Of a stretch of DNA of 64,000 bases, positions 1-64,000 are shown in pieces. This DNA comes from Bifidobacteriaceae bacterium (GTDB lineage Bacteria; Actinomycetota; Actinomycetes; Actinomycetales; WQXJ01), in contig JAISSX010000057.1 in NCBI GenBank assembly GCA_031272885.1, positions 1-64,000 of the forward strand. The letters are read 5' to 3'. The position numbers were made by a program, and so were the translations under genes. Numbering within the stretch: position 1 is the stretch's first letter; every line of letters starts with the position of its first letter. The notes under the pieces are model-generated. The model was given only the letters and a program-made list of their open reading frames with translations. It did not search any database and was not told the origin of the DNA.

Positions 1-54
1 CCCAGGTCCAACGGGCAGCCGCCGCCACCCCTACCGGACCAGGCTCAAACAATC

Positions 55-441
55 ATGACCAAATCAGCCCAAATCCAAGCCCTCCCCGGCCTACCCCCAC
101 CACCCGGCATCGGACCCTCATCCCGCAGCCCCTCCATCTGCGCCACCTTCATCGCCACCAGAGCCCTAGCCGCCCTCGACGGCTACAGCCCCACCCGCGA
201 ACTCACCCGCTTCGTGTCCAAAGAAGTCTGGCAACAACTCAAAACCTTCGCCTGCCGCCTACCCGGCCAACACCGCACCCCAGAACACATGCGCGTCCAC
301 CTGATGCTGTCCAAAATCACCCCCCGCATCATCGAAGCCACACTGGTATGCCACCAAGCCGACCAAATCCGGACCGTCGCCATGCGCCTCCTCAACCAAA
401 TGGACGCCTGGCAAGCCTCCGAACTCATCATCATCGACTAA
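55..441 (+). CDS. Rv3235-like family protein (DUF6459-type)
   Basis: A 128-residue basic protein of unknown function. The first ~30 residues are Pro-rich and look disordered. The rest is a compact helical domain with the pattern RPA..ALDGYSPTREL early and a VCHQADQIRTVAMRL stretch near the end, which I recognise from the actinobacterial Rv3235 family; in mycobacteria this gene lies in the secA neighbourhood. No signal peptide or membrane segment is visible. The start at 55 is the first ATG. The ribosome-binding site is weak. The gene is followed by a repeat-rich gap. Family assignment is from memory of the pattern and moderately sure; the function is unknown. Confidence 0.65.
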   Translation: MTKSAQIQALPGLPPPPGIGPSSRSPSICATFIATRALAALDGYSPTRELTRFVSKEVWQQLKTFACRLPGQHRTPEHMRVHLMLSKITPRIIEATLVCHQADQIRTVAMRLLNQMDAWQASELIIID

Positions 442-453
442 CCCCGGCCCCCT

Positions 454-578
454 CACGAAAGGTCAATTCCCCGCCACGAAAGGTCAATTCCGTCACCCCC
501 ACCACCCCAGACCAGGCCCGTGACCTGCAGTTATACTGTCGGCTTAACACATGGAGGACACAGAACTGACCTCTCGCG
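454..578. repeat. Degenerate copy of the AAAGGTCAATTCC element
   Basis: The 17-mer CACGAAAGGTCAATTCC occurs twice in tandem (454-470 and 475-491). A degraded inverted partner, GAACTGACCTCTCGCG, lies at 563-578. The same inverted pair bounds better-preserved elements at 39694-39853 and 41093-41220. The right end of this copy lies inside the first codons of the following glycosylase gene. Confidence 0.7.
532..537 (+). promoter_or_regulatory. -10 box (TATACT) for the DNA glycosylase
   Basis: TATACT lies 13 nt before the ATG at 551. It would give a leader of only a few nucleotides, in line with the near-leaderless style of other promoters in this window. It is embedded in the degenerate repeat element. 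Confidence 0.45.
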
Positions 579-1216
579 CAGGGACAGGCCGGGTTCGGCA
601 GGAGAATTGGGCCGTGTTCAGTTTCGACCGGCCGGTGTGTGAGGTGGCCCTGTCCCTTCTGGGCGCCACCATCCGCCTAGGCTCGGTCGCCATCCGGCTG
701 ACCGAAACCGAAGCCTACGCCGGTCAGGGCGACCCGGCGGCCCATGCCGTGCGCGGCCGCCGGCCGGCCACCGAAGCCCTGTTCGGCCCCCCAGGCACGT
801 TGTACTGCTACCTGTCCTACGGCGTTCATATCTGCGGCAACCTGGTATGCGAGGCCGAAAGCTCAGGTTCGGCCGTGTTGCTGCGGGCCGGTGATGTGAT
901 CGAAGGCGTCGAAGTGGCCCGCCACCGCCGCGGCTTCGACCAACCGGGTCGGGTCCGCCCGGACGCCTGGCTGGCCCGCGGACCGGGGTGCCTTGGCCAG
1001 GCGCTTGGCCTCACGCTGGAACACTCCGGCTGGCAGGCCGGCCAGGACTTCACAGTAGAACCGCCAACACCCAACTACCAACCAACCGCAATTGCCTCCG
1101 GCCCGCGGGTCGGTGTCTCAGCCGCCAACCAGAGACCCTGGCGCTACTGGCTGGAAGGAGCGCCATCGGTCTCAGCCTATTCCCGCAGCCCACGAGCGGC
1201 CCTCGACGCCTGGTAG
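551..1216 (+). CDS. mpg: 3-methyladenine DNA glycosylase (AAG/MPG family)
   Basis: Base-excision repair enzyme of the alkyladenine glycosylase family (COG2094), which removes alkylated purines such as 3-methyladenine. The family signature is clear: ETEAYAGQGDPAAHA holds the catalytic Glu, followed by LFGPPGTLYCYLSYG and RGPGCLGQALGL. The length, 221 residues, is normal. The first ~20 residues (EDTELTSRAGTG) do not match the family and overlap the right end of a repeat element. A GTG at 614 (VFSFDRPVCEVA) is therefore an alternative start, although a TATACT box supports the ATG at 551. It reads away from the Rv3235-like gene and converges with a DUF4272 gene. The function is secure; the exact start is not. 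Confidence 0.9.
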   Translation: MEDTELTSRAGTGRVRQENWAVFSFDRPVCEVALSLLGATIRLGSVAIRLTETEAYAGQGDPAAHAVRGRRPATEALFGPPGTLYCYLSYGVHICGNLVCEAESSGSAVLLRAGDVIEGVEVARHRRGFDQPGRVRPDAWLARGPGCLGQALGLTLEHSGWQAGQDFTVEPPTPNYQPTAIASGPRVGVSAANQRPWRYWLEGAPSVSAYSRSPRAALDAW

Positions 1217-1314
1217 AACCGGTACCGGGCGGCGTCGGCCACCTTGACCGGTTGCCTGTACCGGGCGGCATCGGGCACTGGCCGCTAAACCAACCGGAAA
1301 GCCGAGCCGGACGG

Positions 1315-2022
1315 CTACGTGTCGGTTGAGATGTGATCCCAGTCGTCACCCGGGCCAACCAGCCAGTTGAAGGCGTGGTGCCACTCCACGGCCACCTCGC
1401 CGTTCAGGCCGGCCGGGGCTGGGTGGTGGTTGAGGCGCGCGTCTACGCAGGCCCAGTTGTAGCGCAGTATCAGGTCAGCCGCGTCCCGCAGTACTTCTTT
1501 GGGCTGCGGGCTGGCGGCCGGCAGCAAGTCGTCGAACGAGGACAGGGCCTTGAGCAGCATGGCCATCTCGTCCACGTCGCACTCCTCACAGGGCACGCCA
1601 AGGGTGGGGATGAAACCCAATGCCCACAGGAACACATGGCAGCACTCGTAGCGCCATGAGAATTTGGCATTGTCCCCGCCCGATGGCGTGGCTTGCCTCA
1701 GGTAGGCCATCTCGCCAGGGGTAAGGAACTGTTCAAGGTCGATGCCCAGGTGGGATTCGATCGCATTGACCGCCTCCTGTGAGGCCTTCAGCCCTTTGCC
1801 GGACCCCTGGTAGTCGGCGTACACGGCGGTGGCATAGGCGCCAACCAAGCGTTGGGCGATCTCGGGGGGCGTGCGGACCGTGGTCGCCGCCTCGAACCTG
1901 GGCGGCAACCAACGGTTGAAGGGGATGCCGGCCATCGCTAGGACGATTTCGGATCGGGCTTGGCGGGCCAGGTCGGCCGGCGATGCCGCGGCAAACTCGG
2001 GGGATTGCGACGGATCGGTCAT
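1315..2022 (-). CDS. DUF4272 domain-containing protein
   Basis: A 235-residue soluble protein matching the DUF4272 pattern: an N-terminal RSEIVLAMAGIPFNRWLPP segment, a central LTPGEMAYLRQA stretch, then a WRYECCHVFLWALGFI core followed by a CEECDVDEMAMLL stretch. The function of the family is unknown. The start chosen is ATG at 2022 because AAGGAGGG precedes it at good spacing; the open frame extends 23 codons further without a ribosome-binding site. It lies upstream of, and reads away from, the next minus-strand gene's 3' end, with a repeat palindrome between them. Confidence 0.75.
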   Translation of the reverse strand: MTDPSQSPEFAAASPADLARQARSEIVLAMAGIPFNRWLPPRFEAATTVRTPPEIAQRLVGAYATAVYADYQGSGKGLKASQEAVNAIESHLGIDLEQFLTPGEMAYLRQATPSGGDNAKFSWRYECCHVFLWALGFIPTLGVPCEECDVDEMAMLLKALSSFDDLLPAASPQPKEVLRDAADLILRYNWACVDARLNHHPAPAGLNGEVAVEWHHAFNWLVGPGDDWDHISTDT

Positions 2023-2140
2023 GGTGGCCCTCCTTTGGGCTCTTGGGCTGTGGCCGTCTCGGTGCCCGGGCGCCAGGCCGCGGAGAAACAACGGGCCAAG
2101 CCTATCCGGTCGCCCCTGGTCACCCCGCCGGCTCCCCTGG

Positions 2141-2164
2141 TCATCCCGGGCTTGACCCGGGATC
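2141..2164. repeat. Dispersed CCCGGG-TCAAG-CCCGGG palindrome, copy 1
   Basis: TCATCCCGGGCTTGACCCGGGATC is an almost perfect palindrome. The same unit occurs at 28889-28913, 39772-39796 and 51488-51512, always between genes. It could also fold as a terminator for the minus-strand gene ending at 2229. Confidence 0.8.
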
Positions 2165-2228
2165 TACGCCAATTCCAGCGCGCACTGCCAGCCAAACGTC
2201 GCTGCTGGACAGTTGGGTTGGTAGGAGG

Positions 2229-2984
2229 TCATTCAGCCGCGGACAGGCGGGCGAGCTGGGCGATGACGTCCGCGCGGCGTGGCGGTTGGGTGCCCTGCTG
2301 CTGCAGGTAGGCCAGGAAGCCATCCGCGATCGCCTGGCCGTTGGGCACGATGGCGCCCAGGCGGCTGACAAAGTCTTGGGCCACGTCCTCGTATGCAACC
2401 ATTTTGAGGGGCTCCGGCATGTGGACTTTGCCCTTGGCGCGGTAGGCCCAATAGCCGGTGGCCGCCAGGGCCTCAGTGAGGCAGTACCAAGCCGCCTTAA
2501 CCTGAGGGTCACGGGCTAGTTCAGCCTCGACGTTGGTGCCATGGTCGTCATAGTCGTGGCAAAGCTCATCGAAGTGCTTCTCGGCCACTGGCTGGCCCTC
2601 CATGAAGGCCCAGCACAAGCCGAACGCTTCATCGGCCAATTGGCGGTTGGCCGTTTGGTCAAGCAAGGGGCGGGCCAATTCGGCCAGGCCAATCAGGTAG
2701 ACCGGCTTGACCGCATCCGCGAGCACGTCCCACAACATGGCTTGCCTTTCCTCGGTTGGTGCGGTCCCCGCCGGCCGGGTAGAAGACCAGTCGAACGAGT
2801 CCCAGTCCACGATATCCCGGGTAATGACAAGGGCATACCACTTAGTGCCGGCCTCGGCCGGATTCTCCGAGAGGTACAGCAAGTCGAAGTCGGTCTCCCA
2901 TGGCCGCCGCGCCAATTCCAGCAGGTCTGCCAACAGCGCCAGCGCCTCGGCCCCACGCTCTTCCTTGGTGGCCCCTTCAGACAC
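2229..2984 (-). CDS. Hypothetical protein, unrecognised family
   Basis: A 251-residue soluble, acidic, Leu/Ala-rich protein with Trp-rich patches such as IVDWDSFDWSS. No signal peptide, membrane segment or catalytic motif is visible and I do not recognise the family. The start is GTG at 2984, preceded by AGGGGG at 7 nt. The open frame runs 59 codons further, but that part is Pro/Arg-rich and overlaps the opposite-strand gene at 3077, so I reject it. It may be functionally linked to the DUF4272 gene just downstream on the same strand, since both look like bacterial cytosolic accessory proteins. This is only a guess from proximity. Confidence 0.65.
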   Translation of the reverse strand: MSEGATKEERGAEALALLADLLELARRPWETDFDLLYLSENPAEAGTKWYALVITRDIVDWDSFDWSSTRPAGTAPTEERQAMLWDVLADAVKPVYLIGLAELARPLLDQTANRQLADEAFGLCWAFMEGQPVAEKHFDELCHDYDDHGTNVEAELARDPQVKAAWYCLTEALAATGYWAYRAKGKVHMPEPLKMVAYEDVAQDFVSRLGAIVPNGQAIADGFLAYLQQQGTQPPRRADVIAQLARLSAAE

Positions 2985-3064
2985 TCGCGTACCCCCTGCC
3001 GCGCCTACTCGTCTTCCGCCGGTCGATGCCGCCACCTCCAGGTTAGCCGGGACGGCCAGCGGGC

Positions 3065-3070
3065 TAGGCT
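3065..3070 (+). promoter_or_regulatory. Leaderless -10 box TAGGCT
   Basis: TAGGCT followed by exactly 6 nt and then the ATG at 3077. This is the same arrangement seen before at least eight other starts in the window, and it supports the small gene that follows. Confidence 0.6.
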
Positions 3071-3076
3071 TGGGGA

Positions 3077-3334
3077 ATGGGCGAGGAGCAGGTCGACTTG
3101 GCCGAGTGGACGTGCCCCGCATGTGGGGCGACTGGCCAGGCGACAGAGAGCATCCGGACATATACGGAGCGGTTCCCGCTGGAATCGTGGTATGACGTCA
3201 ACCACCAGCCCGGCCCCGAGGTCCTGGAGCACACGGAGTTCACCGAGCAGTGGACAGTCTGCGCCTGCGGACACGAGACCATGGTCAGCTGGTCATCGGT
3301 GGGCTACGGCGCCTGGGGCGACATCTTGGACTGA
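3077..3334 (+). CDS. Small zinc-ribbon-like protein
   Basis: An 85-residue acidic protein with a CPACG motif near residue 13 and a CACGHE motif near residue 63. The two Cys pairs could form a single zinc ribbon. There is no signal peptide. I do not recognise the family. The start is supported by a TAGGCT -10 box 6 nt upstream, so the gene is probably transcribed without a leader. It is divergent from the unknown gene at 2229-2984. Its reality rests on the promoter and the paired Cys motifs. Confidence 0.6.
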   Translation: MGEEQVDLAEWTCPACGATGQATESIRTYTERFPLESWYDVNHQPGPEVLEHTEFTEQWTVCACGHETMVSWSSVGYGAWGDILD

Positions 3335-3525
3335 CCGAGGCACGGCCCCTGCCTGGCCAAGGCCAGGTTGGGGTCCGCCGAGGCGGCGCCACCGCAATTG
3401 TGCAGCGCCCCGCTGCCCTTTTCTGCCTCGACTGCCGTGCACAACGTGCGGGTTGGCGTGTGGGCAAGTATTGGGGCACGTTTAGGGCACGCGGCCGGTT
3501 TCGAGGGTCGCAACGGGGTACAGAA

Positions 3526-3564
3526 CGGCCCGGACCCGGGGCGCATTTGCCCAGGTCCGGGCCG
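3526..3564 (-). terminator. Hairpin downstream of tRNA-His
   Basis: CGGCCCGGACC (3526-3536) pairs perfectly with GGTCCGGGCCG (3554-3564). It starts 14 nt beyond the 3' end of the tRNA on the minus strand. There is no strong U tract, as is common in high-GC genomes. Confidence 0.6.
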
Positions 3565-3578
3565 GTTTCCTGCATCAG

Positions 3579-3652
3579 GGTGGGTAACCGGGCTTGAACC
3601 GGCGACCCCCAGAACCACAATCTGGTGCTCTACCAACTGAGCTATACCCACC
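3579..3652 (-). tRNA. tRNA-His (anticodon GTG)
   Basis: Reads GGTGGGTATAGCTCAG from the 5' end, with a D arm, an anticodon stem CCAGA/TCTGG enclosing TTGTGGT (anticodon GTG), a TTCAAGC T loop and a matching acceptor 3' strand. It carries the extra G at position -1 opposite C73 that is the identity element of tRNA-His. The CCA tail is not encoded. The tRNA overlaps the 5' extension of the following GNAT open frame, which shows that the extension is not coding. Confidence 0.97.
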
Positions 3653-3767
3653 ATGGTGGGGCACTCTGATCAGGCCGCCCAGCATCTTACCCGAAACGAG
3701 TCCGCCCCCATACAGCTCCAACGCAGCCGCCCAACACTCGGCCCCCAACCTTTGGTTCAATAACCTT

Positions 3768-4316
3768 GTGCCCGCTTCCGCACTGGTCAGACCCGCCACC
3801 GTCCAGGACGCCTCGGCCATGGCCGCCATCCAAGCCCGCGCCTGGACCCAGGTGTTCGGCACCCTGTTCCCCGAATTGCCAGCCGCCCTGGACCCTGCCG
3901 CCACCGCCAAGGCCTGGCGCCAGGCCGTCACCCTGGCCGCGGGCGGCGGCCCGTACGCCGTCTTCGCCGCTACCGACCCGGCCGGCCCCACCAGCATCAC
4001 CGTCGGTTTCGCCGCCCTGGGGCCCCTCCTCGACCCGGATGGCGGCAAAGGCGCCGCCGAACTGGTTGCCCTCCACGTTGACCCGCCCCACCAGCGGCAA
4101 GGCCACGGTTCACGCCTGCTGGCTGCGGTGGCCGATGCCGCCCGCTCCCCCAGCAACGTCGCAACCCGCCTGTCAACCTGGGTCGCGGTGGCCGACGTAG
4201 TCCGCCAGCGCTTTCTCAAACAGGCCGGCTTCGGGGCCGATGGCGCCACCCGCGCCTGGCACACCGACGCGGGCAGCCTGGTGGACGAGCAACGCTGGTC
4301 CGCCCGCCTCGACTAG
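3768..4316 (+). CDS. GNAT family N-acetyltransferase
   Basis: A 182-residue acetyl-CoA-dependent acyltransferase of unknown substrate. It begins LVRPATVQDASAMAAIQARAW, typical of a GNAT beta1-alpha1. The acetyl-CoA loop is HVDPPHQRQGHGSRLL near residues 105-120, with the Q/RxxGxG/A pattern as RQGHGS, and a C-terminal FLKQAGFG strand follows. The GTG at 3768 is chosen because the open frame upstream runs through tRNA-His. No clear ribosome-binding site is visible, so the start is uncertain by a few codons. It converges with glf. Confidence 0.85.
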   Translation: MPASALVRPATVQDASAMAAIQARAWTQVFGTLFPELPAALDPAATAKAWRQAVTLAAGGGPYAVFAATDPAGPTSITVGFAALGPLLDPDGGKGAAELVALHVDPPHQRQGHGSRLLAAVADAARSPSNVATRLSTWVAVADVVRQRFLKQAGFGADGATRAWHTDAGSLVDEQRWSARLD

Positions 4317-4506
4317 CCGCCTCCCCGCACCCGGGCCAGCCGGGTGGGCGGACGGCATCGGCAGCGGTAGCGGCTGGGCCGTGCGACCGTCGCACACTTT
4401 TTGGGCACCAGGGGACGGCGGCAGTCGTGACCAAAAAGCATGCGAAGCTCGCACATGGGCCGCAACACGCCACCCCCGGCCAAGAACCCCGACCCAGGCC
4501 GGCCAC

Positions 4507-5667
4507 CTACCCCTCTAGCAGCGGGGCGGCCAGGGCGAAGCCGGCCGCGATGGCGGCGTCCATGTCCAGGTACTGGTAGCGGCCCAGCCGGCCACCGAAC
4601 CACACCAGGGGTTCTTCAACAGCCAACAACCGGTACCGCTCCAGCAGTTCACGGTCCGCGGGCGTGCCCACCGGGTAATACACCTCGTCACCGGCACCGG
4701 CCACGCGCGAAAACTCGGTCGCGGTGACGGTCGCATCACCGGGATACACGCCACGACGCTCCGGGTGGAAGTGCCGGAACTCGATCACCCTTGTATAGGG
4801 CACCTCCAGGTCGGCATAGTTCATCACCGCGCAGCCTTGGTAGTCCCCCACCGGGTGGTGCTCCCACTGGAAGTCCAGGGTCCGCCAGCCGAGCCGCCCC
4901 AGGCGGTAGCCGAAGTAGCGGTCAACCGGCCCCGTGTACAACACCGGCAACTGGCCGCGCACGGCACCCAGGGTGAACGGTCCGCCATCGGGCGCCAGGC
5001 AATCCTCTTCCAGCCGCACGTTAACCCGAGGGTGGTCCGCCAAGGCCTCCCACAAACGCCCGTAACCACCCACTGGCAGCCCTTGGTGCGGGTCGTTGAA
5101 GTAGCGGGTGTCGTAGTTGTAGCGCACGGGCAGGCGGCTGATAACTGAGGCCGGCAGCAGCTCGGGCGCAACCTGCCATTGTTTGGCGGTGTAGCCGCGG
5201 ATAAACGCCTCATACAGCGGCTGGCCGATCAGCGCCACGGCCTTCTCGTCCAAGCTGGCGGGTTCGCGGCCAGCCAGGCGGGCCAGCATGGGGGCGGCCT
5301 GTTCCGCGATCAGGGCCTGGGCCTGGTCAGGGGTGTAGGCGGCGCGGAAGAACTGGTTGATGGTGCCCAGGTTGACGGGCAGCGGGTAGACCTCGCCCTT
5401 GTGGGTGGTCCAGACCCGGTGTTCATACCCGGTAAACGCGGTGAAGCGATTGACAAAGGCCCACACTCGCTCATTCGCGGTGTGGAACAGGTGGGCGCCG
5501 TAGCGGTGGATTTCGATGCCGGTTGCCGGGTCCGCTTCCGACCAGGCGTTGCCGCCCACGTGCCCGCGCCGCTCCACCACGGTGACCGAACGCCCCGCCT
5601 CGGCCAGCAAGCGGGCGGCGGTCAGCCCGCATGGCCCGGCCCCCACCACCAGTACGTCTGCGTCCAC
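4507..5667 (-). CDS. glf: UDP-galactopyranose mutase
   Basis: Flavoenzyme that converts UDP-galactopyranose to UDP-galactofuranose, the precursor for galactofuranose in cell-wall arabinogalactan or capsule. The N-terminal ADP-binding fold is VLVVGAGPCGLTAARLL, followed by HVGGNAW, HRYGAHLFHT and, later, RYNYDTRYFND and GGYGRLWEAL. The C-terminal ER(Y)RLL region and PLVWFGGRLGRYQYLDMD are typical. The length, 386 residues, is normal. The start is a GTG with a TAGGGT -10 box 7 nt upstream, so it is probably leaderless. It heads the polysaccharide locus and is divergent from the polymerase gene at 5791. Confidence 0.96.
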   Translation of the reverse strand: MDADVLVVGAGPCGLTAARLLAEAGRSVTVVERRGHVGGNAWSEADPATGIEIHRYGAHLFHTANERVWAFVNRFTAFTGYEHRVWTTHKGEVYPLPVNLGTINQFFRAAYTPDQAQALIAEQAAPMLARLAGREPASLDEKAVALIGQPLYEAFIRGYTAKQWQVAPELLPASVISRLPVRYNYDTRYFNDPHQGLPVGGYGRLWEALADHPRVNVRLEEDCLAPDGGPFTLGAVRGQLPVLYTGPVDRYFGYRLGRLGWRTLDFQWEHHPVGDYQGCAVMNYADLEVPYTRVIEFRHFHPERRGVYPGDATVTATEFSRVAGAGDEVYYPVGTPADRELLERYRLLAVEEPLVWFGGRLGRYQYLDMDAAIAAGFALAAPLLEG

Positions 5668-5674
5668 GGTCTCA

Positions 5675-5680
5675 ACCCTA
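5675..5680 (-). promoter_or_regulatory. Leaderless -10 box TAGGGT for glf
   Basis: On the minus strand TAGGGT is followed by 7 nt and then the GTG of glf. It matches the spacing of other leaderless promoters here. Confidence 0.5.
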
Positions 5681-5790
5681 GTGCCCGATGCCGCCCCCGC
5701 CCCTTGGTGCCCCGGGCACCCGCCCGTTAGGCTGGGCGAGCACCGCCAAGCGGGCCGCGTGGCCCGCCCACCAGGGGGACCATCTCAAAG

Positions 5791-7182
5791 ATGCTCGATT
5801 TTGACTGGCTGCTTGCGGCCTTTCCCGGCAACCGGGGGTTCTTGTGGGGCAGCCTGCTGACTGGCCTGGTCTTTGCCGTGGTAGCGGTGTGGCTGGTGGT
5901 ACGCCAGGTGCGCCGCCCGGCTGCCCTGTCACTGCCGGTCGTGTTTACCTGGCTGACGGTCTGGGTGACGCTGCCCAGTTCATGGATCCGCATGAACGAG
6001 TTCCTGGACGGCGCGCACCTGACCGACCACATGGGTGCGGTCTACGGCGCCTGGTTCTCGTTCCAGTGCCTCATGGTGGCGTTGCTGGTGGCGATGTTGG
6101 TGTTCTACGGCCGCCGATGGCGTTCCATCGGCCTGCCGGCGTGGGCGCTGGTGGCGGCGTGGCTGGCTGTGTTGGTGGCCTCGGCCGCGGCGGGCAAGTT
6201 CGCGGCCGAGTGGGTGTTCGGCATCGCCGTGGTGGTGGCCCTGGCCGTGTCGCCGCTGCGCGGCGAGGCCCTGCTGACCCAGGCCCGGTGGATTATGCGG
6301 GCGTTGTTGCTCGGCTCTGTGATTTGGCTGATCGTGGCCACGCCCAGGGCGCTGCGCTTCGGCTCCGAAGGCCTGGTCCAGGGTTACGACGTACGCGGCC
6401 TGACCTACCACCCCAATGTCCTGGCGTTGATAGCCGCGATCAGCCTGTTGTTCGAGGTCAAGGCGTTCCGTCTGCGCAGCGCCAGCCTCTTCTGGCTGGC
6501 GTTGGGCGCCGCCAACCTGGTCATGACCGGCTCGCGTACCGGTTGGGTTGCCGCCCTGTCGGCGCTGGTAGTGCTGGCGGTGGTGTCCGGACGGACGGGC
6601 TGCCTGCGCGCGCCCTGGTTGCGCTGGGCGGTGCCGGCCGGGTTGGTGGTGGCTGCCGGAGCGGCCGCCGCCATCGCCGCCAAGGCCGGCTACGACCGGA
6701 TCAACGCGGTCTCCACCCGCCGGCTCGAAATCTGGAGCGAAACCTGGCCCCACCTGTGGGATCACCTGCCGCTGGGCCGGGGCATGCACCCTTATTCGGC
6801 CTCCGACCTGCCGCCTATCTTGTTCGATTACCAGGTCTCCACCGCCCACAACCAGTTCCTGGAAACCGGCCTGGACTCCGGCCTGCCCGGCCTGGCCTGC
6901 CTGGCCCTGCTGATTGGCGCCATGGTGTGGGCCGCCATCGACGGCCGGGCCTACCGGGACTTGCGGCTGGCCCTGCTGGTGGCACTGTTGGCGGACATGG
7001 TGGTGGAGACGCCGCTGGTCAACCCGCTGCAATACCAAAGCTGCCTGACACCGCTGGTGGTGGTGTTGCTGTGTACCTTGGGCCGTGGCCAGGCTCGCGG
7101 CCAGACCCCCGGCCAGGCCCGCCGGTTATCATGGTTGGGCTCAACGCCAACCAACAATGCCGATCGGAGCACAGGGGCTTGA
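5791..7182 (+). CDS. O-antigen ligase/polymerase-like membrane protein (Wzy/WaaL type)
   Basis: A 463-residue integral membrane protein with about 11-12 hydrophobic segments. The conserved part is the region GLTYHPNVLALIAA, then MTGSRTGWVAAL, and a large external loop with GRGMHPYSASDLPP and STAHNQFLETGLDSGLPGL. The HNxxLE pattern is the hallmark of the O-antigen ligase (Wzy_C) family. Its likely role is to polymerise or ligate lipid-linked repeat units outside the membrane. An AGGGGGA site precedes the ATG at 11 nt. Its TGA overlaps the TTG start of ugd by 4 nt, so the two are translationally coupled. A second candidate polymerase lies at 15050. Confidence 0.88.
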   Translation: MLDFDWLLAAFPGNRGFLWGSLLTGLVFAVVAVWLVVRQVRRPAALSLPVVFTWLTVWVTLPSSWIRMNEFLDGAHLTDHMGAVYGAWFSFQCLMVALLVAMLVFYGRRWRSIGLPAWALVAAWLAVLVASAAAGKFAAEWVFGIAVVVALAVSPLRGEALLTQARWIMRALLLGSVIWLIVATPRALRFGSEGLVQGYDVRGLTYHPNVLALIAAISLLFEVKAFRLRSASLFWLALGAANLVMTGSRTGWVAALSALVVLAVVSGRTGCLRAPWLRWAVPAGLVVAAGAAAAIAAKAGYDRINAVSTRRLEIWSETWPHLWDHLPLGRGMHPYSASDLPPILFDYQVSTAHNQFLETGLDSGLPGLACLALLIGAMVWAAIDGRAYRDLRLALLVALLADMVVETPLVNPLQYQSCLTPLVVVLLCTLGRGQARGQTPGQARRLSWLGSTPTNNADRSTGA

Positions 7183-8516
7183 AGATCTCGGTTGTGGGCC
7201 TGGGGTACCTGGGGGCGGTCCACGCCGCCGCCATGGCGTCCTTGGGGCATGAGGTGGTTGGGGTTGACATCGACCAGGCCCGGGTCGGCGCCCTGCAGGC
7301 CGGCCGGGCGCCGTTCTTCGAGCCGGGCTTCCAGGAGTTGTTGGATCAGGTGCTGCCTACCGGCCGGCTGGCGTTCTCAACCGAGATTGCAGACGTGGCT
7401 GGCGCCTCGGTCCATTTCATCTGTGTCGGCACCCCCCAAAGCGAGGATTCCGGCCGGGCCAATGTCTCCTATGTCGAAACCTCGGTGGCGGGCGTGGCCA
7501 AGGCGGTGGCGGCATCGGGCCGGCCACACATCATCGTCGGTAAGTCGACGGTGCCGGTGGGGACGGCGGAGAACCTGGCGGCCTGGCTGCGGACGGCGGC
7601 CCCAAACGTCACCTTGATCTGGAACCCGGAGTTTCTGCGGGAGGGTTTCGCGGTGGCGGATTCGCTGCACCCGGACCGCCTGGTGTACGGGGTGGAGCCC
7701 GGTCCGGCCGGCGAACAGGCCGCCACAGTGCTCGATGCCGTCTACCAGCCAATCCTCGCGGCCGGCACCCCGCGGTTGGTGATGGATTTCGCTTCGGCCC
7801 AGTTGGTCAAGGCGGCGGCCAACTCGTTCCTGGCGATGAAAATCAGCTTTATCAACGCCATGGCGGTGTTGTGTGACGCGACAGGTGGGGACGTCACCCA
7901 GTTGGCCCAGGCGATCGGCCTGGATGACCGGATCGGTCCCAAGTTCCTGCGGGCGGGCCTCGGTTTTGGCGGCGGCTGCCTACCCAAGGACGTGCGGGCG
8001 TTGGTGGCCCGGGCAGAGGAGCTGGGCCTGGGCGAAACGTTCGAGTTCCTGCGCTGCGTCGATCAACTGAACACCAGCCAGCGGGCGCGGGTGGCGGCCA
8101 CGGTAGCCCAAGCCGTGGGCGGTGACCTGGCCGGCAAACGCATAGCCGTGTTGGGGCTGGCGTTCAAGCCCAACTCGGATGACATCAGGGATTCGCCCGC
8201 ACTGTCGGCGGCCCAGGCGCTGGCCGGGCTTGGGGCCCGCGTGGTGGCCTATGACCCGGCGGTGGGGCAGCGCGCCACCCAGCAGGTGCCTGGGTTGGCG
8301 GTGGCGGGTTCGGCGGTGGAAGCGGCCACGGGCGCCGATGCCGTCCTGGTGGGCACCGAGTGGCCAGAATTCCGCTCAATGGACCCCGGTCAATTGGCGG
8401 GTGTGGTGGCGGCACCGGTGGTGGTGGATGGCCGCAACTGCTTGGACCCGGCAGCTTGGGCGGCAGCCGGCTGGCGATACTGGGGCATCGGCCGCCACCA
8501 CCCCCAATATGCGTGA
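7179..8516 (+). CDS. ugd: UDP-glucose 6-dehydrogenase
   Basis: NAD-dependent enzyme making UDP-glucuronate for the polysaccharide. The N-terminal Rossmann motif is VVGLGYLGAVHAAAMASLGH. The substrate-binding segment IWNPEFLREGFA and the catalytic Cys in LGFGGGCLPKDVRAL are present, and the C-terminal domain has LGLAFKPNSDDIRDSPA. The length is 445 residues. The start is TTG at 7179, overlapping the previous stop codon (TTGA) with GGAG about 9 nt upstream. The open frame runs much further upstream in a shadow of the polymerase gene, and that extension is not coding. Confidence 0.96.
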   Translation: MKISVVGLGYLGAVHAAAMASLGHEVVGVDIDQARVGALQAGRAPFFEPGFQELLDQVLPTGRLAFSTEIADVAGASVHFICVGTPQSEDSGRANVSYVETSVAGVAKAVAASGRPHIIVGKSTVPVGTAENLAAWLRTAAPNVTLIWNPEFLREGFAVADSLHPDRLVYGVEPGPAGEQAATVLDAVYQPILAAGTPRLVMDFASAQLVKAAANSFLAMKISFINAMAVLCDATGGDVTQLAQAIGLDDRIGPKFLRAGLGFGGGCLPKDVRALVARAEELGLGETFEFLRCVDQLNTSQRARVAATVAQAVGGDLAGKRIAVLGLAFKPNSDDIRDSPALSAAQALAGLGARVVAYDPAVGQRATQQVPGLAVAGSAVEAATGADAVLVGTEWPEFRSMDPGQLAGVVAAPVVVDGRNCLDPAAWAAAGWRYWGIGRHHPQYA

Positions 8517-8573
8517 GAATCTGTCGAACCGAGCTGCGGCCGGCGCAAGGCCTGTGACCTGCAGCTTTACGTG

Positions 8574-8615
8574 CCTAGGACGAGAGTTGCAGGGTTCCTA
8601 GGACGAGAGTTGCAG
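8574..8615. repeat. Tandem 23-bp repeat (CCTAGGACGAGAGTTGCAG)
   Basis: Two identical 19-mers at 8574-8592 and 8597-8615, separated by 4 nt, between ugd and the convergent glycosyltransferase gene. A related CCTAGGACG core occurs at about 23070. Just upstream, GCCTGTGACCTGCAG is shared with the gaps near 520 and, inverted, near 41145. Confidence 0.75.
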
Positions 8616-8635
8616 ACCAAACGCCACCCAACACA

Positions 8636-9676
8636 TCAGGCCGTGACGGACTCGATCCAGCGCTTGATCTCAAGTACCGCCTGGCGCTGCTCCTCGGCCC
8701 GGACGGCGCGCAACCGCACCATGCGCTCCGCCAACTCCGCCCGCCTCGACAAGGCCTCCTCGATTGCCGCCGCCACGGCCGCGGCCTCGTTCTCCACGAA
8801 GATCGCTGCGTCGGCGAAGTACTCCCGCAGCACGCGAGTGCCGGAAACCACCAACGGCACCCCCAAGCTCAACGCCTCGTAGCCCGAACGCTGCATGGTG
8901 TACTCCCGAGTGGTCAGGCCAACCACGCAGCCGGCGCGCCCTATCAGCCGGGCCAGGTCGTCATTGGTGACGTACCCGGTGAAGCGCACGTTGGCCGGCG
9001 CCTGGGCTTGTAGCGCCTGGGGCGCCCGCCCGGTCAGGGCAAACGGCACCTGGGGCAGCAGGGCGGCGGCGGCGAAGATCTGGGCAATCGGTTCGTCGCC
9101 GGCATACGCCAACGGGAACACGGCGTAACCGCCCTCCGGCAGCGTAGCCAGCCCGGCGTCATCGAACACTTCAACGTCTGCGGGCAGACGGGTCTCATCC
9201 AGACTGTCGTGGACGGCCACCGCCTGGCAGCCTTGCTGTTCCGCTATCCGCTTCAGGGCCTCGTTGGTGACGATTACCAGACCGTGTCGACGCAGCCTAG
9301 ACAACACCCAGCGGGTTGACCAGGCCCACTTCGGGTCGTTGAAGGCGCCCGTGTGCAGGTCACCAGCAATCTTGGCGCCGCTGCGCCGGGCGTAGGCCAG
9401 CACGGGCAGCAACGCCACCGGCGGCGGCTGCATCACCAACACCACGGCCGGCCGGCGTTCCCGCAGCAGCCGGGCGGTGTCCCGCCACTGGCGCAGGTAC
9501 CGCAGCACCAGGTTTCCGCCGGGCCGCCACACGTAGACGTCTTCGGCACCAACCTGTTCGGCTAGGCCGTGGCTGCGGCCGTGGAACTCCCACCAACTGA
9601 CAAACAGGGCCGGGTTGGAGGCCGCCATGCCCGATGGCGTGTCGCTAGTTGCGGTTTGACGTTTCACAGGCTCCAC
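8636..9676 (-). CDS. Glycosyltransferase (GT4-like)
   Basis: A 346-residue cytosolic glycosyltransferase with a GT-B layout. The N-terminal half has PAVVLVMQPPPVALLPVLAY and GDLHTGAFNDPKW. The C-terminal nucleotide-sugar half has VRFTGYVTNDDLARLIGRA and GYEALSLGVPLVVSGTRVLREYF, equivalent to the E..A.G.P.V signature. The donor and acceptor sugars cannot be read. The start is GTG at 9676 with GGAG 6 nt upstream. It converges with ugd and follows the WecG-like gene on the same strand, separated by a 9-bp hairpin. Confidence 0.85.
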   Translation of the reverse strand: MEPVKRQTATSDTPSGMAASNPALFVSWWEFHGRSHGLAEQVGAEDVYVWRPGGNLVLRYLRQWRDTARLLRERRPAVVLVMQPPPVALLPVLAYARRSGAKIAGDLHTGAFNDPKWAWSTRWVLSRLRRHGLVIVTNEALKRIAEQQGCQAVAVHDSLDETRLPADVEVFDDAGLATLPEGGYAVFPLAYAGDEPIAQIFAAAALLPQVPFALTGRAPQALQAQAPANVRFTGYVTNDDLARLIGRAGCVVGLTTREYTMQRSGYEALSLGVPLVVSGTRVLREYFADAAIFVENEAAAVAAAIEEALSRRAELAERMVRLRAVRAEEQRQAVLEIKRWIESVTA

Positions 9677-9713
9677 TCTTCACTCCGGGTCGGCCGGGTC
9701 GGCGCCACCGAAT

Positions 9714-9734
9714 TGTCCACCAACTTGGTGGACA
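9714..9734 (-). terminator. Hairpin between two glycosyltransferase genes
   Basis: TGTCCACCA (9714-9722) pairs perfectly with TGGTGGACA (9726-9734) around a 3-nt loop. It sits just after the stop of the WecG-like gene on the minus strand. Confidence 0.6.
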
Positions 9735-9767
9735 GTTTCACCGGGCATGGTTTCGCCTCTCATTGGA

Positions 9768-10589
9768 CTAGTTGCCATCTCGGTGCAGGAGGTGCCGGGC
9801 TAGGGAACGGGCGGCCACGCCCAGGAAGCGCGGGCCTCTGACCAGGTAGCGATAGGCCAGGCGGCGCGGCTCGCGGGACAGTCGCCACAGCCATTCCAGG
9901 CCGCTACGTTGCATCCACAGCGGCGCCCGGGCCACGGCACCGGCCACAAAGTCGACCGCCGCCCCGGCACCCACGTACACGGCATCGGGCAAATCTGGTT
10001 CCCAAGCCAAGAACCACAGTTCCTGCTTAGGTCCACCCAGGCACAGGAACACCAGGTTGGGCGCCCAGGCGGCCAGGTCTGCCACCGTGGGGCGGCAGAT
10101 CTGATCACCCGGGTCTTGCAGCATGGGGACGGCGAAACCCTGCACCTCCAGGCCGGGGTGGGCTTGGCGCAGGTTCTCGATGGCGCGGTCACGCGCGGTG
10201 TCCGACCCGCCGACGATAGCGAGGCGCCAGCCGCGTTCCGGGGCGGCAGCCGCGGCGGCCGGCAGCAGGTCCGCGCCGGTCAGGCGGTTCAGGTTCTGGC
10301 CACCGATCAGGCGAGCCAGGGCCACCACCGGCATGCCGTCGACCAGGAACATCTCGCCCCGGTGGAAGGCCGTGCGCCAGGCCGGGTTGCCCTTCAACAG
10401 CAGGATCAGGTCAACGTTGGGCGTGATGACCAGGTGCCGGCCGGGCGTGGCCATCAGTTGGCCGATCCGGCCCAGCGCGTCAGCCATGTGGCCGGGGAAG
10501 AACTCCTTGCCCCACAGCGAAACTCTGCCGCCCCGCTGCACCAAGGTGACCTGTGGCGGGCGGCTGCGCATGGACATCAATTGTGCCAT
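9768..10589 (-). CDS. WecG/TagA/CpsF family glycosyltransferase
   Basis: A 273-residue enzyme of the GT26 family, which adds N-acetyl-hexosaminuronate or N-acetylmannosamine-type sugars to a lipid-linked acceptor. Family motifs are TPNVDLILLLKGN, FLVDGMPVVALARLIG, GADLLP, WRLAIVGGSD, and LVFLCLGGPKQELW with its conserved GxPxQE. The C-terminal WLWRLSREPRRLAYRYLVRG is the basic membrane-associating tail typical of the family. The ATG at 10589 is chosen because the longer frame overlaps the divergent acyltransferase gene. No clear ribosome-binding site is visible; ATGs at 10577 and 10571 are alternatives. Confidence 0.9.
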   Translation of the reverse strand: MAQLMSMRSRPPQVTLVQRGGRVSLWGKEFFPGHMADALGRIGQLMATPGRHLVITPNVDLILLLKGNPAWRTAFHRGEMFLVDGMPVVALARLIGGQNLNRLTGADLLPAAAAAAPERGWRLAIVGGSDTARDRAIENLRQAHPGLEVQGFAVPMLQDPGDQICRPTVADLAAWAPNLVFLCLGGPKQELWFLAWEPDLPDAVYVGAGAAVDFVAGAVARAPLWMQRSGLEWLWRLSREPRRLAYRYLVRGPRFLGVAARSLARHLLHRDGN

Positions 10590-10629
10590 GCGGGGCCCAA
10601 CGAAGCAGCCCGGGTCGGCCTGGTCTGGG

Positions 10630-10635
10630 TAAGCT
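10630..10635 (+). promoter_or_regulatory. Leaderless -10 box TAAGCT
   Basis: TAAGCT followed by 6 nt and the GTG at 10642 of the acyltransferase gene. Confidence 0.5.
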
Positions 10636-10641
10636 ACTCCA

Positions 10642-12792
10642 GTGCCCAATGCCACTCGCGGCCAGGCCGGCCCCCCCGCTGTAGGCTTAGCCTCCCGCCA
10701 GCGCCGGGATATCCAGCTTCTGCGCGCCCTGGCCGTCGCCCTGGTTGTGGTGTACCACTTCATGCCAAAGCTGGCGCCTGGCGGCTACATCGGCGTTGAC
10801 GCCTTCTTCGTCATCTCCGGCTACCTCATCACGACCAGCTTGGTAGCTCGCCCGCCCAGAACCATCATGGACTTGGGCCGCTTCTGGAACCGCCGGATTC
10901 GGCGCCTGCTCCCGGCCGCCTTCGCCGCCATCATCGTCACCTTCCTGGCGGCGGCCCTGCTGGCTCCCGTGACCCGCCTCGCCACCACCGCCAAGGATGC
11001 CGTCTATTCGGCCTTCTACCTGCAGAACTGGAATCTTGCCCGGCAGGCGGTGGACTATCTTCAGTCGACCCAGCCCCCAGGACCGATGCAACACTTCTGG
11101 TCGCTGTCGGTCGAAGAACAGTTCTACATCTTCTGGCCGGTCCTGGTCCTGCTGGTCGCGTTGATCACGCGCCGGCGGCACCGTCACACCATCATCGGCC
11201 TGACCGCCGTCTTCGCCCTGGTCGGTGGCCTCTCCCTGGCCTACTCCGGCTACCTCACTGCCATCGCCCCCGCCAAGGCCTATTTCATTACCCCCACCCG
11301 TGTGTGGGAGCTGGCGATAGGCGGCCTCTTGGCCGTTGCCCTGCCGCCATTCCTGCGCCATTGCCGGCCGGCCAACAAGTTGCTCAGCGCTCGGCCCGGC
11401 CAACTGGCGGTGGCCTGGACAGGCGTGGCAATGATTGCCGCGGCTGGGTGGTTCTTCAGCGACACGACAGCCTTCCCCGGTCTGGCCGCGCTGCTGCCCA
11501 CACTAGGCAGCGCGGTGTTCATTGCGGGCGGCGCCCTAGCCACGCCTGGCCGGCCGGCCAGGCTGCCCGTGCGCTGGCTGGTCTTTCTTGGCGATGCCTC
11601 CTATTCGGTCTACCTGTGGCACTGGCCAGTGGCCGTCATCCTGCCCGAGGTTCTGGGTCATTCGTTGACCTGGTGGGAGACTGTCGCCGCCATCGCCTTC
11701 ACCCTTGTGGTGTCGGCGCTTTCCTATAAATACATCGAAACGCCCTTCCGCCACACCCCGGTGCTGGTCGCACCCTTGCGGCGGGCCTTTGCCTTTGCCC
11801 TGTCCGGCATGATGATCATTGCCGTCGCCGGCGTCGGCTGCCGGTATGTGCTCTCAAACCGCGCGCAAAGTGATCTGGCTGAGGTTCGCGCCCTGGCGGC
11901 CGAAGACTCCTGCCTTGGCGCCGCCGCCCTCCTCATCCCCGAATGCTCCAGCCCGGACGCCGGCGGCCGAAGCCTGGTCGAGACGCCGCTGGCCGCCCAA
12001 GAGGACTTCCCTGCCACCGATGCGGATGGCTCACAGGCCTGCTATTGGCGCACGGACAAGATCGGCGAGCCCAAATGTCATTATGGTGTTGAATCGGCGG
12101 ATGCGACAAAGGTAGCCCTGCTGGGAAACTCCCACGCGGCCCAATGGTTACCAGCAGTGGAAGGGCTGGCCTCGGCCGACAACTTGGCCATCACGACCTA
12201 CATTGCGGCACAGTGCTATCCCGCCACGCTGCCGCTGGCCCAGTTCTCGCCGGACAACCGGCGGCGCTGTCTGGAGTACACCTCGCACTCCCTCGAAGCC
12301 ATCGCGGACGCCAACACCGACGTGGTCATCATGTCGGCCTACAGCACCCCCACCAACCCCAGTTTGAGGTTTGCCGACGTCCCGGTCGAAGAACAGTTCG
12401 ACACCATTGCCCAGTCCTGGAGCACCATCCTCCAGTCTTACCGGGCGCTGGACATCCCGGTGGTCGTGATCCGTGACACGCCATCGCCGGATTCAGACGT
12501 ACCGGCCTGCCTGACCAATCACGCTACCGACCCCGAAGCCTGCAATGGCAACCGGGCAGACTGGCTCAAAGATGACCCTCTGGCCGCTGCCGCCCTTGCC
12601 CTGAACGATCCCGGCGTGGTTGTGGCGGACCTGACCGATGCCTTCTGCGAGGGTGAGACTTGCTTCGCCGTGGCCGGCGGGCTGGTCGTTTACCGTGACC
12701 ACGATCATGTGGCTGGGACCTACGCCGCCTCGGCGGCAGAGGCGTTGGCGCCCTACATCGACCAGGCCCTGGCCCAGGCTGCGGCAGGGTAA
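10642..12792 (+). CDS. Membrane acyltransferase with SGNH domain (OafA/YrhL type)
   Basis: A 716-residue protein. The first ~390 residues are an acyltransferase-3 domain of about ten membrane helices that starts RRDIQLLRALAVALVVVYHF and has FFVISGYLI and LWHWPVAV. The catalytic His is in the VYHF helix. The C-terminal ~300 residues lie outside the membrane and form an SGNH domain beginning VALLGNSHAAQW, with a late DHDHVAGTYA as the likely catalytic Asp/His block. Such fusions O-acetylate surface glycans. The GTG start is supported by a leaderless -10 box. The gene converges with a second acyltransferase-3 gene, stop to stop with a 7-nt gap. Confidence 0.93.
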   Translation: MPNATRGQAGPPAVGLASRQRRDIQLLRALAVALVVVYHFMPKLAPGGYIGVDAFFVISGYLITTSLVARPPRTIMDLGRFWNRRIRRLLPAAFAAIIVTFLAAALLAPVTRLATTAKDAVYSAFYLQNWNLARQAVDYLQSTQPPGPMQHFWSLSVEEQFYIFWPVLVLLVALITRRRHRHTIIGLTAVFALVGGLSLAYSGYLTAIAPAKAYFITPTRVWELAIGGLLAVALPPFLRHCRPANKLLSARPGQLAVAWTGVAMIAAAGWFFSDTTAFPGLAALLPTLGSAVFIAGGALATPGRPARLPVRWLVFLGDASYSVYLWHWPVAVILPEVLGHSLTWWETVAAIAFTLVVSALSYKYIETPFRHTPVLVAPLRRAFAFALSGMMIIAVAGVGCRYVLSNRAQSDLAEVRALAAEDSCLGAAALLIPECSSPDAGGRSLVETPLAAQEDFPATDADGSQACYWRTDKIGEPKCHYGVESADATKVALLGNSHAAQWLPAVEGLASADNLAITTYIAAQCYPATLPLAQFSPDNRRRCLEYTSHSLEAIADANTDVVIMSAYSTPTNPSLRFADVPVEEQFDTIAQSWSTILQSYRALDIPVVVIRDTPSPDSDVPACLTNHATDPEACNGNRADWLKDDPLAAAALALNDPGVVVADLTDAFCEGETCFAVAGGLVVYRDHDHVAGTYAASAAEALAPYIDQALAQAAAG

Positions 12793-12799
12793 AGCGTCC

Positions 12800-13963
12800 T
12801 TAGATGTAACGGCGGACCGGCGGGATCAGGCGAACCAGGTTGACCGCAATCAGGCCGCCGGTGACTATCAGCGCGACACCGACCAGGGTGGCCGGCAGCG
12901 TGGTGATGCCAGGGGCCCACGCCTCGATCAGATCCCACAGGAACTGGTTTCTGAGAATCCCTTCGGTCAGATAGACACCGAACACTCCGCCGGCCAGCCA
13001 CATCACCGCTTGGGCGGCCCGCCGCGGCAGCGGCCATCGTTGCAGCGCCCAGGCTAGGGTCAACATGCAGGTCAGCGTGGTGACCGCCACCAGCGAGTTG
13101 AAGTAGAACTGGGTGGACGGGTCGCCGCCGGTCACGCCATCGTGCCAGGTCATCACGGCCGTGTAGGCGATAGACAGTGCCGAGGCTGCCAGGGCCAACC
13201 CAACCAGGCGGCCCTGGATGCGCTTGACCTTAACCTGTTCACCCAGCCAATAGCCCAGCAGGGGGTAGAAGACGAAGTTCGCCGTGGCTAACGGCAACGA
13301 GAAGTAGTTGGTGATGCCCCAACCCAACCAGGCTTTCAATGAAGCTACCAGCAACTGGTAGCCCACGCCCAGGCAGATCAGATAGGTGAAGTGCTGCGGC
13401 TTGAGGTTCTGAGCCATGGCGCGCAGCAAGGGCAGGAGCATCAAGAATCCCAGGTAGGAGTACAAGAACCAGTTGAGGATGCCGCCGCTCAACATGGCCC
13501 GGCAGAAGTCCCCCACCCCGGCGGGCGATGCCGCGTAGTCGGCTTCGGCACCAAAGAAGCCTTGTTTGCGCAGGGCATACTGAAGCAACCCCATCACCAG
13601 GATGACAATCGCCATGCGCTTGACCCGCTTGCCCCACACCACACGCAAGGGTTCGTCGCGGCCCAACAGAACGGCCCCCGAAGCCATGAAGTAGAGCGGC
13701 ACCGCCACCTTGCAGCTGATCGACAGGCTGAGTCCGGCCCAGTAAGCCAGGCCGCTGGGCGACCAAGCCAGGTAATGCTGGAAGCCGAACTGCCCGGTGT
13801 GGTTGAAAACCACCGCGTAGATGGCGAGCACCTTGGCCAGGTCCAGGTAGGCAATCCGGCCGGCCTTGGGGTTGTCCACACCAAGAGCCAACACGTGGCC
13901 TAGCCTGCGGCGGAACCCGGCTGGCGCCGGCGCCGCAGCTTGGGAGGAAGACACAACGCTCAT
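12800..13963 (-). CDS. Acyltransferase-3 family membrane protein
   Basis: A 387-residue integral membrane protein with about ten helices. RIAYLDLAKVLAIYAVVFNHTGQ near the N terminus carries the His of the acyltransferase-3 family, and the phrase PLYFMASGAVLLGRDE is typical of this COG3274/OpgC-like branch. There is no SGNH domain, unlike its neighbour. It probably transfers acetyl or succinyl groups to sugars of the same glycan. The start is ATG at 13963, since the upstream 43 codons contain no family sequence. It is divergent from the Wzz-like gene. Confidence 0.85.
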   Translation of the reverse strand: MSVVSSSQAAAPAPAGFRRRLGHVLALGVDNPKAGRIAYLDLAKVLAIYAVVFNHTGQFGFQHYLAWSPSGLAYWAGLSLSISCKVAVPLYFMASGAVLLGRDEPLRVVWGKRVKRMAIVILVMGLLQYALRKQGFFGAEADYAASPAGVGDFCRAMLSGGILNWFLYSYLGFLMLLPLLRAMAQNLKPQHFTYLICLGVGYQLLVASLKAWLGWGITNYFSLPLATANFVFYPLLGYWLGEQVKVKRIQGRLVGLALAASALSIAYTAVMTWHDGVTGGDPSTQFYFNSLVAVTTLTCMLTLAWALQRWPLPRRAAQAVMWLAGGVFGVYLTEGILRNQFLWDLIEAWAPGITTLPATLVGVALIVTGGLIAVNLVRLIPPVRRYI

Positions 13964-14045
13964 GCTAGTGCCGCAGCGCACAAGGTAGAGTGACCACGAC
14001 ACCATGGGCCAGCGTTGGCTGCCTCTCCACTGAAGGGTCTGCTCG

Positions 14046-15047
14046 ATGAGTTTGCGCGATTGTCTCCTGCTGGCAAGGAAGCAATGGATCATCCTGATTG
14101 TCGCCGTCTTGATCGGTGGCGTCCTGGGTGCCGTGGCCAGCCGGGTTTACAACCCGCGTGAAGAAACCCAAGCCATGCTTACCGCCAGCATCATGGTTCC
14201 GGACAGCCTAGCCAGTCAGTGGAAGCCAACCGATACGAATCTCCTGATCGACTCCACCCTTGCCTTGGGCCTACCGGATGAAGTCTGGGAGTCCACCGCC
14301 GCCGCGATCATCCCAGAACTGACCGGAGAGGAATTGAAAGAAGTCTCTCAGGTCTACCGGGCCGGCAACGGCCCGGCCGTCCGTATAGTCGTCACTTTGC
14401 CGGACGCTGCCGCAGCCAACAACGCTGCCAACCAATTGGCCGATTACGTTAAGGCCACACTTGAGCAAGGTGCGGGCACCGATCTGACTGTCAACCGCAG
14501 TGTGGTCGAAACCGCCGCGGGGGCAGCCTCGCTGTCCGCAACGAAACTCCTCGCCCTGGGCCTCGCCGTCGGCTTGGTGGTGGGAATCGCCATTGTCCTA
14601 TTGCGCTACCTGACCCGCCGCACCGTGCTGAGCGAAGACAGTATCGGCGACATCACTGACTTGCCGGTCCTGGAGCACATCAACCTCCGCCGGAAGGGAG
14701 CCGATGACGGGACTCGCCTAAGTGCCCTCGCCCTCAAGTTGGGTGCCACGGCACCGAGCGAGGACCCCAAGGCTCCAGTGACCTTGCTGGCAATGTCGCC
14801 AACCGAAACTGCTCGCCTGGAACAAGACGGCGGGCTGGCCAATCAACTGAAGGAGGCGGCCTCGTGTGATGCCGCGGTAGCGGACGCCTCGACTCCAGAC
14901 GGCCTGGCTGCCGCCAAGACTGGTTCTGTACCGGTTCCTGTCGCCTTCGCCCACTTCACGCGCACCAACGACCTACGCCGTGTCTTGAGGGATTTGCAAC
15001 AGGTCGGAGTCACACCCGCCGGAATTGTGCTGGTGACCGACCACTGA
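14046..15047 (+). CDS. Wzz/CapA-like polysaccharide co-polymerase with a degenerate kinase-like tail
   Basis: A 333-residue membrane protein. TM1 is near residues 14-33 (QWIILIVAVLIGGVLGAVAS) and TM2 near 160-185 (LLALGLAVGLVVGIAIVLL). Between them is an extracellular domain of about 125 residues, the layout of chain-length regulators. The cytosolic tail of about 150 residues resembles a bacterial tyrosine-kinase fold: it ends in FTRTNDLRRVLRDLQQVG and a VTPAGIVLVTD strand. It has no Walker A, and the expected P-loop position reads AMSPTETARL. It therefore probably regulates without kinase activity. It starts an overlapping plus-strand run with the next two genes. Confidence 0.75.
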   Translation: MSLRDCLLLARKQWIILIVAVLIGGVLGAVASRVYNPREETQAMLTASIMVPDSLASQWKPTDTNLLIDSTLALGLPDEVWESTAAAIIPELTGEELKEVSQVYRAGNGPAVRIVVTLPDAAAANNAANQLADYVKATLEQGAGTDLTVNRSVVETAAGAASLSATKLLALGLAVGLVVGIAIVLLRYLTRRTVLSEDSIGDITDLPVLEHINLRRKGADDGTRLSALALKLGATAPSEDPKAPVTLLAMSPTETARLEQDGGLANQLKEAASCDAAVADASTPDGLAAAKTGSVPVPVAFAHFTRTNDLRRVLRDLQQVGVTPAGIVLVTDH

Positions 15048-15049
15048 CC

Positions 15050-16408
15050 ATGGGCTCGATCGGCATCGCCTCCGAAACCGCCAGGCCCAGCCTGGCGGTT
15101 CGCTGGCTGGTGCCCGCCACTATCGTGGTGGCCACGGCCCAAAACCCGTTGCTGGTCCTACTCGCTGGTGGCGACCAGATGGCCTTGGGCGCCAACCCCT
15201 CCATCCTGGCAACGCCCATTCGGTACCTCGACGACCTGTTGATCCTCCTGTTGGCGGTGGCGCTATTCCCCCGGCTGACACGCTTCCACCGGCGATGCGC
15301 CCGCCTGGTTGTCGGGTGGGCGGCCCTGGTGGCCTTGGCGGTAGTCCACGCCATCGCTGCCAACATCGTGCCGGCGGGCAATGCCGTTACGGTGGCCCGC
15401 CAGGTGTTGATGCCGGTACTCATCATCGGTATAGGCGCCTCACTGCGCCGCAACGAGTGGCGGGCTGCGGCCATCACAACGCTGGCACTCTCGGCCATCA
15501 ACGCCCCCTACACCTTCCTGGAGTGGTGTGGCATACGCCTGTTCCCGCCGGCCAACCTGGGCTACTTGGACGGCGGATGGGTCTACCCCCCGCCGTTGAA
15601 CCTGCCATATAACTTTGTGTCCTGGAGTTCACCCACAGAATGGTCGGTCCGGCTGGGTGGGTTGTTGATCAACCCCCCAACACTTGGCATCTTCGCAGCA
15701 TTGTCGGCCAGCCTGACTTGGTGGCTGCTGCGCAACCAGGCACTCCGGTACACCCTGGCCTTGGCCAACGCAATGGTGTGTTTCGGCACCATCTCTAGGG
15801 CCGGCATCATGATCCTCTTGGTGGGCCTATTGGGTCCATATTTCGTGAAGCGAGTTGGCCGCACCATCAGCGTGATCGGTTTCGCCGTGGGTATCACCTT
15901 GGGCGGCACCATCATTGCCACCATGCCTGGTTCAACCAAACACGTCACAGGTTTGGTAGTGGGACTGACCCGTGGCCTCAAAGCACCGTTGGGCGAGGGT
16001 TTTGGCAAGGTTGGCAACCTGGCCAAAGCCGCTGTGGCCGGTGAGTCGCTGCTCGGCATCGCCTTCAGCGCCATGGGCTGGCTGGCCATTGCGCTGGTGG
16101 CCGCGATTGTGATCAAACTGGTTCTACGGTTGCAGTCATCGACCGCCAGTTGGGTGCCACTTGTCCAGTTGGGGGCCCTGTTGGCGGCGGCCTTGGCCGA
16201 GACGGGCGGGGCCGTTTACGGCACCATTCCGATGTGGCTGTTCTTCGGTTATGCGCTGGTCAACCCGGACTTGGCCAGCCTCAGCCTGGAACCGGACCGG
16301 GCCCGCAATCCGAAGGTGCTGTTTGGCTTCGACGAACTGGCGTCCCCGGAACAGCCGAACCGCATCTGCTTCCGGCCGGTGGAAGACCGGAGGCTGCTGT
16401 GCAAGTAG
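15050..16408 (+). CDS. Second polysaccharide polymerase-like membrane protein
   Basis: A 452-residue integral membrane protein with about 10-12 hydrophobic helices and a large extracellular loop (residues ~160-200, LFPPANLGYLDGGWVYPP). It resembles Wzy-type polymerases of actinobacterial capsules in topology. Conserved primary motifs are weak, as is normal for Wzy. The region ANAMVCFGTISRAGIMILLVG matches the SRxG part of O-antigen polymerase proteins. It starts 3 nt after the Wzz-like stop and overlaps the pyruvyltransferase start by 10 nt, which suggests one transcript. With the gene at 5791 the locus has two candidate polymerases; one may be a ligase. Confidence 0.75.
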   Translation: MGSIGIASETARPSLAVRWLVPATIVVATAQNPLLVLLAGGDQMALGANPSILATPIRYLDDLLILLLAVALFPRLTRFHRRCARLVVGWAALVALAVVHAIAANIVPAGNAVTVARQVLMPVLIIGIGASLRRNEWRAAAITTLALSAINAPYTFLEWCGIRLFPPANLGYLDGGWVYPPPLNLPYNFVSWSSPTEWSVRLGGLLINPPTLGIFAALSASLTWWLLRNQALRYTLALANAMVCFGTISRAGIMILLVGLLGPYFVKRVGRTISVIGFAVGITLGGTIIATMPGSTKHVTGLVVGLTRGLKAPLGEGFGKVGNLAKAAVAGESLLGIAFSAMGWLAIALVAAIVIKLVLRLQSSTASWVPLVQLGALLAAALAETGGAVYGTIPMWLFFGYALVNPDLASLSLEPDRARNPKVLFGFDELASPEQPNRICFRPVEDRRLLCK

Positions 16409-17580
16409 GCCTGTTGCACTTCCACCGGGCGGTCAACCACGGCGCCGTGTTGCAGGGCCTGGCCCTCGCCGGGGCGGTGGAAAGCCTGGGCGCGGCTGCG
16501 ACAATCATCGACTACCGCCCACGGACGTACGAGGAGCAATACGCCCCCCTGCCCGGCCCGGTCAAACAGGCGGCTTGGGTCTACCACTCCAGGCAGTCCT
16601 GCGGCGCGGGCAGTGCTCAGGCCGCCTACGCCGTGGCACGCCGTATGGCCACCCTGGCCCTTGAACTGCCTCAGATCACCGACCGCAAGGCCATCCGCGC
16701 CGCCTTTGACCGCTACTTGGAGGCGCATGCCCGCCTGACCCGGCCTTATGGCTCGATCGGAGCCTTGCAGGCGGCCCCACCCGCCCTCGACGCCTATGTG
16801 GTGGGCAGCGATCAGGTGTGGAACCCTTACGTCACCGGCGGCTTGGACCCGGCCTTCTTTCTCGGCTTCGGGGCGCCACAGACCAACCGGGTGGCGTACG
16901 CGGTCAGCCCAACCCGGCAACTGAATGTGGCGGCCCACGCTGCCGTGCTCAAGGCCCTGACCAGCGGTTTCTCCCACATCTCGCTGCGTGAGGCGGAGCA
17001 ACAAGCGGCCCTGGCGGGCGCCATCGGGCACCCCGTGGCAGTCTCCCCCGATCCTGTCCTGCTGCTGGAACCCGGCCAACTGGCGGCCCTGGAAGAACCC
17101 ATCAAGACGCCCAGCAGGCCGTATCTCTTGACCTATCTGTTCAGGGACCCGGCCGCCAAGCCGGCCGTGGAACAAGCCTGCGCCACGTTGGCCAAGGCTG
17201 AGGGCTTAGGCGTGATCGACGTCTCGCTGGAGAACCACCGCATGCGCTTGCCCGGTATCCACCCTAGGCAACAGAACCCAGGCGAGTTTCTGAGCCTGCT
17301 CAAGGGGGCCGCCTTGGTGGTAACCAACTCGTTCCACGCCACGGCCCTGTCGGTGCTCTACGGACGCCGCTTGCTGGTGGCGACCAGGCAGGGCACCGGC
17401 GGGCGCATGGTCGAACTGTTGGAACGGCTGGGGCTGGGGGGCTGCCTGATGGACCCGCCAGCCGCCGGACAGCCCACGCCGGGGGCGACTCGAGTGGAGG
17501 GCTCGGACCAGGTTGAGGCCAGGCTGGCCCAGGTGAGAGCCGAAGGCATGGACTACCTCAAGCGCTCCCTGGGGGCCTAG
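16399..17580 (+). CDS. Polysaccharide pyruvyl transferase family protein
   Basis: A 393-residue enzyme that transfers pyruvate from PEP to a sugar of the repeat unit as a ketal. It has the family features: VGLLHFHRAVNHGAVLQGLAL at the N terminus, YVVGSDQVWNPYVTGG near residue 134, and a C-terminal SLLKGAALVVTNSFHATALS in a GT-B-like fold. The start is GTG at 16399 with GGAGG 5 nt upstream, inside the last codons of the polymerase gene. The product would be a negatively charged, pyruvylated glycan. It is stop-to-stop with the GT2 gene. Confidence 0.93.
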   Translation: MQVGLLHFHRAVNHGAVLQGLALAGAVESLGAAATIIDYRPRTYEEQYAPLPGPVKQAAWVYHSRQSCGAGSAQAAYAVARRMATLALELPQITDRKAIRAAFDRYLEAHARLTRPYGSIGALQAAPPALDAYVVGSDQVWNPYVTGGLDPAFFLGFGAPQTNRVAYAVSPTRQLNVAAHAAVLKALTSGFSHISLREAEQQAALAGAIGHPVAVSPDPVLLLEPGQLAALEEPIKTPSRPYLLTYLFRDPAAKPAVEQACATLAKAEGLGVIDVSLENHRMRLPGIHPRQQNPGEFLSLLKGAALVVTNSFHATALSVLYGRRLLVATRQGTGGRMVELLERLGLGGCLMDPPAAGQPTPGATRVEGSDQVEARLAQVRAEGMDYLKRSLGA

Positions 17581-17582
17581 GC

Positions 17583-18605
17583 TCACTGCCCGGACCGCCG
17601 GGACAGTTGCACCTGCTTCAGCCTGGCCATGACAGTTGGGAACAGGCATTCGGCCAAGATCAGGGCTTTACGCTTCAATCCCAGGTGGCGGCTGCGCAGC
17701 AACCCTCGCCCGGTCTGCCGCAGGTCCTTGATGGTCTCCCGCAGCAGGGCGTTTTCCTGTTTGGTTGACTTGGACGCCACGATCTGCCGCACCAGGTAGA
17801 ACTGGTGGCCAAACAGCATGTGGTTGTAGGCGAAGATCACCTTGGGGGTTTCGATCAACAGATCCCGCCCGATGCCGCGCAGCGACTCCAGGCCGCCCGT
17901 GCCGATCCGCACGCTGGCCTTGGTGGTGGCGCTGCCCGCGTTGTTCAGCCGGTAGTGATACACCTTGCGGCGCCCCACGCCCACGGTGCCGGCCCGTTGG
18001 GAAGCGTCGGTGACGAAGCGCAGGCCCTCAGAGGAGAAGAGTTCGGGCTTGAAGCGGATGCCGGCTTCATCGAGGAAGTCGCGGCGGAACAGTTTGTTCC
18101 AACTGCCCACCGTGATGGCCGGATACAGCAGGGCGGCCGTGGCACGCTCGGGTGACCAGGCTTCGATGCTGTCCTCTTTCACTTGCACGGTGTCAACGGT
18201 GGTGAAGTTGTTGAACGACATCGCCATGGGTGCCTTGGTCGCTTCGATCACCTGCAGCATGTAGGTGATGAAGTCAGGTTCTAGCCAGTCATCGCCATCG
18301 ACGAATGCGATGTACTCCCCTGCGGCTGCCTCCAGGCCGGCGTTGCGGGCCGTCGAGACGCCTTGATTCGCCTGGTGGATCACCTTGACCCGTTGATCCT
18401 GCCCGGCCAGGGCGTCGCAGATGGCGCCGGAGCCATCCGGCGAGCCGTCATCGACCAGGATCACCTCAAGGTTGGCGTGTTGCTGTTCCAGGATCGACTG
18501 GACGCACTGTTCGAGGAACTGCTCCACGTTATAGACGGGGACTATCAGCGACACCAGCGGTGGTGTGGCGCCAGGGGCGGTATCCAAGCCGGGCTGCGCA
18601 GCCAT
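17583..18605 (-). CDS. Glycosyltransferase family 2
   Basis: A 340-residue GT-A enzyme. VSLIVPVYNVEQFLEQCVQS, then ILVDDGSPDGSG, ANQGVSTARNAGLEAA and the metal-binding FVDGDDWLEPD motif are all present in order within the first ~120 residues. The C-terminal part (SNKLFRR-like SWNKLFRRDFL, then a helical tail) fits capsule transferases that act on the cytosolic face. The ATG is followed by AAQPGLD. The promoter is unclear. It is divergent from the flippase gene. Confidence 0.93.
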   Translation of the reverse strand: MAAQPGLDTAPGATPPLVSLIVPVYNVEQFLEQCVQSILEQQHANLEVILVDDGSPDGSGAICDALAGQDQRVKVIHQANQGVSTARNAGLEAAAGEYIAFVDGDDWLEPDFITYMLQVIEATKAPMAMSFNNFTTVDTVQVKEDSIEAWSPERATAALLYPAITVGSWNKLFRRDFLDEAGIRFKPELFSSEGLRFVTDASQRAGTVGVGRRKVYHYRLNNAGSATTKASVRIGTGGLESLRGIGRDLLIETPKVIFAYNHMLFGHQFYLVRQIVASKSTKQENALLRETIKDLRQTGRGLLRSRHLGLKRKALILAECLFPTVMARLKQVQLSRRSGQ

Positions 18606-18736
18606 GATTGATCTACCTGGTTCTCTTGGGTGGCCTAGGTGGTCAAGTCAAGCGAGTCTAGCAGGCGGTATCATCCATAGGCGCGCCCAGTCGGCGGCGC
18701 GGGTAGCACCGGCAACGAAACGGCGGCAACACGGAG

Positions 18737-20071
18737 TTGACTCAAGCAGACACCCAGGAGGAGGTTCAGCGCCCACCGGCGCGCAGCGCCTTTGCCACCC
18801 TGGCCTGGGCCTTCTTGGAGCGGATTGTGCCGCGGATCGGCTCAGCCGCCATCATGCTGATCTTCGCGGCGGTCACCTCTCCCACCATCGTCGGCTACTA
18901 CTCCGCCATGACGTTGGCCTACCTGGCCATGCAGGCCCTGTTCGATTCGGCTGTGCGGCAGATTGCGGTAGGAGCGGTCCACACGCCCGGCGGGGTGGCC
19001 TTCCTGCGCCGCTACATCAAGACCTACGCACTGACCGGACCCGCTGTGATGTTCGGGGCGCTGGCCATCATGTGCGCCTTCGGATCGATGACCTTGCGGA
19101 TTGCCCTTGAGCTGTCCCCCATGGTGCTGGCCCCTGTGGCGGTAGCCAGCGCCACCCGCGCCCTGGCCACCGCCCAGGCAGCCAACCTGTGGCGGCGCAT
19201 CAGCCTGACCCAGGCCGTCGCCGTGATCGCCTCCTGCACGGTCACCATTCCTGTGGTGATAGTCACCGAAAGCCCGCTTGGGTCGGCCCTGCAGTTGCTG
19301 ATGTCGGAGACCATCTTTGCCCTTGGCGTCCGGCGGATGGCACGGGGACATCAGATGGAACCGGGCGAAGAACCGCTGGTGTCATACTTCCACCAGTTCC
19401 GGGCGGCATCGGCCTACACCCTGGTCAGTTGGGCCCAAAACCAGGCCGACCGGCTGTTCCTTGGCTTGTTCGCCGGTTCAGCCACCCTCGGCAGCTACTC
19501 ATTTGCCGGCAGCCTGTCACACCAGGTAACCGACTCGCTTGGTGTGGCCACCGCCAATGTCCTGCGACCCAAGGTGATAGACGGCAAGACCAAGTCCGAT
19601 GCCGAGTTGCGGCACCTGGTCATGCCCACCCTCAGACGAGCCATGGTCATGACTGTGGCCGTCATCCTGGTCACCTTCCCCGCCGCCTATTGGGTTGCCC
19701 CGCTGGTCTTCAAAGACGACTGGGATTCGGCCCTGCAGATTGTGCCAGTGTTGAGCATATCGGCCGTGCCGGCCCTGGTGTCGTGGTGCCTGTCACCCGT
19801 GCTGGTCTACCAAGCCAGGCTGCGACTGGCCACCGCCATCAAGGTCTGCGGCACCATCATGTCGGTGGGGGTAGCGGTGGCGGCCACCTACTCCTTGGAG
19901 TTGGCCGCCTGGGTGGTGGTGGCGCGCGAGACCATCATCATGTGCGCCATCGCCCTGATCGGCACGCGGCGATCCATCGGAGCACGGGTGCTGGTGACAC
20001 CGGTCCTCCTGGTGGTTGTGTTGTCAGGGTTGTTCCTGCTGGGCAAACCGCTCTACGCCCTCTTCGGCTGA
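18737..20071 (+). CDS. Wzx-like oligosaccharide flippase
   Basis: A 444-residue integral membrane protein with about 12 helices and the composition of the MOP/PST flippase family. Examples are AIMLIFAAVTSPTIVGYYSA at the N terminus, RLFLGLFAGSATLGSYSFA in the middle and LSISAVPALVSWCLSPVL near the C-terminal third. It would move undecaprenyl-linked repeat units across the membrane for the Wzy-type polymerases in this locus. The start is TTG at 18737; no strong ribosome-binding site is seen and the first ~20 residues are soluble. A stem-loop follows the gene. Confidence 0.85.
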   Translation: MTQADTQEEVQRPPARSAFATLAWAFLERIVPRIGSAAIMLIFAAVTSPTIVGYYSAMTLAYLAMQALFDSAVRQIAVGAVHTPGGVAFLRRYIKTYALTGPAVMFGALAIMCAFGSMTLRIALELSPMVLAPVAVASATRALATAQAANLWRRISLTQAVAVIASCTVTIPVVIVTESPLGSALQLLMSETIFALGVRRMARGHQMEPGEEPLVSYFHQFRAASAYTLVSWAQNQADRLFLGLFAGSATLGSYSFAGSLSHQVTDSLGVATANVLRPKVIDGKTKSDAELRHLVMPTLRRAMVMTVAVILVTFPAAYWVAPLVFKDDWDSALQIVPVLSISAVPALVSWCLSPVLVYQARLRLATAIKVCGTIMSVGVAVAATYSLELAAWVVVARETIIMCAIALIGTRRSIGARVLVTPVLLVVVLSGLFLLGKPLYALFG

Positions 20072-20114
20072 CTGAGTCACCAAGTAGGCCCCGAGTAGGC
20101 CACAGCACAGCCGT

Positions 20115-20142
20115 TGATAGTGCAACCATCACCGCACTATCA
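20115..20142. terminator. Bidirectional hairpin between flippase and metK
   Basis: TGATAGTGC (20115-20123) pairs with GCACTATCA (20134-20142). It lies between two convergent genes and is AT-richer than its surroundings. Confidence 0.6.
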
Positions 20143-20224
20143 GCTGAGCGAGCACGATCCTCACGTAGTCCCACAGGGTGTTCGGCGGCGAGGGCGCCTA
20201 CTGACCTGCCAGGGCGGGCAGACT

Positions 20225-21409
20225 TCAGCCTTTGACGGCCTTAGCCAGGGCTTCGGCCCGGTCGGTCTTTTCCCAGGTGGCGATGTCGATCTCGCGGCCG
20301 AAGTGGCCGTAGTTGGTGGTCTGTGTATAGATCGGCCGGATCAAGTCCAAGTCCCGGATGATGGCGGCCGGCCGTAGGTCGAAAACCTCGGAGATGGCGG
20401 CCGTGATCTGACTGACCGGCACTGTCTCGGTGCCGAAAGCGTCAACGTGGATGGCGATGGGATGGGACCGCCCGATGGCGTAAGACACCTGGACCTCAAC
20501 CCGGCCGGCCAGTCCAGCGGCCACGATGTTCTTGGCCACCCAGCGCATGGCGTAGGCGGCCGAGCGGTCCACCTTCGAGGGATCCTTGCCGGAGAAGGCA
20601 CCACCGCCGTGCCGGGCCATGCCGCCGTAGGTGTCGACAATGATCTTGCGGCCCGTCAGGCCGGTGTCCCCAGCCGGGCCGCCGATGACGAAACTGCCGG
20701 TTGGGTTGACGAAGACCTTGACGCCTTCCGTAGTGAGGCCATAGCGCGCCACCACTGGTTCGATGACGTGGGCGGCGATGTCGTGGCGGACCTGCTCTAG
20801 GTCGGCCCTAGCCTGGTGCTGGGCGGACACAACGACCGTGTCCACCCCGACCGGCCGGGCGCCATCGTACGCAATGGTCACCTGGGTCTTGCCGTCCGGG
20901 TAGAGGTAGTCGAGCGTGCCGTCTTTGCGGACCTGCGCCAACTGTTCGGCCAGGCGGTGGGCCAGGTCGATCGGCAGGGGCATCAGGTTGGGAGTCTCAT
21001 CGGTGGCGTAGCCGAACATCATGCCCTGGTCCCCGGCACCCTGCTGGTCTTCCGGGTCACCTGAACCTGCCTGAGCCTCTTCGGCGGCCCTGACGCCACG
21101 GTCAATCTCGGGCGACTGGGCGCCGATGCCGACCAGCACGCCGCACGAGGCGCCGTCGATGCCGCTTTCCGCCGTGGTGTAGCCGATCTGGAGCATGCGC
21201 CGCCGAACCACGTCTTCGATTTCGACATAGCCTTCGGTGGTGATCTCACCTGACACCAGCACCACGCCCTTGCCCACCAGGGTCTCGGCTGCCACGTGAG
21301 CGTCGGGGTCTTGTTCCAGAACCGCATCAAGAATGGCGTCCGAGATCGCATCCGCCACCTTGTCGGGGTGTCCCTCGGTGACGGATTCGGATGTGAACAA
21401 GCGGGCCAT
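20225..21409 (-). CDS. metK: S-adenosylmethionine synthetase
   Basis: Makes S-adenosylmethionine from methionine and ATP in the cytosol. The 394-residue protein has [17 protein letters not shown] at the N terminus, the [15 protein letters not shown] signature, the second PROSITE-type block [16 protein letters not shown], and [20 protein letters not shown] site precedes the ATG by 10 nt. It is divergent from ahcY, so production and recycling of the SAM cycle sit back to back. I looked for a SAM riboswitch in the 140-nt gap and saw none. Its position inside a polysaccharide locus is unusual. Confidence 0.98.
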
Positions 21410-21535
21410 AGAGTTATCGTCCTCACTTCGCGTGGCCGGGCGGGCGCCGCTGACAGCCTAGTAGACCTTTCCGCCGCCGGCGATGGTTGTGACGAAACGT
21501 AAAGCGACCGGCGGCTCACCTGGGCCATTGGAGGC

Positions 21536-21541
21536 TAGTCT
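21536..21541 (+). promoter_or_regulatory. Leaderless -10 box TAGTCT for ahcY
   Basis: TAGTCT followed by 8 nt and the ATG at 21550. There is no ribosome-binding site between them. Confidence 0.5.
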
Positions 21542-21549
21542 TCTTCACC

Positions 21550-22980
21550 ATGGACTACCGCGTCGCTGACTTGTCGCTGGCCGCCTGGGGGCGGCAAGAA
21601 ATCACCCTGGCCGAACATGAAATGCCTGGTCTGATGGCCATGCGGGAACGCTATGGCGCCACCAAGCCGCTGCAGGGAGCGCGGATAGCCGGGTCGCTGC
21701 ACATGACGGTGCAGACCGCCGTGTTGATCGAGACCCTGACGGCGCTGGGGGCAGAAGTGCGGTGGGCTTCCTGCAACATCTTCTCTACCCAGGACCACGC
21801 AGCAGCGGCCGTGGTGGTGGGGCCGAACGGCACGCCCGAGGAGCCGCGCGGTGTGCCGGTGTTCGCCTGGAAGGGTGAAACGCTGGCCGAATACTGGTGG
21901 TGCACCGAGCAGATCCTGCGTTGGCCGGGGCAGCCGGCCACCATGATCTTGGACGATGGCGGCGATGCCACCCTGTTTGTGCACGAAGGCGCGAAGGCGC
22001 AACGAACCGGAGTGGCGCCATCGGCTGGGCCGGAGGCCTCGGAGGAGTGGCGAGCCGTGGTGGCCCAGGTGACCGAGGCGGCCCTGGGTTCGGACCGGCT
22101 CGACTTCGCCGCTGTGGTGGCGTCGCTGCGGGGCGTCACCGAAGAGACCACCACCGGCGTGCACCGCCTGTACACGATGGCGTCCGCGGGGGAGCTGTTG
22201 TTCCCCGCCATCAACGTCAACGACTCGGTCACCAAGTCGAAGTTCGACAACACGTACGGCTGCCGGCACTCGCTGGTTGACGGCATCAACCGGGCCACCG
22301 ACATCTTGATTGGCGGCAAGGTGGCCGTTGTGTGCGGCTACGGCGACGTGGGTAAGGGCTGCGCCGAGTCGCTGCGCGGCCAGGGCGCCCGGGTGATAGT
22401 GACCGAGATCGACCCGATCTGCGCCCTGCAGGCCGCCATGGACGGCTACGAGGTGAGGACCTTGGACGAGGTGATCAGCGAAGCCGATTTCGTCATAACG
22501 GCCACCGGCTGCTGCGGCGTGGTGACAGCCGCCCAGATGGCGCGGATGAAGCACCTGGCCGTGCTGGGAAACATCGGCCACTTCGACAACGAACTGGATA
22601 TGGCCGGCCTGGCGGCATGGCCGGGCGTGGTGCGGGAGAACGTCAAGCCTCAGGTTGACCTGTGGCGCTTCCCGGACGGCCACGCGGTGATTGTGCTGTC
22701 CGAGGGGCGGTTGCTCAACCTGGGCAACGCCACGGGGCATCCCAGCTTTGTGATGTCGAACTCGTTCACCAACCAGGTGCTGGCGCAGCTTGAACTGTGG
22801 ACCAACCCGGAGGCCTATCCGCTGGGTGTTCACATGCTGCCGAAGAAGCTGGACGAGGAAGTGGCGCGGCTGCACCTGGCTGCCTTGGGCATCTCGTTGA
22901 CGGAGCTGACCCCCGCCCAAGCCGAGTACCTGGGCGTGCCCATCGAAGGCCCCTACAAGGCCGACTGGTACCGCTACTGA
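21550..22980 (+). CDS. ahcY: Adenosylhomocysteinase
   Basis: NAD-dependent hydrolase of S-adenosylhomocysteine to adenosine and homocysteine; it removes the product inhibitor of methyltransferases. The 476-residue protein has [33 protein letters not shown] with the conserved Asp, [13 protein letters not shown], and the NAD-binding [20 protein letters not shown]. The C terminus ends ADWYRY, the family ending that contacts NAD of the neighbouring subunit. It probably has no leader, since TAGTCT lies 8 nt upstream. A 10-bp hairpin follows the stop. Confidence 0.98.
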
Positions 22981-23004
22981 TCGACGGCTTCGTCTGGGAG
23001 CTGG

Positions 23005-23039
23005 CTACTGCAACAGCTACTCGAAAAATGTTGCAGTAG
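23005..23039. terminator. Hairpin after ahcY
   Basis: CTACTGCAAC (23005-23014) pairs perfectly with GTTGCAGTAG (23030-23039) around a 15-nt loop. It lies between ahcY and a convergent gene. Confidence 0.65.
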
Positions 23040-23136
23040 ATGCCCGCCGGGACGGGTGACCGGGTTGTCCTAGGACGGGGTAACAGCATCCGGTAGGTGC
23101 GGCGTTGTGGTCGTAAAGGCGGTGAGTGTCGCCCCG

Positions 23137-24915
23137 TCAGTAGGCGCCTTCGCCGCCGAACACCACTTTGACGGTGCGGAACAGGATCTGTAGATCGGTT
23201 AGCAGCGACCAGTTCTCCACGTAGTACAGGTCCAGCCGGATCGACGCGTCCCAAGACAAGTCGGACCGGCCACTGACCTGCCACAGACCGGTGATACCTG
23301 GCTTGACCAGGAAGCGCCGCGCCACCTGCGAGGCCGTGTACTGCTCCACCTCGACCGGCAGGGGCGGCCGCGGCCCCACTAAGCTCATCGACCCGCCAAA
23401 CACGTTCAGTAGCTGCGGCAGTTCATCAATTGAGAACCGCCGCAGCACCCGCCCCACCTTGGTCACCCGAGGGTCGTCCTTGATCTTGAACAGCACCTCA
23501 TTGCCGGCATCCCGGTCCTGGTCAAGCTGGTCCAGCAACTGCTCCGCGTTCACCACCATGGAGCGGAACTTCAGCATGCGGAAGGTCTCGCCGTGCAACC
23601 CCACCCGCTCCTGCTTGAACAGCACCGGTCCTTTGGAACCCAGTTTGATCAGGACGGCGATGACCGCGAACGGCACCGCCAGCAGAATCAAGGCAACAGC
23701 CGATGTGACCAGGTCGAAGGCCCGTTTCAACAGGGCCTCCGCCCCGCTGAAGCGCGGCGATTCGATGTGGATCAACGACAGCCCGGCCACCGGCCGCGTC
23801 GCCACCCGCGGCCCGGCGATGTCCACCATTGATGGGGCCATGATCAGGTGCTCGATGCCGGGCCGCAACTGCCAGCTCAGGTTCTTGACGGCCTCTGGGT
23901 CCAGTTCGGGTGCGCCGGCCACGACCAGGGAATCCGCCCAAACCTGGTGCATCGTGTCGATGGTCTGCTCCAGCGTCACCACCGGTACACCAAGGTCAAG
24001 CAACTGGGGCGGCGGCGTCTCACCCTGGGGCAGCGCCACGGCGTTGACCGAATAACCGGCAGCGGAGTTACGCCGCAGCTCTTCGACCACCGCCACCACC
24101 CGGTCGGCACTGCCGGCCACCAAAGCCCGGGTGGTGTAAAGCTGCTGATGCTGGCGCTTTTGCACCAGCCAGACGCGCCACACCTTGCGGGAAATCAGCA
24201 GGGCAAGGAGGCCGCACGGGAACACCACCAGCAGATAGCCGCGGGCAAAGTCGATCTTGAACATCACCGTCAAGGTCACCACCACGGCAAACCACCACAT
24301 GGTGCCCACCACCACGCGTTGATACTCGGTGATCCCCTCGCCGTAGACCAGCGGATCGCGTGAGCCCACAGCCTGCAACAGCACCATCCAGCCCACCGCC
24401 ATGGCCAGCGACACCCAGCGGTACGGCAGGTAGCGATGGTCACCCACCAGCAACACGTAGTGCGTCTGGGCCCCAAACCAGATCAGTTGGGCCCCAAGCA
24501 CCGCCCACAGGGTTGAGATCAGGTCCGTGATGCCCACCCGCGTGGCATAGACCCGCCGCCACTTGAACACGGTCACCTTGGTGGGTGGCAGGACGGTGGT
24601 ACGTGTGGGCCGGCGCCGGCCGGTGACCTTCAGGCCAATGGCGCTGAACAACAGGGCCGCCAGCCCGATGGCGAGCCACACCAGCGTAGGCGGGTCACTG
24701 GCCAGTTGGCGCCACGGCCGGGCCTCCGTCACCATGCCCTGGTAGGTCCCCTTGAGCCACCGGCGCAGCACGGCGGGGCTCCACAGGGCAACCACCAGTA
24801 GGATCGCCAGCCCCAGGCCGGCCACGTAGAAGGCGAAGCGGGCAACCACACCCAGTGGCACCTTGGCGGGTGACCCAGCGCTGGGGGGTTGGCTCTTCGC
24901 CGGTGAGGAAACCAT
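23137..24915 (-). CDS. Initiating polyprenyl glycosylphosphotransferase (WbaP-like)
   Basis: A 592-residue membrane enzyme that links the first sugar phosphate to undecaprenyl phosphate and so starts each repeat unit. The N-terminal ~300 residues hold five or so membrane helices. A central soluble CoA-binding-like domain follows (ALVAGSADRVVAVVEEL). The C-terminal bacterial sugar transferase domain has LLKRAFDLVTSAVALILL, LFKQERVGLHGETFRMLKFR, DELPQLLNVFGGSMSLVGPR and KPGITGLWQVSGRS. The ATG at 24915 has GGAG 4 nt upstream; the longer frame overlaps the phosphatase promoter. It sits at the far end of the locus, apart from the other genes because of metK-ahcY. Confidence 0.95.
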   Translation of the reverse strand: MVSSPAKSQPPSAGSPAKVPLGVVARFAFYVAGLGLAILLVVALWSPAVLRRWLKGTYQGMVTEARPWRQLASDPPTLVWLAIGLAALLFSAIGLKVTGRRRPTRTTVLPPTKVTVFKWRRVYATRVGITDLISTLWAVLGAQLIWFGAQTHYVLLVGDHRYLPYRWVSLAMAVGWMVLLQAVGSRDPLVYGEGITEYQRVVVGTMWWFAVVVTLTVMFKIDFARGYLLVVFPCGLLALLISRKVWRVWLVQKRQHQQLYTTRALVAGSADRVVAVVEELRRNSAAGYSVNAVALPQGETPPPQLLDLGVPVVTLEQTIDTMHQVWADSLVVAGAPELDPEAVKNLSWQLRPGIEHLIMAPSMVDIAGPRVATRPVAGLSLIHIESPRFSGAEALLKRAFDLVTSAVALILLAVPFAVIAVLIKLGSKGPVLFKQERVGLHGETFRMLKFRSMVVNAEQLLDQLDQDRDAGNEVLFKIKDDPRVTKVGRVLRRFSIDELPQLLNVFGGSMSLVGPRPPLPVEVEQYTASQVARRFLVKPGITGLWQVSGRSDLSWDASIRLDLYYVENWSLLTDLQILFRTVKVVFGGEGAY

Positions 24916-25020
24916 CACGCTCCGTGGACACCATCGGCGCCCGCGCCAGTCGCCTGCCGGCGGGCCTTGGTCGGTTGAGATATTGCTCCTGTGATCATAG
25001 TCACCACCAGGACTTCCGGT

Positions 25021-25026
25021 TAGGCT
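25021..25026 (+). promoter_or_regulatory. Probable -10 box TAGGCT for the phosphatase
   Basis: TAGGCT lies only 3 nt before the GTG at 25030, too close for that codon to be transcribed. It therefore favours the ATG at 25060 with a leader of about 27 nt. Confidence 0.4.
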
Positions 25027-25059
25027 GGTGTGGTCGATGTCGCACAGATTGGTCCCGCC

Positions 25060-28000
25060 ATGGCTCCCCAACCAAGCTCCCGCCCATCACATTCGCCCCG
25101 CCGCCGGGCCTCAGCCGTCAGGGCGGTGGTGGCCTTCGCCGTGGCCTGCAGTGGGTTGGTGGTGGCCGATGCCGCGGGGGCGGCCGACCGTACCACGGAC
25201 CTAACCAACAAGGCCGTCTCCTACCAGCCAACCGGTCAGGTGCGCAATGTCATCCTGTTCATCGGCGACGGTATGGGTGATTCCCAGATTGCCCTGGCCC
25301 GCAACTACCTGAAGGGTGCCACCGGCACCTTTGAGGGAATTGACGCCCTACCGTTCACCGGCAGCTACACCACCTACTCGCTGGACGCGATCACCGCCAA
25401 GCCCGACTATTCAACCGACTCGGCCGCCAGCGCCACCGGCTTTGCCACCGGCACCAAGACCTACGACGGCGCCATCGGCGTCAACCGCTACAACGTCTCG
25501 GTGACCAACCTGTTCGAAGCCGCCAAGTCTTGGGGCATGCGCACCGGCAATATCACCACAGACACCCTGACGGGTGCCACGCCTGCCGCGCAGGTGGCCC
25601 ACGTGGTCAACCGCGCCTGCACAGGCCCAAACTCAACCAGTCCGACCCTTGGATCAACGTTGTGCAAGCCTGAAGCCGTTGCCCTAGGCGGCAGGGGTTC
25701 CATCGCCGAACAACTGGTGATGAACCCACCGGACCTGGCTTTCGGCGGCGGCCGTGATCTGTTCGGCACACCGGATAACCCAGCCACCGGTGGCGTCGAT
25801 GAATCGACTACCAGCGGGCAGATGATCCACGACGGTGTGGGCCTGCTGGCCCTGGACAGTGGCCACAACCTGGCCCAAGCCTGGGTCAACCGCGGAGGCA
25901 GTTACATCACCAAGGCCAGCCAAATCAGTTCGCTGACTACGGCCGACCTGCCGGTGTTGGGCGTGTTCTCCACCGACATCCTGCCCGCCATTTGGAAACC
26001 GGCAGCGGCTGCGGCGGGTGGCGCCGGCAGCAGCGCCACGCCCACCACCTGCACCGCCGAACCGGCCTCCGAATCGCGTCCCACCCTGAAGGCCATGACC
26101 GAAAAGGCCATCCAACTGCTGAACCAGCCCGCCCCGGCGCAGGGCTTCCTGCTGCAAATCGAAGGCTCGGGCATTGACAAGCGGGCCCACGCGGCCGATC
26201 CCTGCGGCCAGATCGGCGAAACCAAAGACCTGGATGAGGCCGTCAAGGCTGCCCTCGATTTCGCCATTGCTGACGGCCACACGCTGGTAATCCTGACGGC
26301 CGATCACGGCCAGGCCTCCATGGTGCAGGACGGCCCCGTGGTCAAGGACGGCTCCAGCAGCGACTCGGTCAAGGGCAGGCTGTTGAGCAGCCCTGCGGGC
26401 GGCCAACTGTGGGTCACCTACCCGTCCTACTACACCACCGGCAACAGTGCCCAGCACAACGGCACCCAGCTACGCATCGCCGCCTACGGCCCGGGCGCCG
26501 CCAACGTGGTTGGCTTGACTGACCAAACCGACGTCTTTGCGCTGATCGACCGGGCCTTGGCCCTGGGCTTCACGCCCAACCCCCTGCCGCCTTTGATCGA
26601 CACGATTGGCGGAGCCATGCGCACCACCGGGGAGAGGACTGCCACCGTCAAGGCCGCCATGAAGGCAGAGGCCGGGGCCCGTAACGTCATCCTGATCACC
26701 GCCCCCGGTCTGGGTGATACCGAACTGACCCTGGCCAGGAACTACCTGAAGGGGGCCGGCGGCAGCCTAACCGGCCTGGACGCCTTCCCCATGACCGGTG
26801 AACTGACAACATCCGCCGTGGCCTGGGACAAGGACAGTTCCAAGTGGGTGCCGGACTATGTGCCCGATCTGGCCTCGGCCAGCGCCACCCTGACCACCGG
26901 CGTCAAGGCCAGGGACGGCACAGTCGGGTTGAAGTATGACGGCACCACGGCTCGCACCCTGCTGGAGAACGCCCGCGCCAAGGGTCTGCGTACCGGCATC
27001 GTCACAACCGACGCCCTGTACAACGCCGTGGCCGCCTCCGAGTTCTCCCACACCACCAACCTGGCCACCGATTCCACCGCCCGGGCACAGAAAGCCGAAG
27101 CCCTAATCGGCGCGGCCAGGCCAACGGTCGCCATCGGCGGCGGGCAGAACACGTTCACGCCCTATGTTTCCCAAGCCCAAAACCTGGGCTACCGCTATTA
27201 CACATCCTTCAGCGCGCTGCCCAGTTCGGGTGCCACCGATGCCTCGCCGGTGCTGGCGGTCATCCACAGTGGCGATAAGGCCACCAACGTGACGGGCGGC
27301 GCTGCCGTCATTGGTGGCGCACACGTCAGTTGCACCGTGCCGGCCTTAGATTCGACCAACCTGGGGGCGCTGACCACCAAGGCCATCGGCCTGCTTAACC
27401 AGGCCGCACCCGCCAAGGGCTTCTACCTGCATGTGGGCACCTCTGGCGTGCTGCGGGCCGGCAACGCCGCCAACCCCTGCCAGCAGATCGGCTACGTGCG
27501 AGAGGTCGACGCGGCAGTCCAGGCGGCGCTGGCCTTTGCCGCCGCGGATGGCAACACCCTGGTGATCTTCACCGGCGCGGTTGGCGGTTCGGCCCAGATC
27601 GTTGACAACAGCGGGTCGGCTGCCCTCACCGCCTGGGTCAACGGCACGGCCGATGCCGCCACGCTCAAGGTGCTCTACTCCAACGCCAACGCTTCTGGTG
27701 GGCGCCAAACCGGCACCCAGGTGCCCGTCTACGCCTACGGCCCCGGCGCCGCCAACGTGCTGGGGGTCCACGCCAACACCGAAGTGGCGGACATCATCCG
27801 CCGGGTCCTGGGCCTCAGCGTCACCGCCTACAACACCCCCGCCGGCCTGCCGGTCACAGCCGCCACCCCCATCATCAGTGGCACACCCACGGTCGGCTCT
27901 GCGGTCTCGGTCTCGGTTGGCACCTGGACCCCCAGCGGCCTCAGCTTCACCTACCAATGGAAGATCGGCTCCACGGTGGTGGGCACGGGCTCCTCCTACA

Positions 28001-28875
28001 CCCCCAAGGCGGCCGATGCCGGCAAGACCCTAACCGTCACCGTCACCGGTTCCAAGACCGGCTATACCGTCACCGCCAAGGTCTCGGCGGGTAAGACCGT
28101 GGCCGCGCCGCCGGGCTACACGCCCCAAATGGAATGGTTCACCCTGTCGCCAGACCTGAACGGCGACGGCCGCGGCGAGGTCCTGGCCTTGAAAGCCTCC
28201 AGCGGAGCGCTCTATGCCTACCCGGCCTCCACCTCCGGCTCGCTGACCGGCGGCACCACCCTGATTTCGTCCGGCATGCAGGGCCAGCGGATCTTCGGCC
28301 CCGGTGACTGGAACGGCGACGGCAAGGCCGATGTCGTGACAGTGGACAAGTCCGGCTACATGTGGCTTTATCCCGGGGACGGCAAAGGCAACCTGGGCAC
28401 CAAGAAGGAGATCGGCCACGGCTGGACGCCGTTCCGGATCATCCCGGCCGGAGATCTGACCCAAGACGGTGCCAACGACATGTTGGCGATCGATGCCGGC
28501 GGGCGGCTGTGGCTGTACGCCGGCAACGGCAGCGGTGGTTTCAAAGGCCAGCCGAAACAGGTGGGCCAAGGCTGGGTGGGGCTGGAACTCTACGCCGCCG
28601 GGGACCTCAACAACGACGGCAAGAACGACATCTTGGCCATCCTGCCCAACTCCACCCTGTGGGCCTATTCCGGGCGTGGCAACGGGACGTTCTCCGTGCC
28701 CAGGCAAGTGGGCCGCGGTTGGGGCACCTTCGAACTGGCTGCGGGAGCGGACCTGAACGGCGACGGCCGGGCCGACATCGTCGGCCGCTACAACGCCACC
28801 GGGGAGCTGTACTACTACCAAGGCAACGGTGGCGGCTCCTTCCAAGCCGCCAAGAAGATCGGCTCAAGCTGGTAG
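25060..28875 (+). CDS. phoA: Secreted alkaline phosphatase with a degenerate second phosphatase domain, Ig-like domain and FG-GAP repeats
   Basis: About 1271 residues with a basic n-region and a hydrophobic core (RAVVAFAVACSGLVVADAAGA), so exported. Domain 1 (about 60-500) is PhoA-like: FIGDGMGDS, TDSAASATGFATGTK with the nucleophilic Ser, IEGSGIDKRAH, TADHGQAS and QHNGTQLRIAAYGPG retain the zinc ligands. The site of E. coli Asp153 reads TGATPAA, so the Mg site is altered. Domain 2 (about 540-930) aligns with domain 1 but reads ITAPGLGDT, DLASASATLTTG, VGTSGVLRAG and TGAVGGSAQ at those sites, so it lacks metal ligands and nucleophile. An Ig-like domain (about 936-1020) and five FG-GAP/VCBS-type repeats with DLNGDGR and DWNGDGK motifs follow. 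The start is uncertain: ATG 25060 or GTG 25030. Confidence 0.92.
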   Translation: MAPQPSSRPSHSPRRRASAVRAVVAFAVACSGLVVADAAGAADRTTDLTNKAVSYQPTGQVRNVILFIGDGMGDSQIALARNYLKGATGTFEGIDALPFTGSYTTYSLDAITAKPDYSTDSAASATGFATGTKTYDGAIGVNRYNVSVTNLFEAAKSWGMRTGNITTDTLTGATPAAQVAHVVNRACTGPNSTSPTLGSTLCKPEAVALGGRGSIAEQLVMNPPDLAFGGGRDLFGTPDNPATGGVDESTTSGQMIHDGVGLLALDSGHNLAQAWVNRGGSYITKASQISSLTTADLPVLGVFSTDILPAIWKPAAAAAGGAGSSATPTTCTAEPASESRPTLKAMTEKAIQLLNQPAPAQGFLLQIEGSGIDKRAHAADPCGQIGETKDLDEAVKAALDFAIADGHTLVILTADHGQASMVQDGPVVKDGSSSDSVKGRLLSSPAGGQLWVTYPSYYTTGNSAQHNGTQLRIAAYGPGAANVVGLTDQTDVFALIDRALALGFTPNPLPPLIDTIGGAMRTTGERTATVKAAMKAEAGARNVILITAPGLGDTELTLARNYLKGAGGSLTGLDAFPMTGELTTSAVAWDKDSSKWVPDYVPDLASASATLTTGVKARDGTVGLKYDGTTARTLLENARAKGLRTGIVTTDALYNAVAASEFSHTTNLATDSTARAQKAEALIGAARPTVAIGGGQNTFTPYVSQAQNLGYRYYTSFSALPSSGATDASPVLAVIHSGDKATNVTGGAAVIGGAHVSCTVPALDSTNLGALTTKAIGLLNQAAPAKGFYLHVGTSGVLRAGNAANPCQQIGYVREVDAAVQAALAFAAADGNTLVIFTGAVGGSAQIVDNSGSAALTAWVNGTADAATLKVLYSNANASGGRQTGTQVPVYAYGPGAANVLGVHANTEVADIIRRVLGLSVTAYNTPAGLPVTAATPIISGTPTVGSAVSVSVGTWTPSGLSFTYQWKIGSTVVGTGSSYTPKAADAGKTLTVTVTGSKTGYTVTAKVSAGKTVAAPPGYTPQMEWFTLSPDLNGDGRGEVLALKASSGALYAYPASTSGSLTGGTTLISSGMQGQRIFGPGDWNGDGKADVVTVDKSGYMWLYPGDGKGNLGTKKEIGHGWTPFRIIPAGDLTQDGANDMLAIDAGGRLWLYAGNGSGGFKGQPKQVGQGWVGLELYAAGDLNNDGKNDILAILPNSTLWAYSGRGNGTFSVPRQVGRGWGTFELAAGADLNGDGRADIVGRYNATGELYYYQGNGGGSFQAAKKIGSSW

Positions 28876-28888
28876 CCCGAAGGGAACA

Positions 28889-28913
28889 GATCCCGGGTCA
28901 AGCCCGGGACTGA
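28889..28913. repeat. Dispersed CCCGGG-TCAAG-CCCGGG palindrome, copy 2
   Basis: GATCCCGGGTCAAGCCCGGG followed by ACTGA, 14 nt after the phosphatase stop and between convergent genes. It may double as its terminator. Confidence 0.8.
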
Positions 28914-28945
28914 CCCCACTGGCTGCCAGCTAGAGGCGAGGCTGG

Positions 28946-30982
<2,037 letters not shown>

Positions 30983-30994
30983 TCTCACGGCCTA

Positions 30995-31025
30995 GATCCC
31001 GGATCGCCTGCGGCGTCCGGATGAC
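30995..31025. repeat. Degenerate GATCCCGG...CCGGATGAC palindrome
   Basis: GATCCCGGATCGCCTGCGGC followed by GTCCGGATGAC has the outer parts of the dispersed palindrome with a changed centre. It lies 13 nt after the M20 gene, between convergent genes. Confidence 0.45.
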
Positions 31026-31038
31026 ACAGGGGAGGCAG

Positions 31039-32292
31039 TCAGGCGGCTGGGCCCAACGTCACTATGGAGCGGGGGCGGGCGGCCAGTTCCGCGGCCAGTA
31101 ACTGCACGTCATCGGCGGTAACGGCCTCAATGCGGGCCAGCAACTCGTCAACGGACGGCAGTTCGCCCATCAGGATCTCGGCCCGGCCCAGCCGGTTCAT
31201 GCGGCTGAGAGGGTCCTCCAATCCCAGCACGGTACCGCCGGCTAGTTGGCCTTTGGCCCTGGTCAACTCGGCCTCGGTGACGCCATCGGCCGCCAGAGCC
31301 GCCCATTCGGCCTCCATCAGTTCCAGCACCTGCCCGGCCGCCGCCGGGGTGCAGGCCGCGTACAGGCCGAACGAACCGGCATCGGCGTGCCCTGAAGCGA
31401 AACAGTAAGTGGAATAGGCCAGGCCGCGCTTCTCGCGGATCTGCTGGAACAAGCGCGAACTCATGCCACCGCCCAGGATCGACCCCAGCAGGGCCAGGGC
31501 GTGCCGGCGCGGGTCGGTGGCCATCAACCCAAGGCAGCCAACCAGCACTTGGGCTTGTTCGGTGGCCCGGTCCAGGTGGCGGGTCACCCCGGCCGTGGGC
31601 AGTGCCACCTGGGGTGCCGTGGACCGCCGTTCGGCCGCCGATGCCGTCCCTCGGGCCGCCTGCGACCAGCCGCCCTGGTCAAGGGCCTGGCTCACCATGT
31701 CAGCGAAGGCCTGGTGCTCTAGCGAGCCGGCGGCGGTCACGATCAGGTTGTCCGGCCGGTAGTGCCGCTGGTAGTGCTCCCACACGGCCGCCCGCGGCAC
31801 CGCCTTGATGTCTGCCACGTAGCCGCCGATGGGCCGGGCCAGGGGATGCGAGCCGTAGACCGCTTCGGCGAAAGCCTCATGGGCTACGTCCGAAGGGTCG
31901 TCCTGGTTCATGGCCAGTTCTTCCAGAATGACGCCGCGTTCCAGTTCGAACTCGGCCGGATCTAGCTGCGCGCCGGTCACCATGTCCACCAGCAGGTCAA
32001 GCGCGGCCGGCCCGGCCGTGTCCAGGACCCGGACGTAGAAGCAGGTTGATTCCTTGGCGGTGGCGGCGTTGGCCTCGGCCCCTACGGCGTCGAACTGTTC
32101 GGCGATGTCAAGGGCGCTGCGCCGAGCCGTGCCCTTGAAGGCTAGGTGTTCCAGGAAGTGGGTGGAGCCGTAATGGCCTGCTACTTCGTCACGGGAGCCG
32201 ACCGGCAGCCACAAGCCGATCGCCACCGACCGCACCCCAGGCACGTGTTCGGTGACCAGGCGAACACCGGTGGGCAGGGTGGTGGTGAGAAT
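31039..32292 (-). CDS. M16 zinc peptidase (PepR/processing-peptidase type)
   Basis: A zinc peptidase with the inverted motif HFLEH, followed about 75 residues later by the third ligand in GVILEELAMNQDD; the C-terminal R/Y region (SSRLFQQIREKRGLAYSTY) is also present. It normally follows pnp in actinobacteria, as here. The first canonical in-frame start is GTG at 32244 (PGVRSVAIGLW). The conserved N-terminal strand of the family (LTTTLPTGVRLVTEHVPGV) is, however, encoded upstream of that codon, and no ATG, GTG or TTG precedes it in frame. I extend the gene to an ATT at 32292 as the most likely non-canonical start. The region is covered by a 17-bp perfect hairpin. Product certain, start not. 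Confidence 0.8.
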   Translation of the reverse strand: MLTTTLPTGVRLVTEHVPGVRSVAIGLWLPVGSRDEVAGHYGSTHFLEHLAFKGTARRSALDIAEQFDAVGAEANAATAKESTCFYVRVLDTAGPAALDLLVDMVTGAQLDPAEFELERGVILEELAMNQDDPSDVAHEAFAEAVYGSHPLARPIGGYVADIKAVPRAAVWEHYQRHYRPDNLIVTAAGSLEHQAFADMVSQALDQGGWSQAARGTASAAERRSTAPQVALPTAGVTRHLDRATEQAQVLVGCLGLMATDPRRHALALLGSILGGGMSSRLFQQIREKRGLAYSTYCFASGHADAGSFGLYAACTPAAAGQVLELMEAEWAALAADGVTEAELTRAKGQLAGGTVLGLEDPLSRMNRLGRAEILMGELPSVDELLARIEAVTADDVQLLAAELAARPRSIVTLGPAA

Positions 32293-32310
32293 GTCACCAC
32301 CACCCTGCCC
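32272..32310 (-). promoter_or_regulatory. Perfect 17-bp hairpin at the pnp/M16 junction
   Basis: GGGCAGGGTGGTGGTGA (32272-32288) and TCACCACCACCCTGCCC (32294-32310) are exact reverse complements around a 5-nt loop. On the minus-strand RNA it lies after the pnp stop and over the first codons of the M16 gene. Possible roles are a terminator, an RNase processing site or control of translation start. Confidence 0.75.
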
Positions 32311-32345
32311 CCAAGGTTCGGTTTCAGCAGATATGGGCGCTGCCC

Positions 32346-34715
<2,370 letters not shown>

Positions 34716-34956
34716 GGGTGCCCTCCTGTTCTTTGGTGTCGCGGCGCGTAGGTGCGCGCCAAGGGCGCCGCCATCTCTATGAGGCCGCGCCCGCCATCGG
34801 GAACAAACCAGGAGGAACCCCGTGCGGTCTTCGATCGAGGCCTACGGAGGCTGCCAAAGTCAGCTCCGGGGGCCACTACCGAGGACCGCGCAAGGGGGGC
34901 GTCCTGGCAAGCTATTGAGTTGTGCACGGTACGGCCGGTCTGGACCGACCGTAGCG

Positions 34957-35226
34957 TTAGCGGCGCAGGCCCAGCCGTTCAATCAGGCTGCGGTAGCGCT
35001 CGATGTCGATCTTCTGCAGGTAGCCGAGCAGGCGGCGGCGTTGACCCACCAACAGCAACAAGCCACGGCGTGAATGGTGATCATGCGTGTGTGTCTTGAA
35101 GTGTTCAGTGAGGTCGCGGATCCGCTGGCTGAGCAGGGCGATCTGGACTTCGGGAGAACCCGTGTCGCCTTCATGAGTCGCATACTCGGCGATGATCTTG
35201 GCCTTCGTGGCGGAATCGAGCGGCAT
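34957..35226 (-). CDS. rpsO: 30S ribosomal protein S15
   Basis: An 89-residue ribosomal protein that binds 16S rRNA in the platform. The family sequence is clear: [39 protein letters not shown], then the [20 protein letters not shown] core and [20 protein letters not shown]. The ATG at 35226 has AAGGAGA upstream; 27 further codons in the open frame are not family sequence. The usual pairing with pnp downstream is kept. The gap between them (34716-34956) carries a 6-bp GGCGCG/CGCGCC hairpin at 34743-34760 and otherwise nothing I can name. Confidence 0.98.
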
Positions 35227-35578
35227 GGCTCTCCTTCTTCCTTTATCTTGGTTGCGCGGCGCGCCGGGGCCTGTCCACCCGGGCTCTACTATCCACGGCC
35301 GATACACGGCAACTCACCAGCTTACCAAACCGACACTCGGAACCACCAAGCCGGCCGGTTCCCTGCCCGATGGCGTCCGGGCGGCTTTACACCCGAGCGG
35401 CGGGGCACGTCAAAGCGGCCGTGGGCAATTCTGCTGAATTCTGGCGAATTGAGGTAGAAACCTGACGCCACGGGCGAAGGTAGTTCGTCCCATGAATCCA
35501 AGCGGAGTAGCCTTTTGCAGGGCTCGCCCCAGCCGCACAGCGACCGTGCGAAACGTTCATACCTCCAAGGAGTACACC
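35227..35578. other. 352-nt divergent region between rpsO and the DASS transporter
   Basis: No gene seen. It must hold the rpsO promoter and the promoter of the transporter. It contains one copy of the overrepresented 12-mer TGCCCGATGGCG (35364-35375) and a short AT-richer stretch with repeated GAATTCTG (about 35430-35450), unusual in this GC-rich DNA. An AAGGAG site sits 6 nt before the GTG at 35579. Confidence 0.5.
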
Positions 35579-37159
35579 GTGGTCTCCAGCAGTGGCACCA
35601 CTGGCCACCAGCCGCATCATCGTCACATCCTGCCCATGCCCAACCGGCTCTTCATCACCCGGCGGCGCATCGGCCTGTTCCTGGGGCCAATCCTGGCCGT
35701 GGTGGTCTACTTCCTGTTGCCCACCATGGAGCCGAAGACCTCCTACAACTCCAAGACCGGCGTGGCCGGCAGCGCGGTTGGCTCCGCCGGTGAGCATGCG
35801 GGCGCCCTAGTGGCAGCCATTCTGGTCCTAATGGCGGTGTGGTGGATGACCGAGGTCTTCCCTCTCTACGTCACCGCCCTGCTGCCGCTGGTCGCCTTCC
35901 CGCTGTGCAACATCACCAGCTTCAGTAGCGCCGCCGCCCCCTACGCCAGCTCCACCATCTTCCTGTTCTTCGGCGGCTTTGTCTTGGCCGCCTCGATGGA
36001 ACGCTGGAACCTGCACCGAAGGGTCGCCATCTGGGTGCTGTTGGCCGTGGGATCGAAACCCCGCGGCATCGTGTTCGGCTTCATGGCCGCCACCTCGTTC
36101 CTGTCGCTGTGGGTGTCTAACACCGCCACCGCCGTCATGATGCTGCCCATCGCCATGTCGGTGCTGAAGCTGGTGGAGCGGGTGCGCGGTTCCGAAGACA
36201 AGAACTTCCGCATCTCCATGGTGTTGTCGATCGCCTACGGCGCCTCCATCGGCTCGTTTGGCACGCCCATTGCCTCGCCCCCCAACGGTATCGCCCTCGG
36301 CTACCTGAAGGGCCTGGATGACCCGATCAACATCACCTTCGGCCAATGGATGGCCGTCGGCATCCCGCTGTGGATCGTGGCCCTGGTGGTTGCCTGGTTC
36401 CTGCTCACCTTCGTGGTGCTGCGCCCGGCTCATACCGAGGCCATCCCCGGCCACCGCGAGGTGCTGCAAAAGGAACTGCGCTCGCTGGGCGCGTTCAAGG
36501 GCCCTGAACGGCGCGTTGGCGTCATCTTCCTGTGCACCGCCTTCGCCTGGATTTTCCACGGCTACTTCGAAAGCTGGTTCAACCTGCCCATCAGTGCGTT
36601 GACCGATGAAGTGATCGCCATCGCCGTGGTGTTTGTGCTGTTCCTGTGCCCCATCAGCTTCAAGCGGCCCGGCCACGGCCTGATGACCTGGGCCGATCTA
36701 CGCGGCCTGTCCTGGGGCATCCTTTACCTGTTCGGCGGCGGGTTGTCGATGGCGGCCCAAGTGGACAACTCCGGTTTGGCCGAATGGATTGGCGCCCAGG
36801 CAAAGGGCATCGACCGGGTGCCCGTGTTCGTGCTGCTACTGGCCTGCTGCGCCCTGACCTGGATCATCACCGAGTTCATGTCCAACACCGCGGCCGCTTC
36901 GGTGCTGGTGCCGATCTTCGGCCTGATGGCCATGGATATTGGCCGCAGCCCTGTGTTCCTCGCCATCCCGGTAGCCATGGCCGCCAGTTGCGCCTTCATG
37001 ATGCCGGCTGGCACGCCACCCAACGCGGTGGCCTACTCCAGCGGCATGGTCTCCATCAACGAGATGAACAAGGCCGGTTTCCTGATCGCCATCGCGTCGA
37101 TCTTCCTGGTCACCACCGCCATGTTCACCTACGGCATTAAGCTCCTGGGCGTCGGCTAA
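35579..37159 (+). CDS. DASS (SLC13) family anion transporter
   Basis: A 526-residue membrane protein with about 11 helices, importing di- or tricarboxylates or sulfate with Na+. Two SNT signatures mark the inverted repeat halves: WVSNTATAVMMLPIA near residue 179 and FMSNTAAASVLVPIF near 434. GASIGSFGTPIASPPNGIAL and MMPAGTPPNAVAYSSG are the matching Na+/substrate hairpin loops. The GTG at 35579 is preferred because AAGGAG lies 6 nt upstream; an ATG 29 codons earlier lacks a site. It is inserted on the plus strand between rpsO and ribF. The substrate cannot be read. Confidence 0.93.
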   Translation: MVSSSGTTGHQPHHRHILPMPNRLFITRRRIGLFLGPILAVVVYFLLPTMEPKTSYNSKTGVAGSAVGSAGEHAGALVAAILVLMAVWWMTEVFPLYVTALLPLVAFPLCNITSFSSAAAPYASSTIFLFFGGFVLAASMERWNLHRRVAIWVLLAVGSKPRGIVFGFMAATSFLSLWVSNTATAVMMLPIAMSVLKLVERVRGSEDKNFRISMVLSIAYGASIGSFGTPIASPPNGIALGYLKGLDDPINITFGQWMAVGIPLWIVALVVAWFLLTFVVLRPAHTEAIPGHREVLQKELRSLGAFKGPERRVGVIFLCTAFAWIFHGYFESWFNLPISALTDEVIAIAVVFVLFLCPISFKRPGHGLMTWADLRGLSWGILYLFGGGLSMAAQVDNSGLAEWIGAQAKGIDRVPVFVLLLACCALTWIITEFMSNTAAASVLVPIFGLMAMDIGRSPVFLAIPVAMAASCAFMMPAGTPPNAVAYSSGMVSINEMNKAGFLIAIASIFLVTTAMFTYGIKLLGVG

Positions 37160-37220
37160 CCAGCCTCAACTGACAGCCTTGGGCGGCCGGCCGGTATGGT
37201 CAGGCTCGCCCGGGCTCCAG

Positions 37221-38189
37221 TCAGCCGCGAGAACGCAACACCCGTGCAGCCGCTTGGACGTCGTCACGCATCTGGGTCACCAGAGCCTCGGTGGTGGTGA
37301 ACGCCAGGGTGTGGCGTAGACGCTCCACAAACTGCACCGTCACGTTCTCGCCGTACAGGTCAAGGTCGCTCCGTCCGATGGCGTGCGCCTCCACCCGCCG
37401 TTCGGCGCCATCGAACGTGGGGTTGGTTCCTACCGAGATGGCGGCCGGCAGCCTGCGGTCAGGGGCGCCATCGGGCAGGTCAAGCCGAACCAGGTAGCCG
37501 GCATAGACGCCATCGGCGGGAATCAAACCGGTAACCCGCCCACCCAGATTGGCGGTGGGGAAACCCATCTTCCGGCCGCGCTTGTCGCCTGACACCACTT
37601 GGCCGTTGACCGTGTGGGGGCGTCCCAGGATGCGGGCGGCTTGGCCCACGTCACCGTCCGCCAAGGCAGACCGCACGCCCGATGATGACCACCGGGCCAG
37701 GGCTTGATCCTCCGGATCGCCCTGATCATCCAGCGCGGTGACGGTGAAGCCCAGCTCCTCCCCAAGGGCGCGCATGGTGCCCAGGTCGCCGCTGTTGCCC
37801 TGGCCGAAGCGGATGTCCTGGCCAACCACCACCTCGACAGCATGGAGGCCGTCCACCAGGTAGCGCTGGGCAAACTGGGGCGGGTTCAGGCCGGCGAAGT
37901 CCAGGGTGTAGGCCACCACCAGGGTGGCGTCCACGCCAAGCGCCTCAAGGGCATCCAGGCGGTCCTGCAGCGACTGGAGCTGCACAATGCCTTCGCCAGG
38001 TCGGTGCACGGACAGCGGGTGCGGGTAGAAGGTGACAACGGCGGCCTTGGCCTGGCGGGCGCGGGCGCGGGAGACCACTTCACGGATCAGATGCTGGTGG
38101 CCTAGATGCATGCCATCAAAGTTGCCCAGGGTCACTACAGTGGGGCCCAGGTCAGCCGGCACGGCGGCCAGAGAGTTCAAACGCAACAC
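37221..38189 (-). CDS. ribF: Bifunctional riboflavin kinase/FAD synthetase
   Basis: Makes FMN and FAD from riboflavin. The N-terminal FAD synthetase domain has VTLGNFDGMHLGHQHLI (nucleotidyltransferase HxGH), YPHPLSVHRP and VVGQDIRFGQGNSGDL. The C-terminal kinase domain has GRPHTVNGQVVSGDKRGRKM, GFPTANL (the PTAN motif) and ISVGTNPTFDG. The length, 322 residues, is normal. The start is GTG with a TACACT -10 box 8 nt upstream, so leaderless. No FMN riboswitch is visible. In relatives ribF is directly downstream of truB; here 3.8 kb of other genes lie between. Confidence 0.97.
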   Translation of the reverse strand: MLRLNSLAAVPADLGPTVVTLGNFDGMHLGHQHLIREVVSRARARQAKAAVVTFYPHPLSVHRPGEGIVQLQSLQDRLDALEALGVDATLVVAYTLDFAGLNPPQFAQRYLVDGLHAVEVVVGQDIRFGQGNSGDLGTMRALGEELGFTVTALDDQGDPEDQALARWSSSGVRSALADGDVGQAARILGRPHTVNGQVVSGDKRGRKMGFPTANLGGRVTGLIPADGVYAGYLVRLDLPDGAPDRRLPAAISVGTNPTFDGAERRVEAHAIGRSDLDLYGENVTVQFVERLRHTLAFTTTEALVTQMRDDVQAAARVLRSRG

Positions 38190-38197
38190 GGTTTACC

Positions 38198-38203
38198 AGT
38201 GTA
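38198..38203 (-). promoter_or_regulatory. Leaderless -10 box TACACT for ribF
   Basis: On the minus strand TACACT is followed by 8 nt and the GTG of ribF. Confidence 0.55.
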
Positions 38204-38220
38204 AATGCTCCGCACCCTTC

Positions 38221-38331
38221 CCCTCGCGAGAGTACGGTTATGTAGGCCAAGCGAAATCGACCAACGCCGTGACCTGCGAAAACGCATTTCGCTCTGGGCG
38301 AAACGCCTACATAACCGTACTCTCGCGAGGG
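38221..38331. repeat. Long cruciform-forming inverted repeat
   Basis: The 27-bp arm at 38221-38247 (CCCTCGCGAGAGTACGGTTA then TGTAGGC) is the exact reverse complement of 38305-38331, and pairing continues outward after a one-base offset. Inside the 57-nt spacer a second pair, AGCGAAAT (38250-38257) and ATTTCGCT (38286-38293), nests. It lies directly upstream of the ribF promoter and after the MFS gene. It looks like a small non-coding mobile element, but no target duplication was identified. Confidence 0.85.
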
Positions 38332-38385
38332 AAGGGGCGCGAGGGAGGTGGTGCGAGGGAGAGGGCTGGGCGAGGGCGCCAGGGA

Positions 38386-39606
38386 CTAGTCCTTGATCAG
38401 GGGGATCTTGGCCTTGGATCGCAGCAGGCCAATCCACAGCGTCAGCGAAATGGTGAAGCCGATCAGGATCAGGATCGCCAGGCTGGTCAGATAGTCGCCG
38501 CCCATCAGGATGGCGGGCAACATGGCCAGCGAGCTGAGCCCCTGCATGGCCACGTTCAGCATCGAACTAGCCGCACCGGTGTCGCCTTGGTGGATCATCA
38601 ACAAGACGTTGGCCGAATACGGCCGCACCATCGAACCGATCATCTGGAAGCCCAGCATGCAGGCGAAGAAGAGCCAAGGTGACAGGTGGCCGATGGCGAG
38701 CATGCCGGCACCGCAAACACCCACGCCAAGGATCAGGGTGGTGGTGATGCGCCGCAGCGCCACCCGCCGCGAAACGATCCGGTAGAGGAATAACCCCAAC
38801 ACGGCCAGCCCGGCCGAGGCGCCAAAGAAGTACGAGTAGGCCTGTGGGCTCAGCCCGAAATAGTCCTCGTAGATGAACGACGAAGTGGTCAGGTAGAGGT
38901 TGAACGGCAGGGCAGTGAAACCGACACAGACCAGCAAGAACACCATGAAGCGCCCGTTCCGGGCCACCTTCCCCAGGCCGCTCAAACTGGACGCCAGCGA
39001 GCCTTGGCTCCGGTTCTCTGGGGCCAACGATTCACGGAAGACCAGGCTGCAGACGAAGGCCGCCGCCCCCAAGGCGGCCAAGACCACGAAACTGGCCCGC
39101 CACGAAAACCACTCCAACAGCCAGGCGCCGAAGACGGGCGCGGCAATGGGCCCGATGACGGAAATCGCCTGGGTGATCATCAGCACGGTCACCATTGACT
39201 GGCCCACGAAAGTGTCTTTGACCACCGCCAGGTTGGAGGCCATCAGTCCGCCGCAGGCTATGGCCTGGATGATCCGGAACACGATCAGCGCCCAGATGCT
39301 CCAGGCAAACACGCAACCCAAGGAGGCGGCCACATACAGGGCGGTGCCGAACAACAGGATCGGGCGCCGGCCGGCCCGGTCCGACATCGGCCCAAGAACC
39401 AGCATCCCCACAATCATGCAGGCGAAGAACAGCAGCACCGTCATGTTGACCAGGGTTTCGGAGGTGTTGAACTCGCCGGTCATGGAGGGCAGGGCGGGCG
39501 CGTACATGTCCGTCGAGAAAATGACGAACATCATCAACAGGATGAGGAACCCCACCATGAACGGGGTGCCGAAACGTTGGTTACGGCCCGTCGGCGTCAG
39601 TTCCAC
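38386..39606 (-). CDS. MFS transporter, Bcr/CflA (DHA1) type
   Basis: A 406-residue membrane protein with 12 hydrophobic helices. FVIFSTDMYAPALPSMTGEF is the typical first-helix motif of the Bcr/CflA multidrug-efflux branch, and the loop GPMSDRAGRRPILLFG is the MFS loop 2-3 signature. The cytosolic middle loop (FRESLAPENRSQGS) separates the two halves. It probably exports a drug or metabolite. The GTG start is preceded by a TAGGGT box at 8 nt, so it is probably leaderless. It is one of the genes inserted between truB and ribF. Confidence 0.92.
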   Translation of the reverse strand: MELTPTGRNQRFGTPFMVGFLILLMMFVIFSTDMYAPALPSMTGEFNTSETLVNMTVLLFFACMIVGMLVLGPMSDRAGRRPILLFGTALYVAASLGCVFAWSIWALIVFRIIQAIACGGLMASNLAVVKDTFVGQSMVTVLMITQAISVIGPIAAPVFGAWLLEWFSWRASFVVLAALGAAAFVCSLVFRESLAPENRSQGSLASSLSGLGKVARNGRFMVFLLVCVGFTALPFNLYLTTSSFIYEDYFGLSPQAYSYFFGASAGLAVLGLFLYRIVSRRVALRRITTTLILGVGVCGAGMLAIGHLSPWLFFACMLGFQMIGSMVRPYSANVLLMIHQGDTGAASSMLNVAMQGLSSLAMLPAILMGGDYLTSLAILILIGFTISLTLWIGLLRSKAKIPLIKD

Positions 39607-39614
39607 GGTGGCCC

Positions 39615-39620
39615 ACCCTA
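39615..39620 (-). promoter_or_regulatory. Leaderless -10 box TAGGGT for the MFS gene
   Basis: On the minus strand TAGGGT is followed by 8 nt and the GTG at 39606. Confidence 0.55.
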
Positions 39621-39693
39621 TCCGACCCCGGTTACGTCCACCCCGCTACCTCTCGCAGTTGGGCGGGCCGTGTCCACCACGCCTGCATGCCTG

Positions 39694-39853
39694 CACGAAA
39701 GGTCAATTCCGTCAGACTGGCATCAACCCAGCCGACAGGACGCCATCGGGCACAAGCCTCTGACCAGCCAAGATCCCGGATCAAGTCCGGGATGACGACC
39801 GGGCGGCGTCACGGAATTGACCTTTCGCGCCGGAAAAGTGACCTTTCGCGAGG
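39694..39853. repeat. AAAGGTCAATTCC inverted-repeat element B
   Basis: CACGAAAGGTCAATTCCGTCA (39694-39714) faces its inverted form GTCACGGAATTGACCTTTCG (from 39808). The right end continues with CCGGAAAAGTGACCTTTCGC and GAGG. The interior carries a TGCCCGATGGCG motif (39741) and a copy of the GATCCCGG palindrome (39772-39796). It is non-coding and looks like a composite MITE-like element. Confidence 0.8.
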
Positions 39854-39862
39854 AGAGGTGGG

Positions 39863-40408
39863 TTACATCTTAAGGAGGTTCAGCTTGCCGCCGATGACGG
39901 GCAGCGGCTTGTACTTGCCGCCGGCCGCGTTGACGATGCCGATGATGATCAGCACCCACATGGCCAGGGCAACCAGGCCGTAGAGGCCGAACAAGGCCAC
40001 GCCCAGCCCCCAAGTGATGGCCAAGCCGATGCCACCCAGGATGCTGAAGACGATGCTCGCGCCGATCGAGAAGATGATCAGGGTGAGGGCCTGGTTGGTG
40101 TGGTACCGGGCGAAGCGGGAAGTCTTGTAGGTACCCGACAGCAGCGGCACCAGGATCAAGATGCCCAGGTAGGCCAGCACGGCATGGATCTTGTTGGCCT
40201 GGATGTCCGGGTCAACCCCGGGGGCCGCGGCATAGGGGGCCTGCGGGTAGCCGGCGGCGGGTGCCGCGGCGTATGGCTGGGCCGGCGGCGGGTAACCGGG
40301 AGCGCCGGCAGCAGGTGTAGCGGCGTACGGCTGGGCTGGTTGGTCCGGCTGGGCCGGCGGCTGCTGCTCGTACGGAGGCTGGGGCTGGTAGGGCGGTGGG
40401 GTGGTCAT
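39863..40408 (-). CDS. DUF4870 domain membrane protein
   Basis: A 181-residue protein. The first ~70 residues are a Pro/Gln/Ala/Tyr-rich cytosolic tail with repeated PYAA and QPPYEQQPP units. The rest is the DUF4870 domain: KIHAVLAYLGILILVPLLSG, the FARYHTNQALTLIIFSI motif and two more helices ending AMWVLIIIGIVNAAGGKYKPLP. The function is unknown; relatives are small Tic20-like membrane proteins. The ATG at 40408 has AAAGGA upstream and fits better than ATG 40414. It lies between two copies of the inverted-repeat element. Confidence 0.88.
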   Translation of the reverse strand: MTTPPPYQPQPPYEQQPPAQPDQPAQPYAATPAAGAPGYPPPAQPYAAAPAAGYPQAPYAAAPGVDPDIQANKIHAVLAYLGILILVPLLSGTYKTSRFARYHTNQALTLIIFSIGASIVFSILGGIGLAITWGLGVALFGLYGLVALAMWVLIIIGIVNAAGGKYKPLPVIGGKLNLLKM

Positions 40409-40475
40409 TGGCATCCTTTCGCTGGGGCACTTCGCCGTGCCATGACCCCAACCTAGCGTGACGACATCGCCCGGT

Positions 40476-40658
40476 TCAATCGGCCTGGCCCGGACGGCGG
40501 GGTGGCACGGCAAGGTCGATCACGCCATCGTCCAGGAAAGTGTCGAACGGCGGGGCGTCCACCACCACTTCGTGGATGTCGTGGCGCTTGCGTTCCTTCT
40601 CGTCGTTCCAGTGCACCAGGCCGGGCAGGAACACGCCCATCGGATCGGGGATGCTCAC
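40476..40658 (-). CDS. Small conserved-looking hypothetical protein
   Basis: A 60-residue charged protein that starts SIPDPMGVFLPGLVHWNDEK and has a DAPPFDTFLDDGVIDL stretch. It has no membrane segment or known motif. I do not recognise the family, but the balanced composition and a TAGGCT -10 box 8 nt before the GTG start argue that it is real. The gene upstream on the same strand ends 22 nt before this start, so the promoter is squeezed into that gap and the end of the YjbR gene. Confidence 0.55.
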   Translation of the reverse strand: MSIPDPMGVFLPGLVHWNDEKERKRHDIHEVVVDAPPFDTFLDDGVIDLAVPPRRPGQAD

Positions 40659-40666
40659 ATCTCCAG

Positions 40667-40672
40667 AGCCTA
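40667..40672 (-). promoter_or_regulatory. Leaderless -10 box TAGGCT
   Basis: On the minus strand TAGGCT is followed by 8 nt and the GTG at 40658. Confidence 0.55.
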
Positions 40673-40680
40673 CTCGGTGC

Positions 40681-41064
40681 CTACTCGGGCTTGCCGCCCA
40701 CCTGGTCGGCCAGTTCTTTGGGTGCCACCATGGTGTAGGCGTCGGTCAGCAGTTCACGCACTTCGGAGAAGTCGCTCACCTGGTCCAACGCCAACGCCAT
40801 CCAGGGGTTGGCGTGCGGCGCCGGGCGGAAGCGCGGGTCATCCAGCAAGATGGCATGCTCCGAAGGCACCGGCTTGAAAATCAGCAGCCGCTCCGTGCCG
40901 GCCAGTCCACCTTGGTACCAGCCGAACAGCCGCCGGCCGATGCGGAATGTCAAGACGCCCCAGGTTGGCTCGGCATACGCCTCCGGCAGGCCCCCAACTA
41001 TCCGCAACACTTCGGCCAGGACCGTATCCTCCGGATCATAGGCGGGCTTCCAAACTCTGGCCAT
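40681..41064 (-). CDS. MmcQ/YjbR family protein
   Basis: A 127-residue protein of the YjbR double-wing fold. VLRIVGGLPEAYAEPTWGVLTFRIGRR at the N terminus and LDDPRFRPAPH, then PWMALALDQ and a C-terminal ELLTDAYTMVAPKELA helix, match the family. It was once described as DNA-binding from its fold; the actual role is unknown. The start is ATG at 41064 with a CATACT box 6 nt upstream, probably leaderless. It lies just inside the repeat element at 41093. Confidence 0.85.
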   Translation of the reverse strand: MARVWKPAYDPEDTVLAEVLRIVGGLPEAYAEPTWGVLTFRIGRRLFGWYQGGLAGTERLLIFKPVPSEHAILLDDPRFRPAPHANPWMALALDQVSDFSEVRELLTDAYTMVAPKELADQVGGKPE

Positions 41065-41092
41065 ACCACCAGTATGCCCGCCCACCTCTCCT

Positions 41093-41220
41093 CACGAAAG
41101 GTCAATTCTGTCAGCCCAAGCCGTTTCGCTAGAGGCGTAACAGCAGGTCACAGGCTTGGCTGTCCATGGCCGCAACGACGGAATTGACCTTTCGCGCCGG
41201 AAAAGTGACCTCTCGCGAGG
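41093..41220. repeat. AAAGGTCAATTCC inverted-repeat element C
   Basis: CACGAAAGGTCAATTCTGTC (from 41093) faces GACGGAATTGACCTTTCGCG (41177-41196), with the same right end CCGGAAAAGTGACCTCTCGC and GAGG as element B. An inner inverted pair, CCCAAGCC with GGCTTGG, nests inside. With element B it brackets the DUF4870, small and YjbR genes. Confidence 0.8.
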
Positions 41221-41267
41221 GGTGGGGGTTAGTGGGGGTGGGGGGATGGTGGGGGGATGGTGGGGGG

Positions 41268-41852
41268 CTAGTGGGGGAGGTGGCGGCCGATCAGCTTCCA
41301 GGCCGTGGGAAACAGGGCCGATGCCGCCACCACCTTAATGGCGTCGCCCACCAGGAACGGCACCAACCCGGCCACCAGCGCCTGGCGCAGCGACAAGCCC
41401 GCCGCCCAAGCCAGGTACGGCACACCCAACACGTACACAGTGGCCGATGCCGCCGCCATCACTCCCAGCGACGGCGCCACCTTCCGGTCCGCCCCCCGCG
41501 CGGCCGCCCAACCGGCCAAGGCCGCCGCCGCCACGTAGCCCACCAGATAACCCAGGGTGGGCACGCCCACGCCATGGGCGCCGCCAGCGAAAACCGGCGC
41601 CCCGGCCAGGCCCACCACCAGGAACAACACCATCGACAAGGCGGCCCGCCGGGCCCCCAGAACGGTGCCGGCAGTCAACACCGCAAAGGTGCCCAGCGAC
41701 AACGGCACCGGCGTGAAGCCCAGCGGAATCGAGACCTGCCCCAGCGCCGCCACCCAGGCCGCTCCCAGAACAATGCCCACGGCATCCTTGACGCGCGAAC
41801 GGCCCAACAGATCGGCCAAGACAGGTACAGCGGGGGTGGCGATGACGGTCAC
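41268..41852 (-). CDS. bioY: Biotin transporter BioY
   Basis: A 194-residue membrane protein with six helices, the substrate-binding S component for biotin. LGQVSIPLGFTPVPLSLGTF is the signature first segment, followed by GARRAALSMVLFLVVGLAGAPVFAGG and PTLGYLVGYVAAA. The ATP-binding partners bioM and bioN are not nearby; it may work alone or with a shared energising module. AGAGGAGG precedes the GTG by 6 nt. I saw no clear BioQ or BirA operator in the 138-nt gap to truB. G-rich simple sequence (GGTGGGGG repeats, 41220-41267) follows its stop. Confidence 0.95.
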   Translation of the reverse strand: MTVIATPAVPVLADLLGRSRVKDAVGIVLGAAWVAALGQVSIPLGFTPVPLSLGTFAVLTAGTVLGARRAALSMVLFLVVGLAGAPVFAGGAHGVGVPTLGYLVGYVAAAALAGWAAARGADRKVAPSLGVMAAASATVYVLGVPYLAWAAGLSLRQALVAGLVPFLVGDAIKVVAASALFPTAWKLIGRHLPH

Positions 41853-41990
41853 AGCGGGCCTCCTCTTTGGGTGATGTCTCCAAACCGGTTCCCACGCTAT
41901 GTCGAGGCCGGCCAGATCAACGCCAGGGGCGGCCCCGAAGTTCCCCTCCCGGGTTTGTGGCAGCCCTACAACCCCGGCCAGCGGCGGCCC

Positions 41991-42923
41991 CTAAGCGAAC
42001 ACGACCACCGGCCGGGCCCGGCCGTCTTGATCCCGCAGCAGTGCCACCAGGGCGCCATCGGGCGCCAGGCCGGCCACCATCTGGTCCTGGCCGGCATCCG
42101 AGGGCGCGGCCGTCAACCCGTGGCTCAGGTCTTGGCTTTCGCGGCCAGTCAATTGCCGCACCGGGAACCGGGCCGCCGCCGCCTGGGCCAACGGCAGCAC
42201 CGGCGGCTGACCGGCCGCCGCCGCTGCCTCTAGGGCCTCAACCGTCACAGCCTGGTCGGCCGTGTAGGGACCAACCCGCAGCCGGCGCAGCGCCGTAACG
42301 TGCCCACCCACACCCAAAGCGGTGCCCAGGTCGCGGGCCAAGGCCCGCACATAGGTGCCGGAACTACAGCCCACCGCCACATCCAGGTCCAGGTAATCGC
42401 CTTCAGGCCGGCAGGCCAGCAGGTCGAACCGCGCCACCTCGACCGGGCGGGCAGGCAGCGACACCTCTTCACCGGCCCGCACCCGGGCGTAGGCCCGCCG
42501 GCCGCCCACTTTAATGGCGCTGACCGCCGAAGGCACCTGTTCGATGGCGCCGGTCAGGCCGGCCATGGCCGCCAACACCGCCGGAGTCGGATCGGCCGGG
42601 TCGAGCCCGGCTGGGTTGACTAGACCCGTCCCCGAAGACCAGGCGCCCAGCGCCTCGGTGACCTCACCCTCGGCATCGTCCGTGACAGTGGCCGCACCCA
42701 ACCGGATGGTGGCCACGTAGGACTTGTCGCAACCCACCAGATAGGTCAGCAGCCGGGTGGCCTTACCCACACCCAACACCAGCACCCCGGTGGCGCAGGG
42801 GTCCAGCGTGCCGGCGTGGCCCACCCGGCGCGTGGCGGCCAGGCGGCGCACCAGCGAAACCATGTCGTGCGAGGTGCGCCCGGCCGGCTTGTCCAGGATG
42901 ACCAGCCCGTCAGGCCAAGGCAT
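41991..42923 (-). CDS. truB: tRNA pseudouridine(55) synthase
   Basis: Makes pseudouridine 55 in the tRNA T loop. The 310-residue protein has [20 protein letters not shown], then [20 protein letters not shown] with the catalytic Asp in [36 protein letters not shown] and [12 protein letters not shown]. The ATG at 42923 overlaps the last codons of rbfA by 14 nt. A longer upstream frame is a shadow of rbfA. The C-terminal PUA-like part is intact. The normal partner ribF lies 3.8 kb away. Confidence 0.97.
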
Positions 42924-43422
42924 CGCCACCGCCGGGGTCGCCGAAGTAGAAGCGGTCGCCATCGCCATCGTCATCGGCCGCCAGGCCGTCGGAGTCGTCG
43001 TCTTCGGCCGGATGGCGGTACGGATCGGCCTCGCCGGCGTAAGAAGCCCCGGCGGCCTTGGCCGCCAGTTCGGCGTCCCGCGCCGCGGCCTGCTGCAACG
43101 CCTCCTCGATGCGGTGGGCGCCATCGGGCAACTGATCCAACTGGAAGTCCAGCGACGGGGTGAGGCGCAACCCAAGCACCTTGCCCACCTCGGACCGGAT
43201 CAACCCCTTGGCCGAGGCCAGCGCCGCCGCCGTATCAGCCGCCGCCGCGTCATCACCCAACACCGTGTAGAAAACGGTGGCGTGGTGCAGGTCGCCGGTG
43301 ACGCGGACCTCGGTCACGGTGATGAAACCCAGGCGGGGGTCCTTAATGCGGCCCCCCGCCATCTGGGCCACCACCTCGCGGATGCGGTCCGCCACGCGCC
43401 GCTGCCGGGGTGACTCCCCCAT
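42910..43422 (-). CDS. rbfA: Ribosome-binding factor A
   Basis: A 170-residue assembly factor for the 30S subunit. The KH-like core has [40 protein letters not shown] and [20 protein letters not shown]. The C-terminal ~40 residues form an acidic tail rich in Asp and Gly ([19 protein letters not shown]), longer than in most relatives. Its ATG overlaps the infB stop as TGATG, so the two genes are translationally coupled. It also overlaps truB at the other end. Confidence 0.97.
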
Positions 43423-46400
43423 CAGACGCGCTCCTTTTCACGCACCTCGTAGGTTTCGATCACGTCATCTTCCTGGATGTCGTTGAACGATCCCAGGCCG
43501 ATACCGCACTCGTAGCCCTCCCGGACCTCGGTGACGTCATCCTTGAAGCGGCGCAGCGACTCGATGGTCAGGCCCTCACCCACCACGGTGCCGGCGCGCA
43601 GCACGCGCACCTTGTTGCCGCGGTGGATCAGGCCGGAGCGCACCAGGCAGCCGGCAATGTTGCCGAACTTGGAGGACCGGAAGATTTCGCGGACCTCGGC
43701 CGTGCCCAGGCGGACCTCCTCGTATTCGGGCTTGAGCAGGCCCTTCAAGGCGGCCTCGACATCGTCGATAGCCTGGTAGATGACCGAATAGAAGCGCACG
43801 TCAACGCCCTCACGTTCGGCCAGGTCCTCCACCCGCTCGGCAAAGCGGACGTTGAAGCCGATGATGATGGCGTTGTCCACGCCGGCCAGGTTGACGTCGT
43901 TCTGGGTGATGGCACCCACGCCGCGGTGGATCACCCGCAGGGCCACCGACTCGCCCACGTCGATCTGCAGCAGCGAGTCTTCCAAGGCCTCGACCGAACC
44001 GGAAACGTCGCCCTTGATGACCAGGTTGAGGGTCTCCACCTTGCCCAATTCGAGGGCCTTGGTGAAGTCCTCCAACGAGATCCGCTTGCGGCGTTTGGCC
44101 AGCGTGGCGGCCCGTTCGGCCGCTTCGCGCTTCTCCGCGATCTGCCGCGCCGTACGGTCATCCGGCGCCACCAGGAAGGTGTCACCGGCGCGCGGCACCG
44201 ACGTCATGCCGATCACCTGCACCGGCCGCGACGGCAGCGCCTCCGCCACCGTTTCGCCCAGTTCGTCGAACATGGCGCGCACCCGGCCGTGGGCGGTACC
44301 CGCGACGATGGCGTCCCCCACCTTCAGCGTGCCGGACTGCACCAGGGCGGTCACCATGGCGCCACGGCCCTTGTCCAGGTTGGCTTCGATGGCGACACCG
44401 CGGGCGGCCTTGTTCGGGTTGGCCCGCAGGTCGAGGCCGGCGTCCGCCGTCAGCAGGACGGCCTCCAACAGGTCGTCGATGCCGATGCGTTGCTTGGCGC
44501 TGACGTCGACAAACATGGTTTGGCCGCCGTACTCCTCGGCCACCAGGTTGTATTCGGTCAGTTGGGCCCGGATCTTCTGCGGGTTGGCGCCATCGACATC
44601 GATCTTGTTGACCGCCACCACGATCGGCACATCGGCCGCCTGGGCGTGGTTCAAGGCCTCGATGGTTTGCGGCATGACGCCGTCATCGGCCGCCACCACC
44701 AAGATGGCGATGTCCGTCACTTGGGCGCCGCGGGCACGCATGGCGGTGAAGGCCTCGTGACCGGGGGTGTCGATGAAGGTGATGGCACGGGTTTCGCCTT
44801 CGTGCTCCGTCAACACCTGGTAGGCGCCGATGTGCTGGGTGATGCCGCCGTGTTCGCCTTCCACCACGCGGGTATGCCTGATGGCGTCCAACAGCTTGGT
44901 TTTGCCGTGGTCCACGTGGCCCATGACGGTGACAACCGGCGGGCGAGGCTCCAGGTCTTCGTCGCCTTCGGCGTCCAGTTCGGCCTGCAGGTCGATGTCG
45001 AACGAGTCCAGCAGTTCGCGGTCCTCGTCCTCCGGGGAGACGATCTCAACCACGTAGCCCAGCTCGGCACCCAGGGCACCCATGGTGTCCTCATCCAGGG
45101 ACTGAGTGGCGGTGGCCATCTCGCCCAGGTTGAACAGGACCGTCACCAGGGCGGCCGGGTTGGCGCCGATCTTGTCACCAAAGTCGGTCAGCGAGGCGCC
45201 GCGGCGCAGACGCACCAGTGTGGTGCCATCGCCGCGCGGGACCCGCACACCGCCCAACGTGGGGGCATCGGCCTGCTCGAACTCTTGGCGCTTGGCGCGC
45301 TTCGACTTGCGGCCCTTGGCGGACTTGCCGCTGCCACGGCCGAACGCGCCCTGGGTTTGGCCACGGCCGCCGGCGCCACGGCCACGACCGGCCGGGCCGC
45401 TGCCGGAACCGCCAGGGCCGCCACCGGGGCCACCGGCACCGCCGAAACCGCCGCCGGCACCGCCACGGCCACCGCCGGCACCGCGACCGGTCCGGCCGGG
45501 CGCGGCCGTGCCGCGCCCGCCACCGCCAGTGCCGAGTCCACCACCGGGCCCGGCTGCGCCGGGCCCGCGGCCAACCGAGGGCCGTCCTGCGACCTGGCCG
45601 GGGCTGGGCCGCGGCCCACCGGGCCGGGTTTCGGCGCCGGGGCCACGGCTGCCGCCGGGCCGGGGCATGCCTTGCGAGGCGGCGAATGGGTTATTGCCGG
45701 GCCTGGGCCCGCCCGGCCGGGGCACCGCGCCGCCGCGCATGCCCTGCGTGGGGGCGAACGGGTTGTTGCCGGGCCGGGGACCGCCGGGGCGCGGGCCGCC
45801 CGGGCGGGGCGGGGCCGGGGTTTCACCCTCGGCGGCTGGCGCCGCCGGGGAAGGGGCCGGACCGGCCGCAGCGGGGGCCGCCGGGACGGGCGCCGCCGTA
45901 GCCGCCGGGGCCGCCGGCGCTGGCGCAGCCGGAGTCTGGGCCGCCGGCGCCACAGGGGCAGCCGCCGTCACCGAGGCAGCCGCCGTCACCGGGGCAGCCG
46001 GTGTCACCGGGGCAGCTGCCGCCGGCGTTTCGGCCACCGCGGCCGGGGTTGGCACCTCAGCCGCCGCAGCCGGGGCCGCCGCGGGGGCAGGCGCCGCCGG
46101 CGCAGCCGCTGCGGGAGCGGCCGGGGTTGGGGCAGCCGGCGCCGCCGAGGCGGGCGCCGCAGGCGCAGCAACCGGGGCAGACGCCGCAGCGGGGGCCGCC
46201 GGGACGGGCGCCGCAGGCGCAGCCGGCGCCGCCGGGGCAGCGGCCGCGGCGGCCACCGGTTCAGGGGCCGGTTCCGGTTCGGGCGCCGGGGGCGGGAAAG
46301 CCTCGCGGATCTTTCGCACCACAGGGGCTTCGATGGTCGAAGAGGCGGACTTGACGTACTCGCCTATCTCGCTCAACTTGGCGAGCAGGTCCTTCGACGA

Positions 46401-46445
46401 CACCCCAAGCTCTTTGGCGAGCGCGGAGACGCGCTGTTTTTGCAC
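43422..46445 (-). CDS. infB: Translation initiation factor IF-2
   Basis: GTPase of 1007 residues that brings initiator tRNA to the ribosome. The N-terminal IF2N domain is [20 protein letters not shown]. Residues ~55-385 are low-complexity: first Ala/Pro repeats ([15 protein letters not shown]), then Gly/Arg/Pro ([16 protein letters not shown] appears twice with variations, then GGGGRG runs). The G domain near 500-670 has [29 protein letters not shown] and VNKID. Domains II, III and IV follow to the end. The GTG start has GGAG upstream. The long open frame on the opposite strand is a composition artefact. Confidence 0.98.
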
Positions 46446-46572
46446 TTCACTCCTGTCTTGGCCCGTTCCAAGGCAGGAGCGGACCGTCTAGCTGTGGGTA
46501 CTCATTGCAGGGCACTCATTGTGTGTCCATCACTTTGTTCCACCCGCTTTCAACGGACTGGTCTGGTCAAGG

Positions 46573-46848
46573 TCAACCCTCTGACGCGCCGGCCACGGCC
46601 GCCACCAACGCCGCGGCGTCCACGCCACCCGTGTGGCGTAGCGCCCTGGCGAAGGCCCGGCGGCCGATGGCGCGGTTCACGCAGGCTGCGGTGGGGTGCA
46701 CCCAGGCGCCCCTTCCGGGCAGACGTGAAGCGGCATCGGGCACTAGCGCCGCCGGAACGGTACTGGTGTCCAACACCACGCGCAGAAGGTTGGAGCGTGG
46801 GCCCTTGGTGCGGCATCCCACGCACGTACGCTCCGGTTCAGCGGTCAT
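46573..46848 (-). CDS. ylxR: YlxR family RNA-binding protein (RnpM type)
   Basis: A 91-residue protein of the DUF448 family, which binds RNA and in Bacillus modulates RNase P. The family motif is ERTCVGCRTKGPRSNLLRVV near the N terminus; the GRGAWVHPTAACVNRAIGRRAF block in the second half is the other signature. The start is ATG at 46848 with GAGG at about 7 nt; an upstream frame adds five residues only. It is the expected gene before infB. nusA, which normally precedes it in the same operon, is 1.2 kb away on the other strand. Confidence 0.95.
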   Translation of the reverse strand: MTAEPERTCVGCRTKGPRSNLLRVVLDTSTVPAALVPDAASRLPGRGAWVHPTAACVNRAIGRRAFARALRHTGGVDAAALVAAVAGASEG

Positions 46849-46938
46849 GCCACAGCCTCGCAACGATTTGTGGAATGCCGGGCCAGCGGCCCAGCCTGGG
46901 ACAGTCTAGCCCAACGCGTTGGTCCAGCGCGCTGTCTT

Positions 46939-47868
46939 TCACCACCAGGATGGCAAGGCGGGGATGGGCTCACCCCAAGCGTGGGCCCACCGCAGTTGCC
47001 AATACAGCACCTGATCCACGTCCGAGGGGTAGGGCACCGCCCCGTAGTGCGTGGCCAGCGCGGTCTCCAGTTCGCGGATGGCCAGCCGCACGGCCGCGGC
47101 ATCGGCCGGCGTGTCCGGCAGTACGTAGGCGCCCTGGCGCGGGTCGCCACCGCCCTGGTTCAATGACGCCACCACCAGGGCCGCCGCCCGCTCTCGGTGG
47201 AACTGCGCCACCTGGCGCACTAACGAACGCAGCTCGTCGTCATCGACCACGCCTACGGCCAAGTATTCGGCCACGAAACCGGCCTGGTCCTCCGCCAGAG
47301 CCAGATCCCACAACACTTCCGTGCCCAGGTCATCCAGGCCTTCCACCCCGGGTGCCTCGGCCAACCCTCCCGGCCCGGCCAGGCCCGCCAACTCGACCGG
47401 CTGGGAGGTGGCCAACAGCCAAGCCATGTCCAGGCCGCGGTTGACGGCACCCCAGGTCCACCGGTCGTAGTTGCCGGTCTCGCCCGCCCAATCCAACAGT
47501 TGGCGGGTGCGGTCCAAGGCGGCCGTCAGAACGTCAGGTTGGCACACGGCATCGGGCACTGTGGCGGTATCAGCCTCACCGGACGAAGCCGGCAGCCCCA
47601 GCGCCTCCAGCCACACCGGGACTCCTTCCGCCACCAAGGTGAGGCCCTCCACCCGGTAGGGTGCAGCGGCCGATGGCGCCCCCACACAAGCCGCTGCCTG
47701 GTCACCCAACTGGCCCATCACCTGGCTCAACACGGCCGGGTCCCATTCGCGCTGGCCTTCGACCGCCCGCAAGGCCGGTCGGTCGCACCCGGCCAGGCTC
47801 AGCACCAGGCCGGCCGCCACGGCGACGGCGGCCCAAGCCTGGGCGCGGAAACGGGAACGGCGAGTCAT
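46939..47868 (-). CDS. DUF4439 (ferritin-like) lipoprotein
   Basis: A 309-residue exported protein. A basic n-region and hydrophobic segment AQAWAAVAVAAGLVLSLAGC end in a lipobox, so it is anchored in the membrane by an N-terminal lipid. The C-terminal ~150 residues (QAGFVAEYLAVGVVDD to the end) are helical and fit the DUF4439 ferritin-like domain. In mycobacteria a DUF4439 gene lies near and divergent from rimP-nusA, which supports the assignment. It is divergent from nusA here too. The start at 47868 has GGAGG, although only 2 nt away. The function is unknown. Confidence 0.75.
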   Translation of the reverse strand: MTRRSRFRAQAWAAVAVAAGLVLSLAGCDRPALRAVEGQREWDPAVLSQVMGQLGDQAAACVGAPSAAAPYRVEGLTLVAEGVPVWLEALGLPASSGEADTATVPDAVCQPDVLTAALDRTRQLLDWAGETGNYDRWTWGAVNRGLDMAWLLATSQPVELAGLAGPGGLAEAPGVEGLDDLGTEVLWDLALAEDQAGFVAEYLAVGVVDDDELRSLVRQVAQFHRERAAALVVASLNQGGGDPRQGAYVLPDTPADAAAVRLAIRELETALATHYGAVPYPSDVDQVLYWQLRWAHAWGEPIPALPSWW

Positions 47869-48017
47869 CGCCTCCGATCTTCCCACGAGACGGACCTGGG
47901 AAAACCCACCCGCGCCCGTTTGCCCAAGACCCTCGCGCGCATCCGGCCTGGGCCGATAGACTGCGGAATCATAAGTGAACACCCGGCCGCTTCCGGCCGG
48001 GCCCCGGGGAGGCGTCG

Positions 48018-49010
48018 ATGGACATCAACATGGCGGAACTGCGCGCACTGGAGCGCGAACGCGACATTCCGATGAGCCTGCTGATTCCCGCGATCGAACA
48101 GGCGATGCGGCTGGCGTATGAACGCACGCCCGGCGCCGCCAAGTCGGCCCGGGTGGAACTTGACCGCAAGACCGGCCACGTCACCGTCTGGGCCCAAGAA
48201 CGCGATGCCGAAGGCACAGTGACCCGCGAATGGGAGGACACCCCAAGCGACTTCGGCCGCGTGGCTGCCTCGACCGCCCGGCAGGTCATCATCCAGCGCC
48301 TGCGCGACGTGGAAGATGCCCACGTCATGGGCACTTTCCAGGGCAAAGAGGGCGACATTGTGGCCGGCGTCATCCAACAGTCCCGCGACCCACGCATCGT
48401 GCAGGTGGACGTGGGCGGCGTCGAAGCCGTGCTGCCGCCACATGAACAGGTGCCGGGCGAAACCTACCGCCACGGCGAGCGCATCCGGGCGCTGGTGCTC
48501 GATGTGACGCGCGGCCCCAAAGGCCCGTCCATCACCCTGTCCCGGTCACACCCCAACCTGGTGTCCCGCCTGTTCGCGCTGGAAGTGCCCGAGGTGGCGG
48601 ACGGCCGCGTGGTGATCGCATCGATTGCCCGCGAGGCCGGGCACCGCACCAAGATCGCTGTCCGGGCCACCCAGACCGGCATCAACGCCAAGGGCGCCTG
48701 CATCGGCCCCATGGGCCAGCGGGTGCGGGCCGTCATGAACGAACTGGGCGAAGAGAAGATCGACATTGTGGACTATTCGGACGAGCCCACCGAGTTTGTG
48801 GCCGCCGCCCTGTCCCCCGCCCGCGTCTCTTCGGTCGAAATCCTGGACGCCCGCGCCCACACCGCCCGCGCCATCGTGCCCGATTTCCAACTGTCGTTGG
48901 CCATCGGCCGCGAGGGCCAGAACGCCCGCCTGGCCGCCAAGCTGACCGGTTGGCGTATCGACATCCGGTCCGATGCCGCCCCCACACCCGAGGCCCCCAA
49001 GGCCGAGTAA
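48018..49010 (+). CDS. nusA: Transcription termination/antitermination factor NusA
   Basis: A 330-residue factor that binds RNA polymerase and nascent RNA. The N-terminal domain starts [20 protein letters not shown], then an S1 domain, and two KH domains containing [35 protein letters not shown] and [21 protein letters not shown]. It ends soon after KH2 and lacks the acidic repeats of E. coli NusA, as is normal for actinobacteria. GGGGAGG lies 5 nt before the ATG. Its orientation is opposite to ylxR-infB, and no rimP precedes it; the 149-nt gap to DUF4439 is too short for one. A 14-bp hairpin follows. Confidence 0.98.
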
Positions 49011-49049
49011 CTAGGTGGTTGGCTGGTCTGCCCGCCCGGGTTAAGCAAG

Positions 49050-49090
49050 GGTGGCCGGGCGGATCCCCTCCACGTCTCCGCCCGGCCACC
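49050..49090 (+). terminator. Strong hairpin after nusA
   Basis: GGTGGCCGGGCGGA (49050-49063) and TCCGCCCGGCCACC (49077-49090) pair perfectly. There is no U tract. A second perfect hairpin, CCATGGGGA with TCCCCATGG, lies at 49148-49169, just upstream of the lipoprotein gene. Confidence 0.7.
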
Positions 49091-49231
49091 AAGACCCGCT
49101 GGCACGGGCCCTGACTACTGGACACTAACGGTTGCGCCAACCGCCCGCCATGGGGAGAAGTCCCCATGGCGTCGCCCCACTCAGCCCGTTGGTTTGACCT
49201 TGACCCACTAACCCTCAAGGAGGTGTCAACG

Positions 49232-50086
49232 ATGACTCACCACAAGCTCCTCAGTGGACTGATTGCCTTGGCCGCCGCCGGCGCCATGTTGGCCGGTTGC
49301 AGCGATGATTCCGACAAGGACGCCGGAACTTCTTCTGGCGACCGCCAAACCAGCCAAGACTCTGACGACGCCAACGACAGCGACGAAGACTCGCGCGACT
49401 CGGCCACCCAGGACGAAGCCGAAGACACCACCGCAGCCGAACCCGACCAGGCCACTACTGAGCCGGAACCCGAGCCAGAACCAGAGCCTGAACCGACCGA
49501 AGAGGCCCTGAACACCACCGACACCACCAAGAACGACTACACCAACCCGCTGTGGGGCACATTCGACGAAGCCACCCGCATCTATACCGGCGGTTTCTGC
49601 GACGATGACGGCACCGCCGACGTCCCCCAGACCTACACCATCTGGGTCAAGGAAGGCTGGAGCGTCAAGTCCGACAACGCCCAAGACGAAGACAAGTACC
49701 GCAAGATCGACGCCCGGGGCGCCATGCGCGGTGTGGCGCTGATGCACGAAGACGACGAATTCACCTTCCAACTGGGCAAGTGGCGGGAACCGAACGAGCC
49801 TGACACCCTGTGGACCGAACAGGAGTTCCTGGCCCGCCTGAAGTACCCCGACAACTGGGCCCAGATGACACTTGGCGCTTTCACCTACTACTACAACATC
49901 AGGGACTACGACGACGTGGTCCAGGCGGCCGATCCCAACGCCATCGCCAACCTGACCTACTACACGCCCTACCTGGACATGATGATCACCTGGAACACGG
50001 ACGCCAACCGTCAGGGCCGCATGCACGACAATCTGGCGGACATGGAAGAGATGATCGCCACCTTCACCATCACCCCGGACGCTTAG
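49232..50086 (+). CDS. Lipoprotein with an acidic linker, unknown function
   Basis: A 284-residue exported lipoprotein. The signal LLSGLIALAAAGAMLAGC ends in a lipobox. Residues ~25-90 are an acidic Ser/Asp/Glu/Thr-rich linker ending in (EP)n repeats, which would span the envelope. The folded C-terminal ~190 residues are rich in Trp and Tyr (TYTIWVKEGW, TYYYNIRDY, LTYYTPYLDMMITW) and I do not recognise them. The start at 49232 has AAGGAGGT 7 nt upstream; an ATG 22 codons earlier has none and would break the signal peptide. It converges with the GNAT gene with a 4-nt overlap. Confidence 0.8.
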   Translation: MTHHKLLSGLIALAAAGAMLAGCSDDSDKDAGTSSGDRQTSQDSDDANDSDEDSRDSATQDEAEDTTAAEPDQATTEPEPEPEPEPEPTEEALNTTDTTKNDYTNPLWGTFDEATRIYTGGFCDDDGTADVPQTYTIWVKEGWSVKSDNAQDEDKYRKIDARGAMRGVALMHEDDEFTFQLGKWREPNEPDTLWTEQEFLARLKYPDNWAQMTLGAFTYYYNIRDYDDVVQAADPNAIANLTYYTPYLDMMITWNTDANRQGRMHDNLADMEEMIATFTITPDA

Positions 50087-51216
50087 GCCAGCGGCAGCGA
50101 CCAGACCAGGTCAAGGCCGCCGCGCTGGAAGCCCAGCCGCTGGTTGATGGACCACATCGAATCGTTGGCGGCCGCGTTCTGGGTCACCACCCGGCTGAAG
50201 CGCGGCACCAAAGGCTGCCCCACGACATCGGCCACTTGGGCCTGACCCAAGGCGGCCAGGCGCCGCAGCGCCGCCACCTTGACGGCCAACCCCAGGCGGT
50301 GGCCGCGGTGTTCCGGCAACACCAGCGTGGTGTTCTGGTGGGCCGCCACCGGCAGCCCGTCCGGCAGGTCCAGCGGCAGGTTCAACCAGGTAGCGGCCAC
50401 CATGCGGCCCGTCGCCTGCTCGATGGCGCCCGCCCCCAGCACCGGGTCGCGGCCTTCGATGGCTTCCGCTTCCCAGGCCCGCACATGGTCTGGGGTGTAG
50501 GGCGCCACTTCGAACTCGACGTTGCCCGATGGCGCGTCCGCCCCCAGGCGGGCCTCCAACGCGGCGAAGTCGGCCGCCCACTGGTCCGGCAGGTGGCCGA
50601 ACCAGGTCACCACCTCGTAGCCGGCGGACCGTTCTTGGGCGCTGGCCTCGGCCCCAGCCAACACGTCAGCCGGCACCGGCAGGGCTAACCCGCTGGTGAG
50701 TTCCAGCCAGTCGAACTTCAGGCCCATGGCCTGCGCAAACATCACCCCAGGCGAGTCAGCCGGAGCCTCGCCGAAGCCGTCATCGGGCACCAGCACCGGC
50801 CGGCCCGGGGCCGGCAGTGGGCAGGCCACATCGGTCAGGCAGGTCTGGGCGCCATCGGCCTTAGTTCGTGCCACCGCAGCGTGCCACAGGGCCCGGCCGA
50901 TGCCACCCCGGCGCCACCCGGCATCGACCCCCACCTCGACCCAAGCAAACTTGGGCGAGCCGTCGAAATGGCTGTTACCGAAGGCGGAACCGATCACCGC
51001 GCCATCGGCCACCGCCGCCAGGCAGAACCACAGGTTGCCGTTGGTGTTACGGGCGTGGGCTGCCAGGCTGCGGTCGGACTGTAGGCGCGCGTCCGGGCCA
51101 AGGCCTTCCAGGAAGACGTCCCGCTGCAGCCGGGCCACCGCCCGGAACCGGTCAGCGTCTGGCGCCTCGACCGCGGTGGGCTCAGGGATGGGGACTTCGA
51201 CAACTTCAAACCTCAT
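50083..51216 (-). CDS. Tandem-domain GNAT acetyltransferase
   Basis: A 377-residue protein with two GNAT folds. The first (about 1-180) has WVEVGVDAGWRRGGIGRALW with the RRxGxG acetyl-CoA loop. The second (about 200-377) has NTTLVLPEHRGHRLGLAVKVA with the RGHRLG loop and ends ERSxxAxN-like in NAAANDSMWSINQRLGFQ, typical of the mycothiol-synthase-like and antibiotic-modifying tandem GNATs. The substrate cannot be read. The start is ATG at 51216. The ~110 nt upstream are homologous to the leader of the lipoprotein gene at 55433, including a hairpin. Confidence 0.85.
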   Translation of the reverse strand: MRFEVVEVPIPEPTAVEAPDADRFRAVARLQRDVFLEGLGPDARLQSDRSLAAHARNTNGNLWFCLAAVADGAVIGSAFGNSHFDGSPKFAWVEVGVDAGWRRGGIGRALWHAAVARTKADGAQTCLTDVACPLPAPGRPVLVPDDGFGEAPADSPGVMFAQAMGLKFDWLELTSGLALPVPADVLAGAEASAQERSAGYEVVTWFGHLPDQWAADFAALEARLGADAPSGNVEFEVAPYTPDHVRAWEAEAIEGRDPVLGAGAIEQATGRMVAATWLNLPLDLPDGLPVAAHQNTTLVLPEHRGHRLGLAVKVAALRRLAALGQAQVADVVGQPLVPRFSRVVTQNAAANDSMWSINQRLGFQRGGLDLVWSLPLA

Positions 51217-51325
51217 CCGCCCATCGTGCCATGCCTCCCTTGAGATGTGGGCCCCTTCTGCGGGGCTCAGAAGGGCCATCCCATGAGGGAAACGGCCTGT
51301 CACGTGCAGCGGAAAACGTTCTCTG
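51217..51325. repeat. Leader repeat, copy 1 (with hairpin)
   Basis: About 110 nt that match 55434-55545 at roughly three positions in four. Both copies end at an ATGAGG start and carry a GCCCCTTCTG...CAGAAGGGGC-type hairpin, here with an imperfect centre. They also share CATGAG...AACGGC and CGTGCAGC..AAA blocks upstream. Confidence 0.7.
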
Positions 51326-51487
51326 GGTCAATCGGGGCTGGAATCGGCCCGATCATGCAGGTTTCACGGCTCTGTGGGACACAAACCGACCCGTCTGGCC
51401 CCAATCCGTGTCCCACAGAGCTGTGAAACCCGCACTTGAGGGTCCTGACGGACCGAGATTGACCCACAGAGACGTGAAACTCGCAGA
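51324..51487. repeat. Nested inverted repeats with three CCACAGAG..GTGAAAC copies
   Basis: GTTTCACGGCTCTGTGGGAC (from 51361) pairs with 51408-51429 (one mismatch in 22) around a 25-nt loop. A third copy, CCACAGAGACGTGAAAC, lies at 51464-51480 in direct orientation. An outer pair, TGGGTCAATC (51324-51333) and GATTGACCCA (51457-51466), encloses it. The whole gap 51217-51548 has no gene. Confidence 0.8.
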
Positions 51488-51512
51488 GATCCCGGGTCAA
51501 GCCCGGGATGAC
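51488..51512. repeat. Dispersed CCCGGG-TCAAG-CCCGGG palindrome, copy 4
   Basis: GATCCCGGGTCAAGCCCGGG followed by ATGAC, 36 nt after the hipA stop on the minus strand. It may serve as its terminator. Confidence 0.8.
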
Positions 51513-51548
51513 CTTAATGGGAGCAGAACAACGCAGGGCGTGCCGCCA

Positions 51549-52799
51549 TCACTTGTGCCGTCGAGTGGCCGCTGAGACCTTGAGCCATTCGGCTAGGCGG
51601 TCTTGAAACATGGCCCCTGCCTCCCGAAATGGAGCCAAATCGGCATCCGCTCGCACTTCCGCCAGCGCGCCGGGCAGCCGCCCAGCCATGTCGTTCAACT
51701 GCGACAGGACCCACTCGGGTTCCAGGCCAGCCTCTCGCGCGAACTGCTCCCAGTCCGCCCGGCCGATCCGGTCAAACCGAGTCTCGCCTCCAACCCGCAT
51801 CGCCATCTCGTTGGCGAAGTTGTGGCCAAAGGTAAGAGTCGAGTTGAGGTCATACAGCGGTGCCAACCGGACACTGCTAGGCGTGATCAGCAGGGAGTAG
51901 TTCTGGGCGTGCGCGTCCGACCCCCTGACCAGGTAGTTGTAGATCACGGCTTGAGCGAAACGCTCCACGTCAACCGCGCCGCAGTGCCGCCGGATCAGGT
52001 CAGCACAGGCAGAAGCGCCAAGGCCGCCCTGCGACTCGTACTTGCGCAGTGGCGCCAACCCGGCCACCTGGCACAGATTCTCTTGGTGAACCCGCACCCA
52101 CTGCCCCCGCACCTGGACGCGGTCGTAGCGTTCCACGACAATCACCCGTTGGCTTGCGAAAGCAGTCACGAACGCGTGGGCGGTGGCCAGGCCAACCTGG
52201 GCGGCCAGCCGCATCGACAACACTTCGGTCACGTCCTGATCTGCAAAGCCCGGAACGGCCGGTTTGAAGATGTGAGTGGAAGGCTGGGCGCCCGCCGGGA
52301 CGGCCCAGCCATCCCCCAGCCGCTGCAAAGCGAACTTGGCCTGGGCGCCAGCCAGCGAAAACTGGCCAGTAGCGGCTTCAACCGAAAACGGCAGCACATC
52401 CTGATAAGCCGCCCGAACCAGATCTGCCACCTCGGCTTCAGACAGGGGTTGTAGGTCACCTTCGCCCCGCAGCACGGACTCGAGTCGGTCCTTCCGAACG
52501 AACTGTGCAGCCCCGGCCACGTCTTCGCCGATATGCGCCAGCAAGCTCTCGGGATGCAGGTCAGTAATGCCAAATTGCGCCCGCCACCGGCGCAACACCG
52601 CCTCGCGTTCAGGCAGCAGTCCTTCCAGCCAATTGGCCACTCGGTCACCCCGCCACCTAGGCTGCGTAGCCGGCATGCCAGTAGACAACGGCACGAACTC
52701 AGGTTGCCCGATGGCGTCCGGGTAGTAGTACAGGCGCAGCCGCTTCCCCGCGCCCTCCAGGTCACCGATTACCTGTCCATTCAGCAGTACGGTCAACAT
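51549..52799 (-). CDS. hipA: HipA-family serine/threonine kinase toxin
   Basis: A 416-residue HipA-like kinase. The N-terminal subdomain resembles the couple_hipA region (LTVLLNGQVIGDLEGAGKRLRL). The Gly-rich loop with the autophosphorylated Ser is FSLAGAQAKFAL near residue 150; the ATP-contacting Lys is in THIFKP near 177. The catalytic loop is VRGSDAHAQNYSLL near 290, and the Mg-binding Asp is in LAPLYDLNST near 314. All key residues are kept, so it should be active. E. coli HipA phosphorylates glutamyl-tRNA synthetase; the target here is unknown. It follows hipB with a 10-nt gap on the same strand. Confidence 0.93.
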   Translation of the reverse strand: MLTVLLNGQVIGDLEGAGKRLRLYYYPDAIGQPEFVPLSTGMPATQPRWRGDRVANWLEGLLPEREAVLRRWRAQFGITDLHPESLLAHIGEDVAGAAQFVRKDRLESVLRGEGDLQPLSEAEVADLVRAAYQDVLPFSVEAATGQFSLAGAQAKFALQRLGDGWAVPAGAQPSTHIFKPAVPGFADQDVTEVLSMRLAAQVGLATAHAFVTAFASQRVIVVERYDRVQVRGQWVRVHQENLCQVAGLAPLRKYESQGGLGASACADLIRRHCGAVDVERFAQAVIYNYLVRGSDAHAQNYSLLITPSSVRLAPLYDLNSTLTFGHNFANEMAMRVGGETRFDRIGRADWEQFAREAGLEPEWVLSQLNDMAGRLPGALAEVRADADLAPFREAGAMFQDRLAEWLKVSAATRRHK

Positions 52800-52809
52800 G
52801 ACGGCCGCC

Positions 52810-53136
52810 CTATTCCCCGGGTCCGGGGGTGCCGGAGGGGTTGTGGGTGTAGCGGGCCAGGATTTCCTCCGCAGTGATCACCACAGGAGCCGATGCCCGT
52901 GACGCCGGCCGGAGCGTAGCCATGGGGTCGAGCGTGACCGATTGACCCAAGGCGGCCAAGACCCGCAACACCATGTCCAGTGGGGCGGAAACCTTGTCCC
53001 CTGCCTCCAAGCCAACCAGCCACTGGCGGCCCACCTTGGCGTCCATCGCCAGTTCGCCCTGGGACAGCCCCAGGTCCAGCCTGGCCTGCCGCATGGCTGC
53101 GCCCAACTGTCGCGCATCCCCCACTACTGTCGCCAT
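52810..53136 (-). CDS. hipB: HipB-family antitoxin
   Basis: A 108-residue helix-turn-helix protein of the XRE type: GAAMRQARLDLGLSQGELAM, then AKVGRQWLVGLEAG, within the first 55 residues, followed by a strand (VLAALGQSVTLDP) and a flexible C terminus. It should bind HipA and repress the operon. The ATG at 53136 lies 6 nt after a TATAGT box on the minus strand, so it is leaderless; the longer frame reads through the operator. A perfect TTGTCGCC/GGCGACAA palindrome just upstream is the likely operator. Confidence 0.92.
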   Translation of the reverse strand: MATVVGDARQLGAAMRQARLDLGLSQGELAMDAKVGRQWLVGLEAGDKVSAPLDMVLRVLAALGQSVTLDPMATLRPASRASAPVVITAEEILARYTHNPSGTPGPGE

Positions 53137-53142
53137 ACGACG

Positions 53143-53148
53143 ACTATA
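53143..53148 (-). promoter_or_regulatory. Leaderless -10 box TATAGT for hipBA
   Basis: On the minus strand TATAGT is followed by 6 nt and the ATG of hipB. Confidence 0.65.
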
Positions 53149-53153
53149 CAACC

Positions 53154-53173
53154 TTGTCGCCACCCGGCGACAA
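53154..53173. promoter_or_regulatory. Probable HipB operator
   Basis: TTGTCGCC (53154-53161) and GGCGACAA (53166-53173) form a perfect 8-bp inverted repeat with a 4-nt centre. It lies 5 nt upstream of the -10 box, where a repressor would block RNA polymerase. A partial TGTCGC..GCGACG-like site overlaps the start codon. Confidence 0.7.
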
Positions 53174-53243
53174 CAGCACCCACGGCAGCCTTCATGGTGT
53201 GCACCACGCAGGCCATGCGTTGGCTGTTGATCGGAACCCATAT

Positions 53244-53279
53244 GGAGAAATTATCTGAATGGAACCGGATTAATTCTCC
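53244..53279. promoter_or_regulatory. AT-rich imperfect palindrome upstream of the DUF4143 ATPase
   Basis: GGAGAAATTATCTG and CGGATTAATTCTCC match as inverted halves at 11 of 14 positions around 8 nt. The site covers the expected -35 region of the promoter at 53288 and is strikingly AT-rich for this DNA. It is a likely operator for an unknown regulator and differs from the HipB site. Confidence 0.5.
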
Positions 53280-53287
53280 TGATCGTG

Positions 53288-53293
53288 TAGGCT
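53288..53293 (+). promoter_or_regulatory. Leaderless -10 box TAGGCT for the ATPase
   Basis: TAGGCTGGCCGC is followed directly by the ATG at 53300, giving a 6-nt gap. Confidence 0.65.
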
Positions 53294-53299
53294 GGCCGC

Positions 53300-54550
53300 A
53301 TGGCCAAGAGTCACTACATGGAGCGCGTGGTAGACGCCCAGCTTCGCCGCGCACTAGGCGGCGCCGGTGCCGTAGTGCTCGAAGGCGCGAAGGCTTGCGG
53401 CAAGACCACTACTGCAATGCAGGTGGCCGCCAGTTCTGTCCGCCTGGATAGAGACACCGCCCTCCGGCAGGCCGGCCTGGCCGAACCGAACGTTCTGCTC
53501 AGCGGCCCCACGCCGCGCCTAATAGACGAGTGGCAACTGGTCAAGGACGTCTGGAACGCTGTCCGGGCAGAAGTTGACGACCGCTCCCAACCCGGGCAGT
53601 TCATCCTGACCGGTTCGGCCACCCCAGCCGATGATGCCACCAGACACAGCGGCGCGATGCGCTTCCTGCGTATCCCGATGCGCCCAATGTCACTGACCGA
53701 GTCCGGTGAGAGCGACCACGCCACCTCGTTGGCCGGGCTATGGAGTGGCCAACCGCAGGCACCTTCTGCTGACAATGGTGACCTTGGCCTGATCGCCCAA
53801 GCCGCCTGCCGGGGAGGCTGGCCCGGGACGCTCGGCATTGACCCTGAGACAGCGCAGGACCTGAACCAGTCCTATCTGCGTACCGTCGCAGCAGCCGACA
53901 TCGTGATGGTTGACGGCATTCGGCGTGACCCGCTCAAGGTCTTGGCCCTATTGCAGGCTCTTGGCCGCAATACCGCCACCTACGTGTCCAACCGCCGGTT
54001 GCAAACCGACTCGGCGGCCTTCGGCCAGCCAATCGATGCGAACACCATTCCTGTCTATCTTGACGCGCTGGCGCGGCTTTGGGTGTTGGCACCTCAGCCC
54101 GCCTGGGGTGGCCACCTGCGCTCCGCCGCCCAGGCCCGCCAGGCAGCCAAACGGCATCTGGCTGATCCGTCGCTCGCCGCCGCCGCCATGGGTGCCGGTC
54201 CCGCTGACCTGTTGGCGGATCGGGAGGCCTTCGGCCAGGTCTTCGAGACGCTGGCCTTCCGCGACCTCAGCGTGTATGCCCAGGCCTCGGGCATGGAGGT
54301 CCGCGCCTTCCAAGACACGAAAGGCAACGAAATCGACGCAGTGCTGGTCAAAGGCACCCAGTGGGCCGGCCTGGAGGTCAAACTGTCTCCCAGTCCGGAT
54401 GCGCTGGACGGAGCAGCCGGCAAGCTGCTGGCGATTGCCGGCCGCATGACCAGCCAACCCAAATTCTTGGGCATCATCACCGCCATGGGCCCCAGTTACA
54501 CGCGCCCAGACGGCGTCCACGTTGTACCTATCACCCACCTCGGCCCCTAG
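53300..54550 (+). CDS. AAA ATPase with DUF4143 domain
   Basis: A 416-residue protein of the common ATPase/DUF4143 family. The Walker A motif is LEGAKACGKTTTAMQ near residue 28 (GxxxxGKT with A-K-A-C); Walker B-like PRLIDEWQLVKDVWN and sensor-1 FILTGSATP follow. The C-terminal DUF4143 half has a PD-(D/E)XK-like core, GNEIDAVLVKGTQWAGLEVK, which has the spacing of a nuclease-fold metal site (D-x14-ExK). The biological role of the family is unsettled. It is divergent from hipBA and shares its 163-nt control region. Confidence 0.9.
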   Translation: MAKSHYMERVVDAQLRRALGGAGAVVLEGAKACGKTTTAMQVAASSVRLDRDTALRQAGLAEPNVLLSGPTPRLIDEWQLVKDVWNAVRAEVDDRSQPGQFILTGSATPADDATRHSGAMRFLRIPMRPMSLTESGESDHATSLAGLWSGQPQAPSADNGDLGLIAQAACRGGWPGTLGIDPETAQDLNQSYLRTVAAADIVMVDGIRRDPLKVLALLQALGRNTATYVSNRRLQTDSAAFGQPIDANTIPVYLDALARLWVLAPQPAWGGHLRSAAQARQAAKRHLADPSLAAAAMGAGPADLLADREAFGQVFETLAFRDLSVYAQASGMEVRAFQDTKGNEIDAVLVKGTQWAGLEVKLSPSPDALDGAAGKLLAIAGRMTSQPKFLGIITAMGPSYTRPDGVHVVPITHLGP

Positions 54551-55433
54551 CCGGTGCCTTGCGCCAGAGTGTACAACCGCTCCTCTTCATCGCTAATAAC
54601 CTGCTGCAAGGCCTGGCGCTTCGGATCATCCGCTGGAGCGTCGAACCCAATTCGAGGGTCCATTGCTTGGGTGTCGCCGCCCTCGCCATAAACATCCTGG
54701 GTCGCCATCAGGTTGCGTTCCAAGTTGATCGGGGGACACTGGGCCAGGACCTCTCGGAGAACTTCGATATCAGTTGACACAGGAACGACCACCTCTGGCA
54801 TGGTGTCCCAATTGTCTACGGCAACCACGGCGTCTTGAACATCCACAAGGCCGGCTTCACGCGCACACGTGGCCCACTCATTGGAAACCTCTGCCATCGC
54901 TTGCTTTTCTAGCTCTTCCTCCGCCGGATCAATAGAAGCGGTCGGCACAGAAAAGCCAGATGATTCAATGCAACCAACCAGGGTGTCTGTCAAGTCTTGG
55001 CCCTTGTAATACAAGAACGGAAGATCCTCATCCCACACGCGCAGCAGCGCATCACCAACCGCATCTGTGCCCTCCTGTGTGCCACCTCCAGTACTCCTTG
55101 GCAAGGCGAATACAGTAGCTTCTCCTTCCGACATCAGCACCTCAACCGTTAGGTAAGCCACATCACTTCCAGCCAGCATTCGTGGAGACAATTCCACTGC
55201 TACCCCGCTTCCTCGAGACAAGCTGCAAGTGCCTGCGCGCTCCCCGTCTGCTCCCCCAACGTGTCGGCTTCTTCCACCTCCGCCACGATGGACTCTCTCA
55301 ACTCGGCCACTTCCTCCGAACTCAACACCTCTGGTCTCAGTGTGGTGGCCTCGTTGACAGGCTCGCTCCCCGCCGCGCAAGAAGTCAACACGAGCACAGA
55401 AGCAACGCCAACGGCGACCAGGCAGCACCTCAT
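54547..55433 (-). pseudogene. Lipoprotein gene broken by a single-base frameshift
   Basis: The first frame (start ATG 55433) encodes a lipoprotein signal VAVGVASVLVLTSC and a helical part ending AALAACLEEAG-like, then stops at 55200-55202. The next frame continues without a break as VAVELSPRMLAGSDVAYL down to 54547. The switch is at a run of four G on the minus strand (55203-55206). One added G restores a single frame of 295 residues. The function is unknown; the C-terminal half is acidic and has two Cys. It may be a real mutation, a sequencing error in the homopolymer or a slippage switch. The leader is shared with the GNAT gene at 51216. Confidence 0.75.
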
Positions 55434-55545
55434 CCGCCCGTCGTGTCATGTCTCCCTCCAAGATGCCCCTTCTGAGCGACTCAGAAGGGGCGTCTCATGA
55501 GAGCAACGGCGCGGCGCGTGCAGCAGAAACACGGCCTTTGGGGGT
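55434..55545. repeat. Leader repeat, copy 2 (with perfect hairpin)
   Basis: Homologous to 51217-51325. Here the hairpin is perfect: GCCCCTTCTGAG and CTCAGAAGGGGC (55464-55490) around a 3-nt loop. It lies between the 3' end of the flavoprotein gene and the start of the lipoprotein gene. Confidence 0.7.
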
Positions 55546-56852
55546 TAGCCGGCGACGGTGCCGCTGTTGGCGGCCGGTTCGCGCAGTCGCGAATAGAAGC
55601 CCAGCGACACCTCGCGGCCGGTCTTGCGGCCCAGGTAGGTCACCGGCGTGGCGTCGTGGTCAACCCCGGCGCCCACCGCGTCGATGATGCTCAGCATGAA
55701 CTCGCCGATGATGGGCCCATTCTTGAACTGGTTCCCCGAAGTACCGATTCCCACGAAAAACCCAGGTGCGTCCGTCTTGTCGTAGATAGGCGTCCAGTCT
55801 GAAGCCACGTCGTAGACCCCCACCACGCCGGCCGGCCGCGGCGGAATGGCCATCTCGGGGAAGCGCCGGGCAGCCCGCGTGACCTGCTTATCGAACAGCT
55901 CTTGGGTGCGGTTCATGTTCACCGCGTCAACGTCGCCTTCAACCCATTCCAGCACGTCACAGGCCGGTTCCGTGCCGCCGATGATCAGCGAACCGGACGG
56001 CTCGGGCCGCAGGTAGTAGCCGAGGTCTTGGTCCGCCACACAGTGCCCGATGCCGCCCGGCGGGTTGAATCCGGGCGGCGCCGCCACGGCGTGCACCTCT
56101 TGGCGCAGCGGCCGGGTGGTGATGGCGAACTCGCCACCAACTCCGGCTAGTTGGTTGACCACGGGCGACCAGGGCCCGGCGGCGTTGACCACCACCGGCG
56201 CCTCCACCGTCTCGCCCGAATCGAGCCGCACCCGCCACACGCCGTCGGACCCCTGCTCAATCCCGATCACCCGGGTCTTGTACAGCGTCACCGCGCCGGC
56301 CCGCTTGGCCGCGTTGGCAAAGTTCTCGCAGGCCAGGCGGGGATCGTCGATGAAACCGGCCTCCGGCGTGAAGATGGCACCAAGGGTCCCGGAAGGGTCA
56401 TCCCAGAAGTGGTCATCGTCAATCGGCTTGGGCGGGAAGAACTTGCCCGGGTCGATCCCGGGAATCCGCGCCGCCAGCGTGGCCGAGTCCCACTCTTCAT
56501 ACTGGATGCCGATGTCGTCGAAGTATCCCCGCAGCCGTTCGCGCGGAAAGGCGGGCGCGTCAACCATGATCTTGCCCACCTGGTGGAACTTGGCCAGGGC
56601 CTCGTCCGCCGGCGCCTCCAGGTAGTCGCGCAGGTGGCGCCACATCTCGGCCGCCTCCCAGGCCACGATGACCGAGGTCAGCACGGTGTACTCGTAGCGG
56701 ATGATGCCACTGGAGGAACTGGAGGAGCCGTATCCGGCGCCGTTCGACTTGTCGATCAGCACCACGCGCCGGCCGTGTTTGGCCAACTGGTAGGCGGTAG
56801 ACGAGCCGACAATGCCGGCCCCGATCACGATGGCGTCGGTGGTGATGGTCAT
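55545..56852 (-). CDS. FAD-dependent amine oxidoreductase (DAO/sarcosine-oxidase type)
   Basis: A 435-residue flavoenzyme. The dinucleotide-binding motif is AIVIGAGIVGSSTAYQLAKH, ending VVLIDK. The SSSSSSGIIRYEY segment corresponds to the GSSxGxxRIIR loop of monomeric sarcosine oxidases. VVVNAAGPWSPVVNQLAG and the C-terminal GTSGNQFKNGPIIGEFM are typical of the DAO family. The expected reaction is oxidative demethylation of an N-methyl amino acid. It is the last gene of the Etf cluster, 32 nt after etfA, which suggests that it passes electrons to ETF rather than to oxygen. AAGGAG precedes the ATG by 8 nt. The substrate is not known. Confidence 0.9.
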   Translation of the reverse strand: MTITTDAIVIGAGIVGSSTAYQLAKHGRRVVLIDKSNGAGYGSSSSSSGIIRYEYTVLTSVIVAWEAAEMWRHLRDYLEAPADEALAKFHQVGKIMVDAPAFPRERLRGYFDDIGIQYEEWDSATLAARIPGIDPGKFFPPKPIDDDHFWDDPSGTLGAIFTPEAGFIDDPRLACENFANAAKRAGAVTLYKTRVIGIEQGSDGVWRVRLDSGETVEAPVVVNAAGPWSPVVNQLAGVGGEFAITTRPLRQEVHAVAAPPGFNPPGGIGHCVADQDLGYYLRPEPSGSLIIGGTEPACDVLEWVEGDVDAVNMNRTQELFDKQVTRAARRFPEMAIPPRPAGVVGVYDVASDWTPIYDKTDAPGFFVGIGTSGNQFKNGPIIGEFMLSIIDAVGAGVDHDATPVTYLGRKTGREVSLGFYSRLREPAANSGTVAG

Positions 56853-56884
56853 GGCTCTCACTCCTTGGGTCTGGCTGCGGATGG

Positions 56885-57832
56885 TCAGGCGCCCGCCTGG
56901 ATGGCGGCCGCGGCGGCGGGCAGGAAGGCGCGCAGGTCACCCACCAGCCCCAGGTCGGCAATCTCGAAAATGGGCGCGTCCGGGTCTGAGTTAACAGCCA
57001 CGATCAGCTTGGCGCCGCGCATGCCGGCCTGGTGCTGAATGGCCCCCGAAATCCCGGCCGCCACGTACAGCGCCGGCGTCACGGTCTTGCCGGTCTGGCC
57101 CACTTGCAGCGAGTGGTCCACCCAGCCGGCGTCCACGGCCGCGCGGGAGGCGCCGATGGCGGCCCCCAACGCATCGGCCAGCGCCTCCACCTGGCTGAGG
57201 TCGCCGTCCACGCCACGGCCGGCCGCCACCACGATCTTCGCCCCCAGCAGGGCGGGCCGGGCGCCATCGGCCGCCTTCGGGGTCACCGACACCACGGTCA
57301 CCCGCGGATCGGGCGCCGGCAGCGCCACGCTCGAAACTTCGGGTGCAGCCACCGGCGCCGGCGCCGGGGCCTCGGCACCGGGTGCCACCGTGAAGATCGG
57401 CACCCCAGCCGTCACCCGCGCCGTCGAGGTGGCCGTCCCGGCCATGACCGGCTTGGTCGCCACCAGGTCGGGCCCAATCGCGGTCACGCCGGTAATCACG
57501 CCGCTGCCCAGGGCTTCGGCCAGTAGGCTGCCCACCTCGGCGCCGTACAGGCCGCCGGGCAGCAGCACGGCGGCCGGCGGTTGCGCCAGCCCTTCCGCCA
57601 AGGCCGCCAGCGCCTGGGCGATGGCGCCCGGGTAGGCGTGGGGGGCGGCGCCGGCCGGGCCGGTGGCGGCCACCACGCGGGCAGCCCCCAGCGCGCCAAG
57701 AGCACCCGCATCGGGCGCACCCGCACCTTCAGCCCCCACCACGACAGCGACCGGCTGCCCCAAGCCCGCGGCCAGCGCCAGCAGCCCGGCAGCCTCCGCC
57801 GGCGCATCGATCAGCACCAGAATCTCGGCCAT
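56885..57832 (-). CDS. etfA: Electron transfer flavoprotein, alpha subunit
   Basis: A 315-residue FAD-binding subunit that carries electrons from flavin dehydrogenases to the membrane. The N-terminal domain ([20 protein letters not shown]) is Ala-rich and divergent. The C-terminal FAD-binding domain has [12 protein letters not shown] near residue 200, then [41 protein letters not shown] and [20 protein letters not shown], all hallmark motifs. It starts 15 nt after etfB. It lies between etfB and the amine oxidoreductase on one transcript. Confidence 0.96.
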
Positions 57833-57847
57833 CGTCCGTCCCCTCCC

Positions 57848-58636
57848 CTACACCAGGCCGGCTTCGCGCAGCAGGCCAATGAACTGCCCGATGGCGTCCG
57901 GGCCATCCGCCGGAATCTTGCGGCCGCCGGCCCGCGGCGGGTTGGGTGTCACCGACCCCACCGCCACCCGGGCCGCACCGGCGCCCACCAGCGAGGCATC
58001 AACCCCAAGGTCCGCTAGGTCCAACTCGTCGACCGGCTTGCGCCGGGCCAGCATGACGGCCTTGGCGGACGGATAGGCCGGTTCGTTGGCCTTGTCGGTG
58101 ACCGAAACCAAGGCGGGGAGCGGTGCGCTCAGGGTCAGCGTGGCGGCGTCTTCGTCGCGCTCGATCGTCACCGCTCCCCCACCAGGTTGAACCGCCAAGC
58201 TGGAGGCGCCGGTCAGAGCGGGAATCCCGAGCAGCGCAGCCAACTTGACGGGGACTAAACGGGTACCGGAATCGGCTGATTCCGCCCCCGTCAAAATCAG
58301 GTCGACGTCACCGATGTGGGTGATCGCCTTGGCCAGCACCAGGGCGGTGGCGCCGGCATCGGACCCGGCCACGGCCGGATCGGAGACATGGAAGGCGGCA
58401 TCGGCCCCCATCTGCAGGGCCCGCCGCACGGCTTCGTCGGCGTCATCGGGCCCAAGGGTCAGGGCGATCACTTCCACGTCGTCAAGTGCCTCGGCCAACT
58501 GCCGGGCTTCCTCCAACGGGTGCTCGTCCAACTGGGACAACAGGCCGGCACCGCTGCGGTCCAGGGTGTTCTGCCCGGTGAACTCGTAGCCGATCTCAAT
58601 GTCCGGCACGTACTTGACCAGCACAACTATCTTCAT
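57848..58636 (-). CDS. etfB: Electron transfer flavoprotein, beta subunit
   Basis: A 262-residue partner of EtfA that binds AMP. It starts MKIVVLVKYVPD, with ANEPAYPSAKAVMLARRKPV as the family signature near residue 185, and LDEHPLEEARQLAEA early. The ATG overlaps the stop of the upstream FeS protein gene (ATGA), so the two are translationally coupled. This fits a direct electron path from EtfBA to that protein. Confidence 0.96.
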   Translation of the reverse strand: MKIVVLVKYVPDIEIGYEFTGQNTLDRSGAGLLSQLDEHPLEEARQLAEALDDVEVIALTLGPDDADEAVRRALQMGADAAFHVSDPAVAGSDAGATALVLAKAITHIGDVDLILTGAESADSGTRLVPVKLAALLGIPALTGASSLAVQPGGGAVTIERDEDAATLTLSAPLPALVSVTDKANEPAYPSAKAVMLARRKPVDELDLADLGVDASLVGAGAARVAVGSVTPNPPRAGGRKIPADGPDAIGQFIGLLREAGLV

Positions 58637-60774
58637 GGTGTTCCCTCTCCGGCAATCGACGCCAACAACAGTTGGGCCACATCCTTCACCTGGGTGCCGC
58701 TGCCAGAATCGGCCGCCACCGCGTCACCCAGCATGACGGCGCAGAACGGGCAGGCGGTGGCAATGGTGCCCGCCCCGGTGGCGGCGGCCTGGTCCGCCCG
58801 GCGCTGGTTGAGGCGCGTGCCTTCGGTTTCTTCCAGCCACATCCGTCCACCGCCGGCGCCGCAACAGACCGAGTTCGGCCCGGCGCTTGCCATCTCCGTC
58901 AACTCCAGGTTCCCGATGGCGCCCAACACCCGGCGCGGGGCCGCATACTTGCCGTTGTGGCGGCCCAGGTAGCAGGGGTCTTGATAGGTGACAGAAGGCT
59001 TGACCGAACGGCCGTGCGCGTCCAACGGCTCGTCCGGCAGGTCGCCGGGGGTCAGGCGCCCGGCCTCGACCAGATCGGCCAGCAACTCGGTGTGGTGCAC
59101 CACTTCGTAGTGCCCCCCAAACGGCCCGTACTCGCCCGCCAGCGAGTTGAAGCAGTGGGCGCAGGTGACCACGATCTTGGTGGCACCAGCCTGGTTCAAC
59201 ACTTCGACGTTACCCGCGGCCAGGTCACCGAACAGGGATTCGTTGCCGGCCCGCCGGGCCGGATCGCCGGTGCAACATTCGGCCGTGCCCAGCACGGCGA
59301 AACTCACCCCGGCCCGGTGCAACAGCTCGGCGAAGGCCCTGGCGGTGGCCTGGCCGCGGTCATCGAACGCCCCGGCGCAACCAACCCAATAGAGGTAGTC
59401 GACCTCGGCTAGCGAAGCCACAGTCTCGCCTAGCACCGGCACGTCGAAGTCCAATCCGGCCGTCCAGTCCAGCCGCTTCTTGCCGGGCAGGCCCCACGGG
59501 TTCTGGCGCCGCTCCAGGTTGCGGAAGGCGCCGCCCAGTTCGGCCGGGAATTCGGCCTCGCCCAGCACTTGGCGCCGGCGCAGGTCTATCACGTGGTCCA
59601 CGTGTTCCACACCCACCGGGCAGATCGCGGTGCAGGCGCCACAGGTGGTGCAGGCCCACAGGGCCTCGGGTGAAACGGCCCAGGGCGCGTCTCCGCCTAC
59701 CAGCGGGGTCGCGGCGTCCCCCATGGAACCGACCGGCCATTCCGCCCAGGCGTGGTCCCGCAGCGCTCCCACCAGCAGTTTTGGCGACAACGCCTTGCCG
59801 GTGGCCCAGGCCGGGCAGACCTCTTGGCAGCGGCCGCACTCGGTGCAGGTGGTGAGGGACAGCAGGTCGCGCCAGGTCAGTTCGGCGGCGTAGCCCACCC
59901 CCAGGTGTTCGTACACGTCATCGGGTGTGGCCGGGTCATTCAGATCGACCGCCTGGCCGCCCACCACCAGGGGTTCCAGGCCGCCCAGGGCGGGGGCGCC
60001 ATCGGGCCGCTTGGCGAACCACAGGTTGGGGAAGGCCAGGAAGCGGTGCCAGGCCACGCCCATGGTGGGCGTCAGCGACACCACCACCATCCAGGCGTAG
60101 CTGACCAGGATCTTGAACAGGGCCAGGCAGCCAATCCAGCCGTCCAGGGCCGCGTCCGTCACCCCGCCATACAGCGAACCGATCCACGCGGTTGACGGGA
60201 ACAGCAACTCCGCGCTGGCAGACTCAGCGCCACGCTCAGACAGCGCAGCCTCCAGCCCACGCAGCCACAGCACGGCCACGCAAACCAGCAGGATGGTGGC
60301 CTCCACGTAGCGGGCCCGCCATTGGTGCGAGCCGAAGAAGCGCGACCCGCGCCCCAGGGAAGCCCGCGAAGCCACCAGCCGCACCGCGATCAGCACCAAG
60401 ATCCCCAACAGGCCGGCCCAGGCGAAGAACTCGGTCAGCCAGGCGTACGGCGCGAAGTGACCGATCACCGGCAACTCGAATGAAGGCGAGAACAACTGCC
60501 CGGTGGCCTGGGCCAGCGTCAACACCAGCACCAGGAAGGACAGCATGGTCAGCCAGTGGGCCACCGCCACCAGGGGCTTGCGCCGCAGCCGGGTGTGGGC
60601 CAGGAACTCACGCAGCATGGTGGCCGTGCGGGCCCCGGGCCGCGCCGTCCGGGAACCCGGCAGTTCAGCCGCCCCCGCCCGGAAGCCGCGCACGTATGAA
60701 GTCACCCGCCAGGCCAGCAGCGACCAGCCCACCACCGTGGCCAGGAGCCCGATGACGGGCAGCGCATACCACAT
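58633..60774 (-). CDS. etfD: Membrane FeS protein, EtfD-like (ETF:menaquinone reductase)
   Basis: A 713-residue protein. Residues 1-250 hold about six membrane helices of the NarI-like type with His residues suited to heme ligation (VAVAHWLTMLSFL). Near 310 and 385 are two 4Fe-4S motifs, CTECGRCQEVCP and CTTCGACTAICPVGVEH. Two cysteine-rich CCG domains follow: VGCAGAF...AECCTGDPARR...CAHCFNS, and DPCYLGRHNG...VCCGAGGGRMW...CPFCAVML. The layout matches M. tuberculosis EtfD (Rv0338c), which feeds ETF electrons to menaquinone. AGAGGAG precedes the ATG by 6 nt. Fused to etfBA by overlap. An 83-nt gap separates it from glxD. Confidence 0.9.
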   Translation of the reverse strand: MWYALPVIGLLATVVGWSLLAWRVTSYVRGFRAGAAELPGSRTARPGARTATMLREFLAHTRLRRKPLVAVAHWLTMLSFLVLVLTLAQATGQLFSPSFELPVIGHFAPYAWLTEFFAWAGLLGILVLIAVRLVASRASLGRGSRFFGSHQWRARYVEATILLVCVAVLWLRGLEAALSERGAESASAELLFPSTAWIGSLYGGVTDAALDGWIGCLALFKILVSYAWMVVVSLTPTMGVAWHRFLAFPNLWFAKRPDGAPALGGLEPLVVGGQAVDLNDPATPDDVYEHLGVGYAAELTWRDLLSLTTCTECGRCQEVCPAWATGKALSPKLLVGALRDHAWAEWPVGSMGDAATPLVGGDAPWAVSPEALWACTTCGACTAICPVGVEHVDHVIDLRRRQVLGEAEFPAELGGAFRNLERRQNPWGLPGKKRLDWTAGLDFDVPVLGETVASLAEVDYLYWVGCAGAFDDRGQATARAFAELLHRAGVSFAVLGTAECCTGDPARRAGNESLFGDLAAGNVEVLNQAGATKIVVTCAHCFNSLAGEYGPFGGHYEVVHHTELLADLVEAGRLTPGDLPDEPLDAHGRSVKPSVTYQDPCYLGRHNGKYAAPRRVLGAIGNLELTEMASAGPNSVCCGAGGGRMWLEETEGTRLNQRRADQAAATGAGTIATACPFCAVMLGDAVAADSGSGTQVKDVAQLLLASIAGEGTP

Positions 60775-60857
60775 GACGGTCTCCTCTCTGCGCGGCGCCG
60801 GCGGTTAGTTAGGGGACGAGAAACAAGGTTGGATGGCTGACCTGGGCAATCGGCCGG

Positions 60858-62207
60858 TTACAGGCTACCCGCCAGGCCGGGAATCCATGAGGTCCCGGCC
60901 AAGGGCCGCTTGGTCATGGCGGCGGCTTCGATGGTCAGGGCCACCAGGTCCTCGGGTTCCAGGTGCAGCAGGTGGGCCTTGCCGCAGGCCCGGGCGATGA
61001 TCTGGGCCTCCATGGTCATGACCCGCAGCAGGTTGGCCAGGCGGTGGCCGCCGGCCACCGGGTCCAGCCGCTTGGACAGTTCTGGGTCTTGCGTGGTGAT
61101 GCCGGCCGGGTCCTGCCCGGCCTGCCAGTCGTCGTAGTAGCCCGCCGAAGACCCGATCTTGTTGTATTCGGATTCCAGTGCCGGGTCGTTGTCACCCAGG
61201 GCGATCAGGGCGGCCGTGCCGATCGACACGGCATCGGCCCCAAGGGCCAGCGCCTTGGCCACATCGGCCCCTGAGCGGATGCCGCCGGAGACGATCAACT
61301 GCACCTCCCGGTGCATGCCGGCCTCCTGCAGCGCCTCGACGGCCTGCGGGATGGCGGCCAGCGTGGGGATGCCCACGTGTTCGATGAACACGTCCTGCGT
61401 GGCGGCCGTACCACCCTGCATGCCGTCCAGCACCACCGCGTCCGCCCCGGCCTTGATGGCCAGCATGACGTCGTAGTAGGGCCGCGAGGCGCCGATCTTG
61501 ACGTAGATCGGCTTCTCCCATTCGGTGATCTCGCGCAGTTCCAGGATCTTGATGCGCAGGTCATCGGGGCCGGTCCAGTCCGGGTGGCGGCAGGCCGAAC
61601 GCTGGTCGATGCCGACCGGCAGGGTGCGCATGGCGGCCACCCGTTCGGTGATCTTCTGGCCCAGCAGCATGCCGCCGCCGCCGGGCTTGGCGCCCTGCCC
61701 CAGCACCACCTCGATGGCGTCCCCCATGCGCAGGTGGCGCGGGTTCATGCCGTAGCGGCTGGGCAGGTACTGGTACACCAGCGTCTGCGAGTGGGTCCGT
61801 TCTTCTTCCGTCATGCCGCCGTCACCGCTGGTGGTGGAGGTGCCCACCTCGCTGGCGCCGCGCCCCAGCGCCTCCTTGGCCTGGGCGCTGAGCGAACCGA
61901 AACTCATGCCGGCAATGGTTACCGGCGTCTTCAGGTGCAGCGGCTTCTTGGCGTAGCGCGTGCCCAGCCAGACGTCCGTGTCGCAGCGTTCCCGGTAGCC
62001 CTCCAACGGGTAGCGGGACATGGAGGCGCCCAGGAACAGCAGGTCGTCGAAGTGTGGCACCTTGCGCTTGGCGCCGCCGCCGCGGATGTCGTAGAGCCCG
62101 GTAGCGGCCGCCTTGCGGATGGCGGCGATGGTCAGCTTGTCGAAGGTGGAGTTTTCCCGTAGGCCCTTGGCGGCGGGATCGGTCACAGGGCTGGTGGTGG
62201 TGGTCAC
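60858..62207 (-). CDS. glxD: FMN-binding glutamate synthase-like protein (GlxD/MgsC type)
   Basis: A 449-residue protein equivalent to the central catalytic domain of glutamate synthase. TPVTIAGMSFGSLSAQAKEAL, EVGTSTTSGDGGMTEEER, GQGAKPGGGGMLLGQKI, KIGASRPYYDVMLAIKAGAD and IVSGGIRSGADVAKALALGADAV all fit the FMN-barrel. The separate amidotransferase (GlxB) and GXGXG (GlxC) domains are encoded just upstream. In methylotrophs this triple makes N-methylglutamate from gamma-glutamylmethylamide or from methylamine and glutamate. The GTG start has GAGGAGA upstream. It is 15 nt after glxC. Confidence 0.92.
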   Translation of the reverse strand: MTTTTSPVTDPAAKGLRENSTFDKLTIAAIRKAAATGLYDIRGGGAKRKVPHFDDLLFLGASMSRYPLEGYRERCDTDVWLGTRYAKKPLHLKTPVTIAGMSFGSLSAQAKEALGRGASEVGTSTTSGDGGMTEEERTHSQTLVYQYLPSRYGMNPRHLRMGDAIEVVLGQGAKPGGGGMLLGQKITERVAAMRTLPVGIDQRSACRHPDWTGPDDLRIKILELREITEWEKPIYVKIGASRPYYDVMLAIKAGADAVVLDGMQGGTAATQDVFIEHVGIPTLAAIPQAVEALQEAGMHREVQLIVSGGIRSGADVAKALALGADAVSIGTAALIALGDNDPALESEYNKIGSSAGYYDDWQAGQDPAGITTQDPELSKRLDPVAGGHRLANLLRVMTMEAQIIARACGKAHLLHLEPEDLVALTIEAAAMTKRPLAGTSWIPGLAGSL

Positions 62208-62222
62208 GGTGGTCTCCTCGGC

Positions 62223-62918
62223 CTAGTAGGCGTCGACGTTGTCGATGTGGAAGTTGTAGAGCTGGCGGGCCGAGCCGTAGCGGCGGAACTCTTCCGGCTT
62301 CTCGGGGCGCCCGGCTTTGGCCAGCAGTTCGGCCAGCTCCTCCAGGTGTTCGGGCCGCATCTCCTTCTCGATGCAGTCCGCCCCCAGCGAGGACACCTGG
62401 CCCTTGACGTACAGCCGGGCCTCGTAGATCGAATCCCCCAGGCCGTCCCCGGCGTCGCCGCAGATAACCAGCCGGCCGGCCTGCGCCATGAAGGCGCTCA
62501 TGTGGCCCACCGAGCCGCCCACCACAATGTCGACGCCCTTCATTGAGATGCCGCAGCGCGCGGTGGCGTCGCCGTCGATGATGAGCAGGCCACCGTGGGC
62601 GGTGGCGCCGGCCGACTGCGAGGCGCTGCCGGTCACGTGCACCAGGCCGGACATCATGTTCTCGGCCACACCCTGCCCGGCGTTGCCGTTGATGGTGACG
62701 GTGGCCTGTTCGTTCATGCCGGCGGCGAAGTAGCCCACGTGGCCTTCCACCACCACGTCGATGGCCTGGTCTAGGCCAACGGCAATGGCGTGCGCCCCTT
62801 CGGGGTTGCGCACCACCCATGAAGTGCCGGCGGGCGCCTGGTGGAGGGTCTGGTTGAGGTCCCTCAGACTAGTGCCGGCGAGGTCGATGACGGTTGCTGA
62901 GCTGACGTGCGTTCCCAT
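62223..62918 (-). CDS. glxC: GXGXG-domain glutamate synthase subunit (GlxC/MgsB type)
   Basis: A 231-residue right-handed beta-helix protein, equivalent to the C-terminal domain of glutamate synthase large subunit. Successive turns hold the pattern VEGHVGYFAAGMN, INGNAGQGVAENM, SGLVHVTGSASQSAG, GGSVGHMSAFMAQAG and ICGDAGDGLGDSIYEA. The first ATG lies within the end of glxB, a 55-nt overlap in another frame, with a weak ribosome-binding site, so translation probably depends on glxB. It would scaffold the GlxBCD complex. Confidence 0.92.
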   Translation of the reverse strand: MGTHVSSATVIDLAGTSLRDLNQTLHQAPAGTSWVVRNPEGAHAIAVGLDQAIDVVVEGHVGYFAAGMNEQATVTINGNAGQGVAENMMSGLVHVTGSASQSAGATAHGGLLIIDGDATARCGISMKGVDIVVGGSVGHMSAFMAQAGRLVICGDAGDGLGDSIYEARLYVKGQVSSLGADCIEKEMRPEHLEELAELLAKAGRPEKPEEFRRYGSARQLYNFHIDNVDAY

Positions 62919-63808
62919 ACGTACACCACTTCCGGGTTGGGTTCGAAGATGTGAGCGGATTCGATGCCGGGCAGGCCGGTGAGGTAGCGGTATTCGCTGG
63001 CCACGGCCACCAGGTCAGGGGTTTCGGCCACGATGGCGGGCTTGCAGGCGATGGCGTCCCGCACAATGGCGAACGAGCTGGCGGATGACACCAGCAGGGT
63101 GTAAAAGCCGTCGAAGTGCTTGGTCAGGTCGGTCAGGGCCTCGCGCATGTCGGCGCCTTCGGCCAACCGGTGGGCGATGTACCGGGCGCCCACCTCGGTG
63201 TCGTTCAGCGAGTCGAAGCCGATGCCCAGCGCGGCCAGTTCCTTGCGCAGGGTTTCATGGTTGGAGAACGAGCCGTTGTGGATCAGGCACTGGTCTGGCC
63301 CCACCGAGAACGGGTGCGAACCACCGGGCGTGACGGCCGACTCGGTGGCCATCCGGGTGTGGGCCACGCCCTGCCAACCCGCGCGCCCGGCCAGGTTCCA
63401 CTGCTTGGCCAGTTCGGCCGGTTCACCGGTGCCCTTCAGCACGGTCAGGGTGTGGCCGGCCGAGATCACCACGGCTTCCGGCAGGGCTTCCCGCACGGCC
63501 GCCTCCAGCGCGGCGGCGGGGGCGATGGCGGTGAACACGGTGGTCTGACCGGCCCGTTCGGCTTCGACCGGCCCCAGCCCCTGCCCGATGGCGCCCACGG
63601 CAGCGGCCGCTTCGGCGGCCGGTAGGGCGTCATAAAGGGCCGAGACGGTGGCGGCGCCGTCTGGTAAACCCGCCGGATCGGCGTACAAGCCCACGCCGGC
63701 GGAGTCGTTGCCGCGCCCGGCGGCCTGGATTAGCATCCCCTCTAAAAGCGTTCCGAGGTGGGGAAATAGCTCCGGATTGCGAAGGTGAAGACCGGCAATG
63801 CCGCACAT
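62864..63808 (-). CDS. glxB: Class II glutamine amidotransferase (GlxB/MgsA type)
   Basis: A 314-residue protein that starts MCGIAGL, where Cys2 becomes the N-terminal nucleophile. RGNDSAGVGLY, GWQGVAHTRMATESAV, GGSHPFSVG and CLIHNGSFSNHETLR are the class II amidotransferase motifs. It would release the amine group from a gamma-glutamyl amide for the GlxD site. GAGGAG lies just upstream of the ATG. The 78-nt gap to the glutamine synthetase gene has a CCCCTCGGAG-type hairpin. Confidence 0.94.
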   Translation of the reverse strand: MCGIAGLHLRNPELFPHLGTLLEGMLIQAAGRGNDSAGVGLYADPAGLPDGAATVSALYDALPAAEAAAAVGAIGQGLGPVEAERAGQTTVFTAIAPAAALEAAVREALPEAVVISAGHTLTVLKGTGEPAELAKQWNLAGRAGWQGVAHTRMATESAVTPGGSHPFSVGPDQCLIHNGSFSNHETLRKELAALGIGFDSLNDTEVGARYIAHRLAEGADMREALTDLTKHFDGFYTLLVSSASSFAIVRDAIACKPAIVAETPDLVAVASEYRYLTGLPGIESAHIFEPNPEVVYVWERTSAQQPSSTSPALV

Positions 63809-63886
63809 TTTTGTCTCCTCTACAGCCCCTCCGGAGCCTCTCCGAGGGGGTTTCCTACGATGAACTACAGATTACTATGAGTGTCC

Positions 63887-64000
63887 TCAGGCCGTCAAGT
63901 ACCGCTCGATCTCCCACATCGAGATGGCATCATGCCAGGCGTAGAACTCATTCCGCTTCAACGTGGCGTAGTAGTCCGACACGCCAGCCGTGGGATCAAC
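63887..64000 (-). CDS. Glutamine synthetase family protein, C-terminal end only
   Basis: The last 37 codons of a gene that continues beyond the window. The sequence VSDYYATLKRNEFYAWHDAI then SMWEIERYLTA matches the extreme C terminus of glutamine synthetase-like enzymes, where the final WEIERYL helix is conserved. From its place before glxBCD it may be GlnT or gamma-glutamylmethylamide synthetase (GmaS); the visible part cannot tell these apart. Confidence 0.8.
   Translation of the reverse strand, partial: VDPTAGVSDYYATLKRNEFYAWHDAISMWEIERYLTA

Follow-up and report, generated by a model that had tools for sequence, protein, structure and literature searches.

Few enzymes have been studied as thoroughly as alkaline phosphatase (PhoA), which acts as a symmetric dimer; its monomer is reportedly the subject of a 2003 paper by Boulanger and Kantrowitz. 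Duplicated enzyme domains in which one half is dead are known in other families. The E. coli enzyme is a dimer whose isolated monomers are generally inactive, while hybrids of an inactive and a wild-type subunit are half-active (PMC6325577). Why PhoA requires the second subunit is still argued, and a chain with one active and one dead domain would be a ready-made test. Dead PhoA subunits are already known from the laboratory; a natural, conserved fusion of an active and a dead PhoA was not found described in the open papers searched. Here we analyse a gene with this layout in a Bifidobacteriaceae genome.

Layout of the gene and homology of its two domains

The window, a stretch of 64,000 nucleotides, contains on its forward strand an open reading frame of 1271 codons, open from the ATG at 25060 to 28875, with an alternative GTG start at 25030 in the same open frame. 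The encoded protein comprises two PhoA domains, D1 and D2, followed by accessory parts:

25060-28875, + strand: gene for a secreted chain of active PhoA, very probably dead PhoA, Ig-like and FG-GAP parts (open reading frame and translation, Pfam)
25060-25185, + strand: putative signal peptide, RRRASAVRAVVAFAVACSGLVVADAAGAA (read from the sequence)
25219-26565, + strand: D1, active-type PhoA domain, lacking the N-terminal arm motif and carrying A59 in place of T59
26608-26649, + strand: GGAMRTTGERTATV, the PhoA arm motif (N-terminal; GGARR.TGDQT...), retained where D2 begins and forming the D1-D2 linker (arm profile)
26650-27830, + strand: D2, very probably dead PhoA domain (PF00245, AlphaFold2, Foldseek, residue table)
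27840-28125 (approximate), + strand: Ig-like stretch (sequence reading; Pfam match not significant)
28129-28872, + strand: about five FG-GAP repeats (PF13517, 5.9e-40, five stretches)

Pfam placed Alk_phosphatase matches in four stretches spanning both halves of the protein, in addition to the FG-GAP repeats. The whole protein scored 391 bits against PF00245 (cut-off 24.4) and 666 bits against PRK10518 (cut-off 540), with the best stretch in D1. Database annotation would label the whole chain as alkaline phosphatase, masking the dead half. An earlier note on this DNA, made from the letters alone, had placed an Ig-like domain and FG-GAP repeats after the phosphatase domains; the repeats were recovered by PF13517, and the Ig-like stretch stands as a reading of the sequence, a significant Pfam match having been sought there and not found. 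The FG-GAP part (28129-28872) is similar to a portion of the secreted esterase in PDB 8w20 (E=1e-16). The Ig-like and FG-GAP parts probably tether the enzyme outside the cell or present it there.

D1 shares the full catalytic set with E. coli PhoA, at about 44% identity in the structural alignment. In a MAFFT alignment with E. coli K-12 PhoA as its anchor, the numbering of which is used throughout, D1 retains D51, S102, T155, R166, E322, D327, K328, H331, D369, H370 and H412, and its motifs lie at 25261 (IGDGMG), 25411 (STDSAASATG), 26158 (IEGSGIDKRAH), 26296 (TADHG) and 26452 (QHNGTQ). The gene at 25060-28875 is the sole PF00245 gene of the window genome, in which searches for PhoD and PhoX found neither, so D1 has no backup alkaline phosphatase from these three families.

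The alignment of D2 along the length of D1, claimed in the earlier note, extends over 451 columns with 36% identity (E=1e-56). Taken alone, D2 matched PF00245 (9.7e-41, 140.5 bits), PhoA chains in the PDB (2e-54) and PRK10518 (7e-68, under that model's cut-off). Structure prediction, which the earlier note had suggested as a check, returned a PhoA-like fold for D2: AlphaFold2, supplied with an alignment of named relatives, gave a pLDDT of 89.6 and a pTM of 0.92, and Foldseek matched the model to E. coli PhoA entries with a TM of 0.88 on the query and an rmsd of about 2.5 A. As judged from these matches and from the model, D2 is a true PhoA homologue and has the same fold as E. coli PhoA. The coding base composition of the two domains is also alike (GC3 of 0.84 in D2 and 0.81 in D1).

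Loss of the catalytic centre in the second domain

The earlier note had listed intact catalytic motifs in D1 and replaced ones in D2, and all of them are present at their sites within 25060-28875. The replacements in D2, confirmed where indicated by the residue table and a motif check, are:

26695-26715, + strand: ITAPGLG for IGDGMG, metal ligand D51 to P (residue table, motif check)
26860-26886, + strand: VPDLASASA for TDSAASA, nucleophile S102 to L (residue table, motif check)
27019-27063, + strand: YNAVAASEFSHTTNL for the D153/T155/R166 stretch, changed to N, V and L (residue table, motif check)
27433-27465, + strand: VGTSGVLRAGN for VEGASIDKQDH, with E322, D327, K328 and H331 changed to G, L, R and N (residue table, motif check)
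27571-27588, + strand: TGAVGG for TADHxH, with D369 and H370 changed to A and V (residue table, motif check)
27703-27720, + strand: RQTGTQ for EHTGxQ, H412 to Q (residue table, motif check)

Read in the same alignment, D2 carries P51, L102, N153, V155, L166, G322, L327, R328, N331, A369, V370 and Q412. The nucleophile, R166, K328 and all metal ligands are missing, and D101 is the sole survivor among the active-site residues checked. This loss is concentrated in the catalytic centre: the window D2 retains none of 10 catalytic residues and 42 of 63 other invariant PhoA positions (67%; Fisher p=7e-5), where invariant denotes non-catalytic positions at least 99% conserved across 125 single-domain PhoAs. 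Every other PhoA-family domain tabulated with D2 has S102, R166, D327, H331, D369 and H370, and the core set of these domains is intact if one sets aside alignment gaps at D51 or H412 and substitutions of a conservative kind, such as E322D or T155S.

E. coli PhoA stripped of D101, D153, R166, E322 and K328 has a kcat/KM of about 0.2 per M per s, against 6.3e8 for the intact enzyme (PMC4438272). Compared with that five-group mutant, D2 retains D101 but additionally lacks S102 and all zinc ligands. Since five groups already account for such a drop, D2 is very probably inactive. On the residues that it carries, D2 is a PhoA homologue, yet it cannot be classed as an alkaline phosphatase.

Distribution and age of the fusion

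A search for other proteins with an active and an inactive PhoA domain, also suggested in the earlier note, recovered the same layout in three further genes from two other actinobacterial genomes. Two of these genes lie on contig JAISTI010000236.1 (L132) of the Propionibacteriaceae MAG Md513_bin133, which was located by scanning named genomes with an alignment query; a scan of genome contigs with the single D2 sequence gave no match, so that the alignment query was needed. The remaining gene, in L191 (G792), was found with a profile of the D2s, and a D2 profile search of the window's own family and of Propionibacteriaceae relatives gave no further cases. The fusion is rare, occurring in 3 of about 1,400 genomes searched. 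The partly overlapping sets comprised 59 relatives, about 400 genomes each from the order and the phylum, and several hundred genomes related to G782 and G792. Frame length and match count served to separate single PhoAs from fusions, so that a fusion whose D2 is very short could have escaped detection.

The two L132 genes are convergent and adjoining (L132:1807-6926), and each pairs an active D1 with a dead D2. L132a has a C-terminal Ig domain, Big_3_5-like and just below the cut-off; the product of the other gene begins with a hydrophobic segment and contains a linker rich in Pro and Thr. For a further MAG of the Md513 series the gut of the termite Mastotermes darwiniensis is given as the source (PMC12483993), and the L132 MAG is probably also from a termite gut.

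Our phylogenetic analysis groups the four D2s in one clade (100/100) and the four D1s in another (100/98). A first tree of 49 rows left D1 and D2 unresolved on long branches, and this was resolved once relatives were added. Because the D1s and D2s of the four genes form separate clades, D2 is not a recent copy of the window D1; the four genes share an old duplication or fusion, and the topology indicates that the active-plus-dead chain predates the split of these genes and lineages. The D2 branches are long (1.9-2.5 changes per column), which leaves the placement of D2 relative to other PhoAs unsure.

Tandem PhoAs of another kind also occur in actinobacteria. These proteins (L150:3926-6748, L044:2477-6064, L192 from G830, and one in G1014) have open frames of 1159-1232 residues, and in both of their domains a common CAQ(Y/F)G arm replaces GGARR. 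Both domains are catalytically intact in L150 (Neoactinobaculum massilliense), L044 and, by eye, L192; the C-terminal end of L150 has FG-GAP-like repeats, likewise by eye. An origin of D2 in the same event as these Neoactinobaculum-type tandems was rejected, as their domains group apart in the tree. A cluster of three consecutive PhoA genes occurs in Pseudonocardiaceae bacterium YIM PH 21723 (L154:3941-8272).

The D2s of the four genes are too diverged for dN/dS. Those of L132a, L132b and L191 have lost roughly 100 residues or more, and the stretch around S102-R166 is mostly gone in three of the four. These deletions and the long branches are what a functionless, decaying remnant, tolerated while D1 works, would display. 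We consider such decay quite improbable, given that the reading frames of the four D2s run on, free of stops, in all three genomes despite their high divergence, and that the window D2 keeps its 42 invariant structural positions, its well-folded prediction and a GC3 close to that of D1. Motifs newly shared at the former active site (window 26680-27760, L132 and L191), namely NVILITAPG in three of the four D2s and FTG in all four, argue against decay as well. Three of the four also share a G-V/L-H near the C-terminus and a new His at position 433. That histidine, in a superfamily known for catalytic versatility, could be taken to suggest a different activity through new residues; this is highly improbable, as every PhoA metal ligand is lost and no polar or metal-binding cluster is conserved across the four D2s.

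The shared replacements also bear on the suggestion that D2 is a binding module, whose dead pocket or new surface would hold a phosphorylated polymer, teichoic acid or matrix glycan and bring D1 to it, as the FG-GAP part would. Dead catalytic domains are often reused for binding in other families, and adhesive-looking parts accompany D2 in the window protein (Ig-like, FG-GAP) and in L132a (the Big_3_5-like Ig domain). The residues that would bind phosphate (R166, K328, metals) are nevertheless gone, three D2s without most of the S102-R166 stretch leave no common pocket, and what the D2s share are hydrophobic or small replacements (ITAPG, FTG) in place of a conserved polar patch; a binding role is accordingly unlikely.

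With a homologous predicted fold, lost catalytic residues and conservation in four genes of three genomes, D2 has the hallmarks of a pseudophosphatase. Homology, the D2 model, the contrast between no catalytic and 67% of other invariant positions retained, and the three further genes all support the proposal in the earlier note that D2 is a duplicate whose fold survived while its chemistry was lost.

Proposed contact between the domains and comparison with known phosphatases

The N-terminal arm and T59 sit, as we assume, in the dimer interface of E. coli PhoA, R24 and T59 being dimer contacts, and the T59R substitution is reported to convert the enzyme to a monomer. No paper naming T59 or the arm as interface elements was found in the open literature searched. 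In the fusions both elements are distributed unequally. The arm motif scored 22.9 bits before the window D2, 24.1 in L132a, 9.5 in L132b and 25.5 in L191, and before the corresponding D1s 0.0, 6.1, 5.1 and 0.3 bits. Held-out single-domain PhoAs of this type mostly scored 21-50 bits, and the value of the window D2 was reached by none of 200 shuffles. The motif, GGAxRxxGD, is clear before three of the four D2s and marginal in L132b. At position 59, T is at least 99% conserved in the 125 single PhoAs; each of the four D2s retains it, and the D1s have A, A, S and S instead. Such an uneven distribution would be expected if D2 were a built-in partner. The case for an interface depends on the arm and a small number of residues, because over the full set of conserved positions those lost from D1 but kept in D2 are not enriched: a general trend of this kind was unsupported (8/36, p=0.17 in the opposite direction; p 0.60 without deleted positions).

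A model of D1 and D2 together (882 residues) had a mean pLDDT of 82.6 and a pTM of 0.90. Two equal domains placed at random would give a pTM near 0.5-0.6, so that the predicted relative placement of D1 and D2 is confident. The high value could still reflect a packing other than that of the PhoA dimer, and this leaves room for D2 as an appendage that regulates or stabilises D1 (as a folding aid, inhibitor or protease shield) without reproducing the arrangement of the dimer. The contact face is unspecified by the pTM, and the shrinkage of D2 in three genes would suit such a looser role; the arm kept before D2 and the T59 kept in all four D2s speak against it, and we regard an appendage as fairly unlikely.

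We consider it somewhat probable that D1 and D2 form an intramolecular pseudo-dimer, in which D2 would give the interface and D1 the chemistry. D1 would hydrolyse phosphomonoesters at the usual PhoA site of two zinc and one magnesium, which Gly153 and the small residue at position 330 would tune. D2, unable to bind the catalytic metals or to form phosphoserine, would fold as a PhoA subunit, replace the second subunit and supply the contact that PhoA monomers require for activity. That D1 and D2 pack like the PhoA dimer, and that D1 needs D2 to function, is inferred, as is the inactivity of D2. Among the roles that the earlier note had offered for the dead copy (binding a substrate, a polymer or the partner domain), the residues and models favour the partner domain. 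Deletions in the other three D2s may weaken the interface and argue against a pseudo-dimer. A further step is possible, though we put it forward tentatively: a symmetric homodimer may have turned into a one-chain heterodimer, its active half losing the arm and T59 and its dead half losing catalysis.

D1 itself departs from the common PhoA type. The additional Mg-network residue D153 is G in the window D1 and in three of the four fusion D1s in all, vs D in 99% of single PhoAs, and position 330 is A or S in all four. The window D1 carries Gly153 (25570-25614) and Ala330 (26158-26190), and the L132 D1s G153 and S330. These are the two sites of the engineered E. coli variant D153G/D330N, which is hyperactive (PMC1712229), so D1 is naturally altered at both. 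A faster D1 could compensate for the absent second site.

In E. coli PhoA two identical one-domain chains form a symmetric dimer, whereas the window protein joins two PhoA domains, one of them very probably dead, in a single chain. The closest parallels to the proposed pseudo-dimer combine one active and one dead subunit: the inactive/wild-type hybrids and PDB 3bdg, a Foldseek match that is a crystallised mixed dimer of wild-type and T155V PhoA; D2 likewise has V155. Because such hybrids are half-active and the T155V mixed dimer was crystallised, a dead subunit can sit beside an active one. Both are laboratory constructs of separate chains, whereas the window protein is a natural fusion. The intact tandem PhoAs (L150, L044, L192) resemble it in placing two PhoA domains on one secreted chain, and differ in keeping all catalytic residues in both domains, in their separate duplication and in their arm. 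In some receptor protein tyrosine phosphatases, too, an inactive homologous domain, the D2 pseudophosphatase, follows the active one in the same chain; their fold, chemistry and cell type are unrelated, so that the likeness is an analogy only. If the pseudo-dimer holds, the window protein would be a natural PhoA with a single active site and a direct test of the long-debated cooperation between subunits.

Follow-up and report, generated by a model that had tools for sequence, protein, structure and literature searches.

A GmaS-MgsABC-type operon of a Bifidobacteriaceae genome with a candidate ETF-coupled N-alkylglutamate dehydrogenase

The N-methylglutamate pathway (gmaS-mgsABC-mgdABCD), known from Methyloversatilis and, as glnT/glxBCD/soxBDAG, from SAR11 and rhizobia, is a close described counterpart of a run of genes at the end of the stretch of Bifidobacteriaceae DNA analyzed here (the window; 64,000 nucleotides). 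Both systems combine a GmaS-type glutamine synthetase (GS) with a GlxBCD/MgsABC set, but in the present run a single-subunit flavoenzyme of the DAO type, together with EtfA, EtfB and EtfD, stands in place of MgdABCD. Two classes of flavoenzymes offer further comparisons. Dimethylglycine and sarcosine dehydrogenases use electron transfer flavoprotein (ETF) as their acceptor; like the candidate dehydrogenase of the run these have the DAO fold, and the known ones act on N-methyl amino acids. However, dimethylglycine dehydrogenase (DMGDH) has 816 residues, whereas the DAO of the run has 438, is devoid of the extra C-terminal half and adjoins GS-GlxBCD. With monomeric sarcosine oxidase (MSOX) and N-methyltryptophan oxidase it shares the fold and the carboxylate Arg and Lys, but it lacks equivalents of their flavin Cys and oxygen-activating Lys.

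In the accessible text on SAR11, the assignment of glnT, glxBCD and soxBDAG is by homology (PMC3160333). An apparently related operon is that of Mycobacterium smegmatis, where, according to the accessible part of the report, msmeg_6259-6264 encode amt1, glnT, a GATase, an FwdC-like protein, a glutamate synthase and an oxidoreductase, and are raised under nitrogen starvation through GlnR (PMC4222082). It resembles the present run in that an oxidoreductase is numbered consecutively with Amt, GS and GlxBCD-like genes, but the numbered run includes no ETF or EtfD. The same portion of the report records no growth of this organism on 10 mM methylamine (PMC4222082), which speaks against extrapolating methylamine use to the present locus.

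The eight genes lie head to tail in the order GS, GlxB, GlxC, GlxD, EtfD, EtfB, EtfA and DAO (Table 1), with intergenic gaps, from DAO to GS, of 23, 15, -4, 83, 15, -55 and 78 bases. A sequence-only reading had described eight contiguous minus-strand genes of these families; open frames and Pfam matches agree with it, and the seven genes that fall wholly inside the 64-kb window are open frames at the positions first assigned to them. Reading on into the contig beyond the window completes the open frame of the GS (L005:3887-5314); its start is most likely the ATG at L005:5260, which yields a protein of 457 residues. Genes for Amt and an XRE/cupin regulator, divergent to the run and outside the window, are part of the arrangement. 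Scans for promoters and terminators across 55000-64000 gave nothing above chance.

Table 1. Genes of the run, with positions in the window and principal domain or family matches
Feature	Position	Strand	Match
DAO, FAD-dependent oxidoreductase, 438 aa, candidate N-alkylglutamate dehydrogenase	55545..56861	-	PF01266 194.6 bits
EtfA, electron transfer flavoprotein alpha subunit, 315 aa	56885..57832	-	PF00766 105.3 bits, PF01012 58.1 bits
EtfB, electron transfer flavoprotein beta subunit, 262 aa	57848..58636	-	PF01012 127.2 bits
EtfD-like membrane iron-sulfur protein, 713 aa, candidate ETF:quinone oxidoreductase	58633..60774	-	PF02754 CCG + 4Fe-4S domains
GlxD / MgsC-like FMN glutamate synthase domain protein, 449 aa	60858..62207	-	PF01645 (Glu_synthase) 301.7 bits
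GlxC / MgsB-like GXGXG protein, 231 aa	62223..62918	-	PF01493 41.4 bits
GlxB / MgsA-like class II glutamine amidotransferase (GATase), 314 aa	62864..63808	-	PF13522 + PF13537
GmaS-type glutamine synthetase, 3' end in window	63887..64000, on to ~65260 of contig (L005:3887-5260)	-	TIGR03105 533.7 bits

Among 18 genomes of the family, the 10 with GlxD (E 1e-120) are also the 10 with EtfD; at E 1e-20 both EtfD and DAO are absent from the remaining 8. All eight genes stand on one contig in 4 of the 10 GlxD-bearing genomes (G000, G070, G022 and G055) and the remaining 6 show the same order as far as their contigs extend, so that chance does not account for this order. DAO is visible in 6 of the 10 EtfD-EtfB-EtfA loci of the family, four contigs stopping before it. 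The genes are thus conserved together, as a check proposed in the sequence-only reading had sought to establish, though within a single family whose members are not phylogenetically independent and of which several genomes are 67-77% complete.

The GS scores well above the cut-off of the GmaS model (469.6 bits), and in the tree it falls in a clade with two ligases of solved structure, RhGmaS (7cql) and a glutamate-methylamine ligase (9qur); two GlnA proteins of the same genome, both of which pass the GlnA cut-off, lie outside this clade. With the GmaS catalytic sites taken from PMC7948447, the residues K30, Y147, D177, E179, E186, N188 and R312 are present in all seven family GS, whereas both of the genome's own GlnA have His for D177 and Val or Phe for K30. 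The tree and these residues rule out an ordinary GlnA, and the earlier suggestion of a GmaS-type enzyme is borne out. Two of the refuting outcomes named in the sequence-only reading, a GS grouping with GlnA and an absence of co-occurrence, are thus not what the genomes show. The Gln175 of the RhGmaS amine pocket is replaced by Ala in the GS of the run, as it is in 7 of 17 Mgd-linked GS. GlxB, GlxC and GlxD form a three-subunit synthase of the MgsABC/GlxBCD type in the expected order. Over the best segment, GlxD shares 77-83% identity with its Mgd-linked counterparts in Acinetobacter, Rhizobium, Sinorhizobium, Aminobacter and Thioclava, and 66% with that of a sixth Mgd-linked plasmid set; the corresponding identities to the Mgd-linked plasmid sets are 61-68% for GlxC and 42-44% for GlxB.

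No MgdABCD gene is present in the cluster, which thus departs from the N-methylglutamate pathway in its four-subunit dehydrogenase. Nor did a search with an MgdC query, the one subunit used genome-wide, find an MgdC-like protein in the 18 family genomes: in 17 of these, the source genome included, the sole matches were GcvT-like or confined to a short FAD motif, and in one there was none. To this extent the dehydrogenase is missing, as had been claimed. What takes its place was surveyed in 76 loci with a related GlxD, 10 from the family and 66 from outside it. Another DAO type, here DAOp, stands beside GlxD in 22 loci (directly after it in all 22), an Mgd-type enzyme in 15, a sarcosine-oxidase-like monomer in 10 and EtfD-EtfB-EtfA-DAO in 10, all of the source family; in 19 loci, some on short contigs, no oxidoreductase was recognized. 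From its gene order, msmeg_6264 would be a DAOp, the type found for example at L127. A second ETF-linked case is a DAOp locus (L113) with ETF/EtfD nearby, the DAOp of which is 28% identical to the DAO of the run. In both trees the family adjoins loci with a sarcosine-oxidase-like monomer (support 85 and 93). The single-subunit DAO observed beside the synthase is real, but it is not peculiar to this genome, a point on which the sequence-only reading needs correcting: some single-subunit DAO-fold enzyme lies within 9 kb of GlxD in 32 of the 66 non-family loci, and is the next recognized gene in 31 of these. The special feature is the company of EtfD-EtfB-EtfA.

The AlphaFold model of the DAO (pLDDT 91.9) has as its fold neighbors L-proline dehydrogenase (1y56_B, Z 41.9), glycine oxidase (41.2) and sarcosine oxidases (about 40), with rat DMGDH at Z 38.4. 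By E-value, the first match in both fold and sequence is D-arginine dehydrogenase, so that a primary amino acid is a possible substrate. The protein keeps the carboxylate residues Arg55 and Lys380, and has no equivalents of the MSOX oxidase Lys265 and flavin Cys315, the latter position being Gly in all six cluster DAO. This absence is not specific to the cluster: none of 35 stand-alone DAO and none of three paralogues has the oxidase Lys or the flavin Cys. Scores against TIGR01377 (monomeric sarcosine oxidase; 57.6 bits, cut-off 479.65) and TIGR01373 (sarcosine oxidase beta subunit; 34.1 bits, cut-off 529.45) are far below threshold. Nine alignment columns, of which 52 and 382 lie near Arg55 and Lys380, distinguish the DAO of the cluster from its paralogues and from stand-alone DAO, a pattern that is no more than suggestive.

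Membrane helices, two 4Fe-4S motifs and CCG domains characterize ETF:quinone oxidoreductases of the EtfD type. The EtfD of the run has all of these features: there are five hydrophobic peaks, each of 19 residues, and its 4Fe-4S and CC motifs number two apiece. EtfD is frequent in the order (105 of 396); among 20 EtfD loci outside the family none lies near GS, Glx or DAO, and two are beside EtfBA. EtfD and DAO as a common block without Glx was likewise found in none of the 20. A route to quinone would be rendered doubtful by the accessible text of a study that describes Bifidobacteriaceae, including termite-associated genera, as devoid of respiratory metabolism (PMC11707648); yet a cytochrome bd gene is present in the source genome and in 17 of the 18 family genomes.

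We consider it somewhat better than an even bet, judging from sequence, that the operon serves the scavenging of amine nitrogen via an N-alkylglutamate, most likely N-methylglutamate, with the dehydrogenase of the last step replaced by an ETF-coupled enzyme. Amt proteins carry methylammonium, and the Amt here might import either ammonium or methylammonium. The GS, by its family, tree position and residues, would ligate the amine to glutamate at the expense of ATP, and GlxBCD, by its likeness to MgsABC sets, would act as a split GOGAT that converts the gamma-glutamylamide to N-alkylglutamate. DAO would then oxidize the secondary amine; hydrolysis of the resulting imine would give glutamate and an aldehyde (formaldehyde in the case of N-methylglutamate), the electrons probably passing through EtfAB and EtfD to the quinone pool. 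The sequence-only reading had likewise proposed that DAO demethylates N-methylglutamate, or a related N-methyl amino acid, with menaquinone as the putative final acceptor. The source family would thus employ an ETF-coupled dehydrogenase at a place that in its relatives is filled by MgdABCD, a monomer of the oxidase type or a different DAO. We entertain, at just under even chances, a fuller proposal. The DAO would be a single-subunit N-alkylglutamate dehydrogenase, coupled to ETF and independent of folate; its ancestor would have been a stand-alone amino-acid dehydrogenase, one duplicate of which was recruited, along with EtfB, EtfA and EtfD, to a GmaS-MgsABC operon; in Actinobacteria, no fewer than four non-orthologous flavoenzymes would have replaced one another beside mgsC; and the family would have exchanged an oxidase that uses oxygen for a dehydrogenase linked to quinone.

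The amine itself could be another one. Ethylamine or a different small primary amine might be turned into an N-alkylglutamate and dealkylated by DAO through the same chemistry, which we regard as unlikely. In the accessible text on RhGmaS, ethylamine has the same kcat as methylamine and about twice its Km (PMC7948447), and the failure of M. smegmatis to grow on methylamine points the same way. No dedicated formaldehyde dehydrogenase, specifically a mycothiol-dependent one, scored over the cut-off in the 18 family genomes; the cluster, too, holds no C1 gene. The Ala at the Gln175 position might also speak for another amine, but it recurs in the Mgd-linked GS mentioned above, and the solved ligases of the GS clade are named or assayed for methylamine.

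A more conventional arrangement, in which DAO deaminates an amino acid, GS and GlxBCD capture the ammonia as a GS/GOGAT set and ETF/EtfD takes the electrons, seems to us improbable. It would accommodate the adjoining Amt, the GlnR control of the M. smegmatis genes (in the accessible part of PMC4222082), the leading E-value of D-arginine dehydrogenase with glycine oxidase near by Z, and the DAO paralogues, which adjoin amino-acid or NSS-like transporters. L005 contains a single match to a GlnR-like site; it does not fall between GS and Amt, and chance alone would give a mean of 3.1. Against an ammonia set are the GmaS rather than GlnA residues of the GS, in a genome where two other GS already pass the GlnA cut-off, the MgsABC type of GlxBCD, and the swapping of neighboring enzymes among flavoenzymes of the sarcosine-oxidase class. 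That swapping also bears on a reading to which we assign little probability, namely that GS-GlxBCD handles amines while EtfDBA-DAO serves an unrelated substrate (sarcosine, dimethylglycine or proline), the two being joined only by shared nitrogen control. The DAO fold class does cover sarcosine and proline, the 20 EtfD loci lack Glx, and 59 of 65 DAO loci are without the cluster (many contigs being short), one of them (L040) with EtfBA 8 kb away and three with weak single matches. However, the place next to GlxD is held by other DAO-class enzymes in most relatives, EtfD tracks GlxD across the 18 family genomes, and, with no MgdC-like protein found, the pathway would be left without its last step.

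If amine-nitrogen scavenging through an ETF-coupled dehydrogenase is correct, the oxidative step of the N-methylglutamate pathway would be a modular one, which ETF, in place of the four-subunit enzyme, could connect to the respiratory chain. It would provide a testable function for a widespread actinobacterial run of GS, GlxBCD and oxidoreductase genes, kin to the nitrogen-starvation genes of M. smegmatis, and suggest that this Actinobacterium may draw nitrogen from small amines. Literature searches that reached few subscription papers returned nothing linking N-methylglutamate or its dehydrogenase with electron transfer flavoprotein, and related searches of like scope no title on this gene arrangement. 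Relatives of the DAO occur on plasmids (263 matching records); one such record, from Pseudonocardia (DAO 52.5%), shows none of the cluster's neighbors in its incomplete gene table. An Acinetobacter plasmid (L075) carries MgdC/MgdD-type genes, Amt, a regulator, GS and GlxBCD in a single stretch, along with insertion sequences.

The eight-gene minus-strand set with short gaps or overlaps described in the sequence-only reading is confirmed on the full contig of 265,396 bases, of which the window forms bases 1-64000. From the glutamine synthetase (GS) gene, which extends for the most part past the window end and was completed with contig sequence, the order runs GS, GlxB, GlxC, GlxD, EtfD, EtfB, EtfA and DAO, with intergenic gaps of -55 to 83 bases; an ammonium transporter (over the TIGR00836 cut-off) and an XRE/cupin regulator are both divergent from GS. 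Here GlxBCD is an MgsABC-like glutamate synthase set, EtfB and EtfA are ETF subunits, EtfD is a membrane Fe-S protein and DAO is a FAD-dependent oxidoreductase, the candidate N-alkylglutamate dehydrogenase. The operon is real and conserved, and the earlier suggestion of a new variant for using methylated amines is backed at the level of gene content, where a new variant of the N-methylglutamate-type pathway is supported. We lean modestly towards the reading, drawn from sequence, that it would encode an N-alkylglutamate pathway whose last step was replaced by the ETF-coupled DAO.

The likeness of the first four genes to gmaS-mgsABC holds. The window GS passes TIGR03105 (533.7 bits against a cut-off of 469.6) and falls below the GlnA type I cut-off (237.9 against 429.15), which both remaining GS genes of this genome pass, at 648.9 and, narrowly, 433.0 bits. 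Among solved structures, RhGmaS (7cql) and the glutamate-methylamine ligase 9qur come closest to the window GS. In a GS tree of 80 rows, obtained by a quick search without bootstrap and with several long branches flagged, both side with the window GS, and the two GlnA and 8ool lie across a branch of support 99, which gives the tree placement that the earlier reading had proposed to determine. RhGmaS clusters with rhizobial GS linked to Mgd (MgdABCD, the four-subunit N-methylglutamate dehydrogenase of the known pathway) and 9qur with Paraburkholderia and Acinetobacter GS; the window lineage is therefore bracketed by methylamine enzymes. The methylamine-pocket and catalytic residues of GmaS, as given in PMC7948447, are retained in 7/7 family GS except for Gln175, which is Ala there and in 7/17 Mgd-linked GS; both GlnA of the genome have His for Asp177 and a replaced Lys30, and one has Tyr147 and one Asn188, as in GmaS.

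By best segments, window GlxD shares 77-83% identity with its counterparts in five Mgd-linked plasmid sets (Acinetobacter, Rhizobium, Sinorhizobium, Aminobacter and Thioclava) and 66% with the one in a sixth, from Paraburkholderia; over the same six sets the best segments of GlxC reach 61-68% and those of GlxB 42-44%. Two additional plasmid sets (L078, L081) are devoid of Mgd genes over their 19 kb. In the Acinetobacter stretch (L075), GS and GlxBCD are accompanied by Amt, a regulator and genes of MgdC and MgdD type, and insertion sequences lie between and behind these genes. PMC3160333 places SAR11 glxBCD, glnT and soxBDAG in the N-methylglutamate pathway by homology. The claim that the Mgd dehydrogenase is missing stands for MgdC, the subunit that was searched for genome-wide: what this query picked up in the own genome was limited to a GcvT-like match (positions 670-979) and a single short FAD-motif one, with similar matches in 17/18 family genomes, none covering the whole protein.

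At E <= 1e-120, and counting the own genome, GlxD is present in 16/396, 44/394 and 23/396 genomes of overlapping order, class and phylum samples, respectively. The co-occurrence expected across genomes is found in the host family: GlxD occurs in 10 of its 18 genomes and EtfD in exactly the same 10, and both EtfD and DAO are absent at E 1e-20 from the other eight. Such identity has a chance of one in 43,758 assuming independent genomes, which these are not. All eight genes share a single contig in four family genomes; DAO, detected in 9/18, is on the cluster contig in six, and its closest match lies on another contig in G098 and G154. The G140 contig stops in EtfA, and G182 carries just a 78-residue DAO fragment; on the family contigs that are cut short, gene order is consistent as far as they run. 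EtfD itself is not rare (105/396 order genomes at E 1e-60). Among the 16 order genomes with GlxD, it adjoins GlxD in the 10 of the family, lies about 2 kb away in G149 and elsewhere in the genome in G121, G135 and G201, and is not listed at E 1e-60 for G101 and G176. None of 20 EtfD loci outside the family, one of just 3 kb, has GS, Glx or DAO nearby, and EtfBA is beside EtfD in two.

The oxidoreductases beside GlxD were surveyed in 76 loci: the own one, 15 from the order, 40 out of 43 class hits and 20 phylum stretches. Companions were called from tblastn hits lying no more than 9 kb from GlxD, with minimum identities of 40% for both monomer types and 60% for the window DAO, and with no floor for Mgd. 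The companions were DAOp, a second single-subunit DAO type that among solved proteins is closest to L-proline dehydrogenase 1y56_B (22 loci); Mgd-type (15, with only 26-28% identity in L173, L177 and L179); a sarcosine-oxidase-like monomer (10); and the family type (10). No recognised oxidoreductase lay within 9 kb in 19/76, some on short contigs. DAOp starts at most 90 bases from GlxD in 22/22, and no other recognised gene separates the monomer from GlxD in 9/10 of its loci; the monomer of L110 is closest to N-methyltryptophan and sarcosine oxidases, yet under both NCBIfam cut-offs. Six loci (L122, L125, L126, L129, L131, L135) have a regulator directly after GS-GlxBCD and no recognised oxidoreductase, and their close relatives L130, L132 and L136 have DAOp at that place. 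An M20 amidase accompanies 9/76 loci (L108, L109, L110, L120, L128, L139, L140, L142, L146); that of L110 is over the cut-off for allantoate amidohydrolase NF006770 and also resembles N-carbamyl-L-glutamate amidohydrolase.

A GlxD tree of 84 rows gathers the family in one clade (100), next to the monomer-bearing L108 and L109 (85), and the GS tree gives the same neighbourhood with support 93. These placements suggest that the lineage exchanged an oxidase-type enzyme for one of ETF type. That a stand-alone dehydrogenase and EtfB/EtfA/EtfD were recruited into a GmaS-MgsABC operon, making the change in the family one from oxidase to quinone-linked enzyme, we put just short of evenly balanced. In L113, from a different family, DAOp follows GlxD and EtfD-EtfB-EtfA lie past a regulator in the window order, and in L173 EtfD, EtfA and EtfB are near a divergent GS-GlxBCD; thus ETF genes adjoining such operons may have arisen more than once. 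L173 also holds a peptidase resembling PuuD, a SoxB-like DAO and a GcvT-like protein, a further ETF-linked arrangement.

The DAO model is confident (pLDDT 91.9, pTM 0.92). By Z, with differences below 1 counted as ties, its top fold match is L-proline dehydrogenase 1y56_B (Z 41.9, rmsd 2.4, 365 aligned), followed by glycine oxidase 4ysh_B (41.2), sarcosine oxidases (about 40), D-arginine dehydrogenase (38.8) and DMGDH (38.4); by E-value the first match, in fold and sequence alike, is D-arginine dehydrogenase. The fold class therefore spans enzymes of secondary or N-methyl amino acids and others that act on primary amino acids. Across 92 aligned sequences, the equivalent of MSOX Arg52, which we take to bind the carboxylate, is present in 5/6 cluster DAO, the sixth row being a fragment without that region, and that of Lys348 in 6/6. 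Cys315, presumably the covalent-flavin residue, and Lys265, presumably the one that activates oxygen, occur in 10/10 monomers, the monomer having been aligned to solved MSOX and the exact Lys265 column being alignment-dependent; both are absent from the cluster DAO (0/6), DAOp (0/22), MgdA (0/16), stand-alone DAO (0/35) and paralogues (0/3). A table in PMC7312611 lists K265M as reducing oxidase activity. By these residues DAO looks like a dehydrogenase, which would fit an ETF partner and is equally true of the whole DAO family. Actinobacterial DAO are mostly apart from cluster genes (59/65 loci), and within them DAO groups with three paralogues from the same genomes in a single clade (100). 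The own-genome paralogue is 62% identical to DAO and beside a polar amino-acid ABC transporter; those of G098 and G217 are beside a transporter resembling, by sight, an NSS symporter.

A second ETF alpha of the genome lies in an operon that by sight looks FixABCX-type, and a cytochrome bd gene is present here and in 17/18 family genomes overall. PMC11707648 describes Bifidobacteriaceae, including termite-associated genera, as without respiratory metabolism; should this also apply to the family studied here, electrons at the quinone step would have to go to a different sink. This statement and the D-arginine dehydrogenase matches slightly lower the confidence in both the replaced last step and the recruitment. 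No mycothiol-dependent formaldehyde dehydrogenase was over cut-off in the 18 family genomes, and formaldehyde, if produced, may pass to folate or another dehydrogenase.

As to the amine, the annotations of M. smegmatis msmeg_6259-6264 in PMC4222082 read amt1, glnT, GATase, FwdC-like, glutamate synthase and oxidoreductase, the last (msmeg_6264) being presumably DAOp as judged from gene order. The same study reports that these genes react to nitrogen starvation via GlnR and that 10 mM methylamine failed as a nitrogen source, which speaks against methylamine. The methylamine-using Mycobacterium strains 141 and 155 have, according to PMC5023230, gma-mgsABC, with mgdA-D homologues elsewhere. The amine may thus differ between operons, and methylamine is likely the one handled in the own genome.

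Coordinates of the operon, the DAO paralogue and neighbouring or similar features
Feature	Stretch	Positions	Remark
Eight-gene operon	window	55545-64000	minus strand; DAO of 438 aa
DAO paralogue	G000:C59 (own genome)	170769-172061	L182:8761-10062
HipA-like protein and XRE partner	window	51549-53241	HipA-like protein of 416 aa; by sight
Pair similar to the window HipA-like/XRE pair	L183	114-1789	by sight
Probable surface protein	L005 (contig past window edge)	7527-14219	2230 residues, many similar repeats, hydrophobic tail; by sight
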